From: Phycisphaerae bacterium
Lineage (GTDB): Bacteria; Planctomycetota; Phycisphaerae; UBA1845
Length of the DNA: 64,000 nucleotides
NCBI GenBank assembly: GCA_029260165.1
Contig: JAJDDT010000073.1
Location: 1-64,000 of the forward strand
Direction: 5' to 3'
Shown here: positions 1-64,000 of the stretch, in pieces
How the letters are laid out: every line of letters starts with the position of its first letter
Position numbering within the stretch: position 1 is the stretch's first letter
Notes under the pieces: generated by a model
Told to the model about the DNA's origin: nothing
The model's database searches: none
What the model saw: only the letters and a program-made list of their open reading frames with translations
Program-made: the position numbers and the translations under genes

Positions 1-166
1 CAAGGTGGACTATTGGAAGAATGCGGATCAGAAGCATCGGTGGTTGGCCACGGCGTTGTTGGACATCGAGCCGCGACTACAAAAAGTGTGTGGTCATAAG
101 CATCTGACCCGCTTGCGAACCGCGTTGCAAACGCAGTTGAAAGGCCGCCTCGGTGAGGTGGCATGA
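1..166 (+). mobile_element. C-terminal end of an IS transposase (partial)
   Basis: An open frame enters from the left window edge and stops at 164-166, giving 54 residues rich in Trp, His, Lys and Arg (KVDYWKNADQKHRW near the start). The pattern of a Trp-rich start followed by basic helices ending shortly before the stop is what I associate with the extreme C-terminus of IS transposases. The family cannot be fixed from so short a piece. The non-coding tail that follows and the broken gene beyond it fit the right end of an insertion sequence. Confidence 0.5.
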
Positions 167-211
167 ACCCAAAGGAGCCGTTCGCAATTTCAACTAAGAA
201 TGGCATTGACC
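167..211 (+). mobile_element. Probable right terminus of the IS
   Basis: The 45 bases after the transposase stop separate it from the point where coding similarity of the next fragment starts abruptly at about 213. The outer end reads AATGGCATTGACCC, a plausible terminal inverted repeat. The other IS end lies outside the window, so the repeat cannot be confirmed. Confidence 0.35.
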
Positions 212-212
212 C

Positions 213-437
213 ATACAAACCCGTTCCGCCATCACTCTCGCCGCTGCCGTCTCCGGCTTTCTGCGGCGGGACGAAATCGGTCGCGAACTCGCGAACCATC
301 GTCAGCAGGTCCACGTTGAAGAGCCGCGTGTAGCTGGCTCCGTGAATCGAGCGGACGACATCCTCCGCCGCGTAAACCTGAAGCGGCTTCGTTCCGGGCG
401 ACAGTGTTTCGTCGTAGACCCGTCGCCGACGCCATGT
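213..437 (-). pseudogene. Fragment of a DUF932-like gene cut by the IS
   Basis: Read on the minus strand from about 437 to 213, an uninterrupted frame encodes RRRVYDETLSPGTKPLQVYA, then about 30 residues including SIHGASYTRLFNVDLLTMVR, and ends in GGTGLY, where the similarity stops at the presumed IS end. I recall this stretch as an internal part of DUF932-type proteins, often linked to plasmids and phages. No start codon and neither end of the gene is present, so this is a remnant. The family name rests on memory of the motif, not on a search. Confidence 0.4.
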
Positions 438-687
438 ACGTGGGATATAGACGCAAAGACGAGCTGGCGCAAGTTGCCTATCTTAACATTTTCCGGGCCG
501 CGCTTGCATTGCAGACGGCTGACCTGCTACAAAGAAAACAGCTCGAAAAGTGCTTGACACAACGGGGGTGGGGGGGGTACTCCGGGCCGAATATGTGAGG
601 TTATGTGGGTGACATGTCGGTTTGTCGGTCGCATGTTCTTTGCGGTGATTTGTTTGATTGAAAGCGGAAGCGCGAGGAGAAAGAATC

Positions 688-1437
688 ATGTTGAGACACT
701 GCGTCCTCACTGTATGTGCAATGTTGTCCATCGGCGTTGGTTCGGCGGCGGCCGCGGCCAACTCGTCCCTGACCAATGGCAGTTTCGAGACTCCTGACAT
801 CTTCGGTCCTGTAATGTCGTTTGCCACCTTCACGTCGGACATCAAAGCCTACCTCGACGCAGACGTCCCGGAGTGGGAGACCAACGACGTCAACGACGCC
901 ATTGAATTGTGGCGCGACGGGGCAGAAGACCCAGGCCAGATTGGCTTCAACTTCAACGCCTTTTCGGGCAACCAGTTCGCTGAAATCAACGCCTTTTCCG
1001 CCGGTACGCTCAGCGTCGAGGTTTCTCCGACCGTAAACGCCACCATCAGCTTTGCCTTTGCCCACCGCGGACGCTTCAGCGACGTTGTGCCAGACATCAT
1101 CCGCGTGCAAGCAACGGATTTGGGGCCGGACGGTACACTCGGTGGCAGCGATGATACCTCGCTTCTGTCCGAGAGTTTCTCCGCATTTCGCTCTGGCTGG
1201 GAGCCCCACTTCGTCCCGCTCGGGACCGCCTCAGGTAATAGCCTGCTGCTGGAGTTTACGGCGGTCTCCACCTCTAGTGGCAATCCCGGGGCCGGAAACT
1301 TCATCGACGCGGTCGAATTCGGAGAGGACTCCTCAATACCGCAACCAATACCAACCGTTTCCGAATGGGGCTTGGTGGTTCTGATGTTGTCGCTGCTCGT
1401 CGGCTTCAAGCTCAAACTCGGCCGTCGACGTTCGTGA
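688..1437 (+). CDS. Exported protein with an IPTL-type sorting tail
   Basis: The product is 249 residues. The start at 688 follows GAGGAGAAAGAATC, a good ribosome site, and gives a signal peptide (MLRHCVLTVCAMLSIG, Ala-rich cleavage region). The middle is a secreted beta-rich domain (residues ~25-215) opening with SSLTNGSFETPD, the NGSFE motif common at the N-terminus of carbohydrate-binding-like or PEP-CTERM-associated modules. The C-terminus has IPTVSEWG, a hydrophobic helix and a final RRR, the tripartite sorting signal of the IPTL/exosortase type. The likely fate is export and exosortase-like processing at the envelope. The function of the mature domain is unknown. Confidence 0.8.
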   Translation: MLRHCVLTVCAMLSIGVGSAAAAANSSLTNGSFETPDIFGPVMSFATFTSDIKAYLDADVPEWETNDVNDAIELWRDGAEDPGQIGFNFNAFSGNQFAEINAFSAGTLSVEVSPTVNATISFAFAHRGRFSDVVPDIIRVQATDLGPDGTLGGSDDTSLLSESFSAFRSGWEPHFVPLGTASGNSLLLEFTAVSTSSGNPGAGNFIDAVEFGEDSSIPQPIPTVSEWGLVVLMLSLLVGFKLKLGRRRS

Positions 1438-1576
1438 AGATAATCCCGAGTACTTCAAGTGCAGGGTTCCGCCTCTCACGCACATCAGCAATATCCTTGA
1501 AGGCCTCGGTCAGCCCGCCGAGCGACAGCGGATGCGGGAAGGCTGACAGAAGAAACCACTCCGACGACGCATAGGT
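1428..1576 (-). pseudogene. Fragment of a ParA/Soj-family ATPase
   Basis: On the minus strand an open stretch of about 50 codons reads SSEWFLLSAFPHPLSLGGLT, EAFKDIADVRERRNPALEVL and GIIFTNVD. This matches the central part of ParA/Soj partition ATPases (the P-x-P-x-S-L-x-G-L stretch, then VR.R.NP.LE.LGI..T). Walker motifs and both ends are missing, and a stop lies just upstream at 1586-1588. It sits between the IPTL gene and the cut end of the kinase gene, so it is a leftover of a rearrangement. Its last bases overlap the end of the IPTL gene on the other strand. Confidence 0.5.
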
Positions 1577-1605
1577 CGCCACGCGCTACATCTTTCAACC
1601 GCCGT

Positions 1606-2592
1606 TCACAGATCCACACGCATGCGCCTGGCCATCGCCTGCTCGGGACTCATGTAGCGCAACGTTCCGAGCAGCGATCCTGTCATGGTGACAGACTCGT
1701 CGTTTACATCCTTGGCGAGTCCGAAGTCGGCAATCATCAATCGCCCATCGGTTGACAGGATCAGATTGCCCGGCTTGATGTCACGATGGATGATACCTTC
1801 GCCATGCGCGTAATGCATTCCTTCGGCGGCGTCTGCCATCCACCGTGCCACCTGCCGAAAATAGACCCTACCGCGCCCCAGTGATGTGTTACTGGCCCCG
1901 GATCCAATATCGCTGCCTGATGAATTACTGTCTGAAGGCTCACCGGCCGTTGTTTGAAACGCAGGCGCGATGTTGTGAAGCATTTCGGTCAGACGTGCCG
2001 GCGATGCAGTTGATGCGTTCAGTTCGGAAAACTGCCTGATGACGACATTGAGTGGCTGACCCGAGACCAACTCCATCGCACAAAAATGTGCGTCGGTCGA
2101 TTCTCCAAAATCGTAAATCGGGATGATGTTGGTGTGGTGCAATCGCGCAGCGGCTGTCGCTTCCCGTCGAAAACGTGTCACCGCACCGGGGCTTGCGCTG
2201 CCAACCATTGCGGGCAACACCTTGAGCGCGACCGCACGGTTTAGCCGCGTCTGCACCGCCCGATACACTATCCCCATGCCACCCTGCCCCAGAACACCGG
2301 TGATACGGTACCCATCGATCCGCGGATATCGCACGGGCTTTTCAATGGGCGCGCCCAATCCGACAGTGGAGTCGGTGCCCCGTTCAGTGTCGTCCTGCCC
2401 GAGTACGCGCCGCACATCGGCAGCCAGCGTGTCATCCCCTTGAATACGCTCAAATCTCTCGCGGCATGCGTCGCAGCTTGCCAGGTGGTCTCGCACGTTC
2501 GCCGCGTCGGGAGAATCGATAGTCTCCCCCTTGTATCGTTCCAACTCAGCAGACGTCAGACATGAACTCATGCTACGATCAGTCTCTCTCAT
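1606..2592 (-). CDS. Ser/Thr protein kinase, catalytic domain truncated
   Basis: The product is 328 residues. Residues 36-43 (HxxxCxxC) look like the zinc-binding segment of anti-sigma-type proteins. The kinase domain starts near 95 with the glycine loop GQGGMGIVY and the ATP-lysine motif VALKVL, then HRDIKPGN (269-276), DFG (289-291) and the activation-segment end YMSPEQA (313-319). The frame ends ten residues later, so the C-lobe from helix F onward, the sensor region and any membrane anchor are absent, whereas planctomycete kinases usually continue for hundreds of residues. The break coincides with a ParA fragment just downstream. It is divergent from an ECF sigma gene, a usual pairing. 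Catalytic residues are intact but the product is probably inactive. An internal start at 2571 is possible. Confidence 0.85.
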   Translation of the reverse strand: MRETDRSMSSCLTSAELERYKGETIDSPDAANVRDHLASCDACRERFERIQGDDTLAADVRRVLGQDDTERGTDSTVGLGAPIEKPVRYPRIDGYRITGVLGQGGMGIVYRAVQTRLNRAVALKVLPAMVGSASPGAVTRFRREATAAARLHHTNIIPIYDFGESTDAHFCAMELVSGQPLNVVIRQFSELNASTASPARLTEMLHNIAPAFQTTAGEPSDSNSSGSDIGSGASNTSLGRGRVYFRQVARWMADAAEGMHYAHGEGIIHRDIKPGNLILSTDGRLMIADFGLAKDVNDESVTMTGSLLGTLRYMSPEQAMARRMRVDL

Positions 2593-2734
2593 TCAGGAGT
2601 ATCACTCGTTGGACGACTGGTTCAGTGGTGTCGTCGTCCGTGGCCCGCAGTATACTGGCTCATTGCCTCGCGCGTTAGTGGGGCAACAGATTGTGGCAAC
2701 GCCACGCGGTGCATAATGCCTGTCTGAAGTGACT

Positions 2735-3304
2735 ATGGATACAACTCACGACAGCTTGTTAATTCGCATCCGGGATCACAGAGATCGCGAGGCGTGGAGT
2801 GAATTCAACACGCTGTACGCTCCGTTCCTCTATCGGTACGCACGCAGAAAGGGTATCAGCCACGACGACGCCGAGGATGTGCGAGCTCAATGCCTGCAGG
2901 CGATTGCGCATCACATTGGCACGTTCGAGTATCAACGCGACCGGGGGGGCTTTCGCAATTGGCTCCGTCGGCTCGCCACCAACAAGATCATCGACGCGCA
3001 GCGAAAACGTCATGTGCCGACCGCACAAAGCCATGTGCTCAAAGCGGTCGTCGACGAGAAGCACACACCCGACAAGGACTGGGACGCAGAGTGGGCAGAC
3101 TCCCGATTACGTTTTTGCGTTGAGCGCGCTCGCTGCGCTGTTTCGGATCACACCTTCCATGCCTTCCAACTGCTTGTTATCGAGAACAAGCGCGTCGAGG
3201 AAGTCGGCGTCATTCTCAACATGAATACCAACCAGGTGTACAAGGCCAAGTCAGCGATGCTTAGACGCCTTCGCAGCGAAATGGATGCGTTCGACAGCGA
3301 GTAG
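2735..3304 (+). CDS. ECF-type RNA polymerase sigma factor
   Basis: The product is 189 residues. Region 2 covers about residues 15-90 (WSEFNTLYAPFLYRYARRKG, a DAEDV acidic patch, then GFRNWLRRLATNKIIDAQRK). Region 4 is at 130-185 and ends in a helix-turn-helix (VEEVGVILNMNTNQVYKAKS). This layout fits the large planctomycete ECF groups that lack region 3. The gene is divergent from the truncated kinase with 142 bp between them; such kinase/sigma pairs are known in planctomycetes, so the kinase was probably its partner. ATG 2735 is preceded by GAAG; a GTG at 2729 is the alternative. If the kinase is dead, this sigma factor has lost its cognate regulator. Confidence 0.85.
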   Translation: MDTTHDSLLIRIRDHRDREAWSEFNTLYAPFLYRYARRKGISHDDAEDVRAQCLQAIAHHIGTFEYQRDRGGFRNWLRRLATNKIIDAQRKRHVPTAQSHVLKAVVDEKHTPDKDWDAEWADSRLRFCVERARCAVSDHTFHAFQLLVIENKRVEEVGVILNMNTNQVYKAKSAMLRRLRSEMDAFDSE

Positions 3305-4171
3305 AGCGGCGAGGTTCGAGTGTCAAAATCGTTGGCACTGTCAATACGCGGATTCGCCGGTTGGTCATGTTGGTCGGATGGTTCGGACATTGGTGTTGCA
3401 TGTGCGTGAAGCCGCAGGGGTGTCGCCAATACGGAATCTCGCCATTCCGACACGATCATGTGAGCCAACTCTCCCAAGGATGCCAGCCGATGACCAGACT
3501 GAACAAAGTGCACATTCATCGGCCCGGTCACGCTGAGTTGCACTCAAGCGATTGTCTAATCAACCCGGTTCCCGCATGATGCGGGCTGCGAACCGATAAC
3601 AGCGACTTGGAAACCCCGACGGACCGCGATTGAAATGAAGTGCGACACGCGTGGCCAGGCGAGAAGCGAAAGCAGCAAAAACATCCAAAGCAGCGAAGAA
3701 GACTGCGAAATCGGCAGGTTGCCGACGCGCTCGATGAAGCCAATCGCCCGGATTGGGGAACGAACGGAGGGCAATCCCTGCACGAGACCGCCCGGTTGCT
3801 CAGATGAAGCACCGCCGGTGATCCCTGACCCATTTCAAATGTACAGACACCACACACGCTCAGGACGTTTCGACTTCCCCACCCGCTGGACCGGTGCGCC
3901 GACCAAACGCCAGGCGGGAGAAGAAATTGGGGTAGTTGCATTGTCCGAAACGCCCTGATACAAAGGCCTATTGGGTTCGCTGAGGGGCCTTTCCGGAGAA
4001 ACCGCTTTGAACCCGGCTTGATTTGAGTCCGTGGGGGGAAGCTGCGAACACGATCTGCCACCACACTCACAATCAAAGCAACGCATTTCGGATTGAGGCA
4101 GGTTTGGCCCGAAGAGGCCGGCTCCGTCGTCACCCGCGCGGAGGGACAGTCGCAGGAAAAAGGAGAATACC
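3305..4171. other. 867-bp stretch without a recognisable gene
   Basis: The short frames on both strands overlap, show no consistent codon pattern and gave no family I recognise. A 7-bp inverted repeat (AAAGGCC ... GGCCTTT, about 3961-3993) is the only structure noted. The last 20 bases hold the ribosome site (AAAAAGGAG) of the next gene. It may be debris of decayed genes, like the region left of it. Confidence 0.5.
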
Positions 4172-6712
4172 ATGGCTCGGATCAATCGGTCAGGCATCGC
4201 GTATGGCGCAGTGATAGTGAGCGTATTTCTACCGGCTTTCGGGGGTCAACTGAGAGCTGGGGATTTCCCGGTCACCTGGGATGGTGGCGCCCCCAGTAAC
4301 AATTGGAGCGACGGCGACAACTGGAATCCCAATGTCACCGGCGGGCCGTGCAACGACGGGGGCGTGACCTTTGCCGTGACGATCGGCGGCGGTTTGGGCA
4401 CCATCGTCCATAACGTCGCAGGCACATGCGACATCACGTCACTCACCCTTGGCAACAGCACACTGTCGCTTTCGGCCGGCACGAGCCTGACCGTGCTGGA
4501 AGCCGCTGAACTCTCCGGCACCATCAATGCCCTGGGAGGCGATCTCACCGCCAACGGTCCCGGGACCGCCTTCGTTGGCGATACCGCAAGAGTCCTGGCT
4601 TCAAATGGTTCCTGCGTCACCATCGCCGCACCAGCGTACTCATCCGTAGGCCTGCCGTTCACAACGACCATCTTGAGCGCGGAAGGAGAGAACACAAAAA
4701 TCGACCTTTCGAGTGTGACGAGTTTTTCGGCGGCGTTCGATGATGATTGGACCGGAACCAGCAGCCACACCATCACGGCAACAAACGGCGGCAAAATCGA
4801 CCTCTCCGCGGTGCCCGAGATCGATCCTCCAGTCCGGTTTGAAGACTGGGTCAGCTTCGTCCTGAATGGTGATCTGTCGATCATCGATCTTGGCGCGCTG
4901 CAGACGATCAGCGGTGTGGGCGGGCGCACGCAGTTTCATGTTTCCAACTCAGCCATACAGAACTTTCCCGCTCTCACCAGAATCGAAGACACCTGGTTCG
5001 TACTGCTAAGCGGTGGCCGGTTGCATGTGAACGGCCCCCCGGCGAGTTATTCCGTGGGATGGCCTGGAACAACAACGATCATGTCCGCAGACGGGGTCTC
5101 GGCAGACGGCTTGACGCCAACGCTGTTGGACCTCTCCTCTGTGACGACCTTGTCGGCGGCGTTCGATGATGATTGGACCGGAACCAGCAGCCACACCATC
5201 ACGGCAACAAACGGCGGCAAAATCGACCTCTCCGCGGTGCCCGAGATCGATCCTCCCGTCCGGTTTGAAGACTGGGTCAGCTTCACTCTGAGCGGTGATT
5301 CATCGACAATCAGGCTCGACGCTTTGACGACGATCACCGATGAGGGCGGAAAGATGTTTGTGGGCATCGCGAGTGGTGGGAATGTGCAAATGGGCAACGT
5401 CAGCAACGCCGACATTGGAACGATGATCGACCTCAACGCGGACTCGACGTTAAGCGTGATCAGCCTTCAGGGAGAGGACGAGAGCGCAGCTTCCATCAAG
5501 CTCAACAAGGCGAGCGACCGGCTGGAGGTTTTCGGTTCCCTTCTCCTTGGCAGAAATGTCACAATCGATGCCCCGGAGGGCGGTACGCTGAGTCTCGGAG
5601 GGGATTTCCTCCATGAACACATCGACACAGCAAACGTTAATCTGCGGTTGTCCCACGTCGAGTGCGTCGGCACTTCGCAACGGCTGGAGATTGGTGACAC
5701 GGACTTCGGCACGGCGTTCGACTTCGTTGAGGGTGACACGTTTGGTTACGAGCAGTTGACCGTTGGTCAGCCCGGTCAGGCGACCACGGTTGAGTTGGTG
5801 GACCTTTTTGACAACCACGACGCCTGTGTGGCCGACGCGCTGTATCTATTCGGAATCGAAGATGACGAAGGCGATGGTCTGTTGCCGGGCTTGCGGATTC
5901 TTGGCGGATCGACGCTTGCCCTCGGTAATCTTAACGCCTACGCACTGCTCGACCTCGACGAGGACGGTGATTTTGTGCGAACCGATATCCGCGACCTCTT
6001 CGCGTGCGGCGAAACAGAAATCCCCTTCAATCACAACGGAAATAACGGATTCATTTCCATTGCACCCCCGCCCCCGGCGCTCCTGCACGACCTGAACGGG
6101 CGACCCGGATGCGACTGTGCCAATTCCGGCTACATTGATCCCAGAAGCGAGAGCGACAACGGTATCGACCTGAACCAGGGGATCACCGAAGTCACGCTGT
6201 GTTTCAACCGACCGATTCGGGCGATCGGCGGAGCTGACCCGACCGCCGCTGCGTTTAGTGTTCGTGAGACAGGCGGCGCAACACCTCCAAACATCGTGGA
6301 GGTGGAAACATTCAATGAGACGCGCGTCACCCTGACCCTTGACCGTCCGATTACGCCACAGGAGTGGACCACGATACAGGCAGACATAGAGGATTCCTGC
6401 GGCAACGCGATTCCGTCCTCCGGAGACAAGGGCCCCGGCGTCAACGAACCGGACCGCGTGGACATTGGATTCCTCCCGTGTGACATAGACCAGTCTTCGT
6501 CCGTCAGTCCGCTCGACCTGTTCCGATTCCGTCAGTTCGTGAATGGCGTGGCGACTCCCGACGTAGGTCAGCTAACCGATTTCATCGACACCGATCGCAA
6601 CGGCGAATTATCACCGACGGATTTGTTCCTGTTCCGGCAACTGATCAATGGCGTGAACCCCCCTGCCACGATGCTGTGGGCAGGTGCGTCGATGAACAAT
6701 CCGCGCCCATAG
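4172..6712 (+). CDS. Secreted repeat protein with a C-terminal dockerin-like domain
   Basis: The product is 846 residues; ATG 4172 follows AAAAAGGAGAATACC. An N-terminal hydrophobic segment (residues ~8-28) serves as signal peptide. Residues ~35-600 are beta-rich, built of short Gly/Asn/Thr-rich strands (FPVTWDGG...NNWSDGDNW opening), typical of a right-handed beta-helix or autotransporter-like passenger. Residues ~655-760 resemble an Ig-like/SbsA domain (FNRPI..., LTLDRPITPQEW, DSCGNAIP). Residues ~770-830 hold two dockerin-type calcium loops (DIDQSSSVSPLDL and DTDRNGELSPTDL, each followed by FRFRQ/LFRQ). Two copies of a 44-residue block (186-229 and 328-371) are nearly identical. The likely role is surface or extracellular adhesion; ligand unknown. 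Confidence 0.75.
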   Translation: MARINRSGIAYGAVIVSVFLPAFGGQLRAGDFPVTWDGGAPSNNWSDGDNWNPNVTGGPCNDGGVTFAVTIGGGLGTIVHNVAGTCDITSLTLGNSTLSLSAGTSLTVLEAAELSGTINALGGDLTANGPGTAFVGDTARVLASNGSCVTIAAPAYSSVGLPFTTTILSAEGENTKIDLSSVTSFSAAFDDDWTGTSSHTITATNGGKIDLSAVPEIDPPVRFEDWVSFVLNGDLSIIDLGALQTISGVGGRTQFHVSNSAIQNFPALTRIEDTWFVLLSGGRLHVNGPPASYSVGWPGTTTIMSADGVSADGLTPTLLDLSSVTTLSAAFDDDWTGTSSHTITATNGGKIDLSAVPEIDPPVRFEDWVSFTLSGDSSTIRLDALTTITDEGGKMFVGIASGGNVQMGNVSNADIGTMIDLNADSTLSVISLQGEDESAASIKLNKASDRLEVFGSLLLGRNVTIDAPEGGTLSLGGDFLHEHIDTANVNLRLSHVECVGTSQRLEIGDTDFGTAFDFVEGDTFGYEQLTVGQPGQATTVELVDLFDNHDACVADALYLFGIEDDEGDGLLPGLRILGGSTLALGNLNAYALLDLDEDGDFVRTDIRDLFACGETEIPFNHNGNNGFISIAPPPPALLHDLNGRPGCDCANSGYIDPRSESDNGIDLNQGITEVTLCFNRPIRAIGGADPTAAAFSVRETGGATPPNIVEVETFNETRVTLTLDRPITPQEWTTIQADIEDSCGNAIPSSGDKGPGVNEPDRVDIGFLPCDIDQSSSVSPLDLFRFRQFVNGVATPDVGQLTDFIDTDRNGELSPTDLFLFRQLINGVNPPATMLWAGASMNNPRP
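4727..4858 (+). repeat. Internal direct repeat, copy 1 (132 bp)
   Basis: The stretch from TCGGCGGCGTTCGATGATG to GACTGGGTCAGCTTC recurs at 5153-5284. I find a single mismatch (CCAGTC here, CCCGTC there). The offset is 426 bp, exactly 142 codons, so the reading frame is kept. Flanking bases, including those coding for related residues, diverge at once. Confidence 0.9.
5153..5284 (+). repeat. Internal direct repeat, copy 2 (132 bp)
   Basis: This is the second copy of the block at 4727-4858, in the same frame and one base different. It encodes the same 44 residues (TSSHTITATNGGKIDLSAVP within it). Confidence 0.9.
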
Positions 6713-6846
6713 CCACCGTCATGATCGGGCAGTGCACGCCAATCGCGGCGATCGGGAAATGCAACGCAGGAGACCCTCGCGCACGCCATGGCGAGGAAAA
6801 TCCCATCGCTTGAGAGGGTAATCGTATCCCTTGAGTCGAGCGGTAC

Positions 6847-6865
6847 GCCGGGATACGATCCCGGC
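6847..6865. promoter_or_regulatory. Perfect inverted repeat next to a TTGACA box
   Basis: GCCGGGAT, loop ACG, ATCCCGGC forms an 8-bp perfect stem and is followed directly by TTGACA (6866-6871), about 95 bp upstream of the lipoprotein start at 6963. It could be an operator over a -35 element or the terminator-like end of the previous transcript. No convincing -10 box was seen at the right distance and there is no T-run. Confidence 0.35.
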
Positions 6866-6962
6866 TTGACATCCATAATGCGGAAACCAGGCGTGTGCCT
6901 GTCGAATACCGGAGCGAACACCACGCGACCACCCCGCACCCAACGCCGAAGGAGACCGGAAC

Positions 6963-7616
6963 ATGGCCCATCCATTGCATCAAGGGAATTCTACCACCGG
7001 TCAGTCCACACGATCATTGACATTGCCTTGCCGGGTCATGGCGATGACTTTTGTTCTCGCCTCGATCGGTTGCCGAGCCCTTCCATCAAGTTTCGCAATC
7101 ATGCTGATCGGCGACGTCGTCAGCGATGCCGATGTACAGGATCGAGCCGGGGAGTTGATCGGAAAGCCCGCCGATGCCGCGGACGTCATGTTTGGCGAGC
7201 GATTGGACACCATCCGGACAAAACAGGACCTTTCCGTGCAGATATACGCAGTCCCCGGCGACCTTCTGGAACAAGGTCGCTTCGTCGTGGACGTGCACGA
7301 TGGCGAAATCGTGGCGCTGTCAAAGACACAGTTCAACTCCGACGGTGTTGAGGACGTGATCAAAGAGGCTGACCTGAAGGAAAAGCTGCTCGGCAAAAGT
7401 CCCGCTCAGTGTCGCGCGAGCGCAAACCTGGATCCTCCAGTATTCAAAGGTCAAAGCCAGCGCACAGGCGAGGACGTGTTTGTCTACGATGTCAAAAACT
7501 GGACAAATCTGCGCAACGCGCGCTATTGCGTACTCCGTTTCAAGGACAACACCTGTCAGAACATCAGGCTCGTCGGCGTTAACGCAACAACCAAGGACAA
7601 GCCCGACCATCGGTAG
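6963..7616 (+). CDS. Putative lipoprotein of unknown function
   Basis: The product is 217 residues. ATG 6963 follows CGAAGGAGACCGGAAC. The N-terminus is Ser/Thr-rich, then a hydrophobic stretch ends in a lipobox-like LASIGC (about residues 32-37), suggesting a lipid-anchored exported protein although the n-region is long. The mature part (~180 residues) is acidic with no motif I recognise. It contains a few Cys near the C-terminus (AQCRAS, NARYCVLRF, DNTCQN), possibly in disulfides. It lies downstream of the dockerin protein in the same direction and converges on the giant gene at 7889. Confidence 0.6.
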   Translation: MAHPLHQGNSTTGQSTRSLTLPCRVMAMTFVLASIGCRALPSSFAIMLIGDVVSDADVQDRAGELIGKPADAADVMFGERLDTIRTKQDLSVQIYAVPGDLLEQGRFVVDVHDGEIVALSKTQFNSDGVEDVIKEADLKEKLLGKSPAQCRASANLDPPVFKGQSQRTGEDVFVYDVKNWTNLRNARYCVLRFKDNTCQNIRLVGVNATTKDKPDHR

Positions 7617-7888
7617 CCTTGCACATTCCGATCCACCTCACACGACATTTCCGGAATCCGCGTGATACCCGGACGACCTGCCCCGGTCAGCAGAGAACGG
7701 AACCCCTCGTGCACCGGACCAAGACCAACCCGCCGCCGCGGAGCGGCGACAGACGTCCGATGCACTACCTCCCCGGCGGCGGAAAAGTGGAACCCGCACG
7801 CCCAACGAGACAATCAGCCCAGCCGCATCCCAACCTGTCGCAGCGACAGACCAGTCATCACACCCCCGACGCGTTCGATCCCCGGACA

Positions 7889-10800
7889 CTATTTGCGTAA
7901 CGACGTCGGCGACTCGCTGCCGCGAACACGCACCGCCCCGGACACCTCAACCGTCAACACCGGCGACGTCGGCTCCACAACCACACCCCCCGCACCGTGA
8001 AACTCCGTACGACCACCCGACAAACCGATCGCAAACACGCCCGACGCATCCGGCGATACCTCATAAACGACCGTACCAAGATACGACGACCGACCGAACC
8101 AGCCTCCGTCAAAACCCACGCCGCCAACGCGACCCGATCCGCGAACGTCAGCCAGCCCAAAACCCATCGTCCCACCAAAAAGCCAGTCGCGACGAGACTC
8201 GTCAACAAAAGCATCGACCAGCTTCAAACCGCCCGAATTCCCGCCCAGAACATCCAGACCAAGCTCGAAACCGCGAACAAACACGTTACCCGAACCAGAC
8301 ACATCCACCGTCACGCGACCACCCGGCAACACACGACCCTCGCGAACCGAAAAATCAAGCGACACAACCGCAGAATCACCCGCCGCCGCAGACGGTCCCG
8401 CACAGGGATCAACAGGAATACAATCGACCCCCTCACCCACAAACGTCCCGGGAGCAGGACACGTCGCCGATGTCGCGATAACGCAGGGATCACCCACAAC
8501 ACAACACGCACCACCGCCGCAGGGCGTCGCACACGGATAGTCCGGATCACCAAACGCCACCACAACCGCCAGAATATCCGACGTCTGAATGAATCCGTCA
8601 GGCTCACAGGGAACAAGATCATTCAACAAACGATTACCACACTGGGGTTCAAAGTCCCCGCCAAACGCCATCACCACACAAAGAATGTCATCCGTCTGCA
8701 CAAACCCGTCACCCGTGATATCACCCCAGCGAAACGTCTCAAGCGTCGACGCCAACGACCGGTTTGAACCACACTCCGACTGAACACTGTACAGACTGTT
8801 CGGAATCACATCACGATCCGATACCACCACCGTACCCCACGCATCCGCCGTCATGAACACCGGCACATCGCCCAGACTCCCGTCCGCCTGGATATAAACA
8901 GACAAACACGGAAAATCAGAACTCGTCACCAACAGGGACTGCAACTGCGAAGAACCCGCAGGACCGGGCGTTACCTCGAAATAACGAACCCCCGTCGCAA
9001 CAGCCACGGGCACCTCCGGAACAAACGTCCCCTGGCAAACACCCAGCGTGCAGACGTCCGCTGTCGTACACACATCAAGATCATCACAAACAAGCCCCTC
9101 AGGCTCAAAATTCACCAGGCAACTACCACCACCATCGCAACTGTCCGGATTATCACAATCCGTGTCACTACCATTACCACAAAAAGCCCCAATCAATGTA
9201 AAGTTCTGCAAACAAACACCCGACCCGTCACAGGTATCCGCCCCATCACAATCCGTGTCCAACGGATCACCACAGGGAAAGCCCGATACCTCGTCTCGGG
9301 GCGAGCAGGCACCAAACCCATCGCACGAATCCGGATTGTCGCATTCACGATCCGTCGGATCACCACAAACCAACCCATTCGATTCAAAATTGGGCAGGCA
9401 GAGACCACTCCCGTCACACGAATCTGGATTGTCACAAACGGTGTCTCCAGGACTACCACACGTCGTGCCAAACGTCTCGAAATTGTTCAGACAAACACCC
9501 GATCCATCACACGAATCCGGATTGTTGCAGTCATCGTTCGTTATATCTCCACACGTCGTCCCGTTAGGCTCCAGGTTGTCCAGACAGGTTCCACCACCGT
9601 TGCATGTGTCCGGGTTGTCACATTCGCTGTCCGCCGGATCACCACACCCAAACCCGACAAGCTCCAGATTGTCCAGACAAATACCAGCCCCGTCACAGGT
9701 GTCCGGATTGTCACAATCCGTGTCCAGCGGATCACCACAATTCAAACCGACAAGCTCGAAATTCGGCAGGCACGTTCCCGATCCATCACACGAATCCGGA
9801 TCGTCACAATCCGTGTCAGCCGGACTGCCGCACGCAAATCCCGTTGATTCAAAATTCGTCAGACACCCACCCGCACCATTGCATGTGTCCGGGTTGTCAC
9901 AACCCGTGTCCGCCTGACTGCCACACCCCAACCCCACAGGCTCGAAATTCGACGAACACAAACCCGTACCGGTACAGGTGTCCGGATTGTCGCATTCCGA
10001 ATCGCCCGGAAGACCACAGGTTGTCCCCATCGCCTCATTATTCGCCAAACACAACCCCACACCGTCGCAGGTGTCCGGATTGTCACACTCCGAGTTCGCA
10101 GGACTACCGCACATGAACCCAACCGATTCAAAATTGTCCAGACACGCACCCACTCCGTCACAGGTGTCCGGGTTGTCACAACCCGTGTCCGCCTGACTGC
10201 CGCACGCCAACGCCACGGGCTCAAAATTGGTCAGACACACACCAGCCCCATCGCAGGTATCCGGATTGTCGCAATCCGTATCACCCGGATCACCACACGC
10301 AAACCCAACCAGTTCCAGATTGACCTGACAAAACCCAAGCCCGGTGCATGTGTCAGGATTGTCGCAATCCGTGTCCGTTGGATCACCACACATCGCCCCC
10401 GCAGGCTTGTGATTAGGCTCACAAACGCCCATTCCATTACACGAGTCCGGACTGTCACACTGAACATCATCCGGAACACCACTCCCGCACGCCGTCCCCT
10501 TCCCGCGAGGCGACCAGTCAACCGCGCCCGGCGACATCGCGCAAGCCTCACACTCGTTGGCAGGGTTCACCGCCCCCACCGCAAAACAGGTACCACCAAT
10601 CAGACAGGTGTCCTGCCGCGTAATGTTCACCAGTGCATTACCCGTCGCACCATTAAAACCGGCAATCCGAATGAAGTAATCCTCACCCGCCACCACCGCA
10701 ATCGTCGCCGCCGACGCCAACCCCGGACCACCATCGTCGTCACACGCAAGCTCAACGCCGCCACACGCACCAAACACCGTCATGACCGTGTCAAACTCAC

Positions 10801-13273
10801 TCCCCGTCGTCGTAAACTGCAACATGCCCGAGCAACTCGCCGTGTGCACAAACCATGTGTCGCTCGTCGACAAAAACGCACAGGACACCTGCAACTCCGT
10901 CCCAAACCCCGTGTTGTTCGCCAGATTCGTCCCCTCAAACGCATCCGCCGCATCAAGACAGTTGTCCGCACACGAAGGATCAAGCATCCCGACACAGTTG
11001 CCCGCACCATCACACTCGTCCACACCAACCCCAGGCTCACCCGTACCCGTACAAGGCAACCCATCGTCACACACCACCGCCGCACTCACCGGCGGATGCG
11101 CACAAACACCAGCCCCATCGCACTCATCGTTCGTACACTCCTCGCCATCATCCGGACAGGATGTCCCCAACGGCGCAGGCGGATGCGCACAGATGCCCGC
11201 ACCATCACACTCATCCACCGTACAATCGTCACCATCATCAGGACAGGTCGTCCCCGTCGGCGCAGGTGGATGCCCACAGGCACCAGCCCCATCGCACTCA
11301 TCCAGCGTACAATCATCCCCGTCACCCATACACGCCGTCCCCGACGGCGCCGACGGATGACCACAGACACCCGCCCCGTCGCACACATCAAGCGTGCACT
11401 CAATACCATCGTCCGCACACGCGATACCACTCGCCGCAGGCGGATGACCGCAAACACCCGCACCATCACAAACGTCCTGCGTGCACACATCACCATCGTC
11501 CGTACACGACGTCCCCGCCGGCAGCGCACAGGTATCATTCAACTCATCGCAAAGATTGGCGCACTCACTGCCACCAAAACACGGGTTCCCCGAACTGTTC
11601 GAGCAAACACCACCCGAACACGAATCCGTACCATTGCAAAACACCCCGTCATCACAAGGACCGACGTTGTTCACCGGAACACAAACACTGTCCACGCAAA
11701 TCTCGTCCGTGCACGGATTACCGTCTTCAATGCAATCCGTATCAACCATACAGCCCTGACACATGTTCAAAAGCTCATTGCACACCATCCCCATCGCAAC
11801 ACACGGATCTCCCGCATGATCGGCACAACCACCCGCACTGCAGGTGTCCGCCCCGTTGCAGAACAACCCGTCGTCACACGGATCACTGTTCGGCGAATTC
11901 ACGCACACCCCGCTCACGCACGCGTCATCCGTACACGAATTCCCGTCATCCTCGCAGGCAATCCCGTCCATGCGCGCAGACCAGCCATTCAAACTCAATA
12001 CCGGATTGCACTCCTCACAAGCGTTCGCAGGATTCACCACACCCGACAATCGACAAATTCCGTCAATCAGACAATTCCCCGCCTGAAGAATATTGTCACA
12101 GGAATTCGTCCCCTCATTGCAACTGTCCGCCGTACAAGGCCTGCCATCATCACAATTCGTGGGACCTCCCGGATCACACAACCCGCTCTGACATCGGTCA
12201 TTTGTCGTGCAAAACGCCCCGTCATTGCAGGACGTTCCATTGGCTGCATCACGAGGCAGACAACTCCCCAACCCGTCGCATGTGTCAGGATCCGTGCATA
12301 GAGTATTGACCGGGTTACCACAAGGCGTCCCCGATGGAGCGTCAGGACCAGGCTGACACACACCCCCCAGGCACTGCTCAAGACCATTGCAGTTAACCCC
12401 GTCGTTGCACGTCGCATCATCAAGACACGCAACACAACTGTTCAGCGTCTCATCACAAAACGGCAACAACGGATCAGTACACGGACCCACCCCCGCCTGA
12501 CACAAATTACTCACACAGGACGCCGTCCCCGTACAAAACAAACCGTCATCACAATCAGCAGCCGTGTTGCACTGAATCACCGTCACCGCCAACCGATCCA
12601 GCGTAAACGGCACCAAACCCTTAGGCCCCGTCAATCTCGTAAGCACCTGCGGACACCCCTCGCCCGCCAGGCAAATCGGACTCACCACATAGCGACCTGC
12701 CGCATCCGCCGGTATCGTAAAGCTCAAATTTGAAACGTACCGAAACGAACCAAAACCACTGGCCGGAGAACCAAACGCAACGCCGCCGCCGCGCGGCAGG
12801 ACCACAGTGCATTCGTTCCCCACACAGGACGAATTCCCTATCGGACAATCCGAAAACAACGTGCACGGCAGATTCGCAGCACACATCCCCTCGTCAACCG
12901 TCGGGGAAAACCCCGCACCCACCCCAAGCCAGTCAGGCCGCGTCGTATCAACTTCCATCGAACCATCAACAACGACATTCGGAATAAACGTCCCCACATA
13001 TTCCATATCCCCGAATCCCGCCGGTACACTCGAATAGGTGCAACTCCACGCCGCCTCCCAACCCAAAAGAAACAACGCATTCTCAATGTACAACTCAACA
13101 TCAAGCTGCGTCCCCGCATCCCGCGTGATCTCAAGATCAGTCCCCTCCACCGTCGTCGATGGATCAACCCCGACAGGAACCAAAACCATCCTGTTCAGTG
13201 TCTGACCAAACGACAAACCCGAAGAACAACAAACCACCAACAACGTCAAATTCAAAACCCTGAGACCTGCCAT
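7889..13273 (-). CDS. Giant secreted Cys-rich repeat protein with dockerin-like end
   Basis: The product is 1,794 residues from ATG 13273 (AAGGGG lies upstream; GTG 13279 is also possible). Domain order: signal peptide (MAGLRVLNLTLLVVCC...); a ~200-residue cohesin-like beta domain (DLEITRDAGTQLDVELYIEN); long Cys-rich segments built of CDDGLFCNG-type units; five 29-residue units with CDGAGVCGHPP; a PPC-like beta domain (TSDTWFVHTASC); fifteen 31-residue units with CDNPDTCDGAGVC; two dockerin-type segments (DITGDGFVQTDDILCVVMAFG and a PDGFIQTSDIL copy); a CCVVGDPC block; and a second cohesin-like domain near the C-terminus. No membrane anchor is seen. Cys spacing suggests many disulfides, so an extracellular location is likely. 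It may be a stalk or matrix protein; the role is unknown. Confidence 0.8.
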   Translation of the reverse strand: MAGLRVLNLTLLVVCCSSGLSFGQTLNRMVLVPVGVDPSTTVEGTDLEITRDAGTQLDVELYIENALFLLGWEAAWSCTYSSVPAGFGDMEYVGTFIPNVVVDGSMEVDTTRPDWLGVGAGFSPTVDEGMCAANLPCTLFSDCPIGNSSCVGNECTVVLPRGGGVAFGSPASGFGSFRYVSNLSFTIPADAAGRYVVSPICLAGEGCPQVLTRLTGPKGLVPFTLDRLAVTVIQCNTAADCDDGLFCTGTASCVSNLCQAGVGPCTDPLLPFCDETLNSCVACLDDATCNDGVNCNGLEQCLGGVCQPGPDAPSGTPCGNPVNTLCTDPDTCDGLGSCLPRDAANGTSCNDGAFCTTNDRCQSGLCDPGGPTNCDDGRPCTADSCNEGTNSCDNILQAGNCLIDGICRLSGVVNPANACEECNPVLSLNGWSARMDGIACEDDGNSCTDDACVSGVCVNSPNSDPCDDGLFCNGADTCSAGGCADHAGDPCVAMGMVCNELLNMCQGCMVDTDCIEDGNPCTDEICVDSVCVPVNNVGPCDDGVFCNGTDSCSGGVCSNSSGNPCFGGSECANLCDELNDTCALPAGTSCTDDGDVCTQDVCDGAGVCGHPPAASGIACADDGIECTLDVCDGAGVCGHPSAPSGTACMGDGDDCTLDECDGAGACGHPPAPTGTTCPDDGDDCTVDECDGAGICAHPPAPLGTSCPDDGEECTNDECDGAGVCAHPPVSAAVVCDDGLPCTGTGEPGVGVDECDGAGNCVGMLDPSCADNCLDAADAFEGTNLANNTGFGTELQVSCAFLSTSDTWFVHTASCSGMLQFTTTGSEFDTVMTVFGACGGVELACDDDGGPGLASAATIAVVAGEDYFIRIAGFNGATGNALVNITRQDTCLIGGTCFAVGAVNPANECEACAMSPGAVDWSPRGKGTACGSGVPDDVQCDSPDSCNGMGVCEPNHKPAGAMCGDPTDTDCDNPDTCTGLGFCQVNLELVGFACGDPGDTDCDNPDTCDGAGVCLTNFEPVALACGSQADTGCDNPDTCDGVGACLDNFESVGFMCGSPANSECDNPDTCDGVGLCLANNEAMGTTCGLPGDSECDNPDTCTGTGLCSSNFEPVGLGCGSQADTGCDNPDTCNGAGGCLTNFESTGFACGSPADTDCDDPDSCDGSGTCLPNFELVGLNCGDPLDTDCDNPDTCDGAGICLDNLELVGFGCGDPADSECDNPDTCNGGGTCLDNLEPNGTTCGDITNDDCNNPDSCDGSGVCLNNFETFGTTCGSPGDTVCDNPDSCDGSGLCLPNFESNGLVCGDPTDRECDNPDSCDGFGACSPRDEVSGFPCGDPLDTDCDGADTCDGSGVCLQNFTLIGAFCGNGSDTDCDNPDSCDGGGSCLVNFEPEGLVCDDLDVCTTADVCTLGVCQGTFVPEVPVAVATGVRYFEVTPGPAGSSQLQSLLVTSSDFPCLSVYIQADGSLGDVPVFMTADAWGTVVVSDRDVIPNSLYSVQSECGSNRSLASTLETFRWGDITGDGFVQTDDILCVVMAFGGDFEPQCGNRLLNDLVPCEPDGFIQTSDILAVVVAFGDPDYPCATPCGGGACCVVGDPCVIATSATCPAPGTFVGEGVDCIPVDPCAGPSAAAGDSAVVSLDFSVREGRVLPGGRVTVDVSGSGNVFVRGFELGLDVLGGNSGGLKLVDAFVDESRRDWLFGGTMGFGLADVRGSGRVGGVGFDGGWFGRSSYLGTVVYEVSPDASGVFAIGLSGGRTEFHGAGGVVVEPTSPVLTVEVSGAVRVRGSESPTSLRK
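9078..10466 (-). repeat. Fifteen tandem 93-bp units (31 residues each)
   Basis: Each unit encodes a variant of CDNPDTCDGxGxCLxNFE followed by about six residues and CGxPxDTD, with four Cys per unit. I count 15 units, and the span divided by 15 gives 93 bp. Units differ at DNA level by many substitutions, so the array is not a recent expansion, although some neighbours are closely similar. Confidence 0.9.
11085..11518 (-). repeat. Five tandem 87-bp units (29 residues each)
   Basis: Each unit encodes CDGAGxCxHPPAxxGTxC, then xDDGxxCTxDE. Five consecutive units fill the interval with a fixed 29-residue period and four Cys each. They are related to, but distinct from, the 31-residue units of the same protein. 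Confidence 0.9.
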
Positions 13274-13279
13274 GATCAC

Positions 13280-13645
13280 AAATACCCCTTAAATTTCCGA
13301 ACCCTCTTGTTCTCGAAATCCTCATCCCAAAGAAAATCAGCCGCAACGACACTCACAAACAACGCCCAGTCAGCCAACGACCCCTGCCCACGCGCCTCAG
13401 CAGGCCGCACTGACCCGCACGACCGACCCATGTCCGATAACCGAACCACACAACCAAAACGATAACCAAAGCCCAACCCCAAAGCAAGAATTATTAACTT
13501 GCCCGGAACCCTCAGCCTGCCCACATTAACAAGGGCAACCCTACGAGAGACAGAAATTGAGGCGCACGACCGCCCGACAGAGAAATGACCACAACCGATC
13601 GCGAAACAGACCGCACCACCCAAAAACAGAATACACCCGAGCCGG
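13280..13645. other. 366-bp intergenic stretch, no gene seen
   Basis: It lies between two minus-strand genes (diguanylate cyclase upstream, giant repeat protein downstream). Short frames here have no ribosome site or recognisable product. The part nearest 13280 must hold the promoter and leader of the giant gene, with AAGGGG as its ribosome site. No confident promoter boxes or hairpins were identified. Confidence 0.5.
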
Positions 13646-14959
13646 TCAACCGGAACCAGCCGCCCCTTCACGACCCAACGACTCCACCCCATTTGCACCA
13701 CAAAGATAAACGCGGTTTTTCCCCTCACGCTTCGCACGAAGCAACGCCGCATCCGCCCGATCAAGCAACCCCCGCGCACCAACCGCATCCGCCGGAAACG
13801 ACGCCAACCCACCGCTCACCGTCAGCCGCATCCCCTCAGGCAACCGCACATGCTCAAACCGGTGCGACCGCAACGACTCCCGAAACCGATCAATAATCGG
13901 CAACACCGACCGCGGATGAGACGAACCCACCACACGACGCCCACCCTTGTCCCAAAACACCACCACAAACTCATCACCACCAAACCGGGTCACCACATCA
14001 TGCTCGCGACAATTCGCCCGAAACAACCGACCACACCCCCGAATAATCTCATCACCAGCCCCATGCCCACACTCGTCGTTGTATCTCTTGAAACAATCAA
14101 TATCAAACATCAACAGCGTCACCTCACCACCATCACGCGCCACATTCGCCAGCAACCGCTCCAAAAACGTCATCAGATAACGACGATTCGGCAATCCGCT
14201 CAGCGAATCCGTGTACGCCATCTCACGATACCGCCGCTGATCAACACCCGCCCTGATCAACTCACCCAACAAACCCGCATAACCCGCCAACCGACCCGCC
14301 ACATCATCACCATACGCACCCTCCGAACAACGACCCAGCACCACATGACCCAACGATCGCCCCCCACACAATATCTGCTCACGCAACACCGGATCATGCG
14401 ACGACTGACCCGACGTCGCCGTCGTCCCATCAACCACCACCGCCGCACTCTCCGCCCCAAACGCTGTCCGAACCATCTCCGCCAACCGACCCAACAGCTT
14501 TGAAGGCGTCGAACCCAGTTCCCGCGCGACAACACCCATCGCACGCAGTTCCGCCTCGCTCATCCCACAACATCCCCGTTCCCCAGCCAAAACACCCCCG
14601 TCAATCACCGCCGAAAACTCGTCCGCATCAATCGGACAAATCACATAATCATCCGCACCACAAGTCAAAACCCCACGCGTCACAGGCTCACCCTCCGGAT
14701 AACAACACAACACAATCCGACCATCACCAAACGCCTCACGCATACCAGCCACTGCCTCCCCGGGTTGCGACTGACCCATCCCCACATAACCCAGGACCGC
14801 CTCAAACGATCCCGAACCCGCCTCAGCTATCCCCTCCAGATAATTCCCCGCCACCGTCACCGACCACCCCGACAACGTCCCCACAACCGACGCGCACACC
14901 GACTCATCGTCACAAACAAACAGCAACCGACGACCCTCGTCCGCACCGCTCGTCATCAC
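13646..14959 (-). CDS. Diguanylate cyclase with degenerate receiver domain
   Basis: The product is 437 residues. The N-terminal ~120 residues fold like a response-regulator receiver (LLFVCDDES, then GADDYVICPI), but the phosphoacceptor region (VLGYVGMGQ) has no Asp and the conserved Lys is missing. A linker region follows (~140-245). The GGDEF domain starts near 250 (DSLSGLPNRR) and keeps substrate and metal residues (FDIDCFKRYND, GHGAGDE), the active GGDEF motif at 327-331 and an RxxD inhibitory site (REHD, 318-321). It should make cyclic di-GMP and be product-inhibited. A small insert (KGGRRVVGSS) follows GGDEF. The start codon overlaps the stop of the upstream gene (ATGA). Confidence 0.9.
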   Translation of the reverse strand: MMTSGADEGRRLLFVCDDESVCASVVGTLSGWSVTVAGNYLEGIAEAGSGSFEAVLGYVGMGQSQPGEAVAGMREAFGDGRIVLCCYPEGEPVTRGVLTCGADDYVICPIDADEFSAVIDGGVLAGERGCCGMSEAELRAMGVVARELGSTPSKLLGRLAEMVRTAFGAESAAVVVDGTTATSGQSSHDPVLREQILCGGRSLGHVVLGRCSEGAYGDDVAGRLAGYAGLLGELIRAGVDQRRYREMAYTDSLSGLPNRRYLMTFLERLLANVARDGGEVTLLMFDIDCFKRYNDECGHGAGDEIIRGCGRLFRANCREHDVVTRFGGDEFVVVFWDKGGRRVVGSSHPRSVLPIIDRFRESLRSHRFEHVRLPEGMRLTVSGGLASFPADAVGARGLLDRADAALLRAKREGKNRVYLCGANGVESLGREGAAGSG

Positions 14960-15687
14960 GCCTGCCCCTCAGAATCCAACGACGACCCATCCATTTCCGA
15001 CCCTCGAAAAATCAAATGGTCAATCTCCCTGCGACTCAGCAACAACCCCGACGAATCAACCTCCACCCCCGATACATTCTCCATTCCCCCGTCAATATCC
15101 CCACTATTCAACATAACATCCGTTTCCCCGTCCGCTAAAAAACTTCCCGATTCATCCGCAATTTCCTCCACCTTTTCCCCACCATCCGACCCCTCCCCGG
15201 GACCAGTCCGCACAGGACGACCCCCATCCGCCACGCCATCCCACGGAAAACGCACCGAACCCGCTCCCAGGCTCCCATCCCCCACCCCTCCAGGCAATCC
15301 CCCATTCGCAGATTCCCCACCACAACCCACAATATCCGCCAACACCGACGCCCCAACATCATCCCCCCCGATCACACCCACCACCCCCATCGACAACGCC
15401 CGATCCACGTCCTCCCCCTCCGCCCCCGTCGCATCAACATACACCGCAATCCCACGCCCCAACCGCCCAACAGCCCGAAAAAACGCATAATCCCCCACAC
15501 CAAGACCCCCCAACCGCACAATCACCGCACCAATCGACGCATCACCCGTCAGCCGACCCATCGCTTCGTAAACATTCCCACACGCAACAAGACCAGCCCC
15601 AAACCGCGCCAACATCCCCTCAACAACATCCCCACCCGACCCGGACCCCGACCCACCCGCCACACCCAAACAGCGACCAACCACCAT
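14956..15687 (-). CDS. Receiver-like protein paired with the diguanylate cyclase
   Basis: The product is 243 residues with ATG 15687 preceded by AAGGGTGAG; the frame stays open further upstream but without a ribosome site. Residues 1-130 (MVVGRCLGVAGG...) show the alternating strand/helix pattern of a receiver (IGAVIVRLGG, IAVYVDATG, VVGVIGGDD) without the acidic pocket, so it is at best a pseudo-receiver. The remaining C-terminal ~110 residues are Gly/Asp/Ser-rich and probably disordered. It overlaps the GGDEF gene by 4 bp, so the two are co-translated and may act together in cyclic di-GMP signalling. Family assignment is weak. Confidence 0.6.
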   Translation of the reverse strand: MVVGRCLGVAGGSGSGSGGDVVEGMLARFGAGLVACGNVYEAMGRLTGDASIGAVIVRLGGLGVGDYAFFRAVGRLGRGIAVYVDATGAEGEDVDRALSMGVVGVIGGDDVGASVLADIVGCGGESANGGLPGGVGDGSLGAGSVRFPWDGVADGGRPVRTGPGEGSDGGEKVEEIADESGSFLADGETDVMLNSGDIDGGMENVSGVEVDSSGLLLSRREIDHLIFRGSEMDGSSLDSEGQA

Positions 15688-15914
15688 CAGTTTCAACTCA
15701 CCCTTGAATTTTTCCGGCACGCCAAAACCCCTCCCACAAAACACAAAAAAAACACCCAAATTCCACCACCCCCAATTTAGCCCCACAGCCCCACAAAGGT
15801 CAATCCAAACCCCCCGCCGGACCCTGCAAACAGGCGCTCGCCTCAAAAAAAAAGTTCGATCACCTGGCGCGTTATATGGGTGAAGTCGCTTGCAACGGGC
15901 AATCGACCGTCATC

Positions 15915-15952
15915 GGGTGGCCCACCTCTTTAGAGGTGGGGAAGTCGAATCC
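15915..15952. repeat. Palindromic repeat family B, copy 1
   Basis: GGGTGG, then stem CCCACCTC, loop TTTA, GAGGTGGG, then AAGTCGAATCC. It is nearly identical to 16857-16894 and related to 54603-54640 and, inverted, 54651-54684. It sits in the 343-bp gene-free stretch 15688-16030, in which nothing else was found. The family looks like a REP-type dispersed palindrome. Confidence 0.85.
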
Positions 15953-16030
15953 GGGAGAACCAACACCAATGTCCTCTATCCCAAAAAACCAAAACAAAAA
16001 CCAAATCTCTAACCCGGAGGAACCCAACCA

Positions 16031-16588
16031 ATGACTTCAAACACCACCACGATCATCCCAAACATTGTCACAGCCACGTTCCTCATCCTCGCCCCACCCG
16101 GATGCGCACACCATGCCCGCCTCGAACTCGCCGCCTCCAACGCCCTCGACACACTCGCCGCCCAGGTCGAAACCGCCCTCGACGAATACCACCACGAACT
16201 CACCACCACCGACCGCCAAAAACGCGCCGACGCCATCGACGCCTTCGTCAACCGCATCCGCACCGACCACGCCGACAACGAACGCGCCACCACCCACGTC
16301 CAACAATTCAACAACGCCCTCGACCACATCCTCGCCGACGTCGCCGTCGAACAACAACGCCACACCGCCAACCGCGACAACATCCGAACCCTCCGCGAAG
16401 TCGCAACCAACCTCCGCAAGTTCGCCATCGAATCCATGACCCTAAACGACGAACTCCAACGCTACATCAAAGACCTCCTCCAACCCACAAGGGTAACGTC
16501 ACCAAAGAATGTAACGTCACCGAAAAATGTAGCGTCACCCCTTGTGGGTGGCGAGACTCCCCAACCAACAATGGAGAAAAACAAATGA
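16031..16588 (+). CDS. Exported coiled-coil protein, possible phage-type lipoprotein
   Basis: The product is 185 residues. ATG 16031 follows CCGGAGGAACCCAACCA. An N-terminal hydrophobic stretch ends in APPGC (residues 21-25), an imperfect lipobox. Residues ~30-150 are almost entirely helical, rich in Ala, Asp, Thr and Arg, with heptad-like spacing. The C-terminal tail (TSPKNVTSPKNVASPLVGGE) is encoded by a family A palindrome, so the original end of the protein has been altered. It is first in a run of overlapping small genes whose order recalls the lipoprotein near the lysis genes of Mu-like phages. Coding-strand composition is very C-rich. Function unproven. Confidence 0.6.
   Translation: MTSNTTTIIPNIVTATFLILAPPGCAHHARLELAASNALDTLAAQVETALDEYHHELTTTDRQKRADAIDAFVNRIRTDHADNERATTHVQQFNNALDHILADVAVEQQRHTANRDNIRTLREVATNLRKFAIESMTLNDELQRYIKDLLQPTRVTSPKNVTSPKNVASPLVGGETPQPTMEKNK
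16486..16553. repeat. Family A palindrome inside a coding tail
   Basis: 16529-16553 reads GTAGCGTCACCCC then TTGTGGGTGGCG, the family A hairpin. Just upstream CCCACAAGGGTAACGTCACC is a degenerate inverted partner, and between them an 18-bp unit (GTAACGTCACC plus 7 bases) is repeated at 16493 and 16511. The whole element lies within the last codons of the gene at 16031. Confidence 0.85.
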
Positions 16589-16851
16589 ACAACCCCACAA
16601 CCACCTTCGATCAACTCATCAACATACTCGACGAATCCATGAACACCTCAACCCCGTCAACACCAACCCCCGACGCCATCACCCGCATCAACGCTGCCCC
16701 GCCCCGCACAACCCTCGTCCGATCACTCAGGGACGACCCAACCATCCAACGATTCCGCAACGACCTCGTCAACGGCCTCATCCGCCTCGACACCGCCAAC
16801 AACCTCTTCACCCTTCTCACCAAACTCCTAAGGGGTGTCCCACCAATTTAA
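16585..16851 (+). CDS. Small protein of unknown function
   Basis: The product is 88 residues. ATG 16585 overlaps the stop of the preceding gene (ATGA) and has a GGAGAAAA ribosome site. The N-terminal half is Thr/Pro-rich (STPSTPTPDAITR) and the C-terminal half is helical (FRNDLVNGLIRLDTANNLFT). No family recognised. It belongs to the same translationally coupled run of small genes and shares their C-rich codon use. A family B palindrome starts six bases after its stop. Confidence 0.55.
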   Translation: MNNPTTTFDQLINILDESMNTSTPSTPTPDAITRINAAPPRTTLVRSLRDDPTIQRFRNDLVNGLIRLDTANNLFTLLTKLLRGVPPI

Positions 16852-16856
16852 TAGTC

Positions 16857-16894
16857 GGGTGGCCCACCTCTTTAGAGGTGGGGGAGTCGAATCC
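16857..16894. repeat. Palindromic repeat family B, copy 2
   Basis: GGGTGG, stem CCCACCTC (16863-16870), loop TTTA, GAGGTGGG (16875-16882), then GGAGTCGAATCC. It differs from copy 1 at one base. It lies within the run of small genes, so it was inserted between them or serves as a transcript hairpin. Confidence 0.85.
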
Positions 16895-16900
16895 AGACCT

Positions 16901-16925
16901 GTAGGGCAGGTGCTCGCACCTGCCG
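16901..16925. repeat. Palindromic repeat family D, copy 1
   Basis: GTAG, stem GGCAGGTG (16905-16912), loop CTCG, CACCTGCC (16917-16924). The arms recur at 39397-39441, where the loop is much longer. It directly follows family B copy 2. Confidence 0.75.
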
Positions 16926-16962
16926 TTCTTTGCAGCGCAACAAAACACAAGGAGAAAACCAA

Positions 16963-17031
16963 ATGAACAACCCAACATCCCCCAACCGCCAAATCGCCAA
17001 ACTCCTCCAATCAACCGGACGCATCCAATGA
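16963..17031 (+). CDS. 22-residue peptide, possibly a translational leader
   Basis: ATG 16963 is preceded by a strong site (AAGGAGAAAACCAA), nearly the same as that of the neighbouring small genes, and encodes MNNPTSPNRQIAKLLQSTGR plus two residues. Its stop overlaps the start of the next gene (ATGA at 17028-17031), the same coupling as elsewhere in this run. The first four residues (MNNP) match those of the gene at 16585, so it may be the remnant of a duplicated N-terminus, a real small protein, or a coupling leader. Confidence 0.5.
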   Translation: MNNPTSPNRQIAKLLQSTGRIQ

Positions 17032-17378
17032 CCCCGATCATCGCCGACATCTGGTCCACCGAAACACTCATCGCAGGACTCATCACCCCGCTCATCGCCA
17101 TCCACATGGGCGTCATGACCTTTTACATCAGAAGCCTGCGCGACCAGCACCAGTCCAGCTTCGACGACGTCACACGACGCCTCGAAAACGTCGCCAAAAA
17201 CGTCGAACGACTCTCGCGACGCATCGCCGACCACGAACGACATTTCACCGCCAAGGAAGACTGGCTCCGCGAAAGCATGCTCGCCCGACAGAACATCGAA
17301 AAACTCACCCGCTCCATCACTCACATCCAGGCCACTCAACGCCCCGACCATCCACCAACAAAGGAGAAAAATTCATGA
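17028..17378 (+). CDS. Membrane-anchored coiled-coil protein, DUF2730-like
   Basis: The product is 116 residues. It has one transmembrane helix near the N-terminus (about residues 10-35, LIAGLITPLIAIHMGVMTF) and then a long helix with regular heptads (RRLENVAKNVERLSRRIADH). One membrane segment plus coiled coil is the architecture of DUF2730 proteins of Mu-like phages, which sit just before a small helical/wHTH gene and DUF3486, as here. The start overlaps the 22-residue peptide, and the end overlaps the next start (17375). Assignment rests on architecture and order, not on sequence identity. Confidence 0.5.
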   Translation: MTPIIADIWSTETLIAGLITPLIAIHMGVMTFYIRSLRDQHQSSFDDVTRRLENVAKNVERLSRRIADHERHFTAKEDWLRESMLARQNIEKLTRSITHIQATQRPDHPPTKEKNS

Positions 17379-17692
17379 ACGACGGCAAACCCATTTCCGA
17401 AATCGTCCGCGTACGCAACGAAATCCTCGTCGCGCTCAAGATGATCTACCCCGCCGCACTGCAGGCCGATCAGATATTCCGCGCCCTGCTCAGCGTCTTC
17501 CCAACCCTCGAATGGATACCCTTCAGACGCGACCTCTGCTACCTCGCCGAAAAACGATACGTCCAGCGCGTGATCGCTGCCTCCGAATCCGAACCACGAC
17601 TCACCCCGTTCCGAAAACGCTGGCTTCGTGTCACCCCAACCGGTCTCGAAATCACCGACAAACTCATCGGCGACCCCGCACTACAGGAGTAA
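17375..17692 (+). CDS. Small winged-helix-like protein
   Basis: The product is 105 residues. ATG 17375 overlaps the stop of the previous gene and follows AAAGGAGAAAAATTC. The pattern is helix-helix (ISEIVRVRNEILVALKMIYP), helix (ADQIFRALLSVFPTLEWIPF), helix (RRDLCYLAEKRYVQRV) and a wing-like basic strand ending in TPTGLEITDKL, as in winged helix-turn-helix proteins. A small wHTH protein occupies this place in many Mu-like prophages between the DUF2730 and DUF3486 genes. DNA binding is inferred from fold pattern only. Confidence 0.5.
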   Translation: MNDGKPISEIVRVRNEILVALKMIYPAALQADQIFRALLSVFPTLEWIPFRRDLCYLAEKRYVQRVIAASESEPRLTPFRKRWLRVTPTGLEITDKLIGDPALQE

Positions 17693-17698
17693 CACAGT

Positions 17699-18223
17699 AT
17701 GCCGCGCAACAAAAAATCAAAAAAAAGCAAAGCAACCGTCACCACCTCGCAGCCCGCGTCCACCATCGAAAACCCCACCGAACCAACAAAAGACGAAAGG
17801 CCCGAAAACATGACCGTCCGGAACTTCTTCCACCGCATGAAATGCGTCGGACAACTCATCCACAAGGGCTTCGGACTCGAAAAAATCCAGGACGCCGACA
17901 TCATCACCAAAAACGCCTACCTCGTCGTCGTCTCAAGAATCATCGAAGCCCTGTCACGCGAAGACGAACTCTCCACCGCCGAACTCGCCACCCTCTCCAA
18001 AACCCTCGCAGAACAACGTCGCCTCGAAATCCAGGACAAGGAAATCGAACGAAAATTCGTCAAGGAGGAACGACCCACCAAAACCCCCGCCAGGCTCAAC
18101 GGCTCCATCAACCAACTCTACGGAACCGGCGACGAGCGCGACCAACGCAACAAGACACTTGACGCCGAAAACCAGCGATCATCTAATCTGTCATCGCATC
18201 CAGGAGATCGCCATGGACGGTGA
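17699..18223 (+). CDS. Helical protein, possibly DUF3486-like (phage terminase region)
   Basis: The product is 174 residues. The start at 17699 is preceded by CAGGAGTAACACAGT. The N-terminus is a Lys/Ser/Thr-rich disordered segment (~1-40). Residues ~40-140 are helical, ending in ELSTAELATLSKTLAEQRRL and DKEIERKFVKEE, resembling the C-terminal part of DUF3486 proteins (Mu gp27-like), though the match is faint. The last ~30 residues overlap the ribosome site and start of the MgtC gene, so the C-terminus may be secondary read-through created when the original downstream genes were lost. No terminase large subunit follows. Confidence 0.45.
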   Translation: MPRNKKSKKSKATVTTSQPASTIENPTEPTKDERPENMTVRNFFHRMKCVGQLIHKGFGLEKIQDADIITKNAYLVVVSRIIEALSREDELSTAELATLSKTLAEQRRLEIQDKEIERKFVKEERPTKTPARLNGSINQLYGTGDERDQRNKTLDAENQRSSNLSSHPGDRHGR

Positions 18224-18845
18224 AATGATTACAAAATTGCTTCTCGCAGTCACCATCGGCAGCGCCGTCGGATTTGAACGCGCCCTCCGCGACAAACCCG
18301 CAGGATTCCGCACCAACATCCTCATCTGCCTCGGTGCCTGCGTCTTCGCCCACGTCTCACAATCCGTCGCCGGACCCATGATCGACCAGACCCGCATCGC
18401 CGCCCAGATCGTCTCAGGCGTCGGATTCCTCGGCGCTGGCGCCATCATCCGCGACGCACGCGACGTCGTCGGACTCACAACAGCAGCCACCATCTGGACC
18501 GTCGCCGCACTCGGGATGGCCTGCGGATTCGGAAAATTCGACGTCGCCCTCACCGGATCAGCCTGCACGCTCGTCGTCCTCTTCGGATTCCCCTACGTCG
18601 GACAATTCATTCAATTCGGGCGCGACGCGAGCGACTACTGCCTGACCACGAGCAAGACACCCGACGCGTTTGATTTTCTCAAGGAAAAACTGGCTGATTT
18701 CGGACTGAAAATGGTCCACAACACCTACCACGAAAAAGGCGAGAAACTCGTCTTCCGAATCCGCACCCTCGGATCCCCCGCCGCACAGGAAGCGTTCCGA
18801 AAATTCATGGTCCTCAACGACAGTTGGCGACTCAACGAAAACTAA
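18213..18845 (+). CDS. MgtC/SapB-family membrane protein
   Basis: The product is 210 residues. ATG 18213 follows CCAGGAGATCGCC; the longer frame from 18159 has no ribosome site. Residues 5-135 carry the MgtC signature: GSAVGFERALRDKPAGFRTN, then a membrane segment (LICLGACVFAHVS), GVGFLGAGAIIRD and TTAATIWTVAALGMACG, four to five membrane helices in all. The C-terminal ~75 residues form a small soluble ACT-like domain. MgtC proteins affect P-type ATPases and ATP synthase under low Mg2+ or acid; the exact role here is unknown. It overlaps the preceding gene by 11 bp. Confidence 0.85.
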   Translation: MDGEMITKLLLAVTIGSAVGFERALRDKPAGFRTNILICLGACVFAHVSQSVAGPMIDQTRIAAQIVSGVGFLGAGAIIRDARDVVGLTTAATIWTVAALGMACGFGKFDVALTGSACTLVVLFGFPYVGQFIQFGRDASDYCLTTSKTPDAFDFLKEKLADFGLKMVHNTYHEKGEKLVFRIRTLGSPAAQEAFRKFMVLNDSWRLNEN

Positions 18846-18862
18846 TTCACTTCAATTCCAAT

Positions 18863-18887
18863 GTAGCGCCACCCCTCGTGGGTGGCG
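18863..18887. repeat. Family A palindrome, single copy
   Basis: GTAGCGCCACCCC then TCGTGGGTGGCG. The stem differs from the other copies by paired changes (GCCACCC/GGGTGGC), so the hairpin is kept. The following bases (GGAAATACCAAACGATGTTC) resemble the spacer of the 80-bp paired elements, so this is a half element. It is the only thing seen in the gap between the MgtC gene and the convergent PEP-CTERM gene, and may terminate both. Confidence 0.85.
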
Positions 18888-18953
18888 GAAATACCAAACG
18901 ATGTTCGCAAGCCCGGGATCCAACGATTGCAGCGAAACCGCACGAACGCCAAA

Positions 18954-19565
18954 TCAACGCAGCTCTTTGCGCCGACGCCGAAGCATGACGAAACCAATCC
19001 CCAACATCACCACCACCGCCGGCTCGGGAACAACGTTGATCGTCACCCGCTCGCTGCTGTCGGTCACAGGAATGGATGCAAAACCTCCATCAGCCAGAAT
19101 GCTCGTCGGATCACCCAACGTCAATTCAAATGACTCTCCAATCGACAAATCATTACTGTCGGCGATCAGTAAAAAGGTGGCCAACTCCTGCTGGCCGTTG
19201 GGCGCGACCGGGAGCGGACCTATTTTGCCGGCGGCTTGTGGATTTGGGAAACCAACGATGCCCCAAAAACTAAAATCGTCGGCGCTTGGAAATATCCAGT
19301 CCCAGGAAACAAAAGACACCCCATCACCCGCCGTTGTCGCAATGTCCGAAAAATCGAAAAACACAATGCCCCCGCCCGGAAACTCGCCGTCGCCGTCGTT
19401 GGCGAGCGAGAGCGTCAACTCGGTGGCCACGTCGGGCAGGATGAACAACTCGCTCCCCGGCGCGCCAACACCGCCTTCAAAAACAAATCGCGGGACATTG
19501 GTAACGTTCGCCGACAACGCCGCCGTCAATCCAACAATGATTATATGACTGCCGTACAGCTTCAT
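18954..19565 (-). CDS. PEP-CTERM sorted exported protein
   Basis: The product is 203 residues with a signal peptide (residues 1-20, HIIIVGLTAALSA). The mature domain is ~150 residues, beta-rich and acidic (FVFEGGVGAPGSELFILPD, SWDWIFPSADDFSFWGIVG, LSIGESFELTLGD). The tail has VVPEP, a hydrophobic helix (AVVVMLGIGFVML) and RRRRK, the PEP-CTERM signal for exosortase. It is paralogous to the genes at 19617 and 23290, most clearly in the S-W-x-W-[IV]-F-P and LSIGE[ST]FEL motifs. The ribosome site is AAGGAGAAAG before the ATG. The family function is unknown; the exosortase lies outside the window. Confidence 0.85.
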   Translation of the reverse strand: MKLYGSHIIIVGLTAALSANVTNVPRFVFEGGVGAPGSELFILPDVATELTLSLANDGDGEFPGGGIVFFDFSDIATTAGDGVSFVSWDWIFPSADDFSFWGIVGFPNPQAAGKIGPLPVAPNGQQELATFLLIADSNDLSIGESFELTLGDPTSILADGGFASIPVTDSSERVTINVVPEPAVVVMLGIGFVMLRRRRKELR

Positions 19566-19616
19566 TTCTTTCTCCTTGGTTCGCGAATCACGGTTCGCGC
19601 CGTGTGAACTATTTTG

Positions 19617-20231
19617 TTATGACCGCAGCCGTCGTTTCGTTTTTCGCAACATGACGACGCCAACGGCGAGAATGGCGATGCCCGCCGGTTCGGGGACGAC
19701 AAGGATCGTGTGGTTCAGGCTTCCCTCGACGATTTCAACTAATTCAAAGTTCTCGTCCACCAGCGGCTGGCCGTCATCATCAAGGATCAATTCAAAGGTC
19801 TCTCCAATGGACAATTCATTGCCGTGGGCGATCAACGAGAATGTGGCCACTTCGAGCGTGCTGCCTGGCGGGAAAGGAACGCCGGCAGCAAATGCGAAGG
19901 CTGCGACACCGGGAGGGTCACTGATTGACCATTTTTGCGGATCCGAGGCACCTGGAAACACCCATTCCCACGATTCAAACGTAACGATATCGTCAATGGA
20001 AGGAACAAGGCCATCGAAATTGAATCCGGTCAACGCTGGGCCCGCGATCTCAGCGGGGCCTTCGTTGATAACGGAAATGGCGAAATCGGTTTCTGTATCA
20101 AGGGGTATGGTGAGTTGGCCACTGTCAGGAGTGACGCCGCCTTCAATCACGAATCGTGCCTGTCCGAAGGTTTGCGACGAAACAGCAACGGCAAGACAAA
20201 CTGCAAAAGCATGCGTACAGCGACTTTTCAT
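19617..20231 (-). CDS. PEP-CTERM sorted exported protein (intact paralog)
   Basis: The product is 204 residues from ATG 20231, chosen because CAAGGGAGCACCGAA precedes it and a signal peptide (THAFAVCLAVAVSSQTFGQA) follows; the open frame extends 34 codons further upstream. The mature domain resembles that of 18954 and is a clear paralog of 23290 (QARFVIEG, LTIPLDTETDFAISV, NEGPAEIAGP, SWEWVFPGA). The C-terminus keeps LVVPEPAGIAILAVGVVML and a basic end. It is probably exported, processed by exosortase and surface-associated. Family C palindrome copy 1 lies 126 bp upstream. Confidence 0.85.
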   Translation of the reverse strand: MKSRCTHAFAVCLAVAVSSQTFGQARFVIEGGVTPDSGQLTIPLDTETDFAISVINEGPAEIAGPALTGFNFDGLVPSIDDIVTFESWEWVFPGASDPQKWSISDPPGVAAFAFAAGVPFPPGSTLEVATFSLIAHGNELSIGETFELILDDDGQPLVDENFELVEIVEGSLNHTILVVPEPAGIAILAVGVVMLRKTKRRLRS

Positions 20232-20356
20232 TTCGGTGCTCCCTTGCTCGAAAATGTGGCTCGCCGATGTACTTCCCGAGCCTAGCCGACTGGGTGATGT
20301 AAACCAAGGGAAAAGGTGCGGAAAATCGCTCAATTGAGCCGGAAGCCAGAGGAATC

Positions 20357-20389
20357 GTCAGGTTCGCTTCGCTTAACCTGACCTACCTG
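20357..20389. repeat. Palindromic repeat family C, copy 1
   Basis: GTCAGGTTCGCTTCGC then TTAACCTGACCTACCTG. The stem is TCAGGTT/AACCTGA with a 10-base loop. An identical 33-bp copy stands at 23948-23980. This copy ends one base before the stop codon of the FAD oxidoreductase gene (20390), so it may terminate that transcript. Confidence 0.9.
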
Positions 20390-22039
20390 CTAAGGAACTC
20401 GGTATCCCGTCAGTGCTTCAAACATCAATGACGCGGTCTGAAAACACACCGAGACGCCGGGCAGTCCCACCGTGGCACATCCTATGGCGACATTTTCGAC
20501 GGCGAACCTGGGTGTGGCACTTCGAAGAACACTTTGGGGCGTCAATCGCCTACCATAGACGGAACCCTGTTCACTCGCGAGTTCCAATTGCAGATCATAA
20601 GGCGAGAGCACCATCATCTCTCTCAAATGCTCGCCGACATTCGGGAATAGTAATCGCTCAAGTATTTCGATGACCGACCTCGCGGCCTGCCCCTTTACAT
20701 CTTCGTAATAACTCTCCCCAACAGAGAATGCTCGCTCATATGCCGAGAAACTTCCCGGGCTGAAAACGGTGAGACCAGAAAGCTCTGGTGTCCCAGAAGC
20801 CAGCACGGGACTATTGGCGGTGTTCGAACCTATATAAAGATGCGTTGGCGGCTGACTGATGTCAATTGGTGAGAAGTCAATCTCGCTGTCCGCTGCAAAG
20901 TACCAGTAGTTGCGCCGAGCTAAGCGTGCTTCTATTTCCGCATAGTCATTTACTGTAAAGAAAAAGCTAGTCAGAGAGCGCGACGGCTCATAATCCCGCA
21001 ATACACACTTGGGAACCTCATCGAATAACGCACACGTCAGCCCAGGCGAAAGGGTGCTTACTACAAAGCTACAAGGTATCGCGGTTCCATCATCGCACTG
21101 AACTTCCCGTACCCGATTGGATTCAACGCGCAATCTGGACACTCGCCTGTTAAGCTGTATCTCGCCTCCATGCACTTCGATCGCATCGCCAAGATAACGC
21201 ACTAAACTGCCGAAGCCGTTTTTTGGGAAACACGCTCCTTCGTGCAGGAAACCCGTTGCGGCGACATATACTCCTAAAGAAATAGCGTCAACATTCTCCG
21301 CGAAAATCCCAGCATGACCGTAGAGTAACCGCCGCACTGAATCGGGCATGCGACACCAATCAAAGACCTGACCAAGCGTGAAGTTTGCGAATCTAAACAC
21401 AATCCCTTTTGATTGCTCCGAAATTTCCGAGCTCGACAATACCGCCTGCCACATTTCGACGAAGCCTTGGAGATACAGACCTCGCTTGTATATAAGCCTC
21501 AGGCCATCAAGGAGTCCACCAAAAATCTCAAAGAAAAGTTCGATTGAATGCTCTGCGTCTAGATTTCGCGAGATAAGCGCATTCTTCCACCGATCCGAGC
21601 CCAGTGGTACAGCGAACGGCTCCGCACCGTCAGTGATAATGTTCTCGAATCCGTCTACGTCCATCGAATCAAGCGGAACTTGACTCGCATCACCAAGGTA
21701 TCGAAGCACCCTTGAGCCGATCTCGTCCTGGCCAAAATTCCACAAATACTGGGGCCCAGCAGAAAATTCCAGGCCACCCACTTCCAGGATTCGAGCGTGC
21801 CCTCCGACTAAGGAAGGGTGTGACTCAAGCACAACTACAGAGTGACCGATTCTCGCCAACAATCCCGCCAAGCAGAGGCCAGTCGCTCCAGAACCGATAA
21901 TCACGATAGGCAACGACTCTGTGGAGTGCAAGTCCTCACCCGCCCAGTAGGGCGGCTCGAAGCAACCCGAAATCGTCCCGCTCATCGTAATCGCCAAGAA
22001 CTCTCTTCGGCTCAGACCTACTCGGTAATCCATGACCAT
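20390..22039 (-). CDS. Tat-type FAD-dependent oxidoreductase (phytoene dehydrogenase-like)
   Basis: The product is 549 residues from ATG 22039, which follows GGGAGAAGGGGTT. The N-terminus has a twin-arginine motif (LSRREFL, residues 9-15) and then a lipobox-like ISGC (23-26), so it is likely exported folded through Tat and lipid-anchored. Residues 45-75 form the dinucleotide-binding fold (IVIIGSGATGLCLAGLL, with an acidic residue ending strand 2), followed by GGHARILEVGGLEFSAGPQY as in phytoene desaturase/amine oxidase families. The C-terminal FAD motif is around VAIGCATVGLPGVS. The substrate is unknown. The gene is visibly more A+T-rich than its surroundings and overlaps the upstream membrane-protein gene by 22 bp, suggesting a co-transferred pair. 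Confidence 0.8.
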   Translation of the reverse strand: MVMDYRVGLSRREFLAITMSGTISGCFEPPYWAGEDLHSTESLPIVIIGSGATGLCLAGLLARIGHSVVVLESHPSLVGGHARILEVGGLEFSAGPQYLWNFGQDEIGSRVLRYLGDASQVPLDSMDVDGFENIITDGAEPFAVPLGSDRWKNALISRNLDAEHSIELFFEIFGGLLDGLRLIYKRGLYLQGFVEMWQAVLSSSEISEQSKGIVFRFANFTLGQVFDWCRMPDSVRRLLYGHAGIFAENVDAISLGVYVAATGFLHEGACFPKNGFGSLVRYLGDAIEVHGGEIQLNRRVSRLRVESNRVREVQCDDGTAIPCSFVVSTLSPGLTCALFDEVPKCVLRDYEPSRSLTSFFFTVNDYAEIEARLARRNYWYFAADSEIDFSPIDISQPPTHLYIGSNTANSPVLASGTPELSGLTVFSPGSFSAYERAFSVGESYYEDVKGQAARSVIEILERLLFPNVGEHLREMMVLSPYDLQLELASEQGSVYGRRLTPQSVLRSATPRFAVENVAIGCATVGLPGVSVCFQTASLMFEALTGYRVP

Positions 22040-23100
22040 AACCCCTTCTCCCACAGTAGGGCAATTAGCGGTGAGACCAGTGCTATTAGATATGCCGTGC
22101 TGTACTGAAAATCATAGGGCCATGTATTCATACGAAGCACCAGCTGCTCTCTTGCCTCCAACCTGTCCAACAACGCTACGATATTCGCTATTTGATTATT
22201 CTCTTGAGATTGCGCAAGATCTACGCGATCAAGCGTTGAATACAACTTTTTTGCCTCTTCTCGTAGGCCGGACAGCGTCTTGCTCCGATACGCCGACAAG
22301 AGTGCGTGAACTCTGAGTACAGGAAGCAGGAAAACTGCGATCGAACATACAAAGGGAAAGGCCATCCATGCAATGATCAGCGTTCTAACAGTAGTGTTCG
22401 ACCCGTAGCGCCAGGGCGAAACATATATGTATATCGCAATAAAACATCCCATTATGAGTGTATAGATCGCAAAATAAAACAGCACTTTGCCGATTACAAA
22501 AGATCCGCCGCACTTGTCCGGATGAAGATAGTCAAAATCCAGGTCCTCCTCGTGCCCCACTTTGATTGTGAGATAGAGCACACCATAGATTCCCCGCACT
22601 GCAAGTCCGCAGACGAACCCGACACAAAAATACTCACAGAGAATAACTGCCACAAACCAGAGGTTATCGTACCACAGACCAAAGCAATACCCCAGAATAG
22701 TATTCATTGCGCCAAAAATTATGCCGCTCATCACAAGAGGAAAGTTTGCTAAGAGGGTGCCCAAGCGTTGCGAGTATTTCATCTTGATAGTGTCATTCAC
22801 CAGCACATCTAGGCTTGAAGTGAATTCCCTTAGACGTGCTGTGGCCTTGAAAACCAGCAAGGAACACATTCCAATCATAGCGCCGACCATCCAACTATGA
22901 TCGCCCAGTGGATTGAGTCCCAACCAGCCCAAAGCTCCAATCTGCACAAGCGAGAATGTGAGTCCAGCAAGCGCAGATAAGACAAGCTCATGGACTTTTA
23001 GATGGTTCCGAAAAATCTCATAGAACGTTTTTCTCGAATCCGTGTGCGGCCCAAGTGTCGTCGCGTTTTCCTCCGGAGATGCATGTGGACTATCCATCAT
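22018..23100 (-). CDS. Polytopic membrane protein of unknown function
   Basis: The product is 360 residues from ATG 23100; a TTG at 23127 after GCAGGAG is an alternative start. After a polar N-terminus, I count about seven hydrophobic segments: near 45 (LSALAGLTFSLVQIGALGWL), 70, 120 (FPLVMSGIIFGAMN), 145 (LWFVAVILCEYFCVGFVCGL), 205, 240 and the C-terminus (YLIALVSPLIALLWEKG). The segment around 290-325 is a soluble helical stretch (LREEAKKLYSTLDRVDL). No family recognised. It overlaps the start of the oxidoreductase and shares its A+T-rich composition, so both probably work together, the membrane protein perhaps as a redox or substrate partner. Confidence 0.65.
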   Translation of the reverse strand: MMDSPHASPEENATTLGPHTDSRKTFYEIFRNHLKVHELVLSALAGLTFSLVQIGALGWLGLNPLGDHSWMVGAMIGMCSLLVFKATARLREFTSSLDVLVNDTIKMKYSQRLGTLLANFPLVMSGIIFGAMNTILGYCFGLWYDNLWFVAVILCEYFCVGFVCGLAVRGIYGVLYLTIKVGHEEDLDFDYLHPDKCGGSFVIGKVLFYFAIYTLIMGCFIAIYIYVSPWRYGSNTTVRTLIIAWMAFPFVCSIAVFLLPVLRVHALLSAYRSKTLSGLREEAKKLYSTLDRVDLAQSQENNQIANIVALLDRLEAREQLVLRMNTWPYDFQYSTAYLIALVSPLIALLWEKGLWSWITE

Positions 23101-23289
23101 ACTTCCAGTCACCGGCCTTTCCGGCAACTCCTGCTGCCTCTACTTAGCACCTTTGCCCGGCCTGCACGAAAAGCTGGGACACTAACGATTCTTCTTGGTC
23201 CGACCAGACTAAGGTAGCGCGCGCACGACGAAGCTTCAATGACGTAATCTATCAACGCTGGTGAATTATCCGGCGGCCAGCCGTGTTCG

Positions 23290-23805
23290 TCAATGAAGTC
23301 CGGAGAAGCCATCGGGGCTGTGCGTCACGACATTCTGGAGTTTTGTGCGCGAATTCTCGCCACCATTTTCGGTGTGCTGGTCCACCGATTCCTGCGCGTT
23401 CGGTTTGTTGGCTGTAACTCTCTTCGGTTCCAGATGTGGAAACGACAAACCGAGTGCCATGGTAGCTGCCTGCGGACTCGGGAGGCCCACTGTCGCCCAA
23501 AGAATGTGATTGTCCGCGTTGGGAAATATCCACTCCCAGGATTGCAATGCAACGTTGTCACCTGCCGACGTGGATATTCCGGCGAAGTCCAACAAGGTCA
23601 GCCTGGGGCCTGCGACTTCGGCTGGGCCTTCGTTGAATACGGAGATGGTGAATTCGGTTTCGGTGTCCAACGGAATTGGAAGATGGCCTGATAACGGTGT
23701 GGGCAGGCCGTCCCCCTCGACGATGAATCGTGCCTGTCCGAAAGTTTGGGTCGAGATGACAAAAACGGAACAGAGTGTCAAAGCGTGCGCAAGGGGAAAT
23801 TTCAT
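23290..23805 (-). pseudogene. PEP-CTERM paralog that lost its sorting tail
   Basis: The frame has 171 codons from ATG 23805 (GAGGGAGTACCGAA upstream). The signal peptide and residues ~20-120 are a clear paralog of 19617 (QTFGQARFIVEG, LPIPLDTETEFTISV, NEGPAEVAGP, SWEWIFPNADN). Similarity ends near residue 123 (about 23437). The remaining ~48 residues (HLEPKRVTANKP...) are unrelated, polar, and have neither the LSIGE motif nor PEP-CTERM, hydrophobic helix or basic end. I see no frame in which the missing part resumes. The product would be secreted without anchoring, or is dead. The break faces the A+T-rich island. Confidence 0.7.
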
Positions 23806-23947
23806 TTCGGTACTCCCTCTTGAAACCCGGCTCGCGCTCCGTCCTGCTTGTAGCGATAATCGTGGCCCGGATGCAAGCAAAAACAGGGGAGAATCGCTCA
23901 ATTGAGGCGGAAGCCGATATTCTTCCCTCTTGACACGCAGAGGAATT

Positions 23948-23980
23948 GTCAGGTTCGCTTCGCTTAACCTGACCTACCTG
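23948..23980. repeat. Palindromic repeat family C, copy 2
   Basis: Identical over 33 bp to 20357-20389 and in the same place relative to its gene: upstream of a PEP-CTERM paralog (143 bp from the start here, 126 bp there), with matching flanks (CGCTCAATTGAG and AGAGGAAT). It marks the upstream regions as duplicated. The rest of 23806-24119 holds nothing else I can name. Confidence 0.9.
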
Positions 23981-24119
23981 TTCGCAGTTGGGGCCATTTG
24001 ACGGTGTTGGGGGATCGTATTCTTCCGTCCGGGTAACTAAAGCGTGGGGTCGGCGATGACGAATCGTTTGTGGGGAAGGTTTGCGCGGTTGTTAACTATC
24101 GGACGTACTGGAGAATTCG

Positions 24120-24422
24120 ATGCGTATTGTGACCGGTGAGCATGATGGCCGCACGGTGCTGGAGTTGAAGGCTGACCTTGTGGGACAGGGTGCGGAGGTA
24201 TTGACGGAGTCGGTTGGTCAGGCGTTGGAGCAGGAGAAGTTCGATCTGACGATCGACATGCACGGTGTGTCGATGGTGGACAGTCTGGGTCTGGAGGCGC
24301 TTCTGGCAACGGTGAGGCGGTGCGGGTCGCTGGGCGGGACCTGTCGAATTGAGAAGGCGAGTCTGAAGATCAAGAACATTTTTCGAATCACACGGTTGTT
24401 GAAGGATATTGAGGTTGTTTAG
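24120..24422 (+). CDS. STAS-domain anti-sigma factor antagonist-like protein
   Basis: The product is 100 residues, a single STAS domain. The N-terminal strands (RIVTGEHDGRTVLELKADL) are followed by the central SpoIIAA-type motif (DMHGVSMVDSLGLEALLAT) with the phosphorylatable Ser at residue 56 in the D-S-x-G-L context, and a terminal helix (NIFRITRLLKD). Such proteins bind anti-sigma factors or other partners when unphosphorylated. It is the first gene of the pilus operon, 16 bp before PilB, so it may gate pilus assembly or its transcription. The ribosome site is CTGGAGAATTCG. Confidence 0.85.
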   Translation: MRIVTGEHDGRTVLELKADLVGQGAEVLTESVGQALEQEKFDLTIDMHGVSMVDSLGLEALLATVRRCGSLGGTCRIEKASLKIKNIFRITRLLKDIEVV

Positions 24423-24438
24423 GGGATAGAGGTTGACG

Positions 24439-26166
24439 ATGGCGGCGGGAACGAAATCGTTATCGATCGGTGAGCTGTTCGTTGAGAACGAAGTTGTCAC
24501 GAAGGCTCAACTGGAGGAGGCGCTGAGCGCGCAGTCCTCTTTGGGTCTTCCTCTGGGCGAGACACTGATTCGCCTTGGGATGGCGACGCCTTCGCAGGTT
24601 TTCCCGATTTTGCAGTCGCAGATGAACGTGCCCTGGGCGGACCTGTCGGAGGGTCTTGTGGATTCGCGCGTGGTGTCACTGATTCCGCGTGAGAAGGCGG
24701 AGCGGTACGGGGTTCTGTCGTTGTTTCGGGTGGAAGAGTCGCTGACGGTGGCGATGCACGATCCGCGTGCGATTTTCGTGATTGATGAGTTGGAGCAGAT
24801 CACGGGGTTGCGCGTGTTTCCGGTGCTGGTGTCGCAGACGGATGTTCGTCAGGCGATCAATCGTTACTACGCGGAGACGGCTGGGGACGAGGTGGAGGAT
24901 CGGTCGGACTCGGCGGAGACGTCGGCTGGTGGTGACAGTGCGGGGGCATTTCTGACGGAGACTGATGAGGGTGAGGGTGAGCAGGAGGCAAGTCCGGTCG
25001 TTCAACTGGTGAACGTGATGATGTCCAACGCGGTGAAAGAGGGTGCGAGTGATATTCATGTGGAGCCTGGGCGGACGCACACGAGCATTCGGTTTCGGAT
25101 AGATGGTGAGCTTCGTGAGGTGATGACGCCGAAGCTTTCGATGCACAAGTCGCTGATATCGCGTTTGAAGGTGATGACGAAGATGGACATCGGTGAGCAG
25201 CGTCGTCCGCAGGATGGTCGGATGATGGTGTGTGTGGAGGGTCGCAACATTGATGTTCGTGCGGCGAGTATGCCGACGTCGCGGGGTGAGAAGCTGGCGT
25301 TGCGTATTCTTGATCGTGACAACCTGAAGCTGGATTTGAAGACGCTGGGGATGCGTGCCCACCTGATCAGGCAGATTGAGACGATATTGGCGCGTCCGAA
25401 CGGAATGATATTGGCGACGGGTCCGACGGGATCGGGCAAGACGACGACGTTGTACTGTTTGTTGAACATGTTGCGTGGTGTGGAGCGGAACATCGTCAGC
25501 ATCGAGGATCCTGTGGAGTATGAGCTGGAGCTGGTGAATCAGGTTCAGTTGAATGAGGCGGCGGGATTGACCTTTCCGTCGGCGTTGCGGTCGTTTTTGC
25601 GGCAGGACCCTGATTTTATCATGGTGGGCGAGATTCGGGACACGGAGACGGCGACGGTGGCGGTTCAGGCAGCTCTGACGGGTCATCTTGTTTTGAGCAC
25701 GCTGCACACGAACAGTGCGGTGAGCACGGTGGCGAGGCTTATCAATGTTGGGGTTGATCCGTCGATGACGAGTGCGGCGATGACGGCGGTGATTGCTCAG
25801 CGACTGATTCGAACGAACTGCGCGAAGTGTGCGGAGCCTGACCTGCCGTCCGATGAGTTGTTGGCGACTTGTGGTATGGAGGCGTCTGATCGTGCGGGGA
25901 TGATGCGTGGTGCGGGTTGTCCGCAGTGTTTTGGGAGCGGGTTTCGCGGTCGGTGTGCGGTGCACGAGATTCTGGTTTTCGATGAATCGTTGCGTCGGGC
26001 GGTGAACGAGCGGGCTGATGTCACGACACTGTCGCATCTGGCGAAGAAGTCGGGGATGGTGAGCATGTTTGAGGGGGGTAAGGAACTGGTGCGTACGGGT
26101 CGGACGAGTTTGCAGGAGCTGGTGTCTGTGGTTGGTGTTGAGGCTTTGGTTGAGGAGAAGGGATGA
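24439..26166 (+). CDS. pilB: Type IV pilus / type II secretion assembly ATPase (PilB/GspE)
   Basis: The product is 575 residues. ATG 24439 follows AGGGGATAGAGG. The N-terminal MshEN-type domain (residues ~5-150; IGELFVENEVVTKAQLEEAL, WADLSEGLVDSRVVSLIP) is a possible cyclic di-GMP site, of interest given the GGDEF gene nearby. The secretion-ATPase core has Walker A (GPTGSGKTTT near 327), an Asp box, Walker B (IMVGEIRDTETA near 395) and a His box (ALTGHLVLSTLHTN). The zinc tetracysteine is CAKC (~460) and CPQC (~494). It powers pilin extension at the inner membrane. It is followed with 4-bp overlap by PilT. Confidence 0.93.
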   Translation: MAAGTKSLSIGELFVENEVVTKAQLEEALSAQSSLGLPLGETLIRLGMATPSQVFPILQSQMNVPWADLSEGLVDSRVVSLIPREKAERYGVLSLFRVEESLTVAMHDPRAIFVIDELEQITGLRVFPVLVSQTDVRQAINRYYAETAGDEVEDRSDSAETSAGGDSAGAFLTETDEGEGEQEASPVVQLVNVMMSNAVKEGASDIHVEPGRTHTSIRFRIDGELREVMTPKLSMHKSLISRLKVMTKMDIGEQRRPQDGRMMVCVEGRNIDVRAASMPTSRGEKLALRILDRDNLKLDLKTLGMRAHLIRQIETILARPNGMILATGPTGSGKTTTLYCLLNMLRGVERNIVSIEDPVEYELELVNQVQLNEAAGLTFPSALRSFLRQDPDFIMVGEIRDTETATVAVQAALTGHLVLSTLHTNSAVSTVARLINVGVDPSMTSAAMTAVIAQRLIRTNCAKCAEPDLPSDELLATCGMEASDRAGMMRGAGCPQCFGSGFRGRCAVHEILVFDESLRRAVNERADVTTLSHLAKKSGMVSMFEGGKELVRTGRTSLQELVSVVGVEALVEEKG

Positions 26167-27230
26167 GCGTGTCTGCGGTGGAGATATTGAGGCGTGCGAA
26201 GGACTGTGGTGCGTCGGACGTTGTGCTGATTGCGGATGCTCCGCCGTTCATGCGTCTGGAGGGTGAATGGCGACCTGTTGTCGAGGGGGTTCCGGGGGCG
26301 GATGGGTGCGAGGAGATGATACGGTCGCTGCTGCCGGAACAGTGGCGTGATAATCTGGAGCGTGGTCGGGAGTTGAATTTTTCCCGTCAGCTTCGGGGAC
26401 TGGGGCGATTGCGTTTCAATGTTCATCATCAGCGTGGGACATTGGCTGCGACGATTCGGCTGATCTGGCCTGAGATTCGGACGATGGAGGAGATCGGTCT
26501 TCCGGAGGCGGTGGGGTCTCTGGCCTTGAAGAAGCACGGTCTGATGCTGGTCTGTGGTCGTGCGGGTGCGGGGAAATCGACGACGCTGGCTGCGGTGGTG
26601 CATCACGTTCTGCGGAATCGTCGTGCGCATGTGATCACAATTGAGGATCCGATCGAGTATGTGCATGGAAACGGGATCGGGATTTGCGAGCAGCGTGAGA
26701 TTGAGTCTGACACGCCGAGTTGGCGGGATGGTTTGAAGAATGTTCTGCGTCAGTCGCCTGATGTGATTGTGATCGGTGAGTTGCAGGACAAGGAGAGTAT
26801 TGCGACGGCGGTGACGGCTGCGGAGACGGGTCACCTTGTGCTGGCGAGTGTTCACGCTCAGGACACGATTCGTTGTGTGACGCGTATGATTGATGTTTTC
26901 GGATCGGGTCAGCAGGATCAGATTCGGCTGCAACTGTCGGGGACGCTGCTGGGTGTGTTGGCTCAGGAGCTGGTGCCGACGGTGGGTGGGGATGGTCGCG
27001 TGTTGGCGACGGAACTGCTGGTCGCGAACACGGCGATTCGCAATCTGATTCGTCATGCGGAATACGCACAGATGGGGAATGCGATGCCGGCGGGTCGTAA
27101 CATCGGGATGCACACGATGCAGGATTCTCTGGATAAGCTGTTGTCGCGGGGTCTGATCTCGCAGGAGGAAGTGATCAGCCGGCTGAATGATTGTCGGATG
27201 GCGGGTTCGAAGCAGTTTGCGGGTGTTTAG
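26163..27230 (+). CDS. pilT: Pilus retraction ATPase (PilT family)
   Basis: The product is 355 residues. The N-terminal PAS-like domain (~1-100) has the PilT opening (ASDVVLIADAPPFMRLEGEW). Walker A is GRAGAGKSTT (~132-141), the Asp box IEDPIEYVH, Walker B VIVIGELQDKESI, and the His box ETGHLVLASVHA. It lacks the Cys zinc motif, as PilT does, and is shorter than PilB. Compared with PilT consensus, Walker B has LQD in place of the usual MRD. It likely depolymerises pili, implying twitching or DNA uptake rather than a pure type II secretion system. The start overlaps the pilB stop (ATGA). Confidence 0.88.
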   Translation: MSVSAVEILRRAKDCGASDVVLIADAPPFMRLEGEWRPVVEGVPGADGCEEMIRSLLPEQWRDNLERGRELNFSRQLRGLGRLRFNVHHQRGTLAATIRLIWPEIRTMEEIGLPEAVGSLALKKHGLMLVCGRAGAGKSTTLAAVVHHVLRNRRAHVITIEDPIEYVHGNGIGICEQREIESDTPSWRDGLKNVLRQSPDVIVIGELQDKESIATAVTAAETGHLVLASVHAQDTIRCVTRMIDVFGSGQQDQIRLQLSGTLLGVLAQELVPTVGGDGRVLATELLVANTAIRNLIRHAEYAQMGNAMPAGRNIGMHTMQDSLDKLLSRGLISQEEVISRLNDCRMAGSKQFAGV

Positions 27231-27257
27231 GTTTTGTGTGATTGACGGGGCAGTTTG

Positions 27258-28478
27258 ATGGCAACGATGGTTTACAAGGCGCGTGGGACGAACGGGAAGA
27301 TCGTTCGTGGGAAGATCGAGGCGAGTTCCGCACAGGAGGCGTTGACGCGACTGCGTCGCAGCGGGGTTCAGGTTCTTGCGATTGACAAACCTGGGCGGGT
27401 TTCGGGGCTTGTTGGTGCGCAGGCGCGGACGCTGGGTCGCAAGCGTGTGAAGATGCGTGAACTGCTGTGGACGTTATCGCAAATGCAGTTGATGGTTCGG
27501 GCGGGGACGAGTCTGGATGATGCGTTGAAGATTACGTCGGACTCGACGGACAATCCGACGCTGAAAGGCGTATTGGAGGACCTTCAGAATCGGGTGAATC
27601 AGGGTGAATCGTTGTCGGAGGCGCTTGCGGCTCATCCGGAGGTTTTTGATCCGATCGTGTCGCGGATTATTTCGGCGGGTGAGGCGAGCGGGACGTTGCC
27701 GAAGATGCTGGGGACGGTGCATGATCTTCTGGAGCGTTCGTATGAGACGCGGCGGATGATCATTGGGGCGTTGCTATATCCTGCGATTCTGGTTTCTGTG
27801 GCGGGGATTGCGCTTGCGGTCATGTTCATCTGGGTCCTTCCGAGGTTTGTGAAGGTCTTCAACGACGTTGGGGCTGAGCTTCCGGGTATTACGATCGCGG
27901 TGTTGGCGATCAGTGGGTTTCTCTCCAAATACAAGGTGGTGATTTTTCTGCTGGTTGCCGGTGGGCTGGTGATGGGTTGGCGGTTGCGGAAGAACGTTGA
28001 GGTGGTGTCGAAGGTGACGCGGTTTCTGATGGGGATTCCGGTTATCGGTCCGTTGATTCGGACGGCGAACACTGCGCGGGCGATGGAGTTGATGGGGACG
28101 CTTTGGCGTGCGGGTCTGCCGATAACGGAGGTGACGCGGTTGACGGGTGCGACGATGCGGAACCCTTTGTACGAAGCGTTTTTCAAGGATCTGCGTCAGC
28201 AACTGGTGGATGGGAAGCCTTTGACGTCGGTTTTTCTGGGATGCGATTTGTTTCCCAAATCGGTGGCACCGCTTATCCGGACCGGTGAAACGACCGGTAA
28301 CACGCCTGAGGTTCTGCAATCTCTTGCGCAGTTTCACGATAAGGAAACGCGCGAGCATATCAAGACGATGATTTCATTACTGGAACCAGCGATCATTGTG
28401 GTGATGGCTGGTGCGGTGGGTGTCATCGCCCTTTCGGTGGTGCTTCCACTGTTTCGGTTGTCGAGTGCGGTTCATTGA
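27258..28478 (+). CDS. pilC: Inner-membrane platform protein (PilC/GspF)
   Basis: The product is 406 residues, the usual size. The N-terminus (MVYKARGTNGKIVRGKIEAS) and two T2SSF domains (~70-190 and ~270-395), each with a conserved helical bundle and membrane segments (GALLYPAILVSVAGIALAVM, VIFLLVAGGLVMGW, IIVVMAGAVGVIALSVVLP), are as in PilC. It connects the PilB/PilT motors with the pilin. ATG 27258 was chosen over TTG 27255. It lies 27 bp after pilT in the same operon. Confidence 0.92.
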   Translation: MATMVYKARGTNGKIVRGKIEASSAQEALTRLRRSGVQVLAIDKPGRVSGLVGAQARTLGRKRVKMRELLWTLSQMQLMVRAGTSLDDALKITSDSTDNPTLKGVLEDLQNRVNQGESLSEALAAHPEVFDPIVSRIISAGEASGTLPKMLGTVHDLLERSYETRRMIIGALLYPAILVSVAGIALAVMFIWVLPRFVKVFNDVGAELPGITIAVLAISGFLSKYKVVIFLLVAGGLVMGWRLRKNVEVVSKVTRFLMGIPVIGPLIRTANTARAMELMGTLWRAGLPITEVTRLTGATMRNPLYEAFFKDLRQQLVDGKPLTSVFLGCDLFPKSVAPLIRTGETTGNTPEVLQSLAQFHDKETREHIKTMISLLEPAIIVVMAGAVGVIALSVVLPLFRLSSAVH

Positions 28479-28502
28479 TGCGACGAGACAGGACGGTCTG
28501 GA

Positions 28503-29567
28503 TTGGGAAGCTACTCGCCTATCGGTATTGATATTGGTACGGCTGACATCAAGCTGGTTCAGCTGGTTCGCGAAAAGGGAACGTGGGTTCCGTTTGCGCT
28601 GGGTCTGCAATTGTGGAGTGCGCGTTCGACTGATGACGTGCAGTTCGATGATTGTTTTACGGCGGCGTTGCGGGCTGCTTTTGAGGGCGGGGGTTTCAAG
28701 GGGAAGCGTGCGATTGTGAGTGCTCCGGCGTGTCTGGTGGACATCTGGCCTGTCAAGGTTCCGCTGAGTGAGGGGGTGGATGTTGCGTCGTTTGTTCAGT
28801 CGGAGATTGCCGAGCGGCGTGGTCAACTGACCTCTGATTTTGTCGTGGATTACTGGATCGGCGGGGACACGGTTGAGCATGGTGAATCGAAGATCGAGGC
28901 GTACGCGGTGTCGGCGTCGCATGAGAAGGTTGTTTCGATGGTCCGTGCGGTAGAGAAGGCGGGGATCTGCTGCACGCGTGTTGAGGTGGCGGCCACGTCG
29001 CTGGCGCACTGTGTTGAGCTTGCGGATGAGGAGCCTTTGTTGCTGTTGGATATCGGTGATCGTTCGTCGATGCTGATGGCGATGGACAGTGTGGGGATCA
29101 CGTTTTGCCGTGAGATCAAGTGGGGTGGTCATCATGTCACGTCGCGATTGAAGACGGCTCTTGATATTGATATGGAGACGGCTGCCCAGATCAAGGAGGA
29201 GTGGGGAATTCGTCCGATTTCGGACGCGTCGGGAGCGGACAGTTCGTCGGCGCATCCACGTCAACAGGTGATCAACGATTCGATCGAGCAGGAGATTCGT
29301 GTGCTTGCTCTGGAGATTGGCCGGTCGCTTGCTTATCGCGCGCGCAGCAGTGGTGGTGGGGACAGCAAGGAACTGGCGCTCGTCGGCGGTGGTGCGCGGC
29401 TTCGTGGTCTTGATCGATTTTTGAAGGACGCGTTGAAACTGACGGTGAAATCGGCACCGATCATCTTCCGTGAAGGTCTGTCCAGAAAGACCGAGGATGA
29501 TGGTCTGAACGGTGGGGCTGAGCAGTTTGCCATTGCGACGGGGACGGCGATGACGGGGGTTAACTAA
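28503..29567 (+). CDS. pilM: Actin-like pilus assembly protein PilM
   Basis: The product is 354 residues with an actin/FtsA-like ATPase fold. Phosphate-1 motif GIDIGTADIKLVQLV is at residues 7-21, an inner ATP motif at LLLDIGDRSSMLMA (~180), and the C-terminal adenosine motif LALVGGGARLRGLDRFL (~300). It binds the N-terminal peptide of PilN on the cytoplasmic face. The start is a TTG (28503) after CAGGACGG, as no ATG fits. It is followed by pilN after 2 bp. The C-terminal end (FAIATGTAMTGVN) matches the family. Confidence 0.9.
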   Translation: MGSYSPIGIDIGTADIKLVQLVREKGTWVPFALGLQLWSARSTDDVQFDDCFTAALRAAFEGGGFKGKRAIVSAPACLVDIWPVKVPLSEGVDVASFVQSEIAERRGQLTSDFVVDYWIGGDTVEHGESKIEAYAVSASHEKVVSMVRAVEKAGICCTRVEVAATSLAHCVELADEEPLLLLDIGDRSSMLMAMDSVGITFCREIKWGGHHVTSRLKTALDIDMETAAQIKEEWGIRPISDASGADSSSAHPRQQVINDSIEQEIRVLALEIGRSLAYRARSSGGGDSKELALVGGGARLRGLDRFLKDALKLTVKSAPIIFREGLSRKTEDDGLNGGAEQFAIATGTAMTGVN

Positions 29568-29569
29568 CG

Positions 29570-30271
29570 GTGCAGCGGGTCAATTTACTACCGAAGGAGT
29601 TGCAGAGGCGTCGGTTTCTGATCGACCGGGCGCGATTGTGGGGAATCATCAGCGGGTCTGCTGTTTTGTGGTCGTTGGCGGCGAGCTGGACGCTTGGGTC
29701 GCGGGTGGAACGGCTTCAGGAGCTTATCGGGGCTGAAGAGCAGATGAGCGTTGCATTGTCGGAGGGACGATCGTCGGTTGAATCAATCAGGGTGCGACAG
29801 GGGCGGATTCGCGCGAGACATGATGTTCTTCTACAGGTTGTTGCACGGGCGGATTGGGGTGAGGTTATCGGCCAGGTGGCTGGCGCGGGGGGTGAAGAGG
29901 TCTGGATTCGCGAGTGCAGGATCGAGCGTACGCATCGGCCTGGGGGGTTGAGGAACGGACGTGCGGAGGGGTCGGAGGATGAACCCACGCGGCTTGAGGT
30001 TTCGGGGTATGCGCTATCGAACGCCGAGCTTTCGCGTTTTTTGTCGCGGTTGGGGAGGTGTCGTCGGGTGACGAGTGTTGAGCCGAACAACGTGAATCAG
30101 GAACCGGTGGGCAGGGGGCACCTTGTTGCGTTCAACGTGACGTGCGTGGTTGGTTCTCGAGAGGTTGATCAGGATGCGAGCGTGATGATGGAGCGTGGTT
30201 CGGACGAGACTGTGGCGGGCCGTCCTGATGTTTTCACGATGAACGTGGTCCGGACGGTGAGGCAGCCATGA
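29570..30271 (+). CDS. pilN: Pilus assembly protein PilN-like
   Basis: The product is 233 residues. The N-terminus MQRVNLLPKELQRRR is the PilM-binding peptide of PilN (consensus INLLP). One membrane helix follows (~25-45, GIISGSAVLWSLAASWTLG), then a periplasmic coiled coil and a C-terminal ferredoxin-like domain (RLEVSGYALSNAELSRFLSR). It forms the inner-membrane alignment complex with PilM and PilO. The start is GTG 29570, two bases after the pilM stop, so the genes are translationally coupled. The last ~40 residues are extra relative to shorter PilN proteins. Confidence 0.85.
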   Translation: MQRVNLLPKELQRRRFLIDRARLWGIISGSAVLWSLAASWTLGSRVERLQELIGAEEQMSVALSEGRSSVESIRVRQGRIRARHDVLLQVVARADWGEVIGQVAGAGGEEVWIRECRIERTHRPGGLRNGRAEGSEDEPTRLEVSGYALSNAELSRFLSRLGRCRRVTSVEPNNVNQEPVGRGHLVAFNVTCVVGSREVDQDASVMMERGSDETVAGRPDVFTMNVVRTVRQP

Positions 30272-30858
30272 ATCTTTCGCGAGCACGTTTTCTGCGGTAC
30301 ACGGATGGTGATATTGCTTTCGCACTGGTGTTGTGCCTTGGTTTGGGGATCGCCGTCTGGCAGTGGCATGCACCCAGGGTTCTGCAGATCCGCGTGTTGG
30401 GAGACCGTCTTGCTGAACAGACGCGCGTGCACAAGGAGTTGGAACAGATGCGGGGGGTGATTGCACATGCGCGTGCGAGTGCGACGCTTCTGGAGACGCG
30501 GCTGACCGGATTCGAGACGGAGGTGCTTGCGACGGCCGGGGTGGCTGGTCGTCTTGAGCAGTTGTCTGAACTGCAGGATGAATGTTCTGTTGATCTTGAC
30601 TCTGTTTCGCCGGGTCGTGAGGAATCGAACGAATGGTATTCGGCGGTGCCGATGAACATTGTTGCGACGGGGACACTGGAAGAGGCGTTGTGTTTTGTGG
30701 ACCGAATTGAGGAGAGCATGGTGGCTGCGGAGATGACGTCGTTGCGTTTTTTCGCGGACATGGAGAACGAGGATTTATCTGTTTCCATTGAGCTTCGGGT
30801 TTTGACGGACGTTGTGGATCGGGCGGATGGAGAGGATTCCGGCAACTCCGGCGTGTGA
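30268..30858 (+). CDS. pilO: Pilus assembly protein PilO-like
   Basis: The product is 196 residues. A short cytoplasmic start (MNLSRARFLRYTDGD) leads into one membrane helix (IAFALVLCLGLGIAVWQW, ~16-33), a coiled coil (~45-95) and a C-terminal domain with the strand pattern of PilO (VPMNIVATGTLEEALCFVDR). It is assigned by place and architecture; sequence identity to known PilO is low. It overlaps pilN by 4 bp. The partner of PilN in the periplasmic alignment complex. Confidence 0.75.
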   Translation: MNLSRARFLRYTDGDIAFALVLCLGLGIAVWQWHAPRVLQIRVLGDRLAEQTRVHKELEQMRGVIAHARASATLLETRLTGFETEVLATAGVAGRLEQLSELQDECSVDLDSVSPGREESNEWYSAVPMNIVATGTLEEALCFVDRIEESMVAAEMTSLRFFADMENEDLSVSIELRVLTDVVDRADGEDSGNSGV

Positions 30859-30871
30859 TGGTCGTACGGTC

Positions 30872-31627
30872 ATGATGACGAGCAGGCGACAAATGATTGT
30901 GGTGGGTATCCTGGGGGTGATTCTCGTGGGGCTGGCGATCCGTCAGTTTCGGGACACGCCTGGTGCGCCATCTTCCGCGGGTGCTGTTGAGATCGTGGAA
31001 GCGGTCGTGAATCCAAGCGCGGCGGCGCGGGAATCCATTGATGGTATTGCGGACCTTGCTGCGGCTGACGATTGGCGGATACCGTCGGTGGACTCGTTGC
31101 GTGCGCGCCTTTCGGGTGATCGTGCCCGCCCGTCGAACAACCCGTTTGTTCTGTCGAAGACGTTGCGTGCGGTTGTTGACGGGGTTCGCAAGCCTGAACC
31201 GGGTGAACCTAGTGTGGATTTTGAGTTGGCCATGGAGCAGTGGGTACCGGAATTTCAGATACGCAGCGCCTATGAGATTCTCGGGCAGTGGTTTGTGGAA
31301 ATCAACGGGCAGGTTCACAGCGTTGGGGATGTTGTTGAGGGATCGCGGATCCTTGCGATCAGTTCGCGGAGTGTGCGTTTGTCGCGGGTGATTGTGGAGG
31401 ATGGGGAAGCGCCTGTCGTGGATCCCAGACCGACGAGTGTGGTGTTGACGTGTGGACAGAGTTCGGGGCTGGTTGGTGAGCGCTGGGTTCGTTCGGGTGA
31501 CCGGGCGGACGGGTCGCGTGTGGTGCGTGTTGGTGTGGACGGTGTTGTGGTTGAACGCATTGATGGGGATGACGATGGGGATGGACAGTCTGACCGGGGT
31601 GTCGAGGTACGGGTGGAAAATGATTGA
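30872..31627 (+). CDS. PilP/GspC-like inner-membrane protein
   Basis: The product is 251 residues from ATG 30872; the frame is open earlier but the first Met pair precedes the membrane helix (QMIVVGILGVILVGLAIRQF, ~6-26). A Pro/Ala-rich linker leads to RPSNNPFVLSKTL (~86-98), the N-P-F motif before the homology-region domain of PilP/GspC proteins, and a beta domain (AYEILGQWFVEINGQVHSVG, GSRILAISSRSVRLSR). The tail is Asp-rich (DGDDDGDGQSDRG), a calcium-loop-like string. It would link the platform to a secretin; no secretin gene is present in this window. Confidence 0.65.
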   Translation: MMTSRRQMIVVGILGVILVGLAIRQFRDTPGAPSSAGAVEIVEAVVNPSAAARESIDGIADLAAADDWRIPSVDSLRARLSGDRARPSNNPFVLSKTLRAVVDGVRKPEPGEPSVDFELAMEQWVPEFQIRSAYEILGQWFVEINGQVHSVGDVVEGSRILAISSRSVRLSRVIVEDGEAPVVDPRPTSVVLTCGQSSGLVGERWVRSGDRADGSRVVRVGVDGVVVERIDGDDDGDGQSDRGVEVRVEND

Positions 31628-32162
31628 TGTGACGGTTGAAAAACGATGTGGGTTGCGAGCGTTCACGTTGATGGAGGTGATCGCCGTCGTGATCGTTCTG
31701 GGTATTCTTGCGTTGGTTGCGTTGCCGTCTGTGGGCAATGTGACGACGACGACGGGTGAGCGGAGCGTTCGGAGCAACGTGGCGTCTTTGCGGAATTCGC
31801 TCGAGTTGTATGCGAATCAGCACAACGGGGTCTACCCGTCTGGTGCGACGGACGGGACGAATGCGCTGGGGAGCGAGGGGGCGTTTGTGAGTCAGTTGAC
31901 GCAGTATTCCAACGCGGCGGGGGTGATTTCGTCATCGAAGAGTGCGTCGTTTCCGTATGGGCCTTATTTGAAGTTTGGTGTACCGAGCGTGACGGCGGGT
32001 CCTGTGAATGGAAACAGCGGGGTGTCGGTGACAAGTTCGGCTTCGGCGATTGCAGCGGACGGGTCACCGACGAAGGGGTGGAAATACAGTTACGTTACGG
32101 GGCAGATCATTTGTAATTCGTCAGCAACGGATTCGGGTGGTGTCGCACTTTCGTCCTATTGA
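31620..32162 (+). CDS. Type IV pilin-like protein (major pseudopilin, GspG-like)
   Basis: The product is 180 residues from ATG 31620, which overlaps the previous stop. The prepilin site is RA|FTLMEVIAVVIVLGILAL, with Glu5 kept but Ala in place of Gly at -1. The mature N-terminal helix runs ~14-40. The globular part has SLRNSLELYANQHNGVYPSG and the C-terminal GWKYSYVTGQIICN, similar in place to GspG-type pilins. It is probably the main fibre subunit. It is followed immediately by a second pilin (32167). Confidence 0.8.
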   Translation: MIDVTVEKRCGLRAFTLMEVIAVVIVLGILALVALPSVGNVTTTTGERSVRSNVASLRNSLELYANQHNGVYPSGATDGTNALGSEGAFVSQLTQYSNAAGVISSSKSASFPYGPYLKFGVPSVTAGPVNGNSGVSVTSSASAIAADGSPTKGWKYSYVTGQIICNSSATDSGGVALSSY

Positions 32163-32166
32163 AACG

Positions 32167-32652
32167 ATGAGACGTCGGGGATTTACACTTCTCGAAATGA
32201 TCACGGTTCTGGTGGTCATGGGGATTGTGTTGGCTGTCGCGCTTCCGGAGATGGATGCGTCGGGGCGGACGTATCTGTTGCAGTCCGGGGCGAACAAGGT
32301 GATGGCTGCGTTGCAGTCGGCGCAGGCGGAGGCGATTTCGACGGGGGTCAGTCATGGTGTGACGTTTTCGCCGACGGACAATACGCTGACGTGTTTTACG
32401 GTGACGGGTTCTCCGCCTTATCCGACGATCAATCATCCTGTTAAAAAGACGCCCTATCTCGTGGATTTTGATACGGCACCGGGGATGGGTGGTGTCGCGA
32501 TTGCGTCGACGGGTTTTCCCTCGGATCAGGTCATTTTTGACTCGATGGGTTCCCCGGACAGTGGTGGAACGGTGACGGTGTCGCTGGGTGTGTTTCAGCG
32601 TAACGTCGTGGTAGCGGCGATTTCGGGGGTGATGGAGTTTAAGGATCCATGA
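32167..32652 (+). CDS. Pseudopilin, GspH/FimT-like
   Basis: The product is 161 residues. The N-terminus MRRRG|FTLLEMITVLVVMG is a canonical short prepilin leader with Gly(-1) and Glu(5). The helix continues into a GspH-type domain (LLQSGANKVMAALQSAQAEA, VTFSPTDNTLTCF, FDSMGSPDSGGTVTVS), a beta sandwich as in FimT/GspH. It probably caps the fibre tip as a minor pilin. Four bases separate it from the previous stop, and it overlaps the next gene by 4 bp. Confidence 0.82.
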   Translation: MRRRGFTLLEMITVLVVMGIVLAVALPEMDASGRTYLLQSGANKVMAALQSAQAEAISTGVSHGVTFSPTDNTLTCFTVTGSPPYPTINHPVKKTPYLVDFDTAPGMGGVAIASTGFPSDQVIFDSMGSPDSGGTVTVSLGVFQRNVVVAAISGVMEFKDP

Positions 32653-33029
32653 CACGCATGGTTCGACATCGGGGTTTGAGTTTGATCGATGCGGTCATCA
32701 CGCTGGTGGTGCTTGGGGCGGTGACGACGCCGATTGCGGCGGGGATCGTGTCACTCTCCAGGGGGGCTTTGCAGAATTATCGTGAGGCGGCGATTCGCGG
32801 TGAGTTGGTTTATGAGGCTGAGCGATTGTTTGCGTTGCCGTTCAGCAGTTTGTCGGTCGGGACGACGAATACGTCGGTCGCGTTGCCGGGTGGAACGGAG
32901 ACGCTGTCGGTCGTGGTCAGTCTCGATGATTACGATGGTGACGCGTCGAATGACGCGGAGTTTATGAAGGTTGTCGTATCGCTGGATGGTCGGGAGATCA
33001 CGTTTTTTCGGAGTGACTGGAAGCAATGA
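32649..33029 (+). CDS. Pseudopilin, GspI/PilV-like
   Basis: The product is 126 residues. The prepilin motif is RHRG|LSLIDAVITLVVLGAV: Gly(-1) is kept, but Phe1 is Leu and Glu5 is Asp, a conservative replacement of the residue needed for methylation and assembly. The small domain has EAERLFALPFSSLSVGTTN. The order H, I, K-like in the operon matches minor pseudopilins that form a tip complex. It overlaps both neighbours by 4 bp. Confidence 0.72.
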   Translation: MTRMVRHRGLSLIDAVITLVVLGAVTTPIAAGIVSLSRGALQNYREAAIRGELVYEAERLFALPFSSLSVGTTNTSVALPGGTETLSVVVSLDDYDGDASNDAEFMKVVVSLDGREITFFRSDWKQ

Positions 33030-33388
33030 TGACCCGCGGGCGGACCATTCGACGGCGTGCGACGATGAGCATTGTGATCATCATTCTGGCGATATCAGCC
33101 ACGGCGATGATTACGGGGACGCTGGCGATGACGACGGGTGCGACGACGGTTCAGCGGCGGGCGTTGATGCGCGAGCAGGCGACGTTTCTGGCGGATGCGG
33201 GGTTGGCGAGGGCGATCATCATGCTGAAGAACAACACGTCGTGGCGTGTCGGCTATTCGTCGGTGAGCCTGGGATCGGGAACGTATACGGTGACGCTGAC
33301 GGATGTCGGGGTGTTTGTTGATGTTGTGTCGACGGGCGCGGTCGGGGTGATCAGCGTTGAGACCTCGGCGCGACTGGCCTGGGAATAA
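33026..33388 (+). CDS. PilX/GspK-like minor pilin
   Basis: The product is 120 residues. It begins MMTRGRTIRRRATMSIVIII, a basic leader directly before the hydrophobic helix (MSIVIIILAISATAMITGTL) without a Gly-Phe cleavage site, as in many PilX or GspK-like proteins with divergent motifs. The next helix includes ALMREQATFLADAGLARAII, typical of PilX N-terminal domains (A-x-x-L-A-D-A-G). A short beta domain follows. It is the last gene before the operon is interrupted by an oppositely oriented gene. Confidence 0.65.
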   Translation: MMTRGRTIRRRATMSIVIIILAISATAMITGTLAMTTGATTVQRRALMREQATFLADAGLARAIIMLKNNTSWRVGYSSVSLGSGTYTVTLTDVGVFVDVVSTGAVGVISVETSARLAWE

Positions 33389-33422
33389 GGCGACGCCGTT
33401 GTCGGGCCTGCTGCCCTTTCGA

Positions 33423-36400
33423 TCAATTCTGATCTATCTGACTCATTCTGTTTTTGTCCTTGACGGGCCGGCTGAATCCCGGAGCGTCTCGTACCTGACG
33501 GATTCTGACTTTTCGGTTTGTGGATCGTTTGTTGCCGTGTCGTTTCATGACGAGTTTTCCGACACCGGCTTCGTCGATGGTCAGCATCTGTGCGATGGTG
33601 GTCGCCCCGATGGTTGTTGAAGCGTTTTGTGGGACGACGGAATAGGTTTTTGCGCCACCGTTCCAGTAGACCTTCACTGTGTAGGTCGTCGAAGGGGTGA
33701 CGCCTCCGAAGTGCAGCCACATGGGTTCGGTTCCGCCGAAACCGCGTGCCACGCCGACATCGCGCCGGGCAAGCAGCACAGAACCGGAGGAATCCAGGAG
33801 GTCAACGCGGACACCGTTGGCGGACATGGGTGTGTTTCCACTTCCCCCACCGATGATTCTGACTTTCAGGTAGTTACCGTTGTTGAGGTTGTTGCGAAGA
33901 ATCGTGTTGGTGGCGTCCTCCTGTGTGATGGAGATGTCGAGGTCGCCGTCGTTGTCGTAATCGACGAAGACGCAGTCGTGGGCGTCGCCGGGTGCGTCAG
34001 CGCCGACACTTGCGACACTGAATTTGGTCATGGCGTCGTTGTGGTACAGGACGTTGTTGTTTCCGGCTCGGGTGACGATGTAGAGGTCCAGATAGCCGTC
34101 GTTGTCGTAGTCGCCCCAACATCCACTGCGAACTCCGGAGGTATTGTTTATCAGGACCAGACTTGCGATGTTGGTGAATGATCCCGCATCGTTTTTCCAC
34201 ATGTAGGCCAGTTGCCCGGAGTCGTACCGCCCGGCGAACAAGTCGAGATCGCCGTCGTTGTCGACATCAGCCCATGACGAGCCCATTTTGTCGTTGTTGC
34301 CGGTGACCACCGAGATGTTGCTGCTGTTTTCGGTGTAGGTTCCGTCGCCGTCGGAGAGGAACAGTTTTCCGGTTCCGTAGTGGGAGAAGAAATCGAGGTA
34401 TCCGTCGTTGTTGATGTCGCCGGAGCTTGCGAAGTCGCCGTTGCCGTAGTCGCCGCTGTCGTTGAGTCCGTAGGATGAGGCGTTGGTTGGGGTGACCGTG
34501 GGTGGTGTTGTGCCGTCGTGGTGCCCTATCCAGTTTTTGGTGTTTCCCGAGAACATAACGACGTCGGTCCAGCCATCCTTGTTGACGTCGCCGAGGACGA
34601 TGTTTTCATTGTTGGTGGGTCCGCTGAATCCGAGATGTCCGCCGGCGGTGAAGGAGGCGGCCCCGTTGTTTTCAAAATACTGTTGCGCCGTGCTATACCC
34701 TCCGGCGCTGGCGGCCCAGAAGTCGAGATCGCCGTCGTGGTCGAAATCGGCCAATGCGCCCTGTCGCCCCATGCTGCCGCTCATGAACGTTGAGGAGGTG
34801 AATCCTCCTGCGCCGTTGTTGATGAGGAGTTTCGCGGTGCTGCCCGTAAAGATGGCGTCGAGGTCGCCGTCGTTGTCGAGGTCACCCCAGTGGGCGGCTG
34901 ATCCGCTGTGATAGCTGTTGGTCGTCTGCTGTGCAAAACCGGTGCAAACGGAAACGTCGGTGAATCCTGATGCCCCCGTGGCCAGGGTGGTGATGTTGTC
35001 GGCGGTCAGCGCGAAGTTGTAGACGCGAACGTCGTCGAGCAGGCCGTGGAACCGGTCGGCGGTTGTTCGGCCACCGATATACAGGGCCTGATTGCTGGTG
35101 GTGAGCGGGCTGGTGAAGGTGTCGGGGAGGGTGTTGTCCGGAACGCCGTTGACGTAAATCCGCACGTCGGTTCCGTCCCATGTGGCTGCGACGTGATACC
35201 AGCGGTTGGTTTGGAGGGTTGTGTTTCCGGGGTGTCCGGTGTCTGAATCGTCGTCAGTGAGAAACAGGTTGAGTTTGCCGTTCTTGACGGCGAGGGCGTA
35301 GTCTTTGGGATCGGCGTCGCCCTTTCGGGCAATGGTGTCCACGTCTGCGGCGCTTCCCCATGAGGTGCCGCTGATCCATGCGGTGATGCTGATTGCGGCG
35401 GTGATTTTGAGGCTGGCGGCGTCCGGGACGGCGACGTAATCGTCGGTGCCGTCAAAGGAAAGCCCGCCATTGGTGATGCCGCATATTCGCGTCGGATCCG
35501 TTGATTGGACGGACGAGGAGCTGCCCAGTGTGCCGTTGTTGCCTTTTCCCGACGAGTCGGAAACGGTTTGTCCGCTCGTCGCGTCGAATTTGTACTGCGC
35601 GACCGGCGACATGTCAGGCTCGGTGAGCGTGACCATTTGTGAAATCGTCGTCGATCCAATTGTTGTCGTCGCGTTTTGCGGGACGACGGAATAGGTTTTT
35701 GTTCCGCTGTTCCAGTAAACCTTCACCGTGTATGTCGTCGAGGGCGTGACGCCTCCGAAGTGCAGCCAGATCGGTTCAGCTCCTCCAAAACCGCGTGCCA
35801 CACCCACATCGCGACGGGCGAGCAGCGTGTTTCCGTCAGCCGTCAACAAATCAACGCGCGTACCAACAGCGGAAACGGGCGTTCCGCCGCTTCCCGATCC
35901 GATAACGCGGACCTTGAGATATTGCGTGTTGTTGAGGTCATTGACCAATAGCGTGTTGTTTGAATCCTCCTGCGTTACCGAAAGATCAAGATCACCATCG
36001 TTGTCATAGTCGACAAAAACGCAATCATGCCCGTCACCCCTGGCTTCGGCGTCTGCAGAAACCGAGGAAAATGTTCCGTTGCCATTGTTCCTAAACAGGA
36101 TATTGTCATTGTCGCCCTGAGTGACACAATACAAGTCCAGGTCGCCGTCGTTGTCATAATCCCCCCAGCAACCGCTGCGAACGCCAGTTGCTGAATTGAG
36201 TCCGGCTGCTGACGCCACATTTGTGAAGGAACCCAGCGTGTTCTGCCATAAATACACGCGCTGCCCACTGTCGTATCGGCCCGCGAACAGGTCCAAGTCC
36301 CCGTCGTTGTCGTAGTCGGCCCACGAGGAACCGATTTTGTCGTCATTGCCCGTTACAATGGAAATATTACCGCTGTTTTCAGTGTATGTGCCGTCACCGT

Positions 36401-37112
36401 CGGACAAGAACAACTTTCCAGTCCCATAGTGATAAAAGAAATCCGGATACCCGTCTCCATTGACATCGCCCGAGCTCGCATAATCACCGTTTCCGTAATC
36501 GCCGCTGTCATTAAGCCCATACGAAGACGCACTGGTTCCTGAATAAGTTGGTGGGGTCGTACCGTTGTGATGCCCAATCCAGTTTCCGTTACCGGAAAAC
36601 ATGACGATATCCAGCCACCCATCCTTGTTGACATCCCCAAGTGCAAGTCCTTCGTTATTGCTCGGCCCCCCGAATCCGAGATTGCCGGCGCTTGCGAACG
36701 ACCCGGAACCATTGTTTTCCAGGAGGGTTGCGGTGTCGTAGCTCCCGGTACCGGATATCCAACAATCCAGGTCACCGTCATGATCAAAGTCTGCCAAGCC
36801 CACCTGCCGACGCACGTCCCCGTTGTAGAGGGTCGAATCGTTGAGATTGCCAGAACCATCGTTGATGAAAATCTTCGCGGAATTGCCCGTCACAATCGCA
36901 TCAACATCGCCGTCATTGTCGAAATCACCCCAATGCGCGGAGGCTCCTCGATGTACGCTGTTGGTCGTTTCTTCGCCAAAGCCGGAACTCCCGGATTCGT
37001 CGTCGAATTCAGGTGATTGCCCGAATGCGCATGTTGCACCGGGAATCACGCCTACACAATTGAGAATAATTCCCAACATCGTCAGACCGATAACGTGCCT
37101 TCCGATTCTCAT
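33423..37112 (-). CDS. Large FG-GAP/VCBS and LamG protein with ASPIC-type modules
   Basis: The product is 1,229 residues from ATG 37112, where a signal peptide begins (MRIGRHVIGLTMLGIILNCV, cleavage after CAFGQ). It has two homologous halves (~40-500 and ~720-1,190) of FG-GAP/VCBS repeats with calcium loops (WGDFDNDGDVDAIVTG, FVDYDNDGDLDLSV), each ending in an ASPIC/UnbV-like module (RRDVGVARGFGG, WLHFGGVTPSTTYTVKVYW). Between them is a LamG/concanavalin domain (~500-720; SLSFDGTDDYVAVPDAASL, WYHVAATWDGTDVRIYVNG). The C-terminal 40 residues are basic with no anchor. It lies antisense between pilus genes. It is probably a secreted calcium-dependent adhesin and may be functionally comparable to PilY1; that role is inferred from location only. 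Confidence 0.8.
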   Translation of the reverse strand: MRIGRHVIGLTMLGIILNCVGVIPGATCAFGQSPEFDDESGSSGFGEETTNSVHRGASAHWGDFDNDGDVDAIVTGNSAKIFINDGSGNLNDSTLYNGDVRRQVGLADFDHDGDLDCWISGTGSYDTATLLENNGSGSFASAGNLGFGGPSNNEGLALGDVNKDGWLDIVMFSGNGNWIGHHNGTTPPTYSGTSASSYGLNDSGDYGNGDYASSGDVNGDGYPDFFYHYGTGKLFLSDGDGTYTENSGNISIVTGNDDKIGSSWADYDNDGDLDLFAGRYDSGQRVYLWQNTLGSFTNVASAAGLNSATGVRSGCWGDYDNDGDLDLYCVTQGDNDNILFRNNGNGTFSSVSADAEARGDGHDCVFVDYDNDGDLDLSVTQEDSNNTLLVNDLNNTQYLKVRVIGSGSGGTPVSAVGTRVDLLTADGNTLLARRDVGVARGFGGAEPIWLHFGGVTPSTTYTVKVYWNSGTKTYSVVPQNATTTIGSTTISQMVTLTEPDMSPVAQYKFDATSGQTVSDSSGKGNNGTLGSSSSVQSTDPTRICGITNGGLSFDGTDDYVAVPDAASLKITAAISITAWISGTSWGSAADVDTIARKGDADPKDYALAVKNGKLNLFLTDDDSDTGHPGNTTLQTNRWYHVAATWDGTDVRIYVNGVPDNTLPDTFTSPLTTSNQALYIGGRTTADRFHGLLDDVRVYNFALTADNITTLATGASGFTDVSVCTGFAQQTTNSYHSGSAAHWGDLDNDGDLDAIFTGSTAKLLINNGAGGFTSSTFMSGSMGRQGALADFDHDGDLDFWAASAGGYSTAQQYFENNGAASFTAGGHLGFSGPTNNENIVLGDVNKDGWTDVVMFSGNTKNWIGHHDGTTPPTVTPTNASSYGLNDSGDYGNGDFASSGDINNDGYLDFFSHYGTGKLFLSDGDGTYTENSSNISVVTGNNDKMGSSWADVDNDGDLDLFAGRYDSGQLAYMWKNDAGSFTNIASLVLINNTSGVRSGCWGDYDNDGYLDLYIVTRAGNNNVLYHNDAMTKFSVASVGADAPGDAHDCVFVDYDNDGDLDISITQEDATNTILRNNLNNGNYLKVRIIGGGSGNTPMSANGVRVDLLDSSGSVLLARRDVGVARGFGGTEPMWLHFGGVTPSTTYTVKVYWNGGAKTYSVVPQNASTTIGATTIAQMLTIDEAGVGKLVMKRHGNKRSTNRKVRIRQVRDAPGFSRPVKDKNRMSQIDQN

Positions 37113-37267
37113 CTTTTTGTCGCTTTCAAAATCGATCGCTGAATGTGAAAAGGGTTGCTGCCGATACGACAAACGTAAGATATGTTTGGGATACGAGCGG
37201 CTTGAATCGCGGGTTCGCATTATCCGGACCACAGGATCAACGCATTATTCGGAATTGGCCGAAAATC

Positions 37268-38044
37268 GTGCACTTCAAGAAGAATACCAACCGCCAGACC
37301 GGTTTCACGCTGGTTGAGGTGATTGCGGCGAGCGTTGTCATGGCTGCGATTTCGCTCGTTTCGTCGACGCTGCTGGTCTCGGTGCTTCGGACGCGGGAGG
37401 CGGTTGTTGCCCAGCATGAGATGGACCGACAGGCGGCGATCGCGCTGATGCGGATCGAGGAGCACACGCGTGAGACGGCGGCCATCTACATTCCCAATGG
37501 TCACGACACGACACGTCCGATATTGGCGATCGGGTATCGCTTCGATGATGACAACGACGGTCTTTTCGATGAGGACGCGGCGGGGGCGGCGGATGCGGAT
37601 CACGGGGTGGCGGGTTTTGATGACGACGGTGACGGGGTGGTGGATGAGGGGAATGTGGCTGACGACGATGAGGATGGCGCGATTGACGAGGATCCCGTGG
37701 ATGGGACCGATAACGACGGTGACGGTCTGATCGACGAGGATTTCGGGGCTGATATGGATGGTACCGGCGGTAATGACGATGATTCTGATGGCAGTACGAA
37801 CGAGGACGGTGCTGAGGCCATCATCTATTTTCTTGATGGTACGAATCTGATGGAATGGCATCCGGATTTTGGTGAAAACGTTGTGGCACGGAATGTGACG
37901 AGCTTCGCGGTGACGTACGAACCTGCGGCGTCATTGGGTTCGCCTGCGGTGACCGTGCAGATCCAGATGCTGTCGTACACGGGTGACACGCGGACCTATC
38001 GGACGCGGATCGCCTCTCGGAATTCCGGTTTGTATGGTTCCTGA
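37268..38044 (+). CDS. GspJ/PilW-like pseudopilin with Asp-rich calcium-type insert
   Basis: The product is 258 residues from GTG 37268; an earlier GTG at 37145 would add 41 residues. The prepilin site is RQTG|FTLVEVIAASVVMAAISL. The helix and first globular part (IALMRIEEHTRETAAIYIPN) are ordinary, but about residues 93-180 hold five DxDxDGxxDE-type strings (DDDNDGLFDED, DDDGDGVVDEG, DDDEDGAIDED, DNDGDGLIDED, DDDSDGSTNED), like tandem calcium loops. The end (VTSFAVTYEP, RTYRTRIASRN) is GspJ-like. The pilus operon resumes here after the antisense gene. No clear ribosome site was found for either start. Confidence 0.75.
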   Translation: MHFKKNTNRQTGFTLVEVIAASVVMAAISLVSSTLLVSVLRTREAVVAQHEMDRQAAIALMRIEEHTRETAAIYIPNGHDTTRPILAIGYRFDDDNDGLFDEDAAGAADADHGVAGFDDDGDGVVDEGNVADDDEDGAIDEDPVDGTDNDGDGLIDEDFGADMDGTGGNDDDSDGSTNEDGAEAIIYFLDGTNLMEWHPDFGENVVARNVTSFAVTYEPAASLGSPAVTVQIQMLSYTGDTRTYRTRIASRNSGLYGS

Positions 38045-38094
38045 GCGTGCGATCATGTGCACGGAGAAACTGACCCTGGCCACGGAGGCTGATC

Positions 38095-39027
38095 TTGTCC
38101 AGCGAACTTCGACAACGAATTTTGAATGTTGAGTCATTGCCGAGTCCTCCTGCGTTGGTGGCGGAGTTATTGGATCTGACGTCTCGCGAGGATGTTCGGA
38201 TATCCGAGATCGCGTCGTTGATTGAACGCGACCCTGCGCTGTCTGCGAAGTTGTTGAAGCTTTGCAACTCGGCTGCGTTCGGTGTGCGTCATGAGATCAG
38301 TTCGCTTGACCGGGCGATGGTGATGCTGGGGATTCGGCAGGTGAAGTCGTTTGCGCTCGGTTTCCTGGTTTTGAACGCGAAGGAGATGCAGGAATCGGAT
38401 TGTTTCGACTTTTCGCATTTCTGGAAGCGTGCGTCTGTGACGGCGGTCAGTGCGCGGGCGTTGGCGAAATATGCTGCTCCGAATCTGGGGGGTGAGGCGT
38501 TTGCGTGCGGTCTGATGCTCGATATCGGTAGGATATTGTTGCAGCATCTGGTGCCTGAGGTCTACCGAACCATTCTATCGAAGCAGGAGGAGTCGAGGCG
38601 GAAACTGTACGAGGTCGAGCGCGAGGTTCTCGAGCTGGATCATATGGAGGCTGGCCGAACCCTGCTGGAGCACTGGGGATTGCCGTCGATTATCTGCGAG
38701 ACGGTCGGTGTGCATCACTGCCCGCAGACGTACGAAGGGGACGCGGTTGGTCAGGATTTTCTTGAGATTGTGGCGGCGGCTGGGGAGATCGCGGCGTTGT
38801 TTTGCGATGCGCAGAAATCCGAGAGTCTCGATCGGGTGTTGCAGATCTGCTCGGGATACTTCCGCATGGCTGAGGAACAGGCGCATGAGATGCTCAAGCA
38901 GATCGGTGATGACGCGCGCGAGACGGCGTGGTTGTTTGAGTTGAAGGGGGCGGACGCACTGGACTACGATCGCATACGATCCGACGTGGAGAAGGAACTG
39001 GCTTCTGCGACGGATGCCGGCGCGTAG
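38095..39027 (+). CDS. HDOD-domain signalling protein
   Basis: The product is 310 residues. The start is TTG 38095 after CACGGAGGCTGATC. The HDOD domain spans ~10-210 (LPSPPALVAELLDLTSRED, IERDPALSAKLLKLCNSAAF, SLDRAMVMLGIRQVKSFALG, ACGLMLDIGRILL). HDOD proteins lack the catalytic residues of HD phosphohydrolases and often act in pilus, chemotaxis or cyclic di-GMP signalling. The C-terminal ~100 residues are helical. It lies 50 bp after the pseudopilin in the same direction, and so is probably part of the pilus regulon. Confidence 0.85.
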   Translation: MSSELRQRILNVESLPSPPALVAELLDLTSREDVRISEIASLIERDPALSAKLLKLCNSAAFGVRHEISSLDRAMVMLGIRQVKSFALGFLVLNAKEMQESDCFDFSHFWKRASVTAVSARALAKYAAPNLGGEAFACGLMLDIGRILLQHLVPEVYRTILSKQEESRRKLYEVEREVLELDHMEAGRTLLEHWGLPSIICETVGVHHCPQTYEGDAVGQDFLEIVAAAGEIAALFCDAQKSESLDRVLQICSGYFRMAEEQAHEMLKQIGDDARETAWLFELKGADALDYDRIRSDVEKELASATDAGA

Positions 39028-39034
39028 TTGCTGT

Positions 39035-39235
39035 TCAGAATTCCTCCGGTGGCAGAAGCCACAGGTGGACCATGTATGAGAAAATCAGGGCGGAGATGAT
39101 CGATCCCGCGATGTCCACGCCCGTCAGCTCACCGTAGTACCAATACGACGCGACAAACCCGATCAATACGAGTGTCAGCACGATCGCAAGGACCTTTGCG
39201 AAAACGACTGGTACGAATGGCAGGTATTTTCTCAT
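39035..39235 (-). CDS. Small two-helix membrane protein
   Basis: The product is 66 residues from ATG 39235 with GGGAAGAAGTTCG upstream. There are two hydrophobic helices (FVPVVFAKVLAIVLTLVLIG and IAGSIISALIFSYMVHLWLL) separated by a short polar loop (YWYYGELTGVD), with a charged end (PPEEF). No family recognised. It converges on the HDOD gene with 7 bp between the ends. The open frame extends upstream to 39580 through palindromic repeats, which is not a plausible coding region. Confidence 0.6.
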   Translation of the reverse strand: MRKYLPFVPVVFAKVLAIVLTLVLIGFVASYWYYGELTGVDIAGSIISALIFSYMVHLWLLPPEEF

Positions 39236-39396
39236 CGAACTTCTTCCCGGGTCAGGCTCGAAACGGGCCACATACATGTGACCGGCTGCACCATCATGGG
39301 CGATGGGCCGATCGAAAACAACCCGATTGATCCGCGAACCTTTCGGGTGCATGACAAAATCGGCGGGCACAGGAAACCGTGGGGCAGTTCCATCGC

Positions 39397-39441
39397 GGCA
39401 GGTGAACCTCGCGGCGTGGCCGCGAGAACCACCTGCCCTAC
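39397..39441. repeat. Palindromic repeat family D, copy 2
   Basis: GGCAGGTG ... CACCTGCC with a 25-base loop that is itself palindromic (ACCTCGCGGC ... GCCGCGAGAA). The outer arms and the adjoining GTAG (here inverted) match 16901-16925. It lies in the 39236-39645 gap with the family A pair. Confidence 0.7.
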
Positions 39442-39464
39442 GCCGGGCTGAAGAAGCCCATTCC

Positions 39465-39544
39465 GTAGCGTCGCCCCTTGTGGGCGGCGCGATTGCATGT
39501 TGACGTTGTTTTGTATTCCCGTCACCCACGAGGGGTGACGCTAC
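39465..39544. repeat. Family A inverted pair (about 80 bp, composite)
   Basis: Two family A hairpins face each other: 39465-39489 (GTAGCGTCGCCCC then TTGTGGGCGGCG) and 39520-39544 (CGTCACCCACGAGGGG then TGACGCTAC), with a 30-base spacer. The reverse complement of the spacer (GGGAATACAAAACAACGTC, ...TGCAATCG) resembles the spacer of the pair at 53971-54050, so both are copies of one composite element in opposite orientation. Confidence 0.88.
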
Positions 39545-39645
39545 AACGATCAATGGCGCGCCGCCGAAACTGTCATGCACCCCGTTACGGGCGGGTTACG
39601 GGAGAAATCTTGACGGAGGGAGGCGGATTACCGATATTGGACGTT

Positions 39646-40050
39646 ATGGCTCGTCGTGTCGCCATTCTGCTCGTTGTCTGGGGTCTCGTGGGTGGGCCAT
39701 CGTTGTGTGTCGCCGGTTTGTTGCCCCATTCCTGTGCGTGCGACGAGGATCGTTCACCTGTCGCGGAATGCGATTGCTGCCCGTCTGAAGAGCCTGACCC
39801 CGGGCGCGAAGGTCATTGCAGCCACGAATCGGACTGCGATTCCGACCCGTGCGCGGGAACGGTTATCAACACAGCGAAACAGAACCCCGCGCGACAGAAC
39901 AATATTGCGGCGGCGTCTGGTCCGGTCGCTCTACTCTTCAGTAGCGGTGGTGCATTCTCCTCATCGACCCACGTGGTCATTTCGTCGTTTTCGCAGATGC
40001 CGCGAACCTCGTCTGCTGTTCACCGCAGCGATATTCCCCTTCTGATTTAG
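39646..40050 (+). CDS. Small exported Cys-rich protein upstream of metal efflux genes
   Basis: The product is 134 residues. The signal peptide is MARRVAILLVVWGLVGGPSL. Residues 25-70 contain ten Cys in CAC, CDCC and HCSHESDCDSDPC patterns with many Asp/Glu/His, a likely metal-binding cluster; the rest is Ser/Ala-rich. The position just before a CusCBA-type operon in the same direction suggests a periplasmic metal sensor or chaperone, but I know no matching family. ATG 39646 has no strong ribosome site; TTG 39637 after GGAGGCGG is an alternative. Confidence 0.6.
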   Translation: MARRVAILLVVWGLVGGPSLCVAGLLPHSCACDEDRSPVAECDCCPSEEPDPGREGHCSHESDCDSDPCAGTVINTAKQNPARQNNIAAASGPVALLFSSGGAFSSSTHVVISSFSQMPRTSSAVHRSDIPLLI

Positions 40051-40254
40051 ACATCCCGCAATCGCCGTGGGCCCTGGTCCTGCGGCTGCGCATTTTGCGA
40101 ACTCACGAGGACAACCCGGCGGAAAACGGTTTGGCTGCGCGTAGGCAATCTGGGATGCGCGTGCCTGTCGTTGACGGGGCACCTGAAATTTCCCCGCCCT
40201 TTTCCGCCCGGGTATCATGAGCCGTCGTCGCTTACGCGATGGAGACTATTCGGA

Positions 40255-41775
40255 ATGACATCGAGAATCGGATTTCTACTGACGTTGGTCATGACCGGCG
40301 TTGTGGGTTGCCAATCGTACGAAAGGCAGCCTCTGGAGTTGGGAAACCACGCGGCGGACTGGGTCCGTCGTTCTATTGATATTGAATCGATTCAACAGTA
40401 CGCAAAAACACACGGCAGCGCTGAGACGGATGAAGCCCCTTTCGACAGCACGAACGGTTTGTCGTGTTCGGAGGGTGAGGCGGTGGCGTTGTTCTTCAAC
40501 CCCAGGCTTCGATTGGCGCGGTCGCGGGCGAACGTAGCGCTGGCGAGCGCTGAGGAAGCGGGATGGTGGCCTGACCCGCAATTCGAGGCTGAGTTGCTGC
40601 GGTTTCTTGATCGTGGGCAACGGACGGGATTTCGTTTTGACGGTCCATCCCTTGACGGTGTGAACACGGGAATCCTGGGTTCCAACGGAACAGGGATTGG
40701 TGGTCTGGAGCTGAGTCAGCCCGGAATTCGGCGCGTTGGCGGGGATTTTATCGACGATCCGATGATCGTGGGTGCGAGCCTGAGCTTCACGATTCCGATC
40801 TCCGGCCGGCTTGCGGTCGAGAAGGATTTGAGGTGGTCGGATTACGATGCCGCGTGGTGTCAGATTCTCGTGGCTGAGTGGGAACTGCTCACGAATCTTC
40901 GCGACGCGTGGCTGGAGTGGTCCACACTCGACGAGCGGGTGGGCGTTTCGCGGGATTATGTTGGCAGGCTTGAGGGAATTGCGAAGATGGTTCGCCAACT
41001 TGCCGACGCGGGAGAAATGAAGCCGACCGAGGCGCGTGTGTTGCGTATTGAACTCGCGCGACAGCGTACGAGAATACAGGCGATTGAGGGACAGGCTGAA
41101 CAGAAACGACTGGCGATTCTTTCATTGCTCGGGATCGCGCCCGATTCGCCGGTGCGCCTGCATCCACAGGTGTTTGTGAGTTCGGTGGCTGACGCATCGG
41201 AGGTACGTCGGTCTCAACTGCTTGACAATCATCCTCGAATCAAGGCGGCTCGAGCACGATACGAGACGGCGGAACAGCGTCTTCGGCTTGAGATTCGTCT
41301 GCAATACCCCGACCTGAAGGTCGGACCCGGCTTTTCATTTGACGAGGGGTTTTCCCGACTTGGGGTTGGGTTCGGGTTTCCGATTCCGTTGTGGAACCGA
41401 AATCGTCAGGGGATCGCAGAAGCGTTGGCGGATCGCGAAGCGGCGCGCGTCGCGGCGGAGGTGGAGGTCGAACTTGTCTTTTCGGAACTCGCCCGGGTGG
41501 AGGCAAGTCTGGATCAGGCATCGCGACAGCGGGAGTACCTTGTTCAGGAGGTTGCGCCTCTCGTGGACGAACAACTGCTGGACACGCAGACGTTACTGGG
41601 TCTGGGTGAAGTCGATGTCCTTCTGCTGCGGGATGCGTTGTCGCGTTCGCTGGAAACGAAACTGGAGGTGCTTGGGGCTACCCTTGCCGAGGCGCGTGCC
41701 TCCAACCGACTTGCACAGATGCTCCGCCCGCGATGGTTCACGCCGTCGCAGGCTGATTCGAGAGAGGATAAATGA
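40255..41775 (+). CDS. TolC/CusC-family outer-membrane efflux lipoprotein
   Basis: The product is 506 residues. ATG 40255 gives a lipoprotein signal (LTLVMTGVVGC, Cys19). Two repeats of the outer-membrane efflux family follow: residues ~75-290 (EAVALFFNPRLRLARSRANV, EAGWWPDPQFEAELLRF) and ~300-500 (LDNHPRIKAARARYETAEQR, FPIPLWNRNRQGIAEALADR), forming the beta barrel and periplasmic helical tunnel. Followed by the adaptor gene with 4-bp overlap, so it is the outer channel of a tripartite RND pump for metal ions. Confidence 0.87.
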   Translation: MTSRIGFLLTLVMTGVVGCQSYERQPLELGNHAADWVRRSIDIESIQQYAKTHGSAETDEAPFDSTNGLSCSEGEAVALFFNPRLRLARSRANVALASAEEAGWWPDPQFEAELLRFLDRGQRTGFRFDGPSLDGVNTGILGSNGTGIGGLELSQPGIRRVGGDFIDDPMIVGASLSFTIPISGRLAVEKDLRWSDYDAAWCQILVAEWELLTNLRDAWLEWSTLDERVGVSRDYVGRLEGIAKMVRQLADAGEMKPTEARVLRIELARQRTRIQAIEGQAEQKRLAILSLLGIAPDSPVRLHPQVFVSSVADASEVRRSQLLDNHPRIKAARARYETAEQRLRLEIRLQYPDLKVGPGFSFDEGFSRLGVGFGFPIPLWNRNRQGIAEALADREAARVAAEVEVELVFSELARVEASLDQASRQREYLVQEVAPLVDEQLLDTQTLLGLGEVDVLLLRDALSRSLETKLEVLGATLAEARASNRLAQMLRPRWFTPSQADSREDK

Positions 41776-43166
41776 TGGAATTCGGGTCACCAATGTCCGG
41801 TCGCACCGCTCTTGTGATGGTGATGGGGTGCGTTTTAACCGTGATGGGCTGCCGGGAAGATCGCAACGTTGCCCGGGAACCTGATTCGCACCGTCCATCG
41901 AAAACGACGAGCAACCGTATCGATACTCCGGCGGCGGTGCGGCAGAACCTTGGGATCACGTTTGTCAATGTGGAAAGGCGGCCTGTCCGGAGCACGCGGC
42001 GCATTCCGGGGCAATTCGAGTTTCGGCCTGAGGCGCGGCGTGAATACCACGTCATGCTGCCCGGGCGAATCGAATTGCTGGTGCGTCAGTATGAGCGTGT
42101 GGATGTGGGTCAGCCGCTGTTTCATCTCGATTCGCCTGAATGGCAGAAGATGCAGAGCGACATGGTTTCGACCCTGAACGGCATGAAACGCAGTCACGCG
42201 GATCTCGCCGTTGCGGAGGCGAAGGTGGCGGAGGTGCAGAAGGGGATTGCTTTCCTTGAGCAGCGCATTGCGAGCCTTGCGGAGGCGAATGTGCGACAGG
42301 TCGAGCTTGAGGCGAAATCAGCAGACAAGCGTAACACGCTGCCGCGACTCAAGGCGGAGGTCGAGGCTGCGAGAACGGGATTCGACGCAGCGCATGCAAA
42401 ATATGACGTGATGCTCAGCACGGCTTCGTCGATGACAGGTATTGCCAAGGATGATCTTGATCCGGCTGAGGCGGGGCATGTGCATCTCGAGGATCGTCAA
42501 CTGCCGTGGCGTTTGATCAACCGACTGACGATCCGGGCGGAAGCACCGGGTGTGGTGGATCGGCTTTCGGTGACCAATCAGGGCTGGGCGGGGACGGGCG
42601 ACCTTGTGCTGGACACGATTGATCCCAGGGCATTGCGTTTTCATGGTGATGCGCTTCAGACGGATATTAATCTGTTTCGCGACGGACAGCACGCACGGAT
42701 CGTCCCGCCTCAGGGTGGCAGCATCGACCTGCAGGATACGATCGACGGAACCATTGAGGTGGGTTTCCAGGCTCATACCCAACAGCGCACCATTCCCATC
42801 TACCTGCTACCCCAAACGCTTCCGCGGTGGGCAAGAGCCGGGATCACCGCCTATCTGGAGGTGTTTATCGAAGGGGACACCTCGCCGGTGTTGGCGATCC
42901 CTGAGGCGGCTGTCATCCGCCAGGGACTCAACGTTGTGTTTTTTCGACGCGATCCGAACGATCCGAACGCGGTCATACGGACAGAAGCGGACCTTGGTAT
43001 CAGCGACGGGCGATGGGTGGAAATCCGAAGCGGTGTCATGCTGCGCGACGAGATCGTGCTGAGCGGGGTCTATCCCCTCATGCTTGCGAGTTCGTCGTCC
43101 GGAGAGGTGGAAAAGGGTGGTCATTTTCACGCGGACGGCACGTTTCACGGCGAAAAGGACAAGTAA
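41772..43166 (+). CDS. RND efflux adaptor lipoprotein (CusB/CzcB type)
   Basis: The product is 464 residues. The N-terminus is MMEFGSPMSGRTALVMVMGC with lipobox TVMGC (residues 23-27). After a linker come the barrel-sandwich (RREYHVMLPGRIELLVRQYE, VDVGQPLFHLDSPEW), a helical hairpin (~130-215), the return strand (LTIRAEAPGVVDRLSVTNQG), a beta-barrel and membrane-proximal domain (AVIRQGLNVVFFRRD). The last ~20 residues contain His (GGHFHADGTFHGEKD), a possible metal site as in some CusB proteins. It joins the RND pump to the outer channel. Confidence 0.9.
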   Translation: MMEFGSPMSGRTALVMVMGCVLTVMGCREDRNVAREPDSHRPSKTTSNRIDTPAAVRQNLGITFVNVERRPVRSTRRIPGQFEFRPEARREYHVMLPGRIELLVRQYERVDVGQPLFHLDSPEWQKMQSDMVSTLNGMKRSHADLAVAEAKVAEVQKGIAFLEQRIASLAEANVRQVELEAKSADKRNTLPRLKAEVEAARTGFDAAHAKYDVMLSTASSMTGIAKDDLDPAEAGHVHLEDRQLPWRLINRLTIRAEAPGVVDRLSVTNQGWAGTGDLVLDTIDPRALRFHGDALQTDINLFRDGQHARIVPPQGGSIDLQDTIDGTIEVGFQAHTQQRTIPIYLLPQTLPRWARAGITAYLEVFIEGDTSPVLAIPEAAVIRQGLNVVFFRRDPNDPNAVIRTEADLGISDGRWVEIRSGVMLRDEIVLSGVYPLMLASSSSGEVEKGGHFHADGTFHGEKDK

Positions 43167-43178
43167 CGGAGAACGCGC

Positions 43179-46100
43179 ATGTTGAAAAAACTCCTGCAGT
43201 TTTCCGTGGAAAACACGGGACTTGTCCTCATGGTCGCGGTGCTCACGCTGGGATTGGCTGCGTACGAAGTGCCCAGGATGGCTGTCGATGTCTTCCCCGA
43301 GTTGAATGCGCCGACGGTCACGATCATGACCGAATCTCCCGGATACGCGGCGGACGAAGTGGAACAATACATTACGTTTCCCGTTGAAAGCTCGGTCAAT
43401 GGTCTGCCCGGGGTGCGCCGGGTGCGCAGCGCGAGTGCGATCGGTCTGTCGATCGTCTGGGTCGAATTCGACTGGGGGGTGGACATCTATCGGGCGCGGT
43501 ATCTCGTGTCCGAAAGGTTGAGCCTTGCGGAGGAACGTCTGCCGCAGGACGTGCACACGGAAATTACGCCGGTGACGAGCGTCACCGGGGAGATCATGTT
43601 GATCTCGATTCGTTCGCCGGACGGCAGCGTCAGTCCGATGGAGCTGCGCGCTTTCGGCGAGTTCGACCTGCGCAACCGGTTGCTCAGCGTTCCCGGCGTG
43701 TCGCAGGTCGTTGCGATCGGTGGCGAGCTTCCTGAATATCAGGTCAACGTGGATCAGGATCGACTGCGTCTGTATGGGTTCACCATCAAGGACGTCGTCG
43801 AGGCTGCGTCTCAAGCGCACAGCACCGCGGGGGCTGGTTATCTTCTCAACGTGGACGGACTGGAGATTCCCCTTCGGCAGACGGCGCGGGTGACGAGCGT
43901 GGAGGACATTCGTTCGACCGTCATCCGGTACGATGTGGGCGTGCCGATCACGATAGGCCAGGTGGCTGATGTCGAACTGGCACCGGCGCTCAAGCGCGGT
44001 ACCGCCTCCGAAGCCGGCACACCGGCGGTCGTTCTCAGCATCCAGAAAGCACCGGGAACCAACACGCTCGCCCTGACAGACGCGGTGGACAACGCACTGG
44101 ATGCGGTCGAAGCGGGGATGAGACCCGGTATTGAACTAAATCGCCACGCCTTCCGGCAAACTGATTTTATCAACCTGTCGCTGAACAATGTCGTGACAGT
44201 GGCGCGGGATGCTGCGATCATCGTCGCGATCGTCCTCGTGCTGTTTCTGCTCAATATTCGCACAACCATCATCACGCTGACGGCTATTCCCCTTTCGATC
44301 GCGCTCGCGCTGCTCGTTTTGTGGGGTTGGGGCGAGACGATCAATGTCATGACGCTTGGCGGATTGGCGGTGGCGATTGGTGTGGTGGTGGATGACGGCA
44401 TCATTGACGTGGAAAACGTCTACCGCCGTCTTCGCGAAAACCAGCAATTACCACCCTCGCAACAACACCCGCAGCCAAACGTGATTTTCACCGCGAGCAA
44501 CGAAATCCGCAGTTCGATCATGTTCGCCACGCTGATCATCGTGATCGTTTTTGTCCCGATGCTGTTTCTGCAGGGACTGGAGGGTCGATTCTTTCGACCG
44601 CTCGGGATCACTTACATACTCTCCATCGCCGCCTCCCTGCTCGTCGCGATGACCGTGACACCGGCGCTGTCCAGGGTGTTACTACGCGGGAATTTCGGAG
44701 ACGTCGATCGGGAAACACCGCTCGTCCGATGGATCAAGGCCGTCTACCGACCCATGCTTCGGTTCGTTATCCGGTTTCGCAAGCTCACCGTCACCACAGC
44801 CCTTTGCGCGACCGTGTTGAGCCTGTTCCTGGCGAGCACGTTTGGAACAAGCTTCCTTCCCGAATTCAACGAGGGGACGTTCACCGTGTTTCTGATGGCG
44901 CCACCGGGGACGTCGCTCGAGGAGAGCGATCGCATCGCTCAGGGGGTGGAGGAGCGGCTTGCGGAAATCGACGGCGTTCGCTCTGTCGTGCGACGTACCG
45001 GCCGGGCCGAGCGCGATGAACATGCCGAACCGGTCAGCAACAGTGAAATCGACGTGTCGGTCAAAACCGGATTCGACAAGGCTGATGTGCGACACGAGAT
45101 CGACGGGATTCTGTCCGCAGTTCCGGGAATCACCACGATCATCGGTCAGCCCATCGAACATCGGCTTTCACACATCATGTCGGGTACGCCGGCTGCCATC
45201 GCGATCAACGTTTACGGGGACGACCTGGAGAAGCTCCGCAAGATCGCCGGGGAGATTGAATCGGTCATCGAACCGCTACCGGGGACGCGCGACGTTGCAG
45301 CCAATCGTGAGGTCATGATTACGTCGCTTCCGATTCGTTTTCGCCACAACGAGCTGGCTCGATGGGGGCTCACGCCGGTCGACGCAGCCGAGCAGGTCCG
45401 CGACGCTGTCTTTGGTGAAACGGTCGCCGTCGTGAACGATGGCGTGAACATTTATGACATCGTTGTCCGACTCTCACCGGAGCACCGCAAACGGATTCAA
45501 CAAATCAGGGAGCTGATGATTCGTGGGCGCGATGGTGCCCTTGTGCGACTGAACGAGGTGGCTGACGTGGGCATCGAGAAGGCGTCCAACCTCATCTCGC
45601 GGGAGAATGCGCAGCGAAAAGCCGTGATCTCCTGCAACGTCAGTGACGGTTACAACCTAGGGGATCTTGTCGCAGAAGTTCAAAAACGAGTCAACCCGAT
45701 CGTCGCCCAATATGGCTACGCCGTCTCGTACGGTGGACAGTTTGAAGCACAACAATCCGCCGCACAGACCCTGTATGTCATGAGCGGCATGGTCGCGGTC
45801 ATCATGCTGCTGATACTCAACATGTCGCTCGGTTCCACCAGGGCAGCTTTGCTGGTCATGGTCAATCTTCCGCTCGCGCTCATCGGTGGAATCGTCGCGA
45901 TTTTCCTGTCCGAGTCGCAGAGCATCTCTGGAAACGTGTTGGCGTTGTTTGGGATTGGCGACCGTTATGAGGCACCGGTTGTCTCCATCGCGAGCATGGT
46001 TGGGTTTATCACGCTGTTCGGGATTGCCGTTCGAAACGGAATCCTGCTCGTCAATCACTACGCCTATCTGGTAAAAGAGGAAAACAAGTCCCTGGCCGAC

Positions 46101-46346
46101 GCGATCATGCAGGGATCGCAGGAGCGACTCGTGCCCATCCTGATGACCGCGTTGACGGCTGTTCTGGGGCTGTTGCCCATCGCGTGGGCCAAAGGCGAAT
46201 CGGGCAGTGAGATATTGGCACCGATGGCGATCGTCGTGCTTGGCGGACTGGTGACCTCGACGCTGTTGAATCTGGTTGTCGTACCAGCCGGTTACGCGTT
46301 AATCTTTCGTGCGGGACACATTGACAATGCGAACGAACAGGAATAA
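43179..46346 (+). CDS. Heavy-metal RND efflux permease (CusA/CzcA family)
   Basis: The product is 1,055 residues, the usual length. The RND fold has an N-terminal helix (LVLMVAVLTLGLAAYEVPRM), PN1/PN2 pore domains, six membrane helices (~330-530; LGGLAVAIGVVVDDGIIDVE with the paired Asp of TM4), a repeat of the half, and the C-terminal helices (MVGFITLFGIAVRNGILLVN). The start FPELNAPTVTIMTESPGYAA and VDVFPEL are typical of the HME group rather than the drug-exporting HAE1 group. It drives proton-coupled metal export from periplasm or inner membrane. ATG follows AACGGAGAACGCGC, 12 bp after the adaptor. The metal is not decided; Cu/Ag or Zn/Co/Cd are candidates. Confidence 0.9.
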   Translation: MLKKLLQFSVENTGLVLMVAVLTLGLAAYEVPRMAVDVFPELNAPTVTIMTESPGYAADEVEQYITFPVESSVNGLPGVRRVRSASAIGLSIVWVEFDWGVDIYRARYLVSERLSLAEERLPQDVHTEITPVTSVTGEIMLISIRSPDGSVSPMELRAFGEFDLRNRLLSVPGVSQVVAIGGELPEYQVNVDQDRLRLYGFTIKDVVEAASQAHSTAGAGYLLNVDGLEIPLRQTARVTSVEDIRSTVIRYDVGVPITIGQVADVELAPALKRGTASEAGTPAVVLSIQKAPGTNTLALTDAVDNALDAVEAGMRPGIELNRHAFRQTDFINLSLNNVVTVARDAAIIVAIVLVLFLLNIRTTIITLTAIPLSIALALLVLWGWGETINVMTLGGLAVAIGVVVDDGIIDVENVYRRLRENQQLPPSQQHPQPNVIFTASNEIRSSIMFATLIIVIVFVPMLFLQGLEGRFFRPLGITYILSIAASLLVAMTVTPALSRVLLRGNFGDVDRETPLVRWIKAVYRPMLRFVIRFRKLTVTTALCATVLSLFLASTFGTSFLPEFNEGTFTVFLMAPPGTSLEESDRIAQGVEERLAEIDGVRSVVRRTGRAERDEHAEPVSNSEIDVSVKTGFDKADVRHEIDGILSAVPGITTIIGQPIEHRLSHIMSGTPAAIAINVYGDDLEKLRKIAGEIESVIEPLPGTRDVAANREVMITSLPIRFRHNELARWGLTPVDAAEQVRDAVFGETVAVVNDGVNIYDIVVRLSPEHRKRIQQIRELMIRGRDGALVRLNEVADVGIEKASNLISRENAQRKAVISCNVSDGYNLGDLVAEVQKRVNPIVAQYGYAVSYGGQFEAQQSAAQTLYVMSGMVAVIMLLILNMSLGSTRAALLVMVNLPLALIGGIVAIFLSESQSISGNVLALFGIGDRYEAPVVSIASMVGFITLFGIAVRNGILLVNHYAYLVKEENKSLADAIMQGSQERLVPILMTALTAVLGLLPIAWAKGESGSEILAPMAIVVLGGLVTSTLLNLVVVPAGYALIFRAGHIDNANEQE

Positions 46347-46374
46347 TGAATTTGAACATGGGAAGGACATTGCC

Positions 46375-46881
46375 GTGAATCGATTATTATTGGCAACGGG
46401 TATCGTTGCGTGTTTTTCACTCGGCGTCGGTTGCAAGCGTGATTCTGTCGAACAGGAGAATTCGCCCGCCCCGGAGAATGCGTCGAACGGTGACCATGCG
46501 CATGCCGAGGGTGCGGACGACGATCCAGGGCGACAGGCGAGCGGTCATCACGACGAGGTTTCGATCGGCAGTGTCGCAATCGGCGACCTGACGGTTGCAT
46601 TCGCCCAGGGACACGGAAAAGTCGAACCGGGCAGGGAAGGGCATCTGGTCGTCAAGCTCCCCTACAACGACAAGGGAGCGACGACCGTCCGCGCGTGGCT
46701 GGGAACGGAGGACCGCACCGCCTCTTTTGTGGGCAAGGGTCAATACGCACCGTCGCACGACGACTATGATGTCCACGCGATCGCCCCCGATCCGTTGCCG
46801 GAAAACGTGATGTGGTGGATCGAAATTGAGAAGCCGGACGGGAAAAAAGTCGTGGGATCCATCAAACCGCTACTGAAATAG
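46375..46881 (+). CDS. His-rich periplasmic lipoprotein of the metal efflux operon
   Basis: The product is 168 residues from GTG 46375 after GGGAAGGACATTGCC; the frame extends upstream over the permease gene end. Lipobox SLGVGC at residues 15-20. The segment ~35-65 holds DHAHAEG and SGHHDE, a His/Asp metal-binding string. The C-terminal ~110 residues form a beta domain (LVVKLPYNDKGATTVRAWLG, WWIEIEKPDGKKVVGSIKP). No family recognised. It is the last gene of the pump operon and may act as metal chaperone or sensor. Confidence 0.65.
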   Translation: MNRLLLATGIVACFSLGVGCKRDSVEQENSPAPENASNGDHAHAEGADDDPGRQASGHHDEVSIGSVAIGDLTVAFAQGHGKVEPGREGHLVVKLPYNDKGATTVRAWLGTEDRTASFVGKGQYAPSHDDYDVHAIAPDPLPENVMWWIEIEKPDGKKVVGSIKPLLK

Positions 46882-47015
46882 CGGTTGTTCGGGAAAAATT
46901 CCAATCGGGATCGACACGGTGAATCCGGCGACTAATAATCCGGTGGCAACGTCGGTGCGACTCGGGCTGGTGCGCACCCATCGAAACCGTTCACAGGCGA
47001 AAGGGGTACGGACGG

Positions 47016-48089
47016 ATGAAACCAACACATCTGGTGGTTTTCGTGTTATTGGCCGTCAGTTTGATCACGATTCTTGTCAAGGGAGGTGCCGGCGTGGGGC
47101 AACATCAAAAAACACCGGGTCAGGAGATGGCTGCTTTGAACGAGGCGAATCTACCGAAATACTCCGACAGCGGGTTCAATCTGGCACGATTGTCGAAAGA
47201 CAAAGTCGCAGAGCTGGCCAAAGACCTTCCAGACGAGGAGCGACGCATTCTCCTGAACGAAGGAACAGAGAAGGCCTTCTGTGGGACATTGCTGGACAAC
47301 AAGAAGGACGGGGTCTACACCTGCCGTCTTTGTGGTCTGCCGTTGTTTGGGTCGGATTCGAAATTCAAGTCCGGAACGGGCTGGCCCAGCTTTTTCCAGC
47401 CAATTGACAAGGACCACGTTCACTACGAACAGGACACGAGCCTCGGAAGGGTTCGGACGGAAATCGAGTGCGTTCGGTGCCGATCGCATCTGGGACACGT
47501 TTTCGATGACGGACCCAAGCCAACGGGGAAGCGTTTCTGCCTGAATTCCGCGTCGCTGGTGTTTCACGATCAGGGAGCGGAGATGCCGCCGGAGTCAACC
47601 CCGGTCAAATCCGAGACCGCCTATTTTGCGGGGGGTTGTTTCTGGGGAGTCGAAGACCGGTTCCAGCAGGTGCCCGGTGTCATCGAGGCGGTTTCCGGTT
47701 ATCAGGGAGGAGCCACCGACAAGCCAACCTACCGTCAGGTCTGCGACGGCGATACCGGACACGCCGAGACCGTCCGTGTCGCGTTTGACCCATCGACCGT
47801 CACCTATCGCGAGCTTCTGGAACGATTCTTCACGTTCCACGATCCAACCCAGCTCAACCGTCAGGGGCCTGATTTCGGCACGCAATACCGGTCGGCGGTC
47901 TTCGCAGCCGATGCGGATCAGTTGAAAACCGTGAAAGCATTCATCGACGAATCCCGGAAATCGGAGCGATTCAAGGATCGCAAAATCGTCACCGACGTTG
48001 CGATGGCAGGGCCTTTTTTCGAGGCGGAGGAGTATCATCAGAACTACCACGCCAAAAATGGTGGGTCCTGCGCGCTGCCCGGTAAATAA
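47016..48089 (+). CDS. msrBA: Methionine sulfoxide reductase MsrB-MsrA fusion, membrane-anchored
   Basis: The product is 357 residues. A signal anchor (~5-27) directs it to the periplasm. The MsrB domain (~50-185) has the zinc pairs C103/C106 and C152/C155, GTGWPSFF and catalytic Cys175 in RFCLNSAS, plus C89 as possible resolving Cys. The MsrA domain (~198-350) has GGCFWGVED (catalytic Cys208), GYQGG and GTQYRSAVF. The order B then A is the reverse of the common MsrA-MsrB fusion. It repairs both sulfoxide stereoisomers in exported proteins, sensible beside a metal pump, since Cu- and oxidant-damaged methionines accumulate in the periplasm. Confidence 0.92.
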   Translation: MKPTHLVVFVLLAVSLITILVKGGAGVGQHQKTPGQEMAALNEANLPKYSDSGFNLARLSKDKVAELAKDLPDEERRILLNEGTEKAFCGTLLDNKKDGVYTCRLCGLPLFGSDSKFKSGTGWPSFFQPIDKDHVHYEQDTSLGRVRTEIECVRCRSHLGHVFDDGPKPTGKRFCLNSASLVFHDQGAEMPPESTPVKSETAYFAGGCFWGVEDRFQQVPGVIEAVSGYQGGATDKPTYRQVCDGDTGHAETVRVAFDPSTVTYRELLERFFTFHDPTQLNRQGPDFGTQYRSAVFAADADQLKTVKAFIDESRKSERFKDRKIVTDVAMAGPFFEAEEYHQNYHAKNGGSCALPGK

Positions 48090-48171
48090 CCACAAACCAG
48101 CCCATCGCCGACTGTTTTGCTGCGCGCGGACAACATCCGAAACCTGAAGTCATTTTTTTCGGGATTGTCGC

Positions 48172-48213
48172 TTGACGGGGTGCTACACTTGTAGTAGATT
48201 GTGCTACAGATGT
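48172..48213 (+). promoter_or_regulatory. Promoter with BlaI-type operator
   Basis: -35 TTGACG (48172-48177), 17-bp spacer, -10 TAGATT (48195-48200). The spacer contains the perfect palindrome CTACA-CT-TGTAG (48183-48194), and a second, imperfect one (TGTAG ... CTACA) spans 48190-48208, covering the -10. These are the half-sites (TGTAG/CTACA) expected for BlaI/MecI repressors. Binding of the downstream repressor here would block its own transcription. Confidence 0.75.
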
Positions 48214-48234
48214 GGCGTTTGGCTGGGATGACGC

Positions 48235-48615
48235 ATGAAATTGTCCAATTCTGAATGGAAAATTATGAACATCGTCTGGCAACAGTCGCCGGCGAGTGTT
48301 CGCGACGTCCTGGAGAGGGTCGAAGGCGAGACGGCGTGGTCGTATTCAACGGTCAAAACGCTGCTCACCCGCCTCGCCGACAAGGGCGTGTTGACCGTGC
48401 GAAAACGAGCGAACACCAGCTTGTTCAAGCCTCTGATCAGCGAACAGCAGGCGCGCAGGTCAGCCATTCGCTCGCTGCTCGACAGTGCGTTTGGCGGAAC
48501 GTTCGGCTCGCTTCTTCAACACGTTGCCCAGGAAGAGAACCTGAATGAGCGCGATCGCGCGACCCTGACGGGTATGCTCTCAGAACTCGATGCTCAAAAA
48601 GGGGACGCGCCATGA
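48235..48615 (+). CDS. BlaI/MecI-family transcriptional repressor
   Basis: The product is 126 residues, the typical size. The winged helix-turn-helix lies at residues 1-75 (LSNSEWKIMNIVWQQSPASV, YSTVKTLLTRLADKGVLTVR), and the C-terminal dimerisation region follows (ARRSAIRSLLDSAFGGTFGS). It has no CxC metal motif of CopY. It overlaps the M56 protease gene by 4 bp, the standard pairing in which the protease cleaves or triggers removal of the repressor. A matching operator overlaps the promoter 22 bp upstream of the start. Confidence 0.9.
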   Translation: MKLSNSEWKIMNIVWQQSPASVRDVLERVEGETAWSYSTVKTLLTRLADKGVLTVRKRANTSLFKPLISEQQARRSAIRSLLDSAFGGTFGSLLQHVAQEENLNERDRATLTGMLSELDAQKGDAP

Positions 48616-49700
48616 TCGAGACGATTGCGAACTTGGCGCTGTTCTGGTGGGGATGGATGTCGGCGATGTCCGTGCAGTTGATCGCGGTTTTTGCCGTCGT
48701 GTTTCTACTGGATCGGATCCTTCGTCGTTGGGTCTGGCCTGAACTGCTGTCGGTGCTCTGGTTGGTGGCGATGCTCAAGCTTGTCGTCCCCCCCGCCGTT
48801 ACCTCGCCGGTGAGCATAGCCAACTTCGTTCCCGTCAACGCGGCGGTTTCGTCGATCGCGGGAGGTTCGATTTCAGAAACACCTGTCTCGATATTGTTCA
48901 TCGTATGGGTCGCCGGGGTCATTGCTCTTGGAACCTGGACAACATGGCAATACATGCGCACAAAACGGAATTGGCTGGGTTGTCGCGAAGCGACAGCTCC
49001 GCGGTGGCTCGTTGAATCGACAGCGAAACTGCGAACGCGTCTCGGCATCGGGCGGTCCGTTCGCCTTTCGATCCGAGATGGCGTGACCGGATCAGCCGTG
49101 GTGGGTTTTTTCAAACCGACCGTCGTCCTGCCTGCTGCATTTGTTGCCGATCGACCGAGACGCGAAATCGAACATGTTCTCATGCACGAGCTTGCCCATG
49201 TCAAACGGTTCGACCCGATCGCGAGCTTGTTTTGCCTTGCGTTGCAGATGGCCTATTGGTTTCACCCGGCTGTCTGGGTCGCGCGATCACGATTGGCCAC
49301 CCTTCGCGAAATCTGCTGCGATCGGTTGGTCGCAGACTCGCTTGGCGGGCAATCCCGTCAATATCGAGACACGCTGCTGGAACTGGCCCGCCCCTGGGTC
49401 ATGAAACCCCGTCCCGGGCACCTCGGACTGATCCATCGGCACAGTCAGCTGCTTCATCGGCTGGAATGGCTTGAACGATCGTTTTCGGCTGGGGTGATGT
49501 GGCGACGCCTGGCCACCCTGGGCTTGTGTACACTGCTCTTTGTGTGTTGTGTGCCTCTGGCGATACAACCACCGCCACCGGTCATCGCCTCCAATTTCGA
49601 ATCCGCAATTCTTCCCGACGATCCGGGCTGTATGCGCACGCGATTCGCCGTCATGCGGGCATTGGCCAATCAGGAGAAAGCCGGGTCACCGGTATTCTAG
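48612..49700 (+). CDS. BlaR1-like M56 zinc protease without a sensor domain
   Basis: The product is 362 residues. Membrane helices are near 20-35, 45-62 and 93-110. The cytoplasmic metalloprotease has HELAH at 192-196 and the third ligand around E233 (REICCD), as in BlaR1/MecR1. After a fourth helix (~305-325; RLATLGLCTLLFVCCVPLAI), only ~40 residues remain, so the extracellular penicillin-binding sensor of classical BlaR1 is missing. The signal is therefore unknown and might be metal or envelope stress, given the neighbours. Co-translated with the repressor. Confidence 0.88.
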   Translation: MIETIANLALFWWGWMSAMSVQLIAVFAVVFLLDRILRRWVWPELLSVLWLVAMLKLVVPPAVTSPVSIANFVPVNAAVSSIAGGSISETPVSILFIVWVAGVIALGTWTTWQYMRTKRNWLGCREATAPRWLVESTAKLRTRLGIGRSVRLSIRDGVTGSAVVGFFKPTVVLPAAFVADRPRREIEHVLMHELAHVKRFDPIASLFCLALQMAYWFHPAVWVARSRLATLREICCDRLVADSLGGQSRQYRDTLLELARPWVMKPRPGHLGLIHRHSQLLHRLEWLERSFSAGVMWRRLATLGLCTLLFVCCVPLAIQPPPPVIASNFESAILPDDPGCMRTRFAVMRALANQEKAGSPVF

Positions 49701-49748
49701 AAACGCGTTTCGACCAGGAACACCTGTTTTTCAAGAGGAAAACAAATT

Positions 49749-50132
49749 ATGACAGACAATACGAACCCCCCTGTCGGTGCCATTGCGTGGCACGATCTGA
49801 CCGTACCGAACGCCGACGACGTCCGTAAGTTTTACGGCGAAGTCGTTGGCTGGACATCGGAACCGGTCAGCATGGGTGATTACGACGATTACAGCGTGAA
49901 TTGTCCCGGGAGCGGAGAAACCGTTGCGGGGATTTGCCACGCTCGCGGAACCAATGCTGACGTGCCGGCGCAATGGCTCGTCTACATCGTGGTCGCCGAC
50001 GTGGAAGCGAGTGCGAAAAAATGCGTCGAGCTGGGCGGGAAAATCGTCAACGAACCGCGATCCTGCGGTGGTGGGAAAATGTGCGTCATCCAGGACCCCG
50101 CAGGTGCCATCGCAGCGATCTATCAACAATAA
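49749..50132 (+). CDS. VOC-family (glyoxalase-like) protein
   Basis: The product is 127 residues with two beta-alpha-beta-beta-beta modules. The first (~12-60) starts AIAWHDLTVPNADDVRKFYG, with His15 as candidate metal ligand; the second (~75-127) has LVYIVVADVEASAKKCVELG and ends CVIQDPAGAIAAIYQ. The glyoxalase, dioxygenase and resistance groups of this family share the fold, so substrate is open. It resembles the group with the FYGEVVGW motif that often travels with SRPBCC and DUF1579 genes, as here. Ribosome site AAGAGGAAAACAAATT. Confidence 0.85.
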   Translation: MTDNTNPPVGAIAWHDLTVPNADDVRKFYGEVVGWTSEPVSMGDYDDYSVNCPGSGETVAGICHARGTNADVPAQWLVYIVVADVEASAKKCVELGGKIVNEPRSCGGGKMCVIQDPAGAIAAIYQQ

Positions 50133-50213
50133 CTGTTCCTGATGATGACGGCTTGAAAATCAATCGCCAGCCGACTGGCGAGCCACATGCATCAAAACTA
50201 GGGAGACTGACAG

Positions 50214-50828
50214 ATGAAGCGAACGATTACAGTGTTGGGCATCACAGGTGTGGTGGCTGCGTTCATGTCGACGATGGGCACGTCACAGGAGAAAACACCG
50301 CGATCCCCGGAAGACATGGCCAAGCTGGCTGAGGCGATGCAGAAAGCGCAGCGTTACATCAGCCCCGGCGAACATCACGAGGTGCTTAAAAAGTTCCTGG
50401 GTGAATGGAAAACGGAATCACGTTTTTTCATGGGCACGAAACCAACACCCGCAGAGCCTGGCGAGACGAAGACACGGTGGCTTGTCGAAGGACGTTGGTT
50501 GATCTCGGAGTCAAAGGGTCAACTGATGGGCAGACCCTTCGAGTCGTACTCCATCATAGGCTACGACAATTTCAAGATGAGCTACGTTATCACGACCGTA
50601 TCAAGCTGGGACACCGCGATGAATCGTGTTGAAGGCGACATGACGCGGGACGGCAGGTCGATGCTTCTCTATGGCACACTTGACGAATACCTGACCGGCG
50701 AACACGACAAGATGGTCAAGCTGGCCTATCGGTTCAAATCGAATGATAAGATGACTATGGAGATTCACGACCTGCCGATCGGTGAGACGAACACCAAGGT
50801 CGTGGAAGTAACCTACACGAGAAAGTAA
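50214..50828 (+). CDS. DUF1579-family exported protein
   Basis: The product is 204 residues. There is a signal peptide (TITVLGITGVVAAFMSTMG). Residues 50-200 match DUF1579: HHEVLKKFLGEWKTESRFFM, WLVEGRWLISESKGQLMGRP, YDNFKMSYVITTVSSWDTAM. The fold is a lipocalin-like beta barrel; biochemical role unknown. The family occurs with VOC and SRPBCC genes, which flank it. Ribosome site AGGGAGACTGACAG. Confidence 0.85.
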   Translation: MKRTITVLGITGVVAAFMSTMGTSQEKTPRSPEDMAKLAEAMQKAQRYISPGEHHEVLKKFLGEWKTESRFFMGTKPTPAEPGETKTRWLVEGRWLISESKGQLMGRPFESYSIIGYDNFKMSYVITTVSSWDTAMNRVEGDMTRDGRSMLLYGTLDEYLTGEHDKMVKLAYRFKSNDKMTMEIHDLPIGETNTKVVEVTYTRK

Positions 50829-50860
50829 TCCGCTACGCCCAGCCACAAGGAGCGACAGAC

Positions 50861-51319
50861 ATGGCCGCTGCGATGATCATGAAGGAACATTACGACGCGT
50901 CTCCTGAGAAGGTGTTCGAGGTGGCGTCCGACTTTCACAACGCCGCCGACAACATTGGTTCGATTACCAAATGCGAGGTCATCACCGATGGACCGGTCGG
51001 TGTCGGAACCAGGTTTCGCGAAACACGACTGATGTTCAAGCGTGAATGCACTGAGGAGATGGAAGTCGTCGAATTCGATCCGCCGCGAAGCTATACCCTC
51101 GGAGCGGAATCCTGTGGATGCCGATATCGCACACAGCTCCGGTTCACACGCAACGGGAAAGGCACCGACCTTGAATTTCGCTTTGAAGCACAGCCCCTGA
51201 CTTTTTTCGCGAAGGTCATGGGTTTCCTGATGAAACCCATGATGAAAACGATGATGAAGGAATGCAGGAAGCACCTTGTCGACTTGAAAAAAGTGGTCGA
51301 GTCTGACGCCGACCATTGA
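50861..51319 (+). CDS. SRPBCC (START-like) family protein
   Basis: The product is 152 residues. The pattern of a polyketide-cyclase-like fold is seen: the starting strand (HYDASPEKVFEVASDFHNAA), IGSITKCEVITDGPVGVGTR, central strands, and the long C-terminal helix (KMGFLMKPMMKTMMKECRKH-like region), which encloses a hydrophobic pocket. The ligand is unknown. Two CxC-type Cys (ESCGCRYRT) are unusual. Last gene of the VOC-DUF1579-SRPBCC set, converging on tatC with 7 bp between them. Ribosome site AAGGAGCGACAGAC. Confidence 0.8.
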   Translation: MAAAMIMKEHYDASPEKVFEVASDFHNAADNIGSITKCEVITDGPVGVGTRFRETRLMFKRECTEEMEVVEFDPPRSYTLGAESCGCRYRTQLRFTRNGKGTDLEFRFEAQPLTFFAKVMGFLMKPMMKTMMKECRKHLVDLKKVVESDADH

Positions 51320-51326
51320 GTCGCGG

Positions 51327-52340
51327 TTACCCCGATGACGCCGGGACGTCGAATCGCCCGGCGAAAAAGAGTCCCGCCTCGAACAGCAGGTACATTGGTC
51401 CTGCCAGGAGAAACTGACTGGCGGGGTCGGGCGGCGTGAGCATGGCTGACGCAACGATGATACCGAAGAGGATGTACCGACGTGCGCGGGCCATTTCGCG
51501 CGCTTCGACGATGCCGGTAGCAGCGAGAAACACGACAAGAACGGGCAGTTGGAACGCGATACCAAACGCGATCGCGAGCGTGAGCGTGAACGAAACGAAA
51601 TCCTGCAAGCGATATTGGCTGGCGATGATGCGGTCACCGGTTCCGGGACGGTACGCCGAGACCATGATGCCCTTCTCAGTCTTGATTTTGGATGCGTTTT
51701 CGACGGCGTTGTACCAGACCTGACCAATCCGCGGATCGGGTGGGTCCGCCATGAGGATCGGCATGATCGACGGGTCGGGCGATTCCGAGTCGGCTGCGTC
51801 GGTGGTGAGTTCCGGCGGTGAATCCTCAAAAATCCCAGGAACGCGGATCCCCTGACTAAACTCGATCAATACGCCAAGGACCAACGGCAGCACGACAAAA
51901 TACATGAACGCGACACCGGCCGCGAACAGAACGGCTGATATGGGCAGAAACCGTTTTGCGAAACGGCGTTCCCTGGCGTAGAGTCCTGCGCTGACAAACG
52001 TCCACGCTTGATGCATGATCCACGGCATGCTGATGACGATTCCCGCGTAGATGGCGACGCGGATCGCGAGCAGGAACGGCTCGGGTGGACTGAGGGACAG
52101 AAATTCCGGGCGTTCGCCATGTCGCTGGAGCGCTTCGATGGCCGGCGAGAGGATGATCGCGATGAGATGTTCGACAAAGGCGAATGAAAGAATGATGGCG
52201 ATGGTCAACCCGACGAGTGCGCGGATCATGCATTGGCGCAGCTCTTCGAGATGTTCGGTGAGCGGCATCCGAAAAGTGTTGGCCGAATCGCCGGTTTCGG
52301 AACCGGCAGGATTCGCCTGTGCGTTGGTGTCGTCGGGCAT
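51327..52340 (-). CDS. tatC: Twin-arginine translocase subunit TatC
   Basis: The product is 337 residues from ATG 52340; longer than the usual ~250 because of a polar N-terminus (~25 residues) and a ~75-residue insert after the fourth membrane segment (SPDPSIMPILMADPPDPRIG region), probably periplasmic. The family motif MPLTEHLEELRQCMIRAL (residues 25-42) is intact, as are SPPEPFLLAIRVAIYAG and FGIAFQLPVLVVFLAATG. It binds twin-arginine signals such as the one in the oxidoreductase at 20390. TatA/B genes are not in the window. It diverges from the CobA-HemD gene. Confidence 0.93.
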   Translation of the reverse strand: MPDDTNAQANPAGSETGDSANTFRMPLTEHLEELRQCMIRALVGLTIAIILSFAFVEHLIAIILSPAIEALQRHGERPEFLSLSPPEPFLLAIRVAIYAGIVISMPWIMHQAWTFVSAGLYARERRFAKRFLPISAVLFAAGVAFMYFVVLPLVLGVLIEFSQGIRVPGIFEDSPPELTTDAADSESPDPSIMPILMADPPDPRIGQVWYNAVENASKIKTEKGIMVSAYRPGTGDRIIASQYRLQDFVSFTLTLAIAFGIAFQLPVLVVFLAATGIVEAREMARARRYILFGIIVASAMLTPPDPASQFLLAGPMYLLFEAGLFFAGRFDVPASSG

Positions 52341-52381
52341 GACGGGGATTCTAGATTCGGTCCTGTTGAGCGTCAATTTGA

Positions 52382-53974
52382 ATGATGGTGTTATCGACAA
52401 TGGCGCGTGATGCGTTTGAAAAATATGTTGAGCGGATGGGGCCTTTCCCCCCGCATTCCGTGAGTTTCGTCGGTACGGGACCCGGCGATGCGGGGTTGTT
52501 GACGGTGCGTGGTGTCTGCCGGATTCAACAGGCGGATGTCGTGGTTCATGTGGCTGGTGCGTCGCCGTCGTGGCTGGCGTTGGTGCGACCGGATGCGCAG
52601 ATGGTTTCCGCAGCGCGTACCGGCGGATCGAAACGGATCAAGCCGGATGAATTCCTGAATCTCGTCAGTCCGCATGTGAACGCGGGGCGGCGGGTGGTTC
52701 GGTTGAAGAGCGGTGATCCGTTCATGTTCAACCGATGCGAGGAGGAATGCGAAGCGCTGCGCGAGGCGGGGATCGGTGTGGAACTTGTGCCCGGGGTGAC
52801 GTCCGGTATCGCCGGACCTGAATACGCCGGGATCGGGGTGACCCGACCGGGGATAGCGGACGCGGTGACGTTGGTGATTGGTTACGAAGACCCCGAGGGT
52901 CCGTCAGCCGGGGTGGACTACGCTCGATTGATTGAGGGGGGCACGGTCGTTGTCTATTTTGGTGAGAAGCATTTGGGGGGTATTTGTCGACAGATGGTCG
53001 CCGGAGGCGCGCCGGCTGACCTGCCGGTGGCGGTGATTACCAATGCGACGCGGGCGGAACAATCGGTCGAGACAGGGACCGTGTCGTCGTTTTGCGATTC
53101 GCCCGGAGTGGTCAAACCATCTGTGATTGTGATCGGTGAGGCGGTGCGGACGCGGGCGACGTTGCAATGGCGGAACAATCTGCCGCTGGCTGACAAGACG
53201 GTTTTAGTAACCAGACCGTCGGAATTGTCAGGTCGCCTGGTGGGTGCGCTAACGGGTGCGGGAGCGGAGGTTCTGGAATCGCCGATGTTGCAAACACGGC
53301 AGATCACCGATGACGCGGTCCTCAGCGAGGCTGTCGCCAACATCGATCGCTATGACTGGGTTGTGCTGACCAGTGTGAATGGCGTGGACGCGATGGCGGA
53401 ACAGCTGCGCGCGGCGGGAATGGATGCTCGAGCGCTTGGCGGGGTGAAACTGGCTGCGATCGGCCCGGCCACGGCGCGCCGACTGGGCCGATTGTTTCTG
53501 ACACCCGATCTCGTGCCCGATCGGTATCTGTCCGCCAATCTCGGACGATCGCTGGTCGAACGCGGTGTCGCGGGGACGCGAATCCTGTTCATTCGCTCGT
53601 CCGACGCCAACGACAAACTGCCGCGTATACTGGAGCGGGCTGGTGCCCGTTGTGACGACCTGGTTGGCTATCGAACCCAGGCAGCGAGTGGCTTGCCGGA
53701 CGCGCTCGCGGCGCGATTGGCCGACGGCTCGGTCGACTGGATAACGTTCACCAGTCCTTCAACGTTCAGCAACCTCAAATCGTTGATGGACCAGCGACAA
53801 ATGACGTGGCACAAGTCCGTTCGCCTCGCGAGTATCGGACCGGTCACCTCGTCCGCGATCCGGGACGCGGGTTTTGAACCGACAATAGAAGCCGACGAGC
53901 ACACCACGGACGGGCTTGCCCTGGCGGTGATCAGATGCACGACAGTTCCACCGGGACGAAACCAATCCGTGTAG
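52382..53974 (+). CDS. cobA-hemD: Uroporphyrinogen-III C-methyltransferase / synthase fusion (CobA-HemD)
   Basis: The product is 530 residues. The CobA/SUMT domain (~25-265) has VSFVGTGPGDAGLLTVRG, VVRLKSGDPFMFNRCEEE and VELVPGVTSGIAGPEYAGIG, the SAM-binding and active-site motifs. The HemD domain (~275-525) has VLVTRPSELSGRLVGALTGA, WVVLTSVNGVDAM and SVDWITFTSPSTFSNL. It makes uroporphyrinogen III from hydroxymethylbilane and methylates it to precorrin-2, feeding siroheme/B12 or heme. The stop codon is the TAG inside the first family A palindrome, so the last residues may have been changed by the repeat. ATG 52382 lacks a strong ribosome site. Confidence 0.92.
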   Translation: MMVLSTMARDAFEKYVERMGPFPPHSVSFVGTGPGDAGLLTVRGVCRIQQADVVVHVAGASPSWLALVRPDAQMVSAARTGGSKRIKPDEFLNLVSPHVNAGRRVVRLKSGDPFMFNRCEEECEALREAGIGVELVPGVTSGIAGPEYAGIGVTRPGIADAVTLVIGYEDPEGPSAGVDYARLIEGGTVVVYFGEKHLGGICRQMVAGGAPADLPVAVITNATRAEQSVETGTVSSFCDSPGVVKPSVIVIGEAVRTRATLQWRNNLPLADKTVLVTRPSELSGRLVGALTGAGAEVLESPMLQTRQITDDAVLSEAVANIDRYDWVVLTSVNGVDAMAEQLRAAGMDARALGGVKLAAIGPATARRLGRLFLTPDLVPDRYLSANLGRSLVERGVAGTRILFIRSSDANDKLPRILERAGARCDDLVGYRTQAASGLPDALAARLADGSVDWITFTSPSTFSNLKSLMDQRQMTWHKSVRLASIGPVTSSAIRDAGFEPTIEADEHTTDGLALAVIRCTTVPPGRNQSV

Positions 53975-54050
53975 CGTCACCCCTTGTGGGTGACGGGAAA
54001 ACGAAACGACGTCCGCTTGCAATCGCGCCGCCCACAAGGGGCGACGCTAC
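53971..54050. repeat. Family A inverted pair (about 80 bp, composite)
   Basis: Hairpins at 53971-53995 (GTAGCGTCACCCC then TTGTGGGTGACG) and 54026-54050 (CGCCGCCCACAAGGGG then CGACGCTAC) flank a 30-base spacer (GGAAAACGAAACGACGTC, then CGCTTGCAATCG). It overlaps the stop of CobA-HemD and lies between two convergent genes, so it may also serve as a bidirectional terminator. Confidence 0.9.
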
Positions 54051-54142
54051 AGAAAACGCAACAAGACAAACTCACGCGACGCACAACGATCATGTCCGCC
54101 GGTTCCACTTCGGACCCACGGTGATCCGGTTTGCAACCTGAT

Positions 54143-54559
54143 TCAGCGCGCGTCTAAAAAGGATTGCAGAATGACCTGGGCAGCCAGCGCGTCGCGACGG
54201 TTTTTCTTCTTTTTGCGCGTCAGACCGCTGCCGGCCATGTAGACGTCAGCCTGCTTCGACGAGAGTCGTTCGTCCCAGCAATGAACGATCTGGTTCGTCT
54301 GCGCTGCGAGGTGTTGGGCAAATTGACGGGTCAGTCTGGCTTGCGGACCTTCGCTGCCGTCCATGTTGAGCGGCAACCCAACAACCCATTCGTCAATCTC
54401 GTATTCCGCGACGGCGGCGGCGATGGACTCGATCTGCTGAGTCGGGGTTCCCTTACCTGAAATGGCGCACAGCGGCGACGCAAGGGTTCCCACTGGATCG
54501 CTGACAGCCAATCCGATGCGTGCGGTTCCGTAATCGATTCCGGCAAATCGCGTTGGCAT
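54143..54559 (-). CDS. ruvX: RuvX/YqgF-type Holliday-junction resolvase-like protein
   Basis: The product is 138 residues from ATG 54559 (GGAG at 5-6 bases; a GTG at 54565 is the alternative). The RNase H-like fold carries FAGIDYGTARIGLAVSD (catalytic Asp in strand 1), WVVGLPLNMDGSEGPQA, CWDERLSSKQADVYM (Asp/Glu of the second site) and DALAAQVILQSFL (last Asp). All expected acidic residues are present. Known members act in 16S rRNA 5' maturation or as nucleases; which applies here is unknown. Downstream of manC in the same direction, with a cluster of family B palindromes between them. Confidence 0.9.
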   Translation of the reverse strand: MPTRFAGIDYGTARIGLAVSDPVGTLASPLCAISGKGTPTQQIESIAAAVAEYEIDEWVVGLPLNMDGSEGPQARLTRQFAQHLAAQTNQIVHCWDERLSSKQADVYMAGSGLTRKKKKNRRDALAAQVILQSFLDAR

Positions 54560-54602
54560 GTTCACTCCGGTGTCTCATCAGTCCTCAATTGACTGAGTGA
54601 CT

Positions 54603-54718
54603 GGGTGGCCCATGGCTTTAGCCGTGGGGGAGTCGAATCCAAATCAGCAATCGAGTCCCCCACCTCTAAAGAGGTGGGCCACCCATGAAGGTGGACCACC
54701 CATGAAGGTGGACCACCC
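54603..54718. repeat. Family B palindromes in inverted orientation plus a 17-bp tandem repeat
   Basis: 54603-54640 is a forward copy with the stem changed to CCCATGGC/GCCGTGGG (one G-T pair) around TTTA. 54651-54684 is an inverted copy (GAGTCCCCCACCTC, then TAAAGAGGTGGGCCACCC). The terminal GGTGG(A/C)CCACCC module is then repeated as ATGAAGGTGGACCACCC at 54685-54701 and 54702-54718. It lies between ruvX and manC. Confidence 0.88.
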
Positions 54719-54756
54719 TCGTGCTGGTGATGCATCAAACCAACCGTCATGAAGCA

Positions 54757-55827
54757 CTAGAGGTACTTCTGGTCGTACCGGTTCTCGATCATGGCGACGA
54801 GTTCCTTGATGCCCTGCGCGTCGCGTTTGGTGCATATCAGGGTGGCGTCGTTCGAGCGCACGATGACCAGGTCGTTAACCCCGATCGTCGCGAAAAGATG
54901 GTTGTCGTCAGACACGATGATGTTACCGCGAGAGACGAGATTGATGGACTCGGCACCGACAACGACGTTTCCGTCCACGTCACCCCCGACGACCTGCTCC
55001 AACGCCGTCCACGACCCAACGTCAATCCACTGGCAGTTCATCTCGACGACAAGAACGTTCTCCGCCTTCTCCATCACGGCAAAATCGATGGAGATTTTCA
55101 TCAGTTCCGGGTAGATGCGCTTGAGGACGTCGTCCTTTTGCGGCGTGCTCCATGCCTTGGCGCACTCGGTTAACCCCGCGTAGGAACCTGGCAGATGTTT
55201 CTTGAGCTGATCGAGAATCGTGGCGATCCGCCAGGTGAACATCCCGCTGTTCCAGTAGTACGCACCGCTGGCGACGTATTTCATGGCTTCGGTGATGTTC
55301 GGCTTCTCTGTAAACTGATTCACGTTGTAAACACCGTCCTGAACAGCGCCGCCGCGATGGATATAACCATAACCCGTGTGCGGCCCGCTCGGTCGGATTC
55401 CAAACGTGATCAGATGATCCGGGTGTTTCTCGACGATGTCGAAGGCCAATCCGACCGAACGCGCGAACTGCTCCTGCGGGTTGATGATGTGGTCCGCGGT
55501 AAAAATGCTCATGCAACCATCCGGATCGCGCTCGTGCAATATCGCAGCAGCCAACCCGATCGCATTCGACGTGTCCCTGCCCGTCGGCTCACCGAACAGG
55601 TTCTCCTTGGGAAGCTCAGGGATGTCCTTTGACACCAGATCGAGGTGTTTCTCGCCGGTGATCACATAAATAGACTCGGGAGGCAGCATCGCAGCCAACC
55701 GCTCATACGATTCTCGCAGCAGACTGCGACCACCGAACAGCTTCAAGAGTTGTTTCGGACGACCCGACCTGCTCAGAGGCCACAGCCGCGTCCCGGCTCC
55801 ACCCGCCATGATGACCGCATGTCTCAT
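54757..55827 (-). CDS. manC: Mannose-1-phosphate guanylyltransferase
   Basis: The product is 356 residues, a single nucleotidyltransferase domain. The N-terminal motif MAGGAGTRLWPLSRSGRPKQ, the YVITGEKHL strand, TADHIINPQEQF, GPHTGYGYIHRG, QFTEKPN and YYWNSGMFTW match ManC/GMP enzymes. It makes GDP-mannose from mannose-1-P and GTP for exopolysaccharide or glycan synthesis. It lacks the fused isomerase domain of bifunctional ManC/AlgA. Ribosome site GAAGGAATGACACA. It stands downstream of the helicase gene on the same strand, 41 bp apart. Confidence 0.93.
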   Translation of the reverse strand: MRHAVIMAGGAGTRLWPLSRSGRPKQLLKLFGGRSLLRESYERLAAMLPPESIYVITGEKHLDLVSKDIPELPKENLFGEPTGRDTSNAIGLAAAILHERDPDGCMSIFTADHIINPQEQFARSVGLAFDIVEKHPDHLITFGIRPSGPHTGYGYIHRGGAVQDGVYNVNQFTEKPNITEAMKYVASGAYYWNSGMFTWRIATILDQLKKHLPGSYAGLTECAKAWSTPQKDDVLKRIYPELMKISIDFAVMEKAENVLVVEMNCQWIDVGSWTALEQVVGGDVDGNVVVGAESINLVSRGNIIVSDDNHLFATIGVNDLVIVRSNDATLICTKRDAQGIKELVAMIENRYDQKYL

Positions 55828-55868
55828 TGTGTCATTCCTTCAAGCTTCCAAACATGGGCGTTGCCATT

Positions 55869-58061
55869 CTACTCGACTTCGTCGAACTCGACCCGCACCA
55901 AACTCGCAAATTCCAACACCCAGCTTTGCTGGTGCCCGTTCTTGAACAAAACATTGACGTGCGTGCGTCTTGCACCGCGGGACATGTCCTGAATCGCGCC
56001 AAGGCCGTGCGTCGGATGTCTCACCAGCGTACCAGGCTCCCATTGCTCGATATCATCCGGTAGTTCACCCGTTCGGGGAGACCACCTCCGGGACGATCCG
56101 CCCGATTCCGAACCGATGCATTCTAACTGATCCTCCGGTATCTCGTCGAGGAAGGAAGATCGACGCATCGATTGAAACGCGCCACGGATCATTCGACGGG
56201 AGGAACACGACAGGGTCAACCGCTTCATGGCTCGCGTCATTCCGACGAACATCAACCGACGTTCCTCCTCGAGTTCGTCGTCGGACCCGCCACCACGATT
56301 CATCGGCAAAATGTCCTCCTCGGCTGCAACAATGTAGACACACGGAAATTCCAACCCCTTGGCGGCGTGCAACGTCATCAACGTCACACCGACTCGTTCA
56401 CCCTCCACCTTGTCCACATCACCCAGCAGACTCGTATACGACAACCAGTCAACGAGCGTGGCTGACTCGTCGGTGGATTGGTACTCCGCCGCAGCCGTGA
56501 CCAGCTCACCGACATTCTGCACGCGCTCGGGTTGAACATCCTCGTCCTGCTTCAGGTCAGCCATCAACCCCGACAGAAGCAGCGTCTGCTCCAGGGCGAC
56601 CTGCGGTTTCTCGTCAACGAGCGATTTCATCGATTCCAGAACGTCGGCGAACATTTTCAGCCTGTCCGTCGCACGCTTGAACGCGGTCTTGTCACGGCAC
56701 CCAAGGCGTACCGCCTCCAACAAACCGCAACCACGCCTCGCCGCGAACTCCTTAACGCGATCGACCGTCGTTTTGCCAATACCACGCGCCGGCGTGTTAA
56801 TGATGCGTTCGATTGCAACATCGTCAGCAGGGTTCAGGATGACGCGCAGATAGGCCAACACATCCCTGATCTCCTTCCGCGCATAAAAGGCCGTCCCACG
56901 CGCAACGCGATAAGGAACTCCCCCCCGCAACAGTTGCTCCTCGAATCCCCGACTGATCGAGTTGATGCGATAAAAAATCGCAAAATCACCCGGCGAGTGG
57001 CCCTGCTCTATCAGGGAAGCGATTTCCTGAACAACCGTTCGCGCCTCGTCCGACGCTTCCTCAACCGCAATGACGCGCACCTGCGCACCGTCGTCGTTGT
57101 CCGTCCATAGCGACTTTTCTTTCCGCTGCGCGTTACCGGCAATAACCGCATCCGCCACCGCAAGAATGCGCTTGCTCGACCGAAAATTCTGCTCCAGTCG
57201 CACAACCGGTGCGTCGGGATAATCCTGCTCAAACGACAAAATGTTCTGAATGTCCGCGCCCCGCCACGCATAGATCGACTGATCCGGGTCACCGGTCACG
57301 AACAGATTGCGATGCGTTTGGGCCAGCAGATTGGCGATGCGATATTGGGCGACGTTCGTGTCCTGATACTCGTCGACCAGAACATACCGATAGCGATCCT
57401 GAAGGTCTTCCGCCACAGCCTCGTTGTTACCAATCAGCACCGCCGCCTTGAACAGCAGATCATCGAAATCAAGCCCCTGATTCGACGCGAGGAGTTCCTC
57501 ATACACCCCGTAAACCCGCGCAACGGTCTGCTCGACGAAATCCACCGCATCGTCCGCCATCGCCTGCGGACTGATCATCGCATTTTTCGCCCGACCGATC
57601 CGCTGATCGATCATCCCGGGCGAGAAGTTGGCCGTACTAAGACCCGCCGATCCAATCGCCTGTTTGACCAGTTGTCTTCGATCGGGCTGATCAAAAATCG
57701 TGAAATTCGGCGCGAGACCAGCCACCGCGTGGTATCTGCGCAAAACGCGAACGCAAAGCGAGTGAAACGTGCAAACCGTCATCCCGTCGTGGTCACCCAA
57801 CGCCGAAATCCGCTCCTGCATCTCGCTCGCAGCTTTGTTCGTAAACGTGATTGCAAGAACATGCCAGGGCTTTGTGACCGTCGTCGCCAAACGGGAGGCA
57901 CGACGTGTGATGACGCGCGTCTTACCGCTGCCCGGACCCGCCAACACCAGCGCAGGCCCGTCGGTATGTTCGACCGCCCGCCGTTGCGGCTCGGTCAATC
58001 CGTCGAGCAGCCCATCGGATTTGTCCGCGACGTTGTACCCGAATGAAAAATCGTCCGACAT
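55869..58061 (-). CDS. UvrD/PcrA/Rep-type superfamily I helicase
   Basis: The product is 730 residues from ATG 58061; the open frame extends further but only this start is plausible. All SF1A motifs are present: Q (LTEPQRRAVEH), Ia/Walker A (LAGPGSGKTRVITRRA), II (LVDEYQDTN), III (GDPDQSIYAWRGAD), IV (VRLEQNFRSSKRIL), V (VTLMTLHAAKGLEFPCV) and VI (EERRLMFVGMTRAMKRLTLS). The C-terminus has a Tudor-like segment (LVRHPTHGLGAIQDMSRG), as in PcrA. It unwinds DNA 3'-5' in repair and replication restart. A family A palindrome lies 70 bp upstream. Confidence 0.95.
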   Translation of the reverse strand: MSDDFSFGYNVADKSDGLLDGLTEPQRRAVEHTDGPALVLAGPGSGKTRVITRRASRLATTVTKPWHVLAITFTNKAASEMQERISALGDHDGMTVCTFHSLCVRVLRRYHAVAGLAPNFTIFDQPDRRQLVKQAIGSAGLSTANFSPGMIDQRIGRAKNAMISPQAMADDAVDFVEQTVARVYGVYEELLASNQGLDFDDLLFKAAVLIGNNEAVAEDLQDRYRYVLVDEYQDTNVAQYRIANLLAQTHRNLFVTGDPDQSIYAWRGADIQNILSFEQDYPDAPVVRLEQNFRSSKRILAVADAVIAGNAQRKEKSLWTDNDDGAQVRVIAVEEASDEARTVVQEIASLIEQGHSPGDFAIFYRINSISRGFEEQLLRGGVPYRVARGTAFYARKEIRDVLAYLRVILNPADDVAIERIINTPARGIGKTTVDRVKEFAARRGCGLLEAVRLGCRDKTAFKRATDRLKMFADVLESMKSLVDEKPQVALEQTLLLSGLMADLKQDEDVQPERVQNVGELVTAAAEYQSTDESATLVDWLSYTSLLGDVDKVEGERVGVTLMTLHAAKGLEFPCVYIVAAEEDILPMNRGGGSDDELEEERRLMFVGMTRAMKRLTLSCSSRRMIRGAFQSMRRSSFLDEIPEDQLECIGSESGGSSRRWSPRTGELPDDIEQWEPGTLVRHPTHGLGAIQDMSRGARRTHVNVLFKNGHQQSWVLEFASLVRVEFDEVE

Positions 58062-58130
58062 GTCAACTGGTATATCCTGCGTACAAATGACGGTCAAAAC
58101 CGAACCGGACCGGAGCGTTCCCAATCTGAT

Positions 58131-58155
58131 GTAGCGTCACCCCTTGTGGGTGACA
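58131..58155. repeat. Family A palindrome, single copy with partial spacer
   Basis: GTAGCGTCACCCC then TTGTGGGTGACA, followed by GGAAAACCAAACCATGCGG, which resembles the start of the paired-element spacer. GCTACACTTGCAATG at 58188-58202 may be the remnant of the second half. It lies between the sigma-54 activator and the helicase gene. Confidence 0.85.
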
Positions 58156-58210
58156 GGAAAACCAAACCATGCGGGTTTGTCCTGACCGCTACACTTGCAA
58201 TGAAACCGCT

Positions 58211-59590
58211 CTACGTGATCCCGTAATCCTTCAACTTGCGATACAACGTCCGCGCGCCGATCTTCAAAATCGCAGCCGCCCGCTCACGATTCCCCCCCGT
58301 CAGTTTCAACGTGTTGAGAATATGAATCTTCTCAACATCCGCCATGCTCAACCCGGTCAGACTCGGTATCCCCACCGCGACAATATCGGTACTACCACTG
58401 ATGTTTTCGGGCAGATCCTCCACCTCCAACATCTCCCCCTCCGCCTCAACAACCATCCGCTCGACCACATTGCGAAGCTCACGAACATTCCCCCGCCAAC
58501 TGTGATTGGTCATCTTGCGAAGCGCTTCGGGCGAAATCCCCTTGATACTCCGACCGTTCTCAGCGTTGGCGATCTCCACAAAATGTCGAATCAAAAGCGG
58601 AATATCCTCACGCCGCTGACGAAGCGAAGGCAACCGTATCGCACCATGCGCGTGCAGGCGATAAAACAGGTCCTCGCGAAACCCACCCTTCTCCACAAGC
58701 TCTGAAAGATCGTGATGTGTCGCAGCCACGAATCGAACATCGACATGGCGAACCTCGTTCGACCCGACCCGCATCACCTCCCCGTTTTCCAACGTACGAA
58801 GAATTTTCGCCTGCACGTTTCGAGACATGTCGCCGACTTCATCTAGGAAAACCGTCCCCCCGTCAGCCGATTCCACCAGGCCCTTGCGATCACCAAACGC
58901 CCCCGTAAACGATCCCTTCACATGCCCGAACAGCTCACTCTCCGCAAGGGTATCGCTCAACGCAGCAACGTTGACAACCTGAAAAAGTTTGCCCGCACGC
59001 GGCGAGTTGCGGTGGATCGCGCTGGCGATCAGTTCCTTGCCGGTCCCCGTTTCCCCGACGATCAGAATAGTGCTCTTGGTCGGCGCAATTTTGGTCACAC
59101 GGCGAATCTCACGGGCCAGCAACTCACTGGTTCCGATCAGACCCTCAAAATTAAACGCCTCCCCAAGACGCTCGCGCATCAGCCGATCCTGACGCTGGAC
59201 CAACGCCTTTTTCGAGGCACCCTCCACCGATCGGCAGATCGCCTTCACCTCACCAGGCTCGGTTAAATAATCAAAAGCGCGATGCGAACTGATCGGACTG
59301 AGCGCGGATCGGGCATCATCCACACTGTCCGCCTCGGAAACCACGACAACCTCCGTTTCCGGAGACTGTTCCTTGGTCCTGCGCAAAATCTCAAGCCCGT
59401 CGATTCCATCGTCGGCATGTTGCACCGCCACCACAACGTCCGGCGGACGCTGCCTGACGCTCTCGACGGCATCCCGGCTGGTATGAACGACCTTGCAAAC
59501 GTGACCCGCGTCGCGAAGACCGTCGACCAGAGACGCACTCCCCCCCTCGTCCGAATCCACTATCAGGACGAATGCCTTTTCCTTTCCCAT
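58211..59590 (-). CDS. Sigma-54-dependent activator with degenerate receiver
   Basis: The product is 459 residues in NtrC layout. The receiver (1-120) starts VLIVDSDEGG, but the phosphoacceptor Asp is replaced (DVVVAVQH, Gln57 by alignment) and the usual Lys before the Pro is Glu (YLTEPG, 109-113), so phosphorylation is unlikely. The AAA+ domain (~148-380) has Walker A GETGTGKE (179-186), GSFTGA (226-231) in place of GAFTGA, Walker B GTVFLDEVGDM and the R-finger region. The Fis-type HTH is near the end (NRERAAAILKIGARTLYRKL). It activates sigma-54 promoters; the input is unknown. No histidine kinase gene is seen nearby. Confidence 0.9.
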   Translation of the reverse strand: MGKEKAFVLIVDSDEGGSASLVDGLRDAGHVCKVVHTSRDAVESVRQRPPDVVVAVQHADDGIDGLEILRRTKEQSPETEVVVVSEADSVDDARSALSPISSHRAFDYLTEPGEVKAICRSVEGASKKALVQRQDRLMRERLGEAFNFEGLIGTSELLAREIRRVTKIAPTKSTILIVGETGTGKELIASAIHRNSPRAGKLFQVVNVAALSDTLAESELFGHVKGSFTGAFGDRKGLVESADGGTVFLDEVGDMSRNVQAKILRTLENGEVMRVGSNEVRHVDVRFVAATHHDLSELVEKGGFREDLFYRLHAHGAIRLPSLRQRREDIPLLIRHFVEIANAENGRSIKGISPEALRKMTNHSWRGNVRELRNVVERMVVEAEGEMLEVEDLPENISGSTDIVAVGIPSLTGLSMADVEKIHILNTLKLTGGNRERAAAILKIGARTLYRKLKDYGIT

Positions 59591-59638
59591 GGTCAGGCTA
59601 TTCTAACATCACTGCCGCAGGGACACACGGCTCCGACG

Positions 59639-61786
59639 TCAATCATCGTCCCTTTCGTCACCACCGTCGCCTTCGTAATCCTCACCGTTGCCACCCCCCT
59701 CTTCAATGATGGCCTGACGGCGTGACAGCTTGATCCGCCCCTGATCATCGATCGCGATCACCTTGACCCGAAGCTGGTCGCCGACAGCACAAATGTCGTC
59801 AACCTTCTTGACGAACCCGTCGGACAACTCGCTGATGTGACACAAACCATCCTGCCCGGGCGTCACCTCGATAAACGCACCGAAGTCCTTGACGCTGCTG
59901 ACCGTCCCCTCGTAAATCCGACCAAGCTCAACATCCTCCGCCACAGCCTTGACCATTTCCATGCCCCGCTGCGCAGCCTTGGCATCAACCGCCGACACGG
60001 TGATCGTCCCGTCGTCGTCAATATCCACCTTCGCACCAGAAGTGCTCTCGATACCACGAATCCCCTTGCCACCAGGGCCGATGACCTTGCCGATCTTCTC
60101 AGGATTGATCCTGACGGTCAGAATCCGCGGTGCGTTCTCGCTGGTCTCAGGTCGAGGCCGACTGATCGTCGCCAACATCGTTCGCAAAAGCTTCATACGC
60201 GTCTCACGAGCAAGCTCGAGTGTCTCCTCGATCTGCTCCATCGTCAGACCGCCGACCTTGATGTCGAGCTGAATCCCCGTGATACCCCGCTGCGAACCCG
60301 CCACCTTGAAATCCATGTCACCGAAGTGGTCTTCCTCACCAATAATATCGACCAGCAGTTTGTACCCGCTGTCGTTGTGCACCATCCCGATACTGATGCC
60401 CGCCACAGGCTGCAGAATCGGAACACCCGCGTCCATCAATGCCAGCGTTCCACCGCAAACCGACGCCATCGAGCTGGACCCGTTCGATTCCAGAATCTCA
60501 GACGCGAGCCGAATCGTGTACGGGAATTTGTCCGGATGTGGCAGAATGCGTTCCAGCGATCGCTCCGCCAACGCACCGTGACCGATCTCACGGCGACTCA
60601 CCGCACCGACACGCTTCACCTCACCAACCGAGAACGGCGGGAACGTATAATGCAACAGAAACTTCTTGCTGTATTCCTCGGTCAGACCATCGATAATCTG
60701 CTCGTCACGACTCGTCCCAAGCGTCGCAACCACCAACGCCTGCGTCTCACCACGCGTAAACAGCGACGATCCATGCACGCGGGGGAGCACTTCCACCTCG
60801 CAGGTAATATCGCGCAAGTCCCCGGCGCCCCGGCCATCACTGCGATTGTCGTCGTCCATGATCATATCGACGATGATCCCGGACTCCACCGCCTCCAGAA
60901 TGTGCGACACGTCGTCCGGTGTGAACTCCCGCACTTCACCATCAGTCGGACAGAACTTTTCGATGGCTTCCTTGCGGATTTCCTTCACCGCCGCCTTACG
61001 CTCCAGCTTCCCCGGGATACGACGCGCCTCACGAACCCGATCGGTCGCAAAGGATCGAACGTCCGAATCGAGCCTGGCATTCAACTCCGGTTTCTGCCAC
61101 ACAACCTCCTTGCCTGCTTTCGCCTGCAATTCGTCGATCATCCCGCAGATTTCCTGAATGCACTTGTGACCCGCCTTGACGCCTTCCAGAACGACGTTCT
61201 CGGGGGTCTCAGCCGATCCAACCTCAATCATGTTCACCCCGTCGCTGTTGCCGGCCAACACCATGTCCATCTCGCTGTACTCGAGTTGGGCTTCGGTCGG
61301 ATTGACCACCAGCTCACCGTCGACATAGCCAACGCGAACAGCGCCGAGTGAGCCTGTGAACGGCAACTCGGAGATGCGCAATGCAGCCGACGATCCGACC
61401 AACGCCATGATGTCCGGATCATTCTGCTGATCGCTCGATAGAACGAACACCTGAACCAGAACCTCATCGTGGAAACCTTCCGGAAACATCGGGCGTACCG
61501 GTCGGTCAATCAGACGACAGGTCAGAACCTCTTTGGTGGTCGGACGACCCTCACGCTTGAAAAAACCGCCCGGAAACTTCCCAGCCGCATAAATCCGCTC
61601 ACGATAATCAACCGTCAGAGGAAAGAAATCGATCCCAGGCCTCGGATCCGAGGTGACCACCGTGCAAAGAACAGTCGTCTCACCATAAGTCACCAAAACC
61701 GCCGCCGACGCCTGCCTGGCAATCTTCCCAGTCTCAAGACGCAACGTTCGTCCCGCTATTTCCCGTTCTACGACAATCGCTTCCAT
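59639..61786 (-). CDS. pnp: Polyribonucleotide nucleotidyltransferase (PNPase)
   Basis: The product is 715 residues from ATG 61786; a Met five codons earlier (61801) is possible. Two RNase PH domains are seen (first: GRTLRLETGKIARQASAAVL, VTYGETTVLCTVV; second: SLFTRGETQALVVATLGTSR, GGTLALMDAGVPILQPVAG), joined by a helical domain. A KH domain (IGKVIGPGGKGIRGIES) and an S1 domain (GRIYEGTVSSVKDFGAFIEV) complete it; a Gly/Asp-rich tail ends it. It degrades RNA 3'-5' with phosphate and can add tails. Next to rpsO on the same strand, the standard rpsO-pnp order. Confidence 0.97.
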   Translation of the reverse strand: MEAIVVEREIAGRTLRLETGKIARQASAAVLVTYGETTVLCTVVTSDPRPGIDFFPLTVDYRERIYAAGKFPGGFFKREGRPTTKEVLTCRLIDRPVRPMFPEGFHDEVLVQVFVLSSDQQNDPDIMALVGSSAALRISELPFTGSLGAVRVGYVDGELVVNPTEAQLEYSEMDMVLAGNSDGVNMIEVGSAETPENVVLEGVKAGHKCIQEICGMIDELQAKAGKEVVWQKPELNARLDSDVRSFATDRVREARRIPGKLERKAAVKEIRKEAIEKFCPTDGEVREFTPDDVSHILEAVESGIIVDMIMDDDNRSDGRGAGDLRDITCEVEVLPRVHGSSLFTRGETQALVVATLGTSRDEQIIDGLTEEYSKKFLLHYTFPPFSVGEVKRVGAVSRREIGHGALAERSLERILPHPDKFPYTIRLASEILESNGSSSMASVCGGTLALMDAGVPILQPVAGISIGMVHNDSGYKLLVDIIGEEDHFGDMDFKVAGSQRGITGIQLDIKVGGLTMEQIEETLELARETRMKLLRTMLATISRPRPETSENAPRILTVRINPEKIGKVIGPGGKGIRGIESTSGAKVDIDDDGTITVSAVDAKAAQRGMEMVKAVAEDVELGRIYEGTVSSVKDFGAFIEVTPGQDGLCHISELSDGFVKKVDDICAVGDQLRVKVIAIDDQGRIKLSRRQAIIEEGGGNGEDYEGDGGDERDDD

Positions 61787-62042
61787 TTGATCCGCTTCCA
61801 TCTAGACAACCATCACCGACACACCGCGGACGCTCACGCAGAGACCCCGCATCACGACATCATGAGTTTCAGACCACCACGGCATACACCACGCCCGGCA
61901 ATCGCTTGTATTTTCTTTTGAGAAACGCGGAACCCTCGACAAACCGACGGGGAATGAACGACCGGCCTCTCCGACAGATTCATCTCCGACCAACGACTCC
62001 AACACTCCGGAGATGAACAAACATCCAAACCAGACTATCAGC

Positions 62043-62306
62043 CTATTTACGCAAGCCCAACCGACCGATCAGGTTCTGGTATCGACCCCGGTCATTGTTG
62101 GAAAGATATTTCAATAGACTCGAACGACGACCCACCATCTTCAACAGTCCGCGGCGGGTCGAGTGGTCCTTCCTGTGTTGCTTGAGGTGCTCGGTCAACT
62201 CCTTGATCCGCGACGTCAAAACCGCGACCTGAACCTCCGGCGAACCCGAATCACCCTCATGCGTGCGGTACTCAGACAGTATCGAACTCTTTGTTTCCGG
62301 CGTCAT
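62043..62306 (-). CDS. rpsO: Ribosomal protein S15
   Basis: The product is 87 residues, normal for the family. Key stretches are [40 protein letters not shown] and [20 protein letters not shown], all conserved in S15, which binds the 16S rRNA central domain. The start has no strong ribosome site; leader regulation by S15 binding is known in other bacteria and not testable by eye here. The 241 bp between it and pnp hold no convincing gene; a minus-strand frame at 61802-62020 looks spurious. Confidence 0.97.
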
Positions 62307-62504
62307 GTTGTTGTAAACCGTCCGTCCATAAGACCTTACGTTCCCTAAACCATCACCGACCAGACCGCACCCGTGCGCCCGAAAATCGGCGACGACGCAA
62401 CCCTGAATGGCGGAAACTTACCACCAACGCCCATCCATTGCAACCCCGAAAACCGCGCACAACGCAACCCGACACAATGAATCGCCGGTGACACAGGAAG
62501 CCAT

Positions 62505-62891
62505 TTACGCAAGAAGTGCTTGAGCCGATTCCATCAACCGCTCAAGAGGGAAGGGTTTGTTGAAATACGCGTCCACGCCAAGGCTTTCCGCCCACGTTTG
62601 ATGCCGTTTGCCCTCGTTCCCGGTGATCATAATAACCCGAGGCCTGGCACCGCCGTTCCTTTTTCTCTTCAAATTTTCAAGTACGAGGAAACCACTACGC
62701 TTCGGAAGCATCGCATCGAGAACGATTAGGTCCGGGCTGTCTTTTTCCGCACGCGTGATCGCTTCGTTACCGTCCCGGGCTGTGGAGACCGACGCACCGT
62801 GGTCTTCAAACGCACTGCTCAGGGCGGTTACCACGTCGGGGTCGTCATCAACGATCAGGATATTCTTGTCGACAAATAAATCTGCGGACAT
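62505..62891 (-). CDS. CheY-like single-domain response regulator
   Basis: The product is 128 residues, one receiver domain with all key residues: acidic pair in ILIVDDDPD, phosphoacceptor Asp59 in LIVLDAMLPKRSG, Thr in VIMITGNEG, and Lys in YFNKPFPLERL. It has no output domain, so it acts by protein contact. No kinase or flagellar gene is next to it. It lies 198 bp before rpsO on the same strand, with nothing else seen in that gap. Confidence 0.92.
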   Translation of the reverse strand: MSADLFVDKNILIVDDDPDVVTALSSAFEDHGASVSTARDGNEAITRAEKDSPDLIVLDAMLPKRSGFLVLENLKRKRNGGARPRVIMITGNEGKRHQTWAESLGVDAYFNKPFPLERLMESAQALLA

Positions 62892-63078
62892 GGTGGTGGA
62901 TCATCTTATCTGGTGGTCGTCTGACACCTTTTCCCCTGAACGCGGGCCCGGGCGTACATGGAGTATAGGAACGCGGAATCCCCGATGCAAGAAATGCGTC
63001 AAAAATGAAAAGCAATCATTCGGGTGGGCGTGATTATCGGGTACAGAAATCTCGAAACGTAATTAGAAACCTCGAAGA

Positions 63079-64000
63079 TCACTCGACGACGATCGTGGGA
63101 CCTTCGTTGCTCGGCGCGATTCTAATCGCACGTTTTCCGGAAATCACGTCGTCCAGAATCTGCCCGACGGCGTCACGTCGCCAACCGCAGGCAAGTGCAC
63201 CCCCACTTGAATCTCCGTTGTCCAGCGACATCTGACGCACGAGGGAACGAATGTCGCGGTTGGTTCCGAGCAATTGAGCTGCCACGGATTCTCGCTCGCA
63301 AAAATCCTGCAACACTGCGGACAATAACTTTGTAAGTGCTGCTTCACGCGGGGTTTGTTCCGGCGGACGACGGTTGACAGGCCAGGAGTCTGATGGCTGA
63401 TCCAGTGCGCGCTGGACCGCCCGGGTCAGTTTGACGAGGGCATCGTGTTTAAGGGACATGCCTCGCAGGCTTTGGATATCCTCGGGTTTCGTCCATGCGT
63501 GGCGGGCGATTTCGACCAGCAGATAGTCTTTCAGGACGCCTCTGCGCGGTCGGTTGTAGGACTGGGCGAGTTTCTCTCTTTCGACGGCCAACTCGCGGAC
63601 GATGGCCAATCCCCTGGGTGACAGGGCACCTGCGCCCTTGATGTTTCTGTACAGCTCGTCGTCCTTTTGCTCGTAAAGTGATACTTTCTCAAATCTTCGA
63701 TGTTCCTGGGTGGACCATTCAAGCCTGTTTTTCTTCTCCAGCTTCCTGATCAGGCGATCGTGGATGGGCAGCATGTAGGCGACATCCTCGATGGCGTACT
63801 GGATCTGTTTCGGGGTCAGGGGGCGCCTTCGCCAGTTGGTCAGCGTTTGAGACTTGGGTAATTGAAGGCCCAGTTCCCCACGGATGAGCCGCTGGAGACT
63901 GATGGGGTAGTCCGTTGAGACGAGGCCTGCTGCGATCTGGAGATCGAAGACATTTTGCGGAACCTTCCCGGTTTCGCGATAGCAGAGGGCGAGATCCTCA
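63079..64000 (-). CDS. rnd: Ribonuclease D (5' part outside window)
   Basis: The frame is open from the window edge (64000) to the stop at 63079, about 306 codons, with the N-terminal part missing. The DEDD exonuclease part shows VFDLQIAAGL and the last acidic motif YAIEDVAYMLPIHDRL, with SLQRLIRGELGLQLPKSQTL and TNWRRRPLTPKQ between, as in RNase D. The HRDC domain follows (~residues 175-255 of the visible part; GLAIVRELAVEREKLAQSYN, RPRRGVLKDYLLVEIARHAW), then a second helical region. It trims 3' ends of tRNA and other small RNAs. Confidence 0.92.
   Translation of the reverse strand, partial: EDLALCYRETGKVPQNVFDLQIAAGLVSTDYPISLQRLIRGELGLQLPKSQTLTNWRRRPLTPKQIQYAIEDVAYMLPIHDRLIRKLEKKNRLEWSTQEHRRFEKVSLYEQKDDELYRNIKGAGALSPRGLAIVRELAVEREKLAQSYNRPRRGVLKDYLLVEIARHAWTKPEDIQSLRGMSLKHDALVKLTRAVQRALDQPSDSWPVNRRPPEQTPREAALTKLLSAVLQDFCERESVAAQLLGTNRDIRSLVRQMSLDNGDSSGGALACGWRRDAVGQILDDVISGKRAIRIAPSNEGPTIVVE

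Follow-up and report, generated by a model that had tools for sequence, protein, structure and literature searches.

The window analysed here, a stretch of 64,000 nucleotides from a Phycisphaerae bacterium, carried a compact locus whose minus-strand features, read from right to left between 23.98 and 18.9 kb, were REP2, paralog B, an element termed E/F, a membrane protein gene, a flavoenzyme gene, REP1, paralog A and paralog C (Table 1). Long direct repeats within 19-24 kb were restricted to the paralogs and the REPs. The marks of an integrase-borne genomic island were not seen: a Pfam scan of six proteins of the locus (18.9-24.4 kb) gave no integrase, and there were no att-type direct repeats besides the paralogs and REPs (19-24 kb). 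Likewise, Rfam gave no match in 18-25 kb. A Mu-like prophage left of the locus was discarded, since PHROGs matches were weak and Pfam gave MgtC and GGDEF instead, as was a defence system, since all that PADLOC returned was a desaturase-like model, matched by the flavoenzyme at E 5e-9.

Table 1. Features of the locus (positions in the window)
Feature	Position	Strand	Basis
Paralog C, PEP-CTERM, 203 aa	18954..19565	-	TIGR02595 20.1 bits (cutoff 16); 39% aa identity with A
Paralog A, PEP-CTERM-like, 204 aa, intact, C-terminus ...VPEPAGIAILAVGVVMLRKTKRR	19617..20231	-	Sequence; TIGR02595 13.7 bits (under the cutoff of 16)
REP1 block, upstream of A; GTAG foot and imperfect palindrome 20357-20386	20347..20389	-	Hairpin -15.7 kcal/mol
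Flavoenzyme, FAD oxidoreductase of Amino_oxidase/CrtI superfamily	20390..22039	-	PF01593, TIGR02734, PDB 4dgk matches
Membrane protein, about seven helices, HPDKCGG loop	22018..23127	-	Distant homologs in genomes G477 and G473
E/F, read as relic of a dispersed terminal element; E 23364-23315, subterminal F 23404-23379	23312..23404	-	Profile match 2e-14
Paralog B, truncated PEP-CTERM; homologous 5' part	23434..23805	-	Open frame continues through E/F to 23290
REP2 block, upstream of B	23938..23980	-	Repeat comparison
STAS / GspE-PilB-like / PilT-like / GspF-like operon	24030..29719	+	STAS, T2SSE, T2SSF domains

Paralogs A and B aligned over 297 columns with 66% identity at the gene level, and conservation extended upstream, where the 37 bp between gene and palindrome were 84% identical and a 23-bp indel adjoined the palindrome. 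The homology of B to A ran from 23805 to about 23469 and ended before the PEP-CTERM tail. Amino acid identity was 52% over 116 codons, with a dN of 0.38, a saturated dS of about 2.3 and a dN/dS of about 0.17. An old duplication, already proposed in a preliminary description of this DNA, is supported by these values. Seven places of the genome itself matched A at E<=1e-3 (A, C, B, C98:15090 and three at C98:63459-65474, C98 being another contig); at the same threshold eight were recorded in the same-genus genome, and any match at all occurred in 4 of 30 genomes searched.

The preliminary description further mentioned a 33-bp palindrome with matching flanks upstream of both A and B. Both palindrome and flanks are present, but the shared block measured 43 bp, of which 42 were identical. 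It included GTCAGGTTAAGCGAAGCGAACCTGAC, exact at 20357-20382 and 23948-23973 (no copies expected from 100 shuffles), and common flanks of 3 and 10 bases with one base differing. This palindrome is not a private mark of the duplication; it is a dispersed REP belonging to the GTAG/RAYT population of the genome. Its core, GTAGGTCAGGTTAAGCG, was found at 21 sites with <=2 mismatches in the 4.43-Mb genome, with none for the reversed control, and three inverted pairs had starts 106 nt apart. Five copies surrounded a RAYT gene on contig C38 (C38:1296-1844; NF047646 188 bits for a cutoff of 80; Pfam Y1_Tnp), the putative agent of mobilisation. The nearest ones lay at 1247(+), 49 bp before the start codon, and at 1901(-), 57 bp after the stop. 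The pattern GTAGGTCAGGTYAAGCG, at zero mismatch, occurred in 2 of 51 genomes, with 16 sites in the genome itself and 3 in the same-genus one. For Planctomycetes and the PVC group, GTAG repeats have been reported (PMC3733652). The shared position and flanks of REP1 and REP2 still fit a duplication. Since the two REPs were 98% identical, as compared with 66% for A/B coding DNA, they fit a duplicated unit yet stayed unusually alike, which could reflect constraint, conversion or re-insertion.

A point absent from the preliminary description is that the cut end of B was joined to a dispersed element of about 95 bp. It emerged from a DNA search of 20300-23480 against 100 relatives (at most three candidates per genome scored). 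The stretch ~23302-23402 recurred in the genome itself, on contig C26, with 90% identity over 58 bp; E was present in 15 of 99 other genomes and four more displayed the adjacent F alone (assignment by query range). An E profile trained on the 15 copies from other genomes, leaving out those of the window and C26, detected precisely these two in 410 kb of own sequence (4e-15 for C26). The 24 E loci examined represented 20 distinct places, four places being present twice. At three of the 20, a transposase-like frame started 98-131 bp inward of E. One of these frames displayed rve and HTH_28 domains and was IS481-like, with 69.5 bits below a cutoff of 224; in this copy F directly followed E on the inner side, the order also seen in the window. 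The other two were related to each other and weakly or not recognised. Pfam gave no match for the E-linked frames at loci L095 and L098. At locus L112 no clear second IS end was seen; the transposase there is cut short beside a frame pair that resembled IS21 genes by eye. For E, neither a target-site duplication nor a second end of an IS could be demonstrated. In a contig-end test, a contig end lay nearer, within 1.1 kb, on the inward side at 7 of 19 E places and on the outward side at 3 of 19, which is suggestive only.

Because transposase-like frames occurred inward of E and the IS481-like copy shared the E/F order, we take the copy in the window to be the relic of an IS end, the IS identity being deduced from these other places. 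B is joined to the inner side of this relic, and the frame of B runs on through it. The preliminary description had attributed the loss of B's tail to the insertion of a foreign module. The composition and distribution of the module do look foreign (see below), but the cut end abuts the IS-end-like element, and the arrival of the gene pair need not have removed the tail. As E was found just outside IS3/IS481-like transposase genes at the three places cited above, the tail was probably lost through an IS. E could also be a MITE or another dispersed repeat, given that 17 of its 20 places were devoid of an adjacent transposase and that the L095/L098 frames had no Pfam match. An integron attC site was considered and dropped by eye, the R-box pattern not being kept. 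Viral contigs contained no exact match to the E consensus.

The flavoenzyme and membrane protein genes overlap by at least 16 bp, which suggests coordinated translation. The flavoenzyme is a member of the Amino_oxidase/CrtI superfamily, with PF01593 at 60.5 bits (cutoff 19.8) and an FAD-binding glycine motif (GSGATG...VLES); TIGR02734 (crtI_fam) gave 80.4 bits, far below its cutoff of 238.1, and the best PDB match was CrtI 4dgk (2.9e-10). Start candidates are ATG 22039 or 22033, or GTG 22054. SRREFL and TISGC, visible by eye at the N-terminus, are what we take to be a Tat motif and a lipobox, respectively. Relatives of this enzyme comprise desaturases and isomerases of isoprenoids; no carotenoid genes were recognised among the neighbouring frames scanned. 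The membrane protein starts between 23100 and 23127 and displays about seven hydrophobic segments. Pfam gave no match up to E 0.1 and the best NCBIfam value was 0.089. Homologs were recorded in genomes G477 (29% identity, 1e-39) and G473 (27%, 3e-34) and, more weakly, in G366 and G185, i.e. in 5 of 392 phylum genomes, own included. The five aligned members matched no Pfam family above its cutoff, their profile no solved structure worth noting, and single-sequence structure prediction for the membrane protein was poor (pLDDT 50).

Distribution of the pair was patchy. Conservation of the arrangement, named in the preliminary description as a counter-result, was not seen: among 100 relatives the genome itself was the only one with the membrane protein and the only one with the flavoenzyme (E<=1e-30), and neither gene occurred in the 99 others of the genus, family and order. 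The flavoenzyme was likewise limited to its own genome in the sample of 392 phylum genomes (E<=1e-30; at most three candidates per genome scored). It was missing near the four membrane-protein homolog loci (16, 16, 4.2 and 16 kb examined), which indicates that the pairing may be local. More distant flavoenzyme matches appeared in seven plasmid records (21-25% identity) and none in phages; close relatives were confirmed neither for the flavoenzyme in GTDB or viral contigs, nor for the membrane protein in GTDB contigs, viral contigs, plasmids and phages. At the DNA level, the 100 relatives searched yielded two short matches outside the genome itself, of 25 and 27 bp, and a donor lineage did not come to light. 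No DUF350/spermidine synthase/oxidoreductase system, a possible analogue, turned up in a literature search.

Composition was compared with 190 largely non-overlapping proxy ORFs of >=250 codons from 410 kb of this genome (median GC 0.580, GC3 0.676), a set drawn with the window included that can contain the pair itself. The membrane gene had the lowest GC of all (0.473), with one ORF lower in codon score; the flavoenzyme gene (GC 0.521) was preceded by two ORFs in GC and by three in codon score. The lower GC previously ascribed to the pair was thus borne out by GC and codon usage alike, both genes ranking among the most atypical of the set, and the uniform composition named as a counter-result did not appear. 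Paralogs A and B were also mildly low in GC (8 and 15 of the 190 lower, respectively) and C was ordinary, so that the pair does not stand out by low GC alone. Composition together with patchy occurrence points to a pair apparently acquired from elsewhere.

The sole same-genus genome available for comparison matched the window from 24030 rightward, with 74.8% DNA identity over 5775 columns. No match was found left of 24030 within the 12.2 kb fetched, and synteny stopped about 50 bp outside REP2; the MgtC protein of the window had no match in that genome either (E<=1e-10). With everything on the left being different, that genome showed no empty site and no complete second paralog, both of which had been suggested earlier as a check. 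From this comparison, the boundary just upstream of the pilus-like operon seems prone to rearrangement in the genus.

We somewhat favour, over other histories, a stepwise patchwork made of an old duplication, an IS scar and an acquired envelope redox operon at a plastic site that adjoins a type IV pilus/type II secretion-like operon. A PEP-CTERM-like gene and its upstream REP would have been duplicated long ago to give A and B, C being more distant. An IS would then have landed, and a later deletion would have taken the IS body and the 3' end of B, leaving the relic of about 95 bp fused to B. The two-gene operon would have been acquired on the outer side of the relic, where it abuts REP1. This order of events is our reconstruction.

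Three other histories have to be weighed against it. B may have been born truncated, a copy of the 5' part of A and its upstream REP having landed right of the pair, so that a full B never existed. Of the two limits of A/B homology, one indeed lies at the REP and the other within the gene; the dN/dS over the shared codons suggests long selection on B as a protein, although, dS being saturated, A alone may have been constrained. The E/F element moreover sits right at the break and accounts for it with no need of a partial copy, and we consider a truncated birth unlikely. Slightly less probable still is a pair native to the lineage and lost in relatives, its low GC reflecting membrane-protein composition or weak expression. 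The low GC of neighbours A and B would agree with it, and hydrophobic proteins tend toward AT-rich genes. Against a native pair stand its absence from all 99 relatives, the same-genus genome included, and the rank of the flavoenzyme, which is soluble and nevertheless ranks third from the bottom in GC and fourth in codon score.

By far the least probable history takes REP1 and REP2 as the ends of a single RAYT-moved unit carrying the pair and B. The block has a REP at either side, and a matching RAYT is encoded in the genome, but the two REPs are in direct orientation, each at the same place upstream of a paralog, which led us to reject a REP-bounded transposition of the whole block. We also know of no RAYT that moves kilobase cargo. 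Under the stepwise patchwork, a duplicate with an island becomes legible as REPs with their RAYT, a probable IS scar in place of a sorting signal, and an acquired operon.

Judging from motifs and family membership, the operon most likely specifies an envelope redox unit. The flavoenzyme would be exported by Tat and lipid-anchored, and on the outer side of the membrane it would oxidise or reduce a substrate that is either hydrophobic or an amine. The membrane protein would be its translationally coupled partner, supplying substrate, accepting electrons or holding the flavoenzyme in place. A more tentative idea, which we find rather doubtful, sees in the pair the first example of a so far undescribed envelope redox module, made of a Tat-exported lipoprotein flavoenzyme and an unnamed seven-helix family (HPDxCGG loop, TWP motif) and spreading in the phylum via IS-rich sites. 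The locus is mostly ordinary genome patchwork and the gene pair itself is uncharacterised. The operon deserves attention, since it combines a flavoenzyme bearing putative export signals with a membrane partner whose family is named neither in Pfam nor in NCBIfam. Should the pair turn up in other genomes, its neighbours there might point to the substrate.

Several known systems offer points of comparison. Like PEP-CTERM surface proteins, A and C have a C-terminus composed of PEP, a hydrophobic helix and basic residues, whereas B is devoid of this tail and A, unlike C, scores below the family cutoff though its motif is visible. The flavoenzyme resembles CrtI/phytoene desaturase-like enzymes by its FAD-binding N-terminus, PF01593 match and top PDB match, but falls far under the CrtI, CrtD, CrtO and HpnE cutoffs and carries the Tat motif and lipobox. 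As regards IS3/IS481 insertion sequences, the likeness resides in the position of E outside transposase-like frames at a minority of its places; in contrast, the window keeps the end alone, and the E-linked transposase scores below curated cutoffs. Finally, the palindromes share with GTAG REP/REPIN/RAYT systems the GTAG foot, the imperfect palindrome, the REP-flanked RAYT gene and inverted pairs recalling REPINs, and differ from them by their low number, about 21 copies only, and by an exact core confined to two of the 51 genomes, both of this genus.

A second conserved block was found upstream of both the intact PEP-CTERM-like paralog A and its truncated counterpart B, in each case between the gene and its dispersed GTAG-tagged palindrome (REP). 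The two blocks were 93% identical over 28 bp, and in each there was a 12-nt palindrome that read GCTCAATTGAGC or closely resembled it; this block is possibly an operator. More paralogs of A occurred in clusters, three in the same genome and six in a same-genus genome.

Features and their positions
Feature	Sequence	Positions	Strand
Second upstream block, A	window	20320-20347	
Second upstream block, B	window	23888-23915	
1796-codon open frame	window	7889-13279	-
GGDEF protein gene	window	13646-14959	
Three A paralogs	G000:C98	63459-65474	
Six A paralogs	G001:C6	40074-44280	
Distant membrane protein relative	L078	1288-2562	
Distant membrane protein relative	L079	7114-8244	
Element E locus	L107	5500-5823	
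Element E locus	L106	4464-6137	

Over window positions 8000-34000, GC skew changed sign: it lay at roughly -0.3 to -0.5 in the 8-18 kb stretch and at roughly +0.3 in the 24-34 kb stretch, and it turned at the boundary between the flavoenzyme/membrane protein pair and the pilus-like operon. Such a flip could stem from coding-strand bias, from the edge of an inversion or from an origin. In the left part of the window, the long open frame had no match in Pfam or PHROGs.

Distant relatives of the seven-helix membrane protein shared an HPDQxGG motif, and none of the Pfam families scored above cutoff for them; they may represent a widespread unnamed membrane family. As for element E, the dispersed sequence at the broken end of B that was read as a probable IS end, it adjoined a phage-type integrase gene in the same-genus genome, and it was also present as adjacent tandem copies beside a frame resembling, by eye, a group II intron reverse transcriptase.

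Follow-up and report, generated by a model that had tools for sequence, protein, structure and literature searches.

An FG-GAP/ASPIC Protein Encoded Antisense within a Planctomycete Type IV Pilus Operon: a Candidate Pilus Partner with a Constant C Terminus and a Variable N Terminus

Results

The stretch of DNA analyzed here (the window; positions 1 to 64,000 of contig JAJDDT010000073.1 of a Phycisphaerae bacterium) carries a type IV pilus operon on its plus strand, in the midst of which, on the minus strand, lies the gene of a large secreted protein built of FG-GAP, ASPIC, and laminin G (LamG) domains. We put at about even the chance that this is a modular surface protein that the pilus has recruited as a partner and that would most likely serve as an adhesin at or near its tip. 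The reading is favored by an exact co-distribution of adhesin and operon, a conserved nesting, a shared C-terminal tail, and variable N termini, one of which, in genome G020, is a domain (DUF7305) that in this order occurs mostly on pilus open reading frames (ORFs).

The operon runs from pilB through pilT-like, pilC, pilM, and pilN/O/P-like genes to GspG-, GspH-, PilV-, and PilX-like pilins and resumes, beyond the interval that holds the nested gene, with a PilW/GspJ-like pilin and an HDOD-domain gene. PilB, PilC, PilM, GspG, and GspH are supported by Pfam and NCBIfam, as is the N-methylation motif of PilW; the pilN/O/P and pilV/X/W names are taken from position and sequence style. The features are as follows.

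24433-26166, plus: pilB (NCBIfam type_IV_pilB, E 4.5e-166)
26163-27230, plus: pilT-like (gene order, sequence style)
27255-28478, plus: pilC/gspF (NCBIfam GspF, E 8.4e-90)
28503-29567, plus: pilM (NCBIfam pilM, E 6.7e-23; Pfam PilM_2)
29570-30271, plus: pilN-like (gene order, sequence style)
30268-30858, plus: pilO-like (gene order, sequence style)
30812-31627, plus: pilP-like (position, sequence style)
31656-32162, plus: GspG-like pilin (NCBIfam/Pfam)
32050-32652, plus: GspH-like pilin (NCBIfam/Pfam)
32649-33029, plus: PilV-like pilin (position, sequence style)
33026-33388, plus: PilX-like short minor pilin, 120 aa, directly upstream of the nested gene
33389-33422: convergent gap, pilX/3' end of nested gene, 34 bp
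33423-37112, minus: nested secreted protein, FG-GAP/ASPIC-LamG-FG-GAP/ASPIC (ORF, Pfam, motif scan)
33423-33569, minus: basic C-terminal tail, ending DQN or similar, common to the four operon-bearing genomes
33570-34910, minus: C-terminal seven-loop FG-GAP propeller and ASPIC-like region, constant in all orthologues
34992-35453, minus: Laminin_G_3 (concanavalin A-like lectin) domain (Pfam; PDB matches 4qvs, 5hon)
35673-36965, minus: N-terminal seven-loop FG-GAP propeller and ASPIC, duplicate of the C-terminal module (Pfam, motifs 63-368, tree)
37113-37267: divergent intergenic region, nested gene/pilW, 155 bp
37268-38044, plus: PilW/GspJ-like minor pilin (Pfam N_methyl; alignment)
38095-39027, plus: HDOD-domain gene, closing the conserved block (Pfam HDOD, E 8.6e-54)

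The PilX-like pilin has no Pfam match, and its orthologues in three genomes are 53-75% identical. The PilW-like pilin contains an acidic stretch, at about 37541-37810, in which 38 of 90 residues are acidic and none is basic and which includes four calcium loops of the form Dx[DN]xDGxxD. Elsewhere in the window, two large ORFs, at 7889-13279 (1796 aa, minus) and 4172-6712 (846 aa, plus), have no Pfam match at 1e-3.

The nested gene lies in the interval 33389-37267, between the stop of the pilX-like gene (33388) and the GTG start of the pilW-like gene (37268). The full minus-strand ORF covers 33423-37232 (1269 aa from a GTG at 37232), and a sequence that by eye resembles a signal peptide (MRIGRHVIGLTMLGIILNCVGVIPGATCAFGQ) opens at the ATG at 37112, which is therefore the likely start and gives a product of 1229 aa. 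The ORF, the Pfam matches, and the gene calls agree with an earlier note on this DNA, which had described a 1,229-residue FG-GAP/LamG/ASPIC protein on the opposite strand between pilin genes. Pfam recognizes FG-GAP_3 in 12 stretches (E 2.7e-68), UnbV_ASPIC (E 1e-8), and Laminin_G_3 (E 1.5e-29, residues 594-747 of the 1269-aa ORF), and the succession of FG-GAP blades and UnbV_ASPIC is that of the secreted FG-GAP/ASPIC family. There are 14 copies of the motif Dx[DN]xDGxxD, whereas 1000 shuffles of the same composition contained 0.04 on average and never more than 2. The copies form two groups of seven (63-368 and 744-1051), which indicates a pair of seven-loop propellers flanking the LamG domain. 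The protein is acidic overall (pI 4.3), with a basic C-terminal tail. It does not open with the class III signal peptide and pilin helix of a modular type IV pilin: there is no N_methyl match, and its N terminus reads, by eye, as an ordinary Sec signal. A match to the TafC fimbrial family (NCBIfam) was not used, since it covers the LamG region only and scores 55 against a cut-off of 410. An AlphaFold model of the C-terminal module, made from an alignment of 4 sequences only, was poor (pLDDT 51).

The FG-GAP/ASPIC block has been duplicated within the gene, at an offset of 2049 nt. In a phylogenetic tree the two halves are sisters (support 93/87), and the duplication therefore arose in the lineage of the window after its split from genome G001; a fusion of two unrelated genes is rejected on the same grounds. 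Although sisters, the halves differ in GC3, which is 0.61 for 35595-37001 and 0.73 for 33426-34943.

Among 51 genomes of the family, the PilW of this operon is found in exactly four, and an orthologue of the adhesin (E <= 1e-100) is found in the same four and in no other.

G000: the window genome
G001: same genus as the window, contig JANQQK010000018.1, Phycisphaerae IP29b_bin.25
G014: contig JAJRYY010000181.1, Dive96_bin4.107
G020: contig JABFSN010000046.1, WB-IL-13

Because some PilM is present in 57 of 60 relatives, the absences concern this particular operon and not pili in general. The order pilP-like/GspG/GspH/PilV is kept in G001, G014, and G020, and the HDOD gene adjoins pilW in G001 and G014 but not in G020. 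The adhesin is nested at the same junction and in the same orientation in three of the four carriers (G000, G001, and G014), which represent two genera. In G020, almost nothing separates pilX from pilW, and the adhesin is encoded on a separate contig, among pheS/pheT-like and methionyl-tRNA-synthetase-like genes (named by eye); nesting is thus not required. None of the window genes tested from outside the pilB-HDOD block was found in the flanks examined in the relatives, the same-genus G001 included, so that the persistence of the nesting across an rpoB identity of 83% is notable. According to the earlier note, an operon uninterrupted in most relatives, or a gene located elsewhere in them, would speak against its reading. 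The outcome is mixed: most relatives lack the operon altogether and one carrier in four has it uninserted; a location elsewhere holds for G020 and for homologues in another family, and does not hold for G001 and G014. A separate, random insertion is disfavored by these results, since the same four genomes carry operon and adhesin, three of them with the gene nested, while the outside neighbors are not conserved.

It should be recognized that the carriers are closely related. Co-occurrence reaches 4e-6 in a naive exact test, but the rpoB tree places the four, together with G030 and G021, both of which lack operon and adhesin, in a single clade of six, and the operon label needs just two changes. 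The co-distribution does not, therefore, represent four independent events, and as evidence of a link it is no more than suggestive. In the tree of the adhesin, (G014,(G020,(G001,G000))), the clade of four is supported at 99/95; this tree favors an ancestral nesting that would have been followed by relocation in G020 over repeated insertion.

Comparison of the four proteins separates a constant from a variable part. The C-terminal seven-loop FG-GAP/ASPIC module is common to all four, as is a basic tail of 46-50 aa (pI 11-11.7), which the G020 protein bears even though its gene is unlinked from the operon. The N-terminal part consists of a second propeller and LamG in G000, an unclassified repeat region and LamG in G001, a right-handed beta-helix in G014, where LamG is missing, and DUF7305 in G020. 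Elsewhere in the order, DUF7305 is found mostly on ORFs with TadG- or PilX-like N termini (about two thirds of 29, by eye); at locus L032 (10410-11309) it is fused to a secreted FG-GAP protein. The last 12 nucleotides of the nested gene (GATCAGAATTGA, 33423-33434) are identical in G000, G001, and G014, at a protein identity of 54-65%, are tandemly duplicated in G014 (L033, 10260 and 10277), and are absent in G020. There is no other exact copy in the window, and an extended 16-mer has no near match elsewhere in eight genomes; a role as an insertion-site or mobile-element repeat was accordingly rejected, and the sequence is most simply read as the codons for DQN-stop.

Adhesin homologues at E <= 1e-100 are also present in 11 genomes of f8, another family of the order. 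They are not near pilin genes, and the f8 genomes lack this PilW, apart from a marginal match in G050. The tail is absent from the f8 homologues; those at L034, L036, L037, and L038 terminate instead in a short, basic motif, W-x-E-[VIL], which is shared by a second protein at L037 (12766-14844) and looks like a C-terminal sorting signal. These homologues, the location in G020, and the many FG-GAP paralogues of the window genome (45 FG-GAP/ASPIC-matching stretches) could mean that the operon acquired a general FG-GAP/LamG protein, secreted or at the cell surface, which was kept there by descent among close relatives, with no physical link to the pilus. We regard this as possible, though clearly less likely than the partnership. 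Against it stand the survival of the nesting beyond all other neighboring synteny tested, the exact co-distribution with the operon, and the presence of the tail in carriers and its absence in non-carriers; moreover, other FG-GAP proteins read from the genome have different C termini, in some cases IPTL-CTERM-like anchors (by eye).

The earlier note had proposed that the protein could be a planctomycete counterpart of PilY1. In PilY1 the C-terminal propeller is conserved and the N terminus is variable, and Dx[DN]xDGxxD is calcium motif 1 (PMC13190605). The nested protein has 14 copies of this motif, which is generic to FG-GAP repeats and so not diagnostic, and it is encoded with minor pilins (pilX/pilW) in three of four genomes, but on the opposite strand. 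The calcium loops, secretion, the propeller repeats, and the site among minor pilins would all suit a true, strongly diverged PilY1 homologue. However, hmmscan of the protein returned FG-GAP, ASPIC, and LamG, with strong scores for the first two, and not PF05567; among solved structures the propeller is nearest to cartilage acidic protein 1 (CRTAC1, PDB 9etn), an ASPIC/FG-GAP protein, with no PilY1 chain among the PDB matches at E <= 0.1; and f8 homologues occur without the operon. Membership in the PilY1 family is rejected on the Pfam and structural results, and common descent with PilY1 is considered highly improbable. (A genome-wide search with PF05567 was silent, as were its controls, and says nothing on the rest of the genome.) As a statement of homology the proposal thus fails, whereas the notion of a functional counterpart gains support from the nesting in three of four carriers, the co-distribution of gene and operon, and the PilY1-like pattern of constant C terminus and variable N terminus.

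The gene arrangement also raises the question of regulation. An opposite-strand gene lies between genes of one operon, a layout that fits the definition of a noncontiguous operon (PMC7154746), and the convergent gap has no terminator-like site in G000, G001, or G014, which is only permissive. The position may then be chiefly regulatory, irrespective of what the protein binds: the adhesin mRNA and a pilX-to-pilW read-through mRNA would down-regulate each other. Both this reciprocal control and a joint transcription of the operon genes across the antisense gene are predictions from the layout. That this is the main significance of the nesting appears quite unlikely, since G020 does without it and pilW may use its own promoter in the 155-bp divergent region. 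Promoters for the nested gene and for pilW could both lie in this region; no sigma-70 consensus match was found there, and promoter scans are uninformative in this phylum.

Discussion

As a partner of the pilus, the nested protein would dock on the minor-pilin complex through its constant C-terminal part, the basic tail perhaps lying against the acidic calcium-loop stretch of the PilW-like pilin, while the variable N-terminal part would bind the substrate, resulting in a PilY1-like layout assembled from unrelated parts. Because the gene runs against the operon with no recognizable terminator between, its transcript would be complementary to one that reads through from pilX to pilW, and in this way the expression of the adhesin and that of the pilus could be tuned reciprocally. 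Attachment to the pilus, location at the tip, and a function in adhesion are thus proposed from gene context and domain structure. Against this reading stand the small number of genomes (four, with two changes on the rpoB tree), the unlinked gene of G020, the f8 homologues away from pilin genes, the abundance of FG-GAP/ASPIC proteins in the window genome, and the lack of LamG in G014. The scheme in its entirety, an independently evolved PilY1 analogue in which an integrin-like FG-GAP/ASPIC propeller is docked by its basic tail on the acidic calcium-loop PilW, carries interchangeable N-terminal tip modules, and belongs to a noncontiguous operon as its antisense member, is judged unlikely.

A related calcium-loop PilW is also found in Gammaproteobacteria (L098-L101) and in other Planctomycetota (L128 and L129). 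At L098, a gammaproteobacterial metagenome-assembled genome that also has an HDOD-like gene nearby, and at L128 and L129, from two other planctomycete families, the PilX-like protein neighboring PilW is 1169-1531 aa long and has Laminin_G_3; the PilX of L099 (Methylomonas) is short (331 aa). A lectin-type extension therefore recurs at this locus, and in the window a separate protein would supply such a module. LamG being a widespread domain, the comparison is supportive only.

If the proposed partnership is right, another propeller family can take over the role of tip adhesin and keep the design of constant C terminus and variable N terminus. The proposal singles out the tail as a candidate docking element and PilW as its candidate partner, and G001 or G014 versus G020 provides a natural pair with and without nesting. 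Planctomycete pili are little studied; among the papers searched, few join planctomycetes, type IV pili, and minor pilins, and none brings FG-GAP into connection with such pili and pilins.

Among known systems, the PilY1/PilC adhesins of type IVa pilus tips, which prime pilus assembly and mediate adhesion, resemble the nested protein in being large secreted proteins encoded among minor pilins, with a conserved C-terminal propeller containing Dx[DN]xDGxxD loops and a variable N-terminal domain; they differ in that the nested protein lacks PF05567, has an FG-GAP/ASPIC propeller, has LamG and a duplicate propeller in place of vWA, and is encoded antisense. Modular tip pilins, such as PilC of S. 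sanguinis, a minor pilin with a concanavalin A-like lectin module (PMC9934059), and the PilX-LamG giants of L098, L128, and L129, likewise have a lectin-type module at the pilX position, but in the window the module is part of a separate secreted protein without a pilin N terminus and the adjacent PilX is 120 aa. CRTAC1 and the bacterial FG-GAP/ASPIC proteins share the domain family of both propeller blocks; the nested gene differs from them in its pilus-operon context, its basic tail, and its swapped N-terminal modules. In the noncontiguous operon of S. aureus (menE-menC-MW1733-ytkD-MW1731), one gene likewise runs against an operon in its middle; the window differs in that the genes are those of a pilus, that nesting is not universal, and that the noncontiguous operon is here a predicted one.
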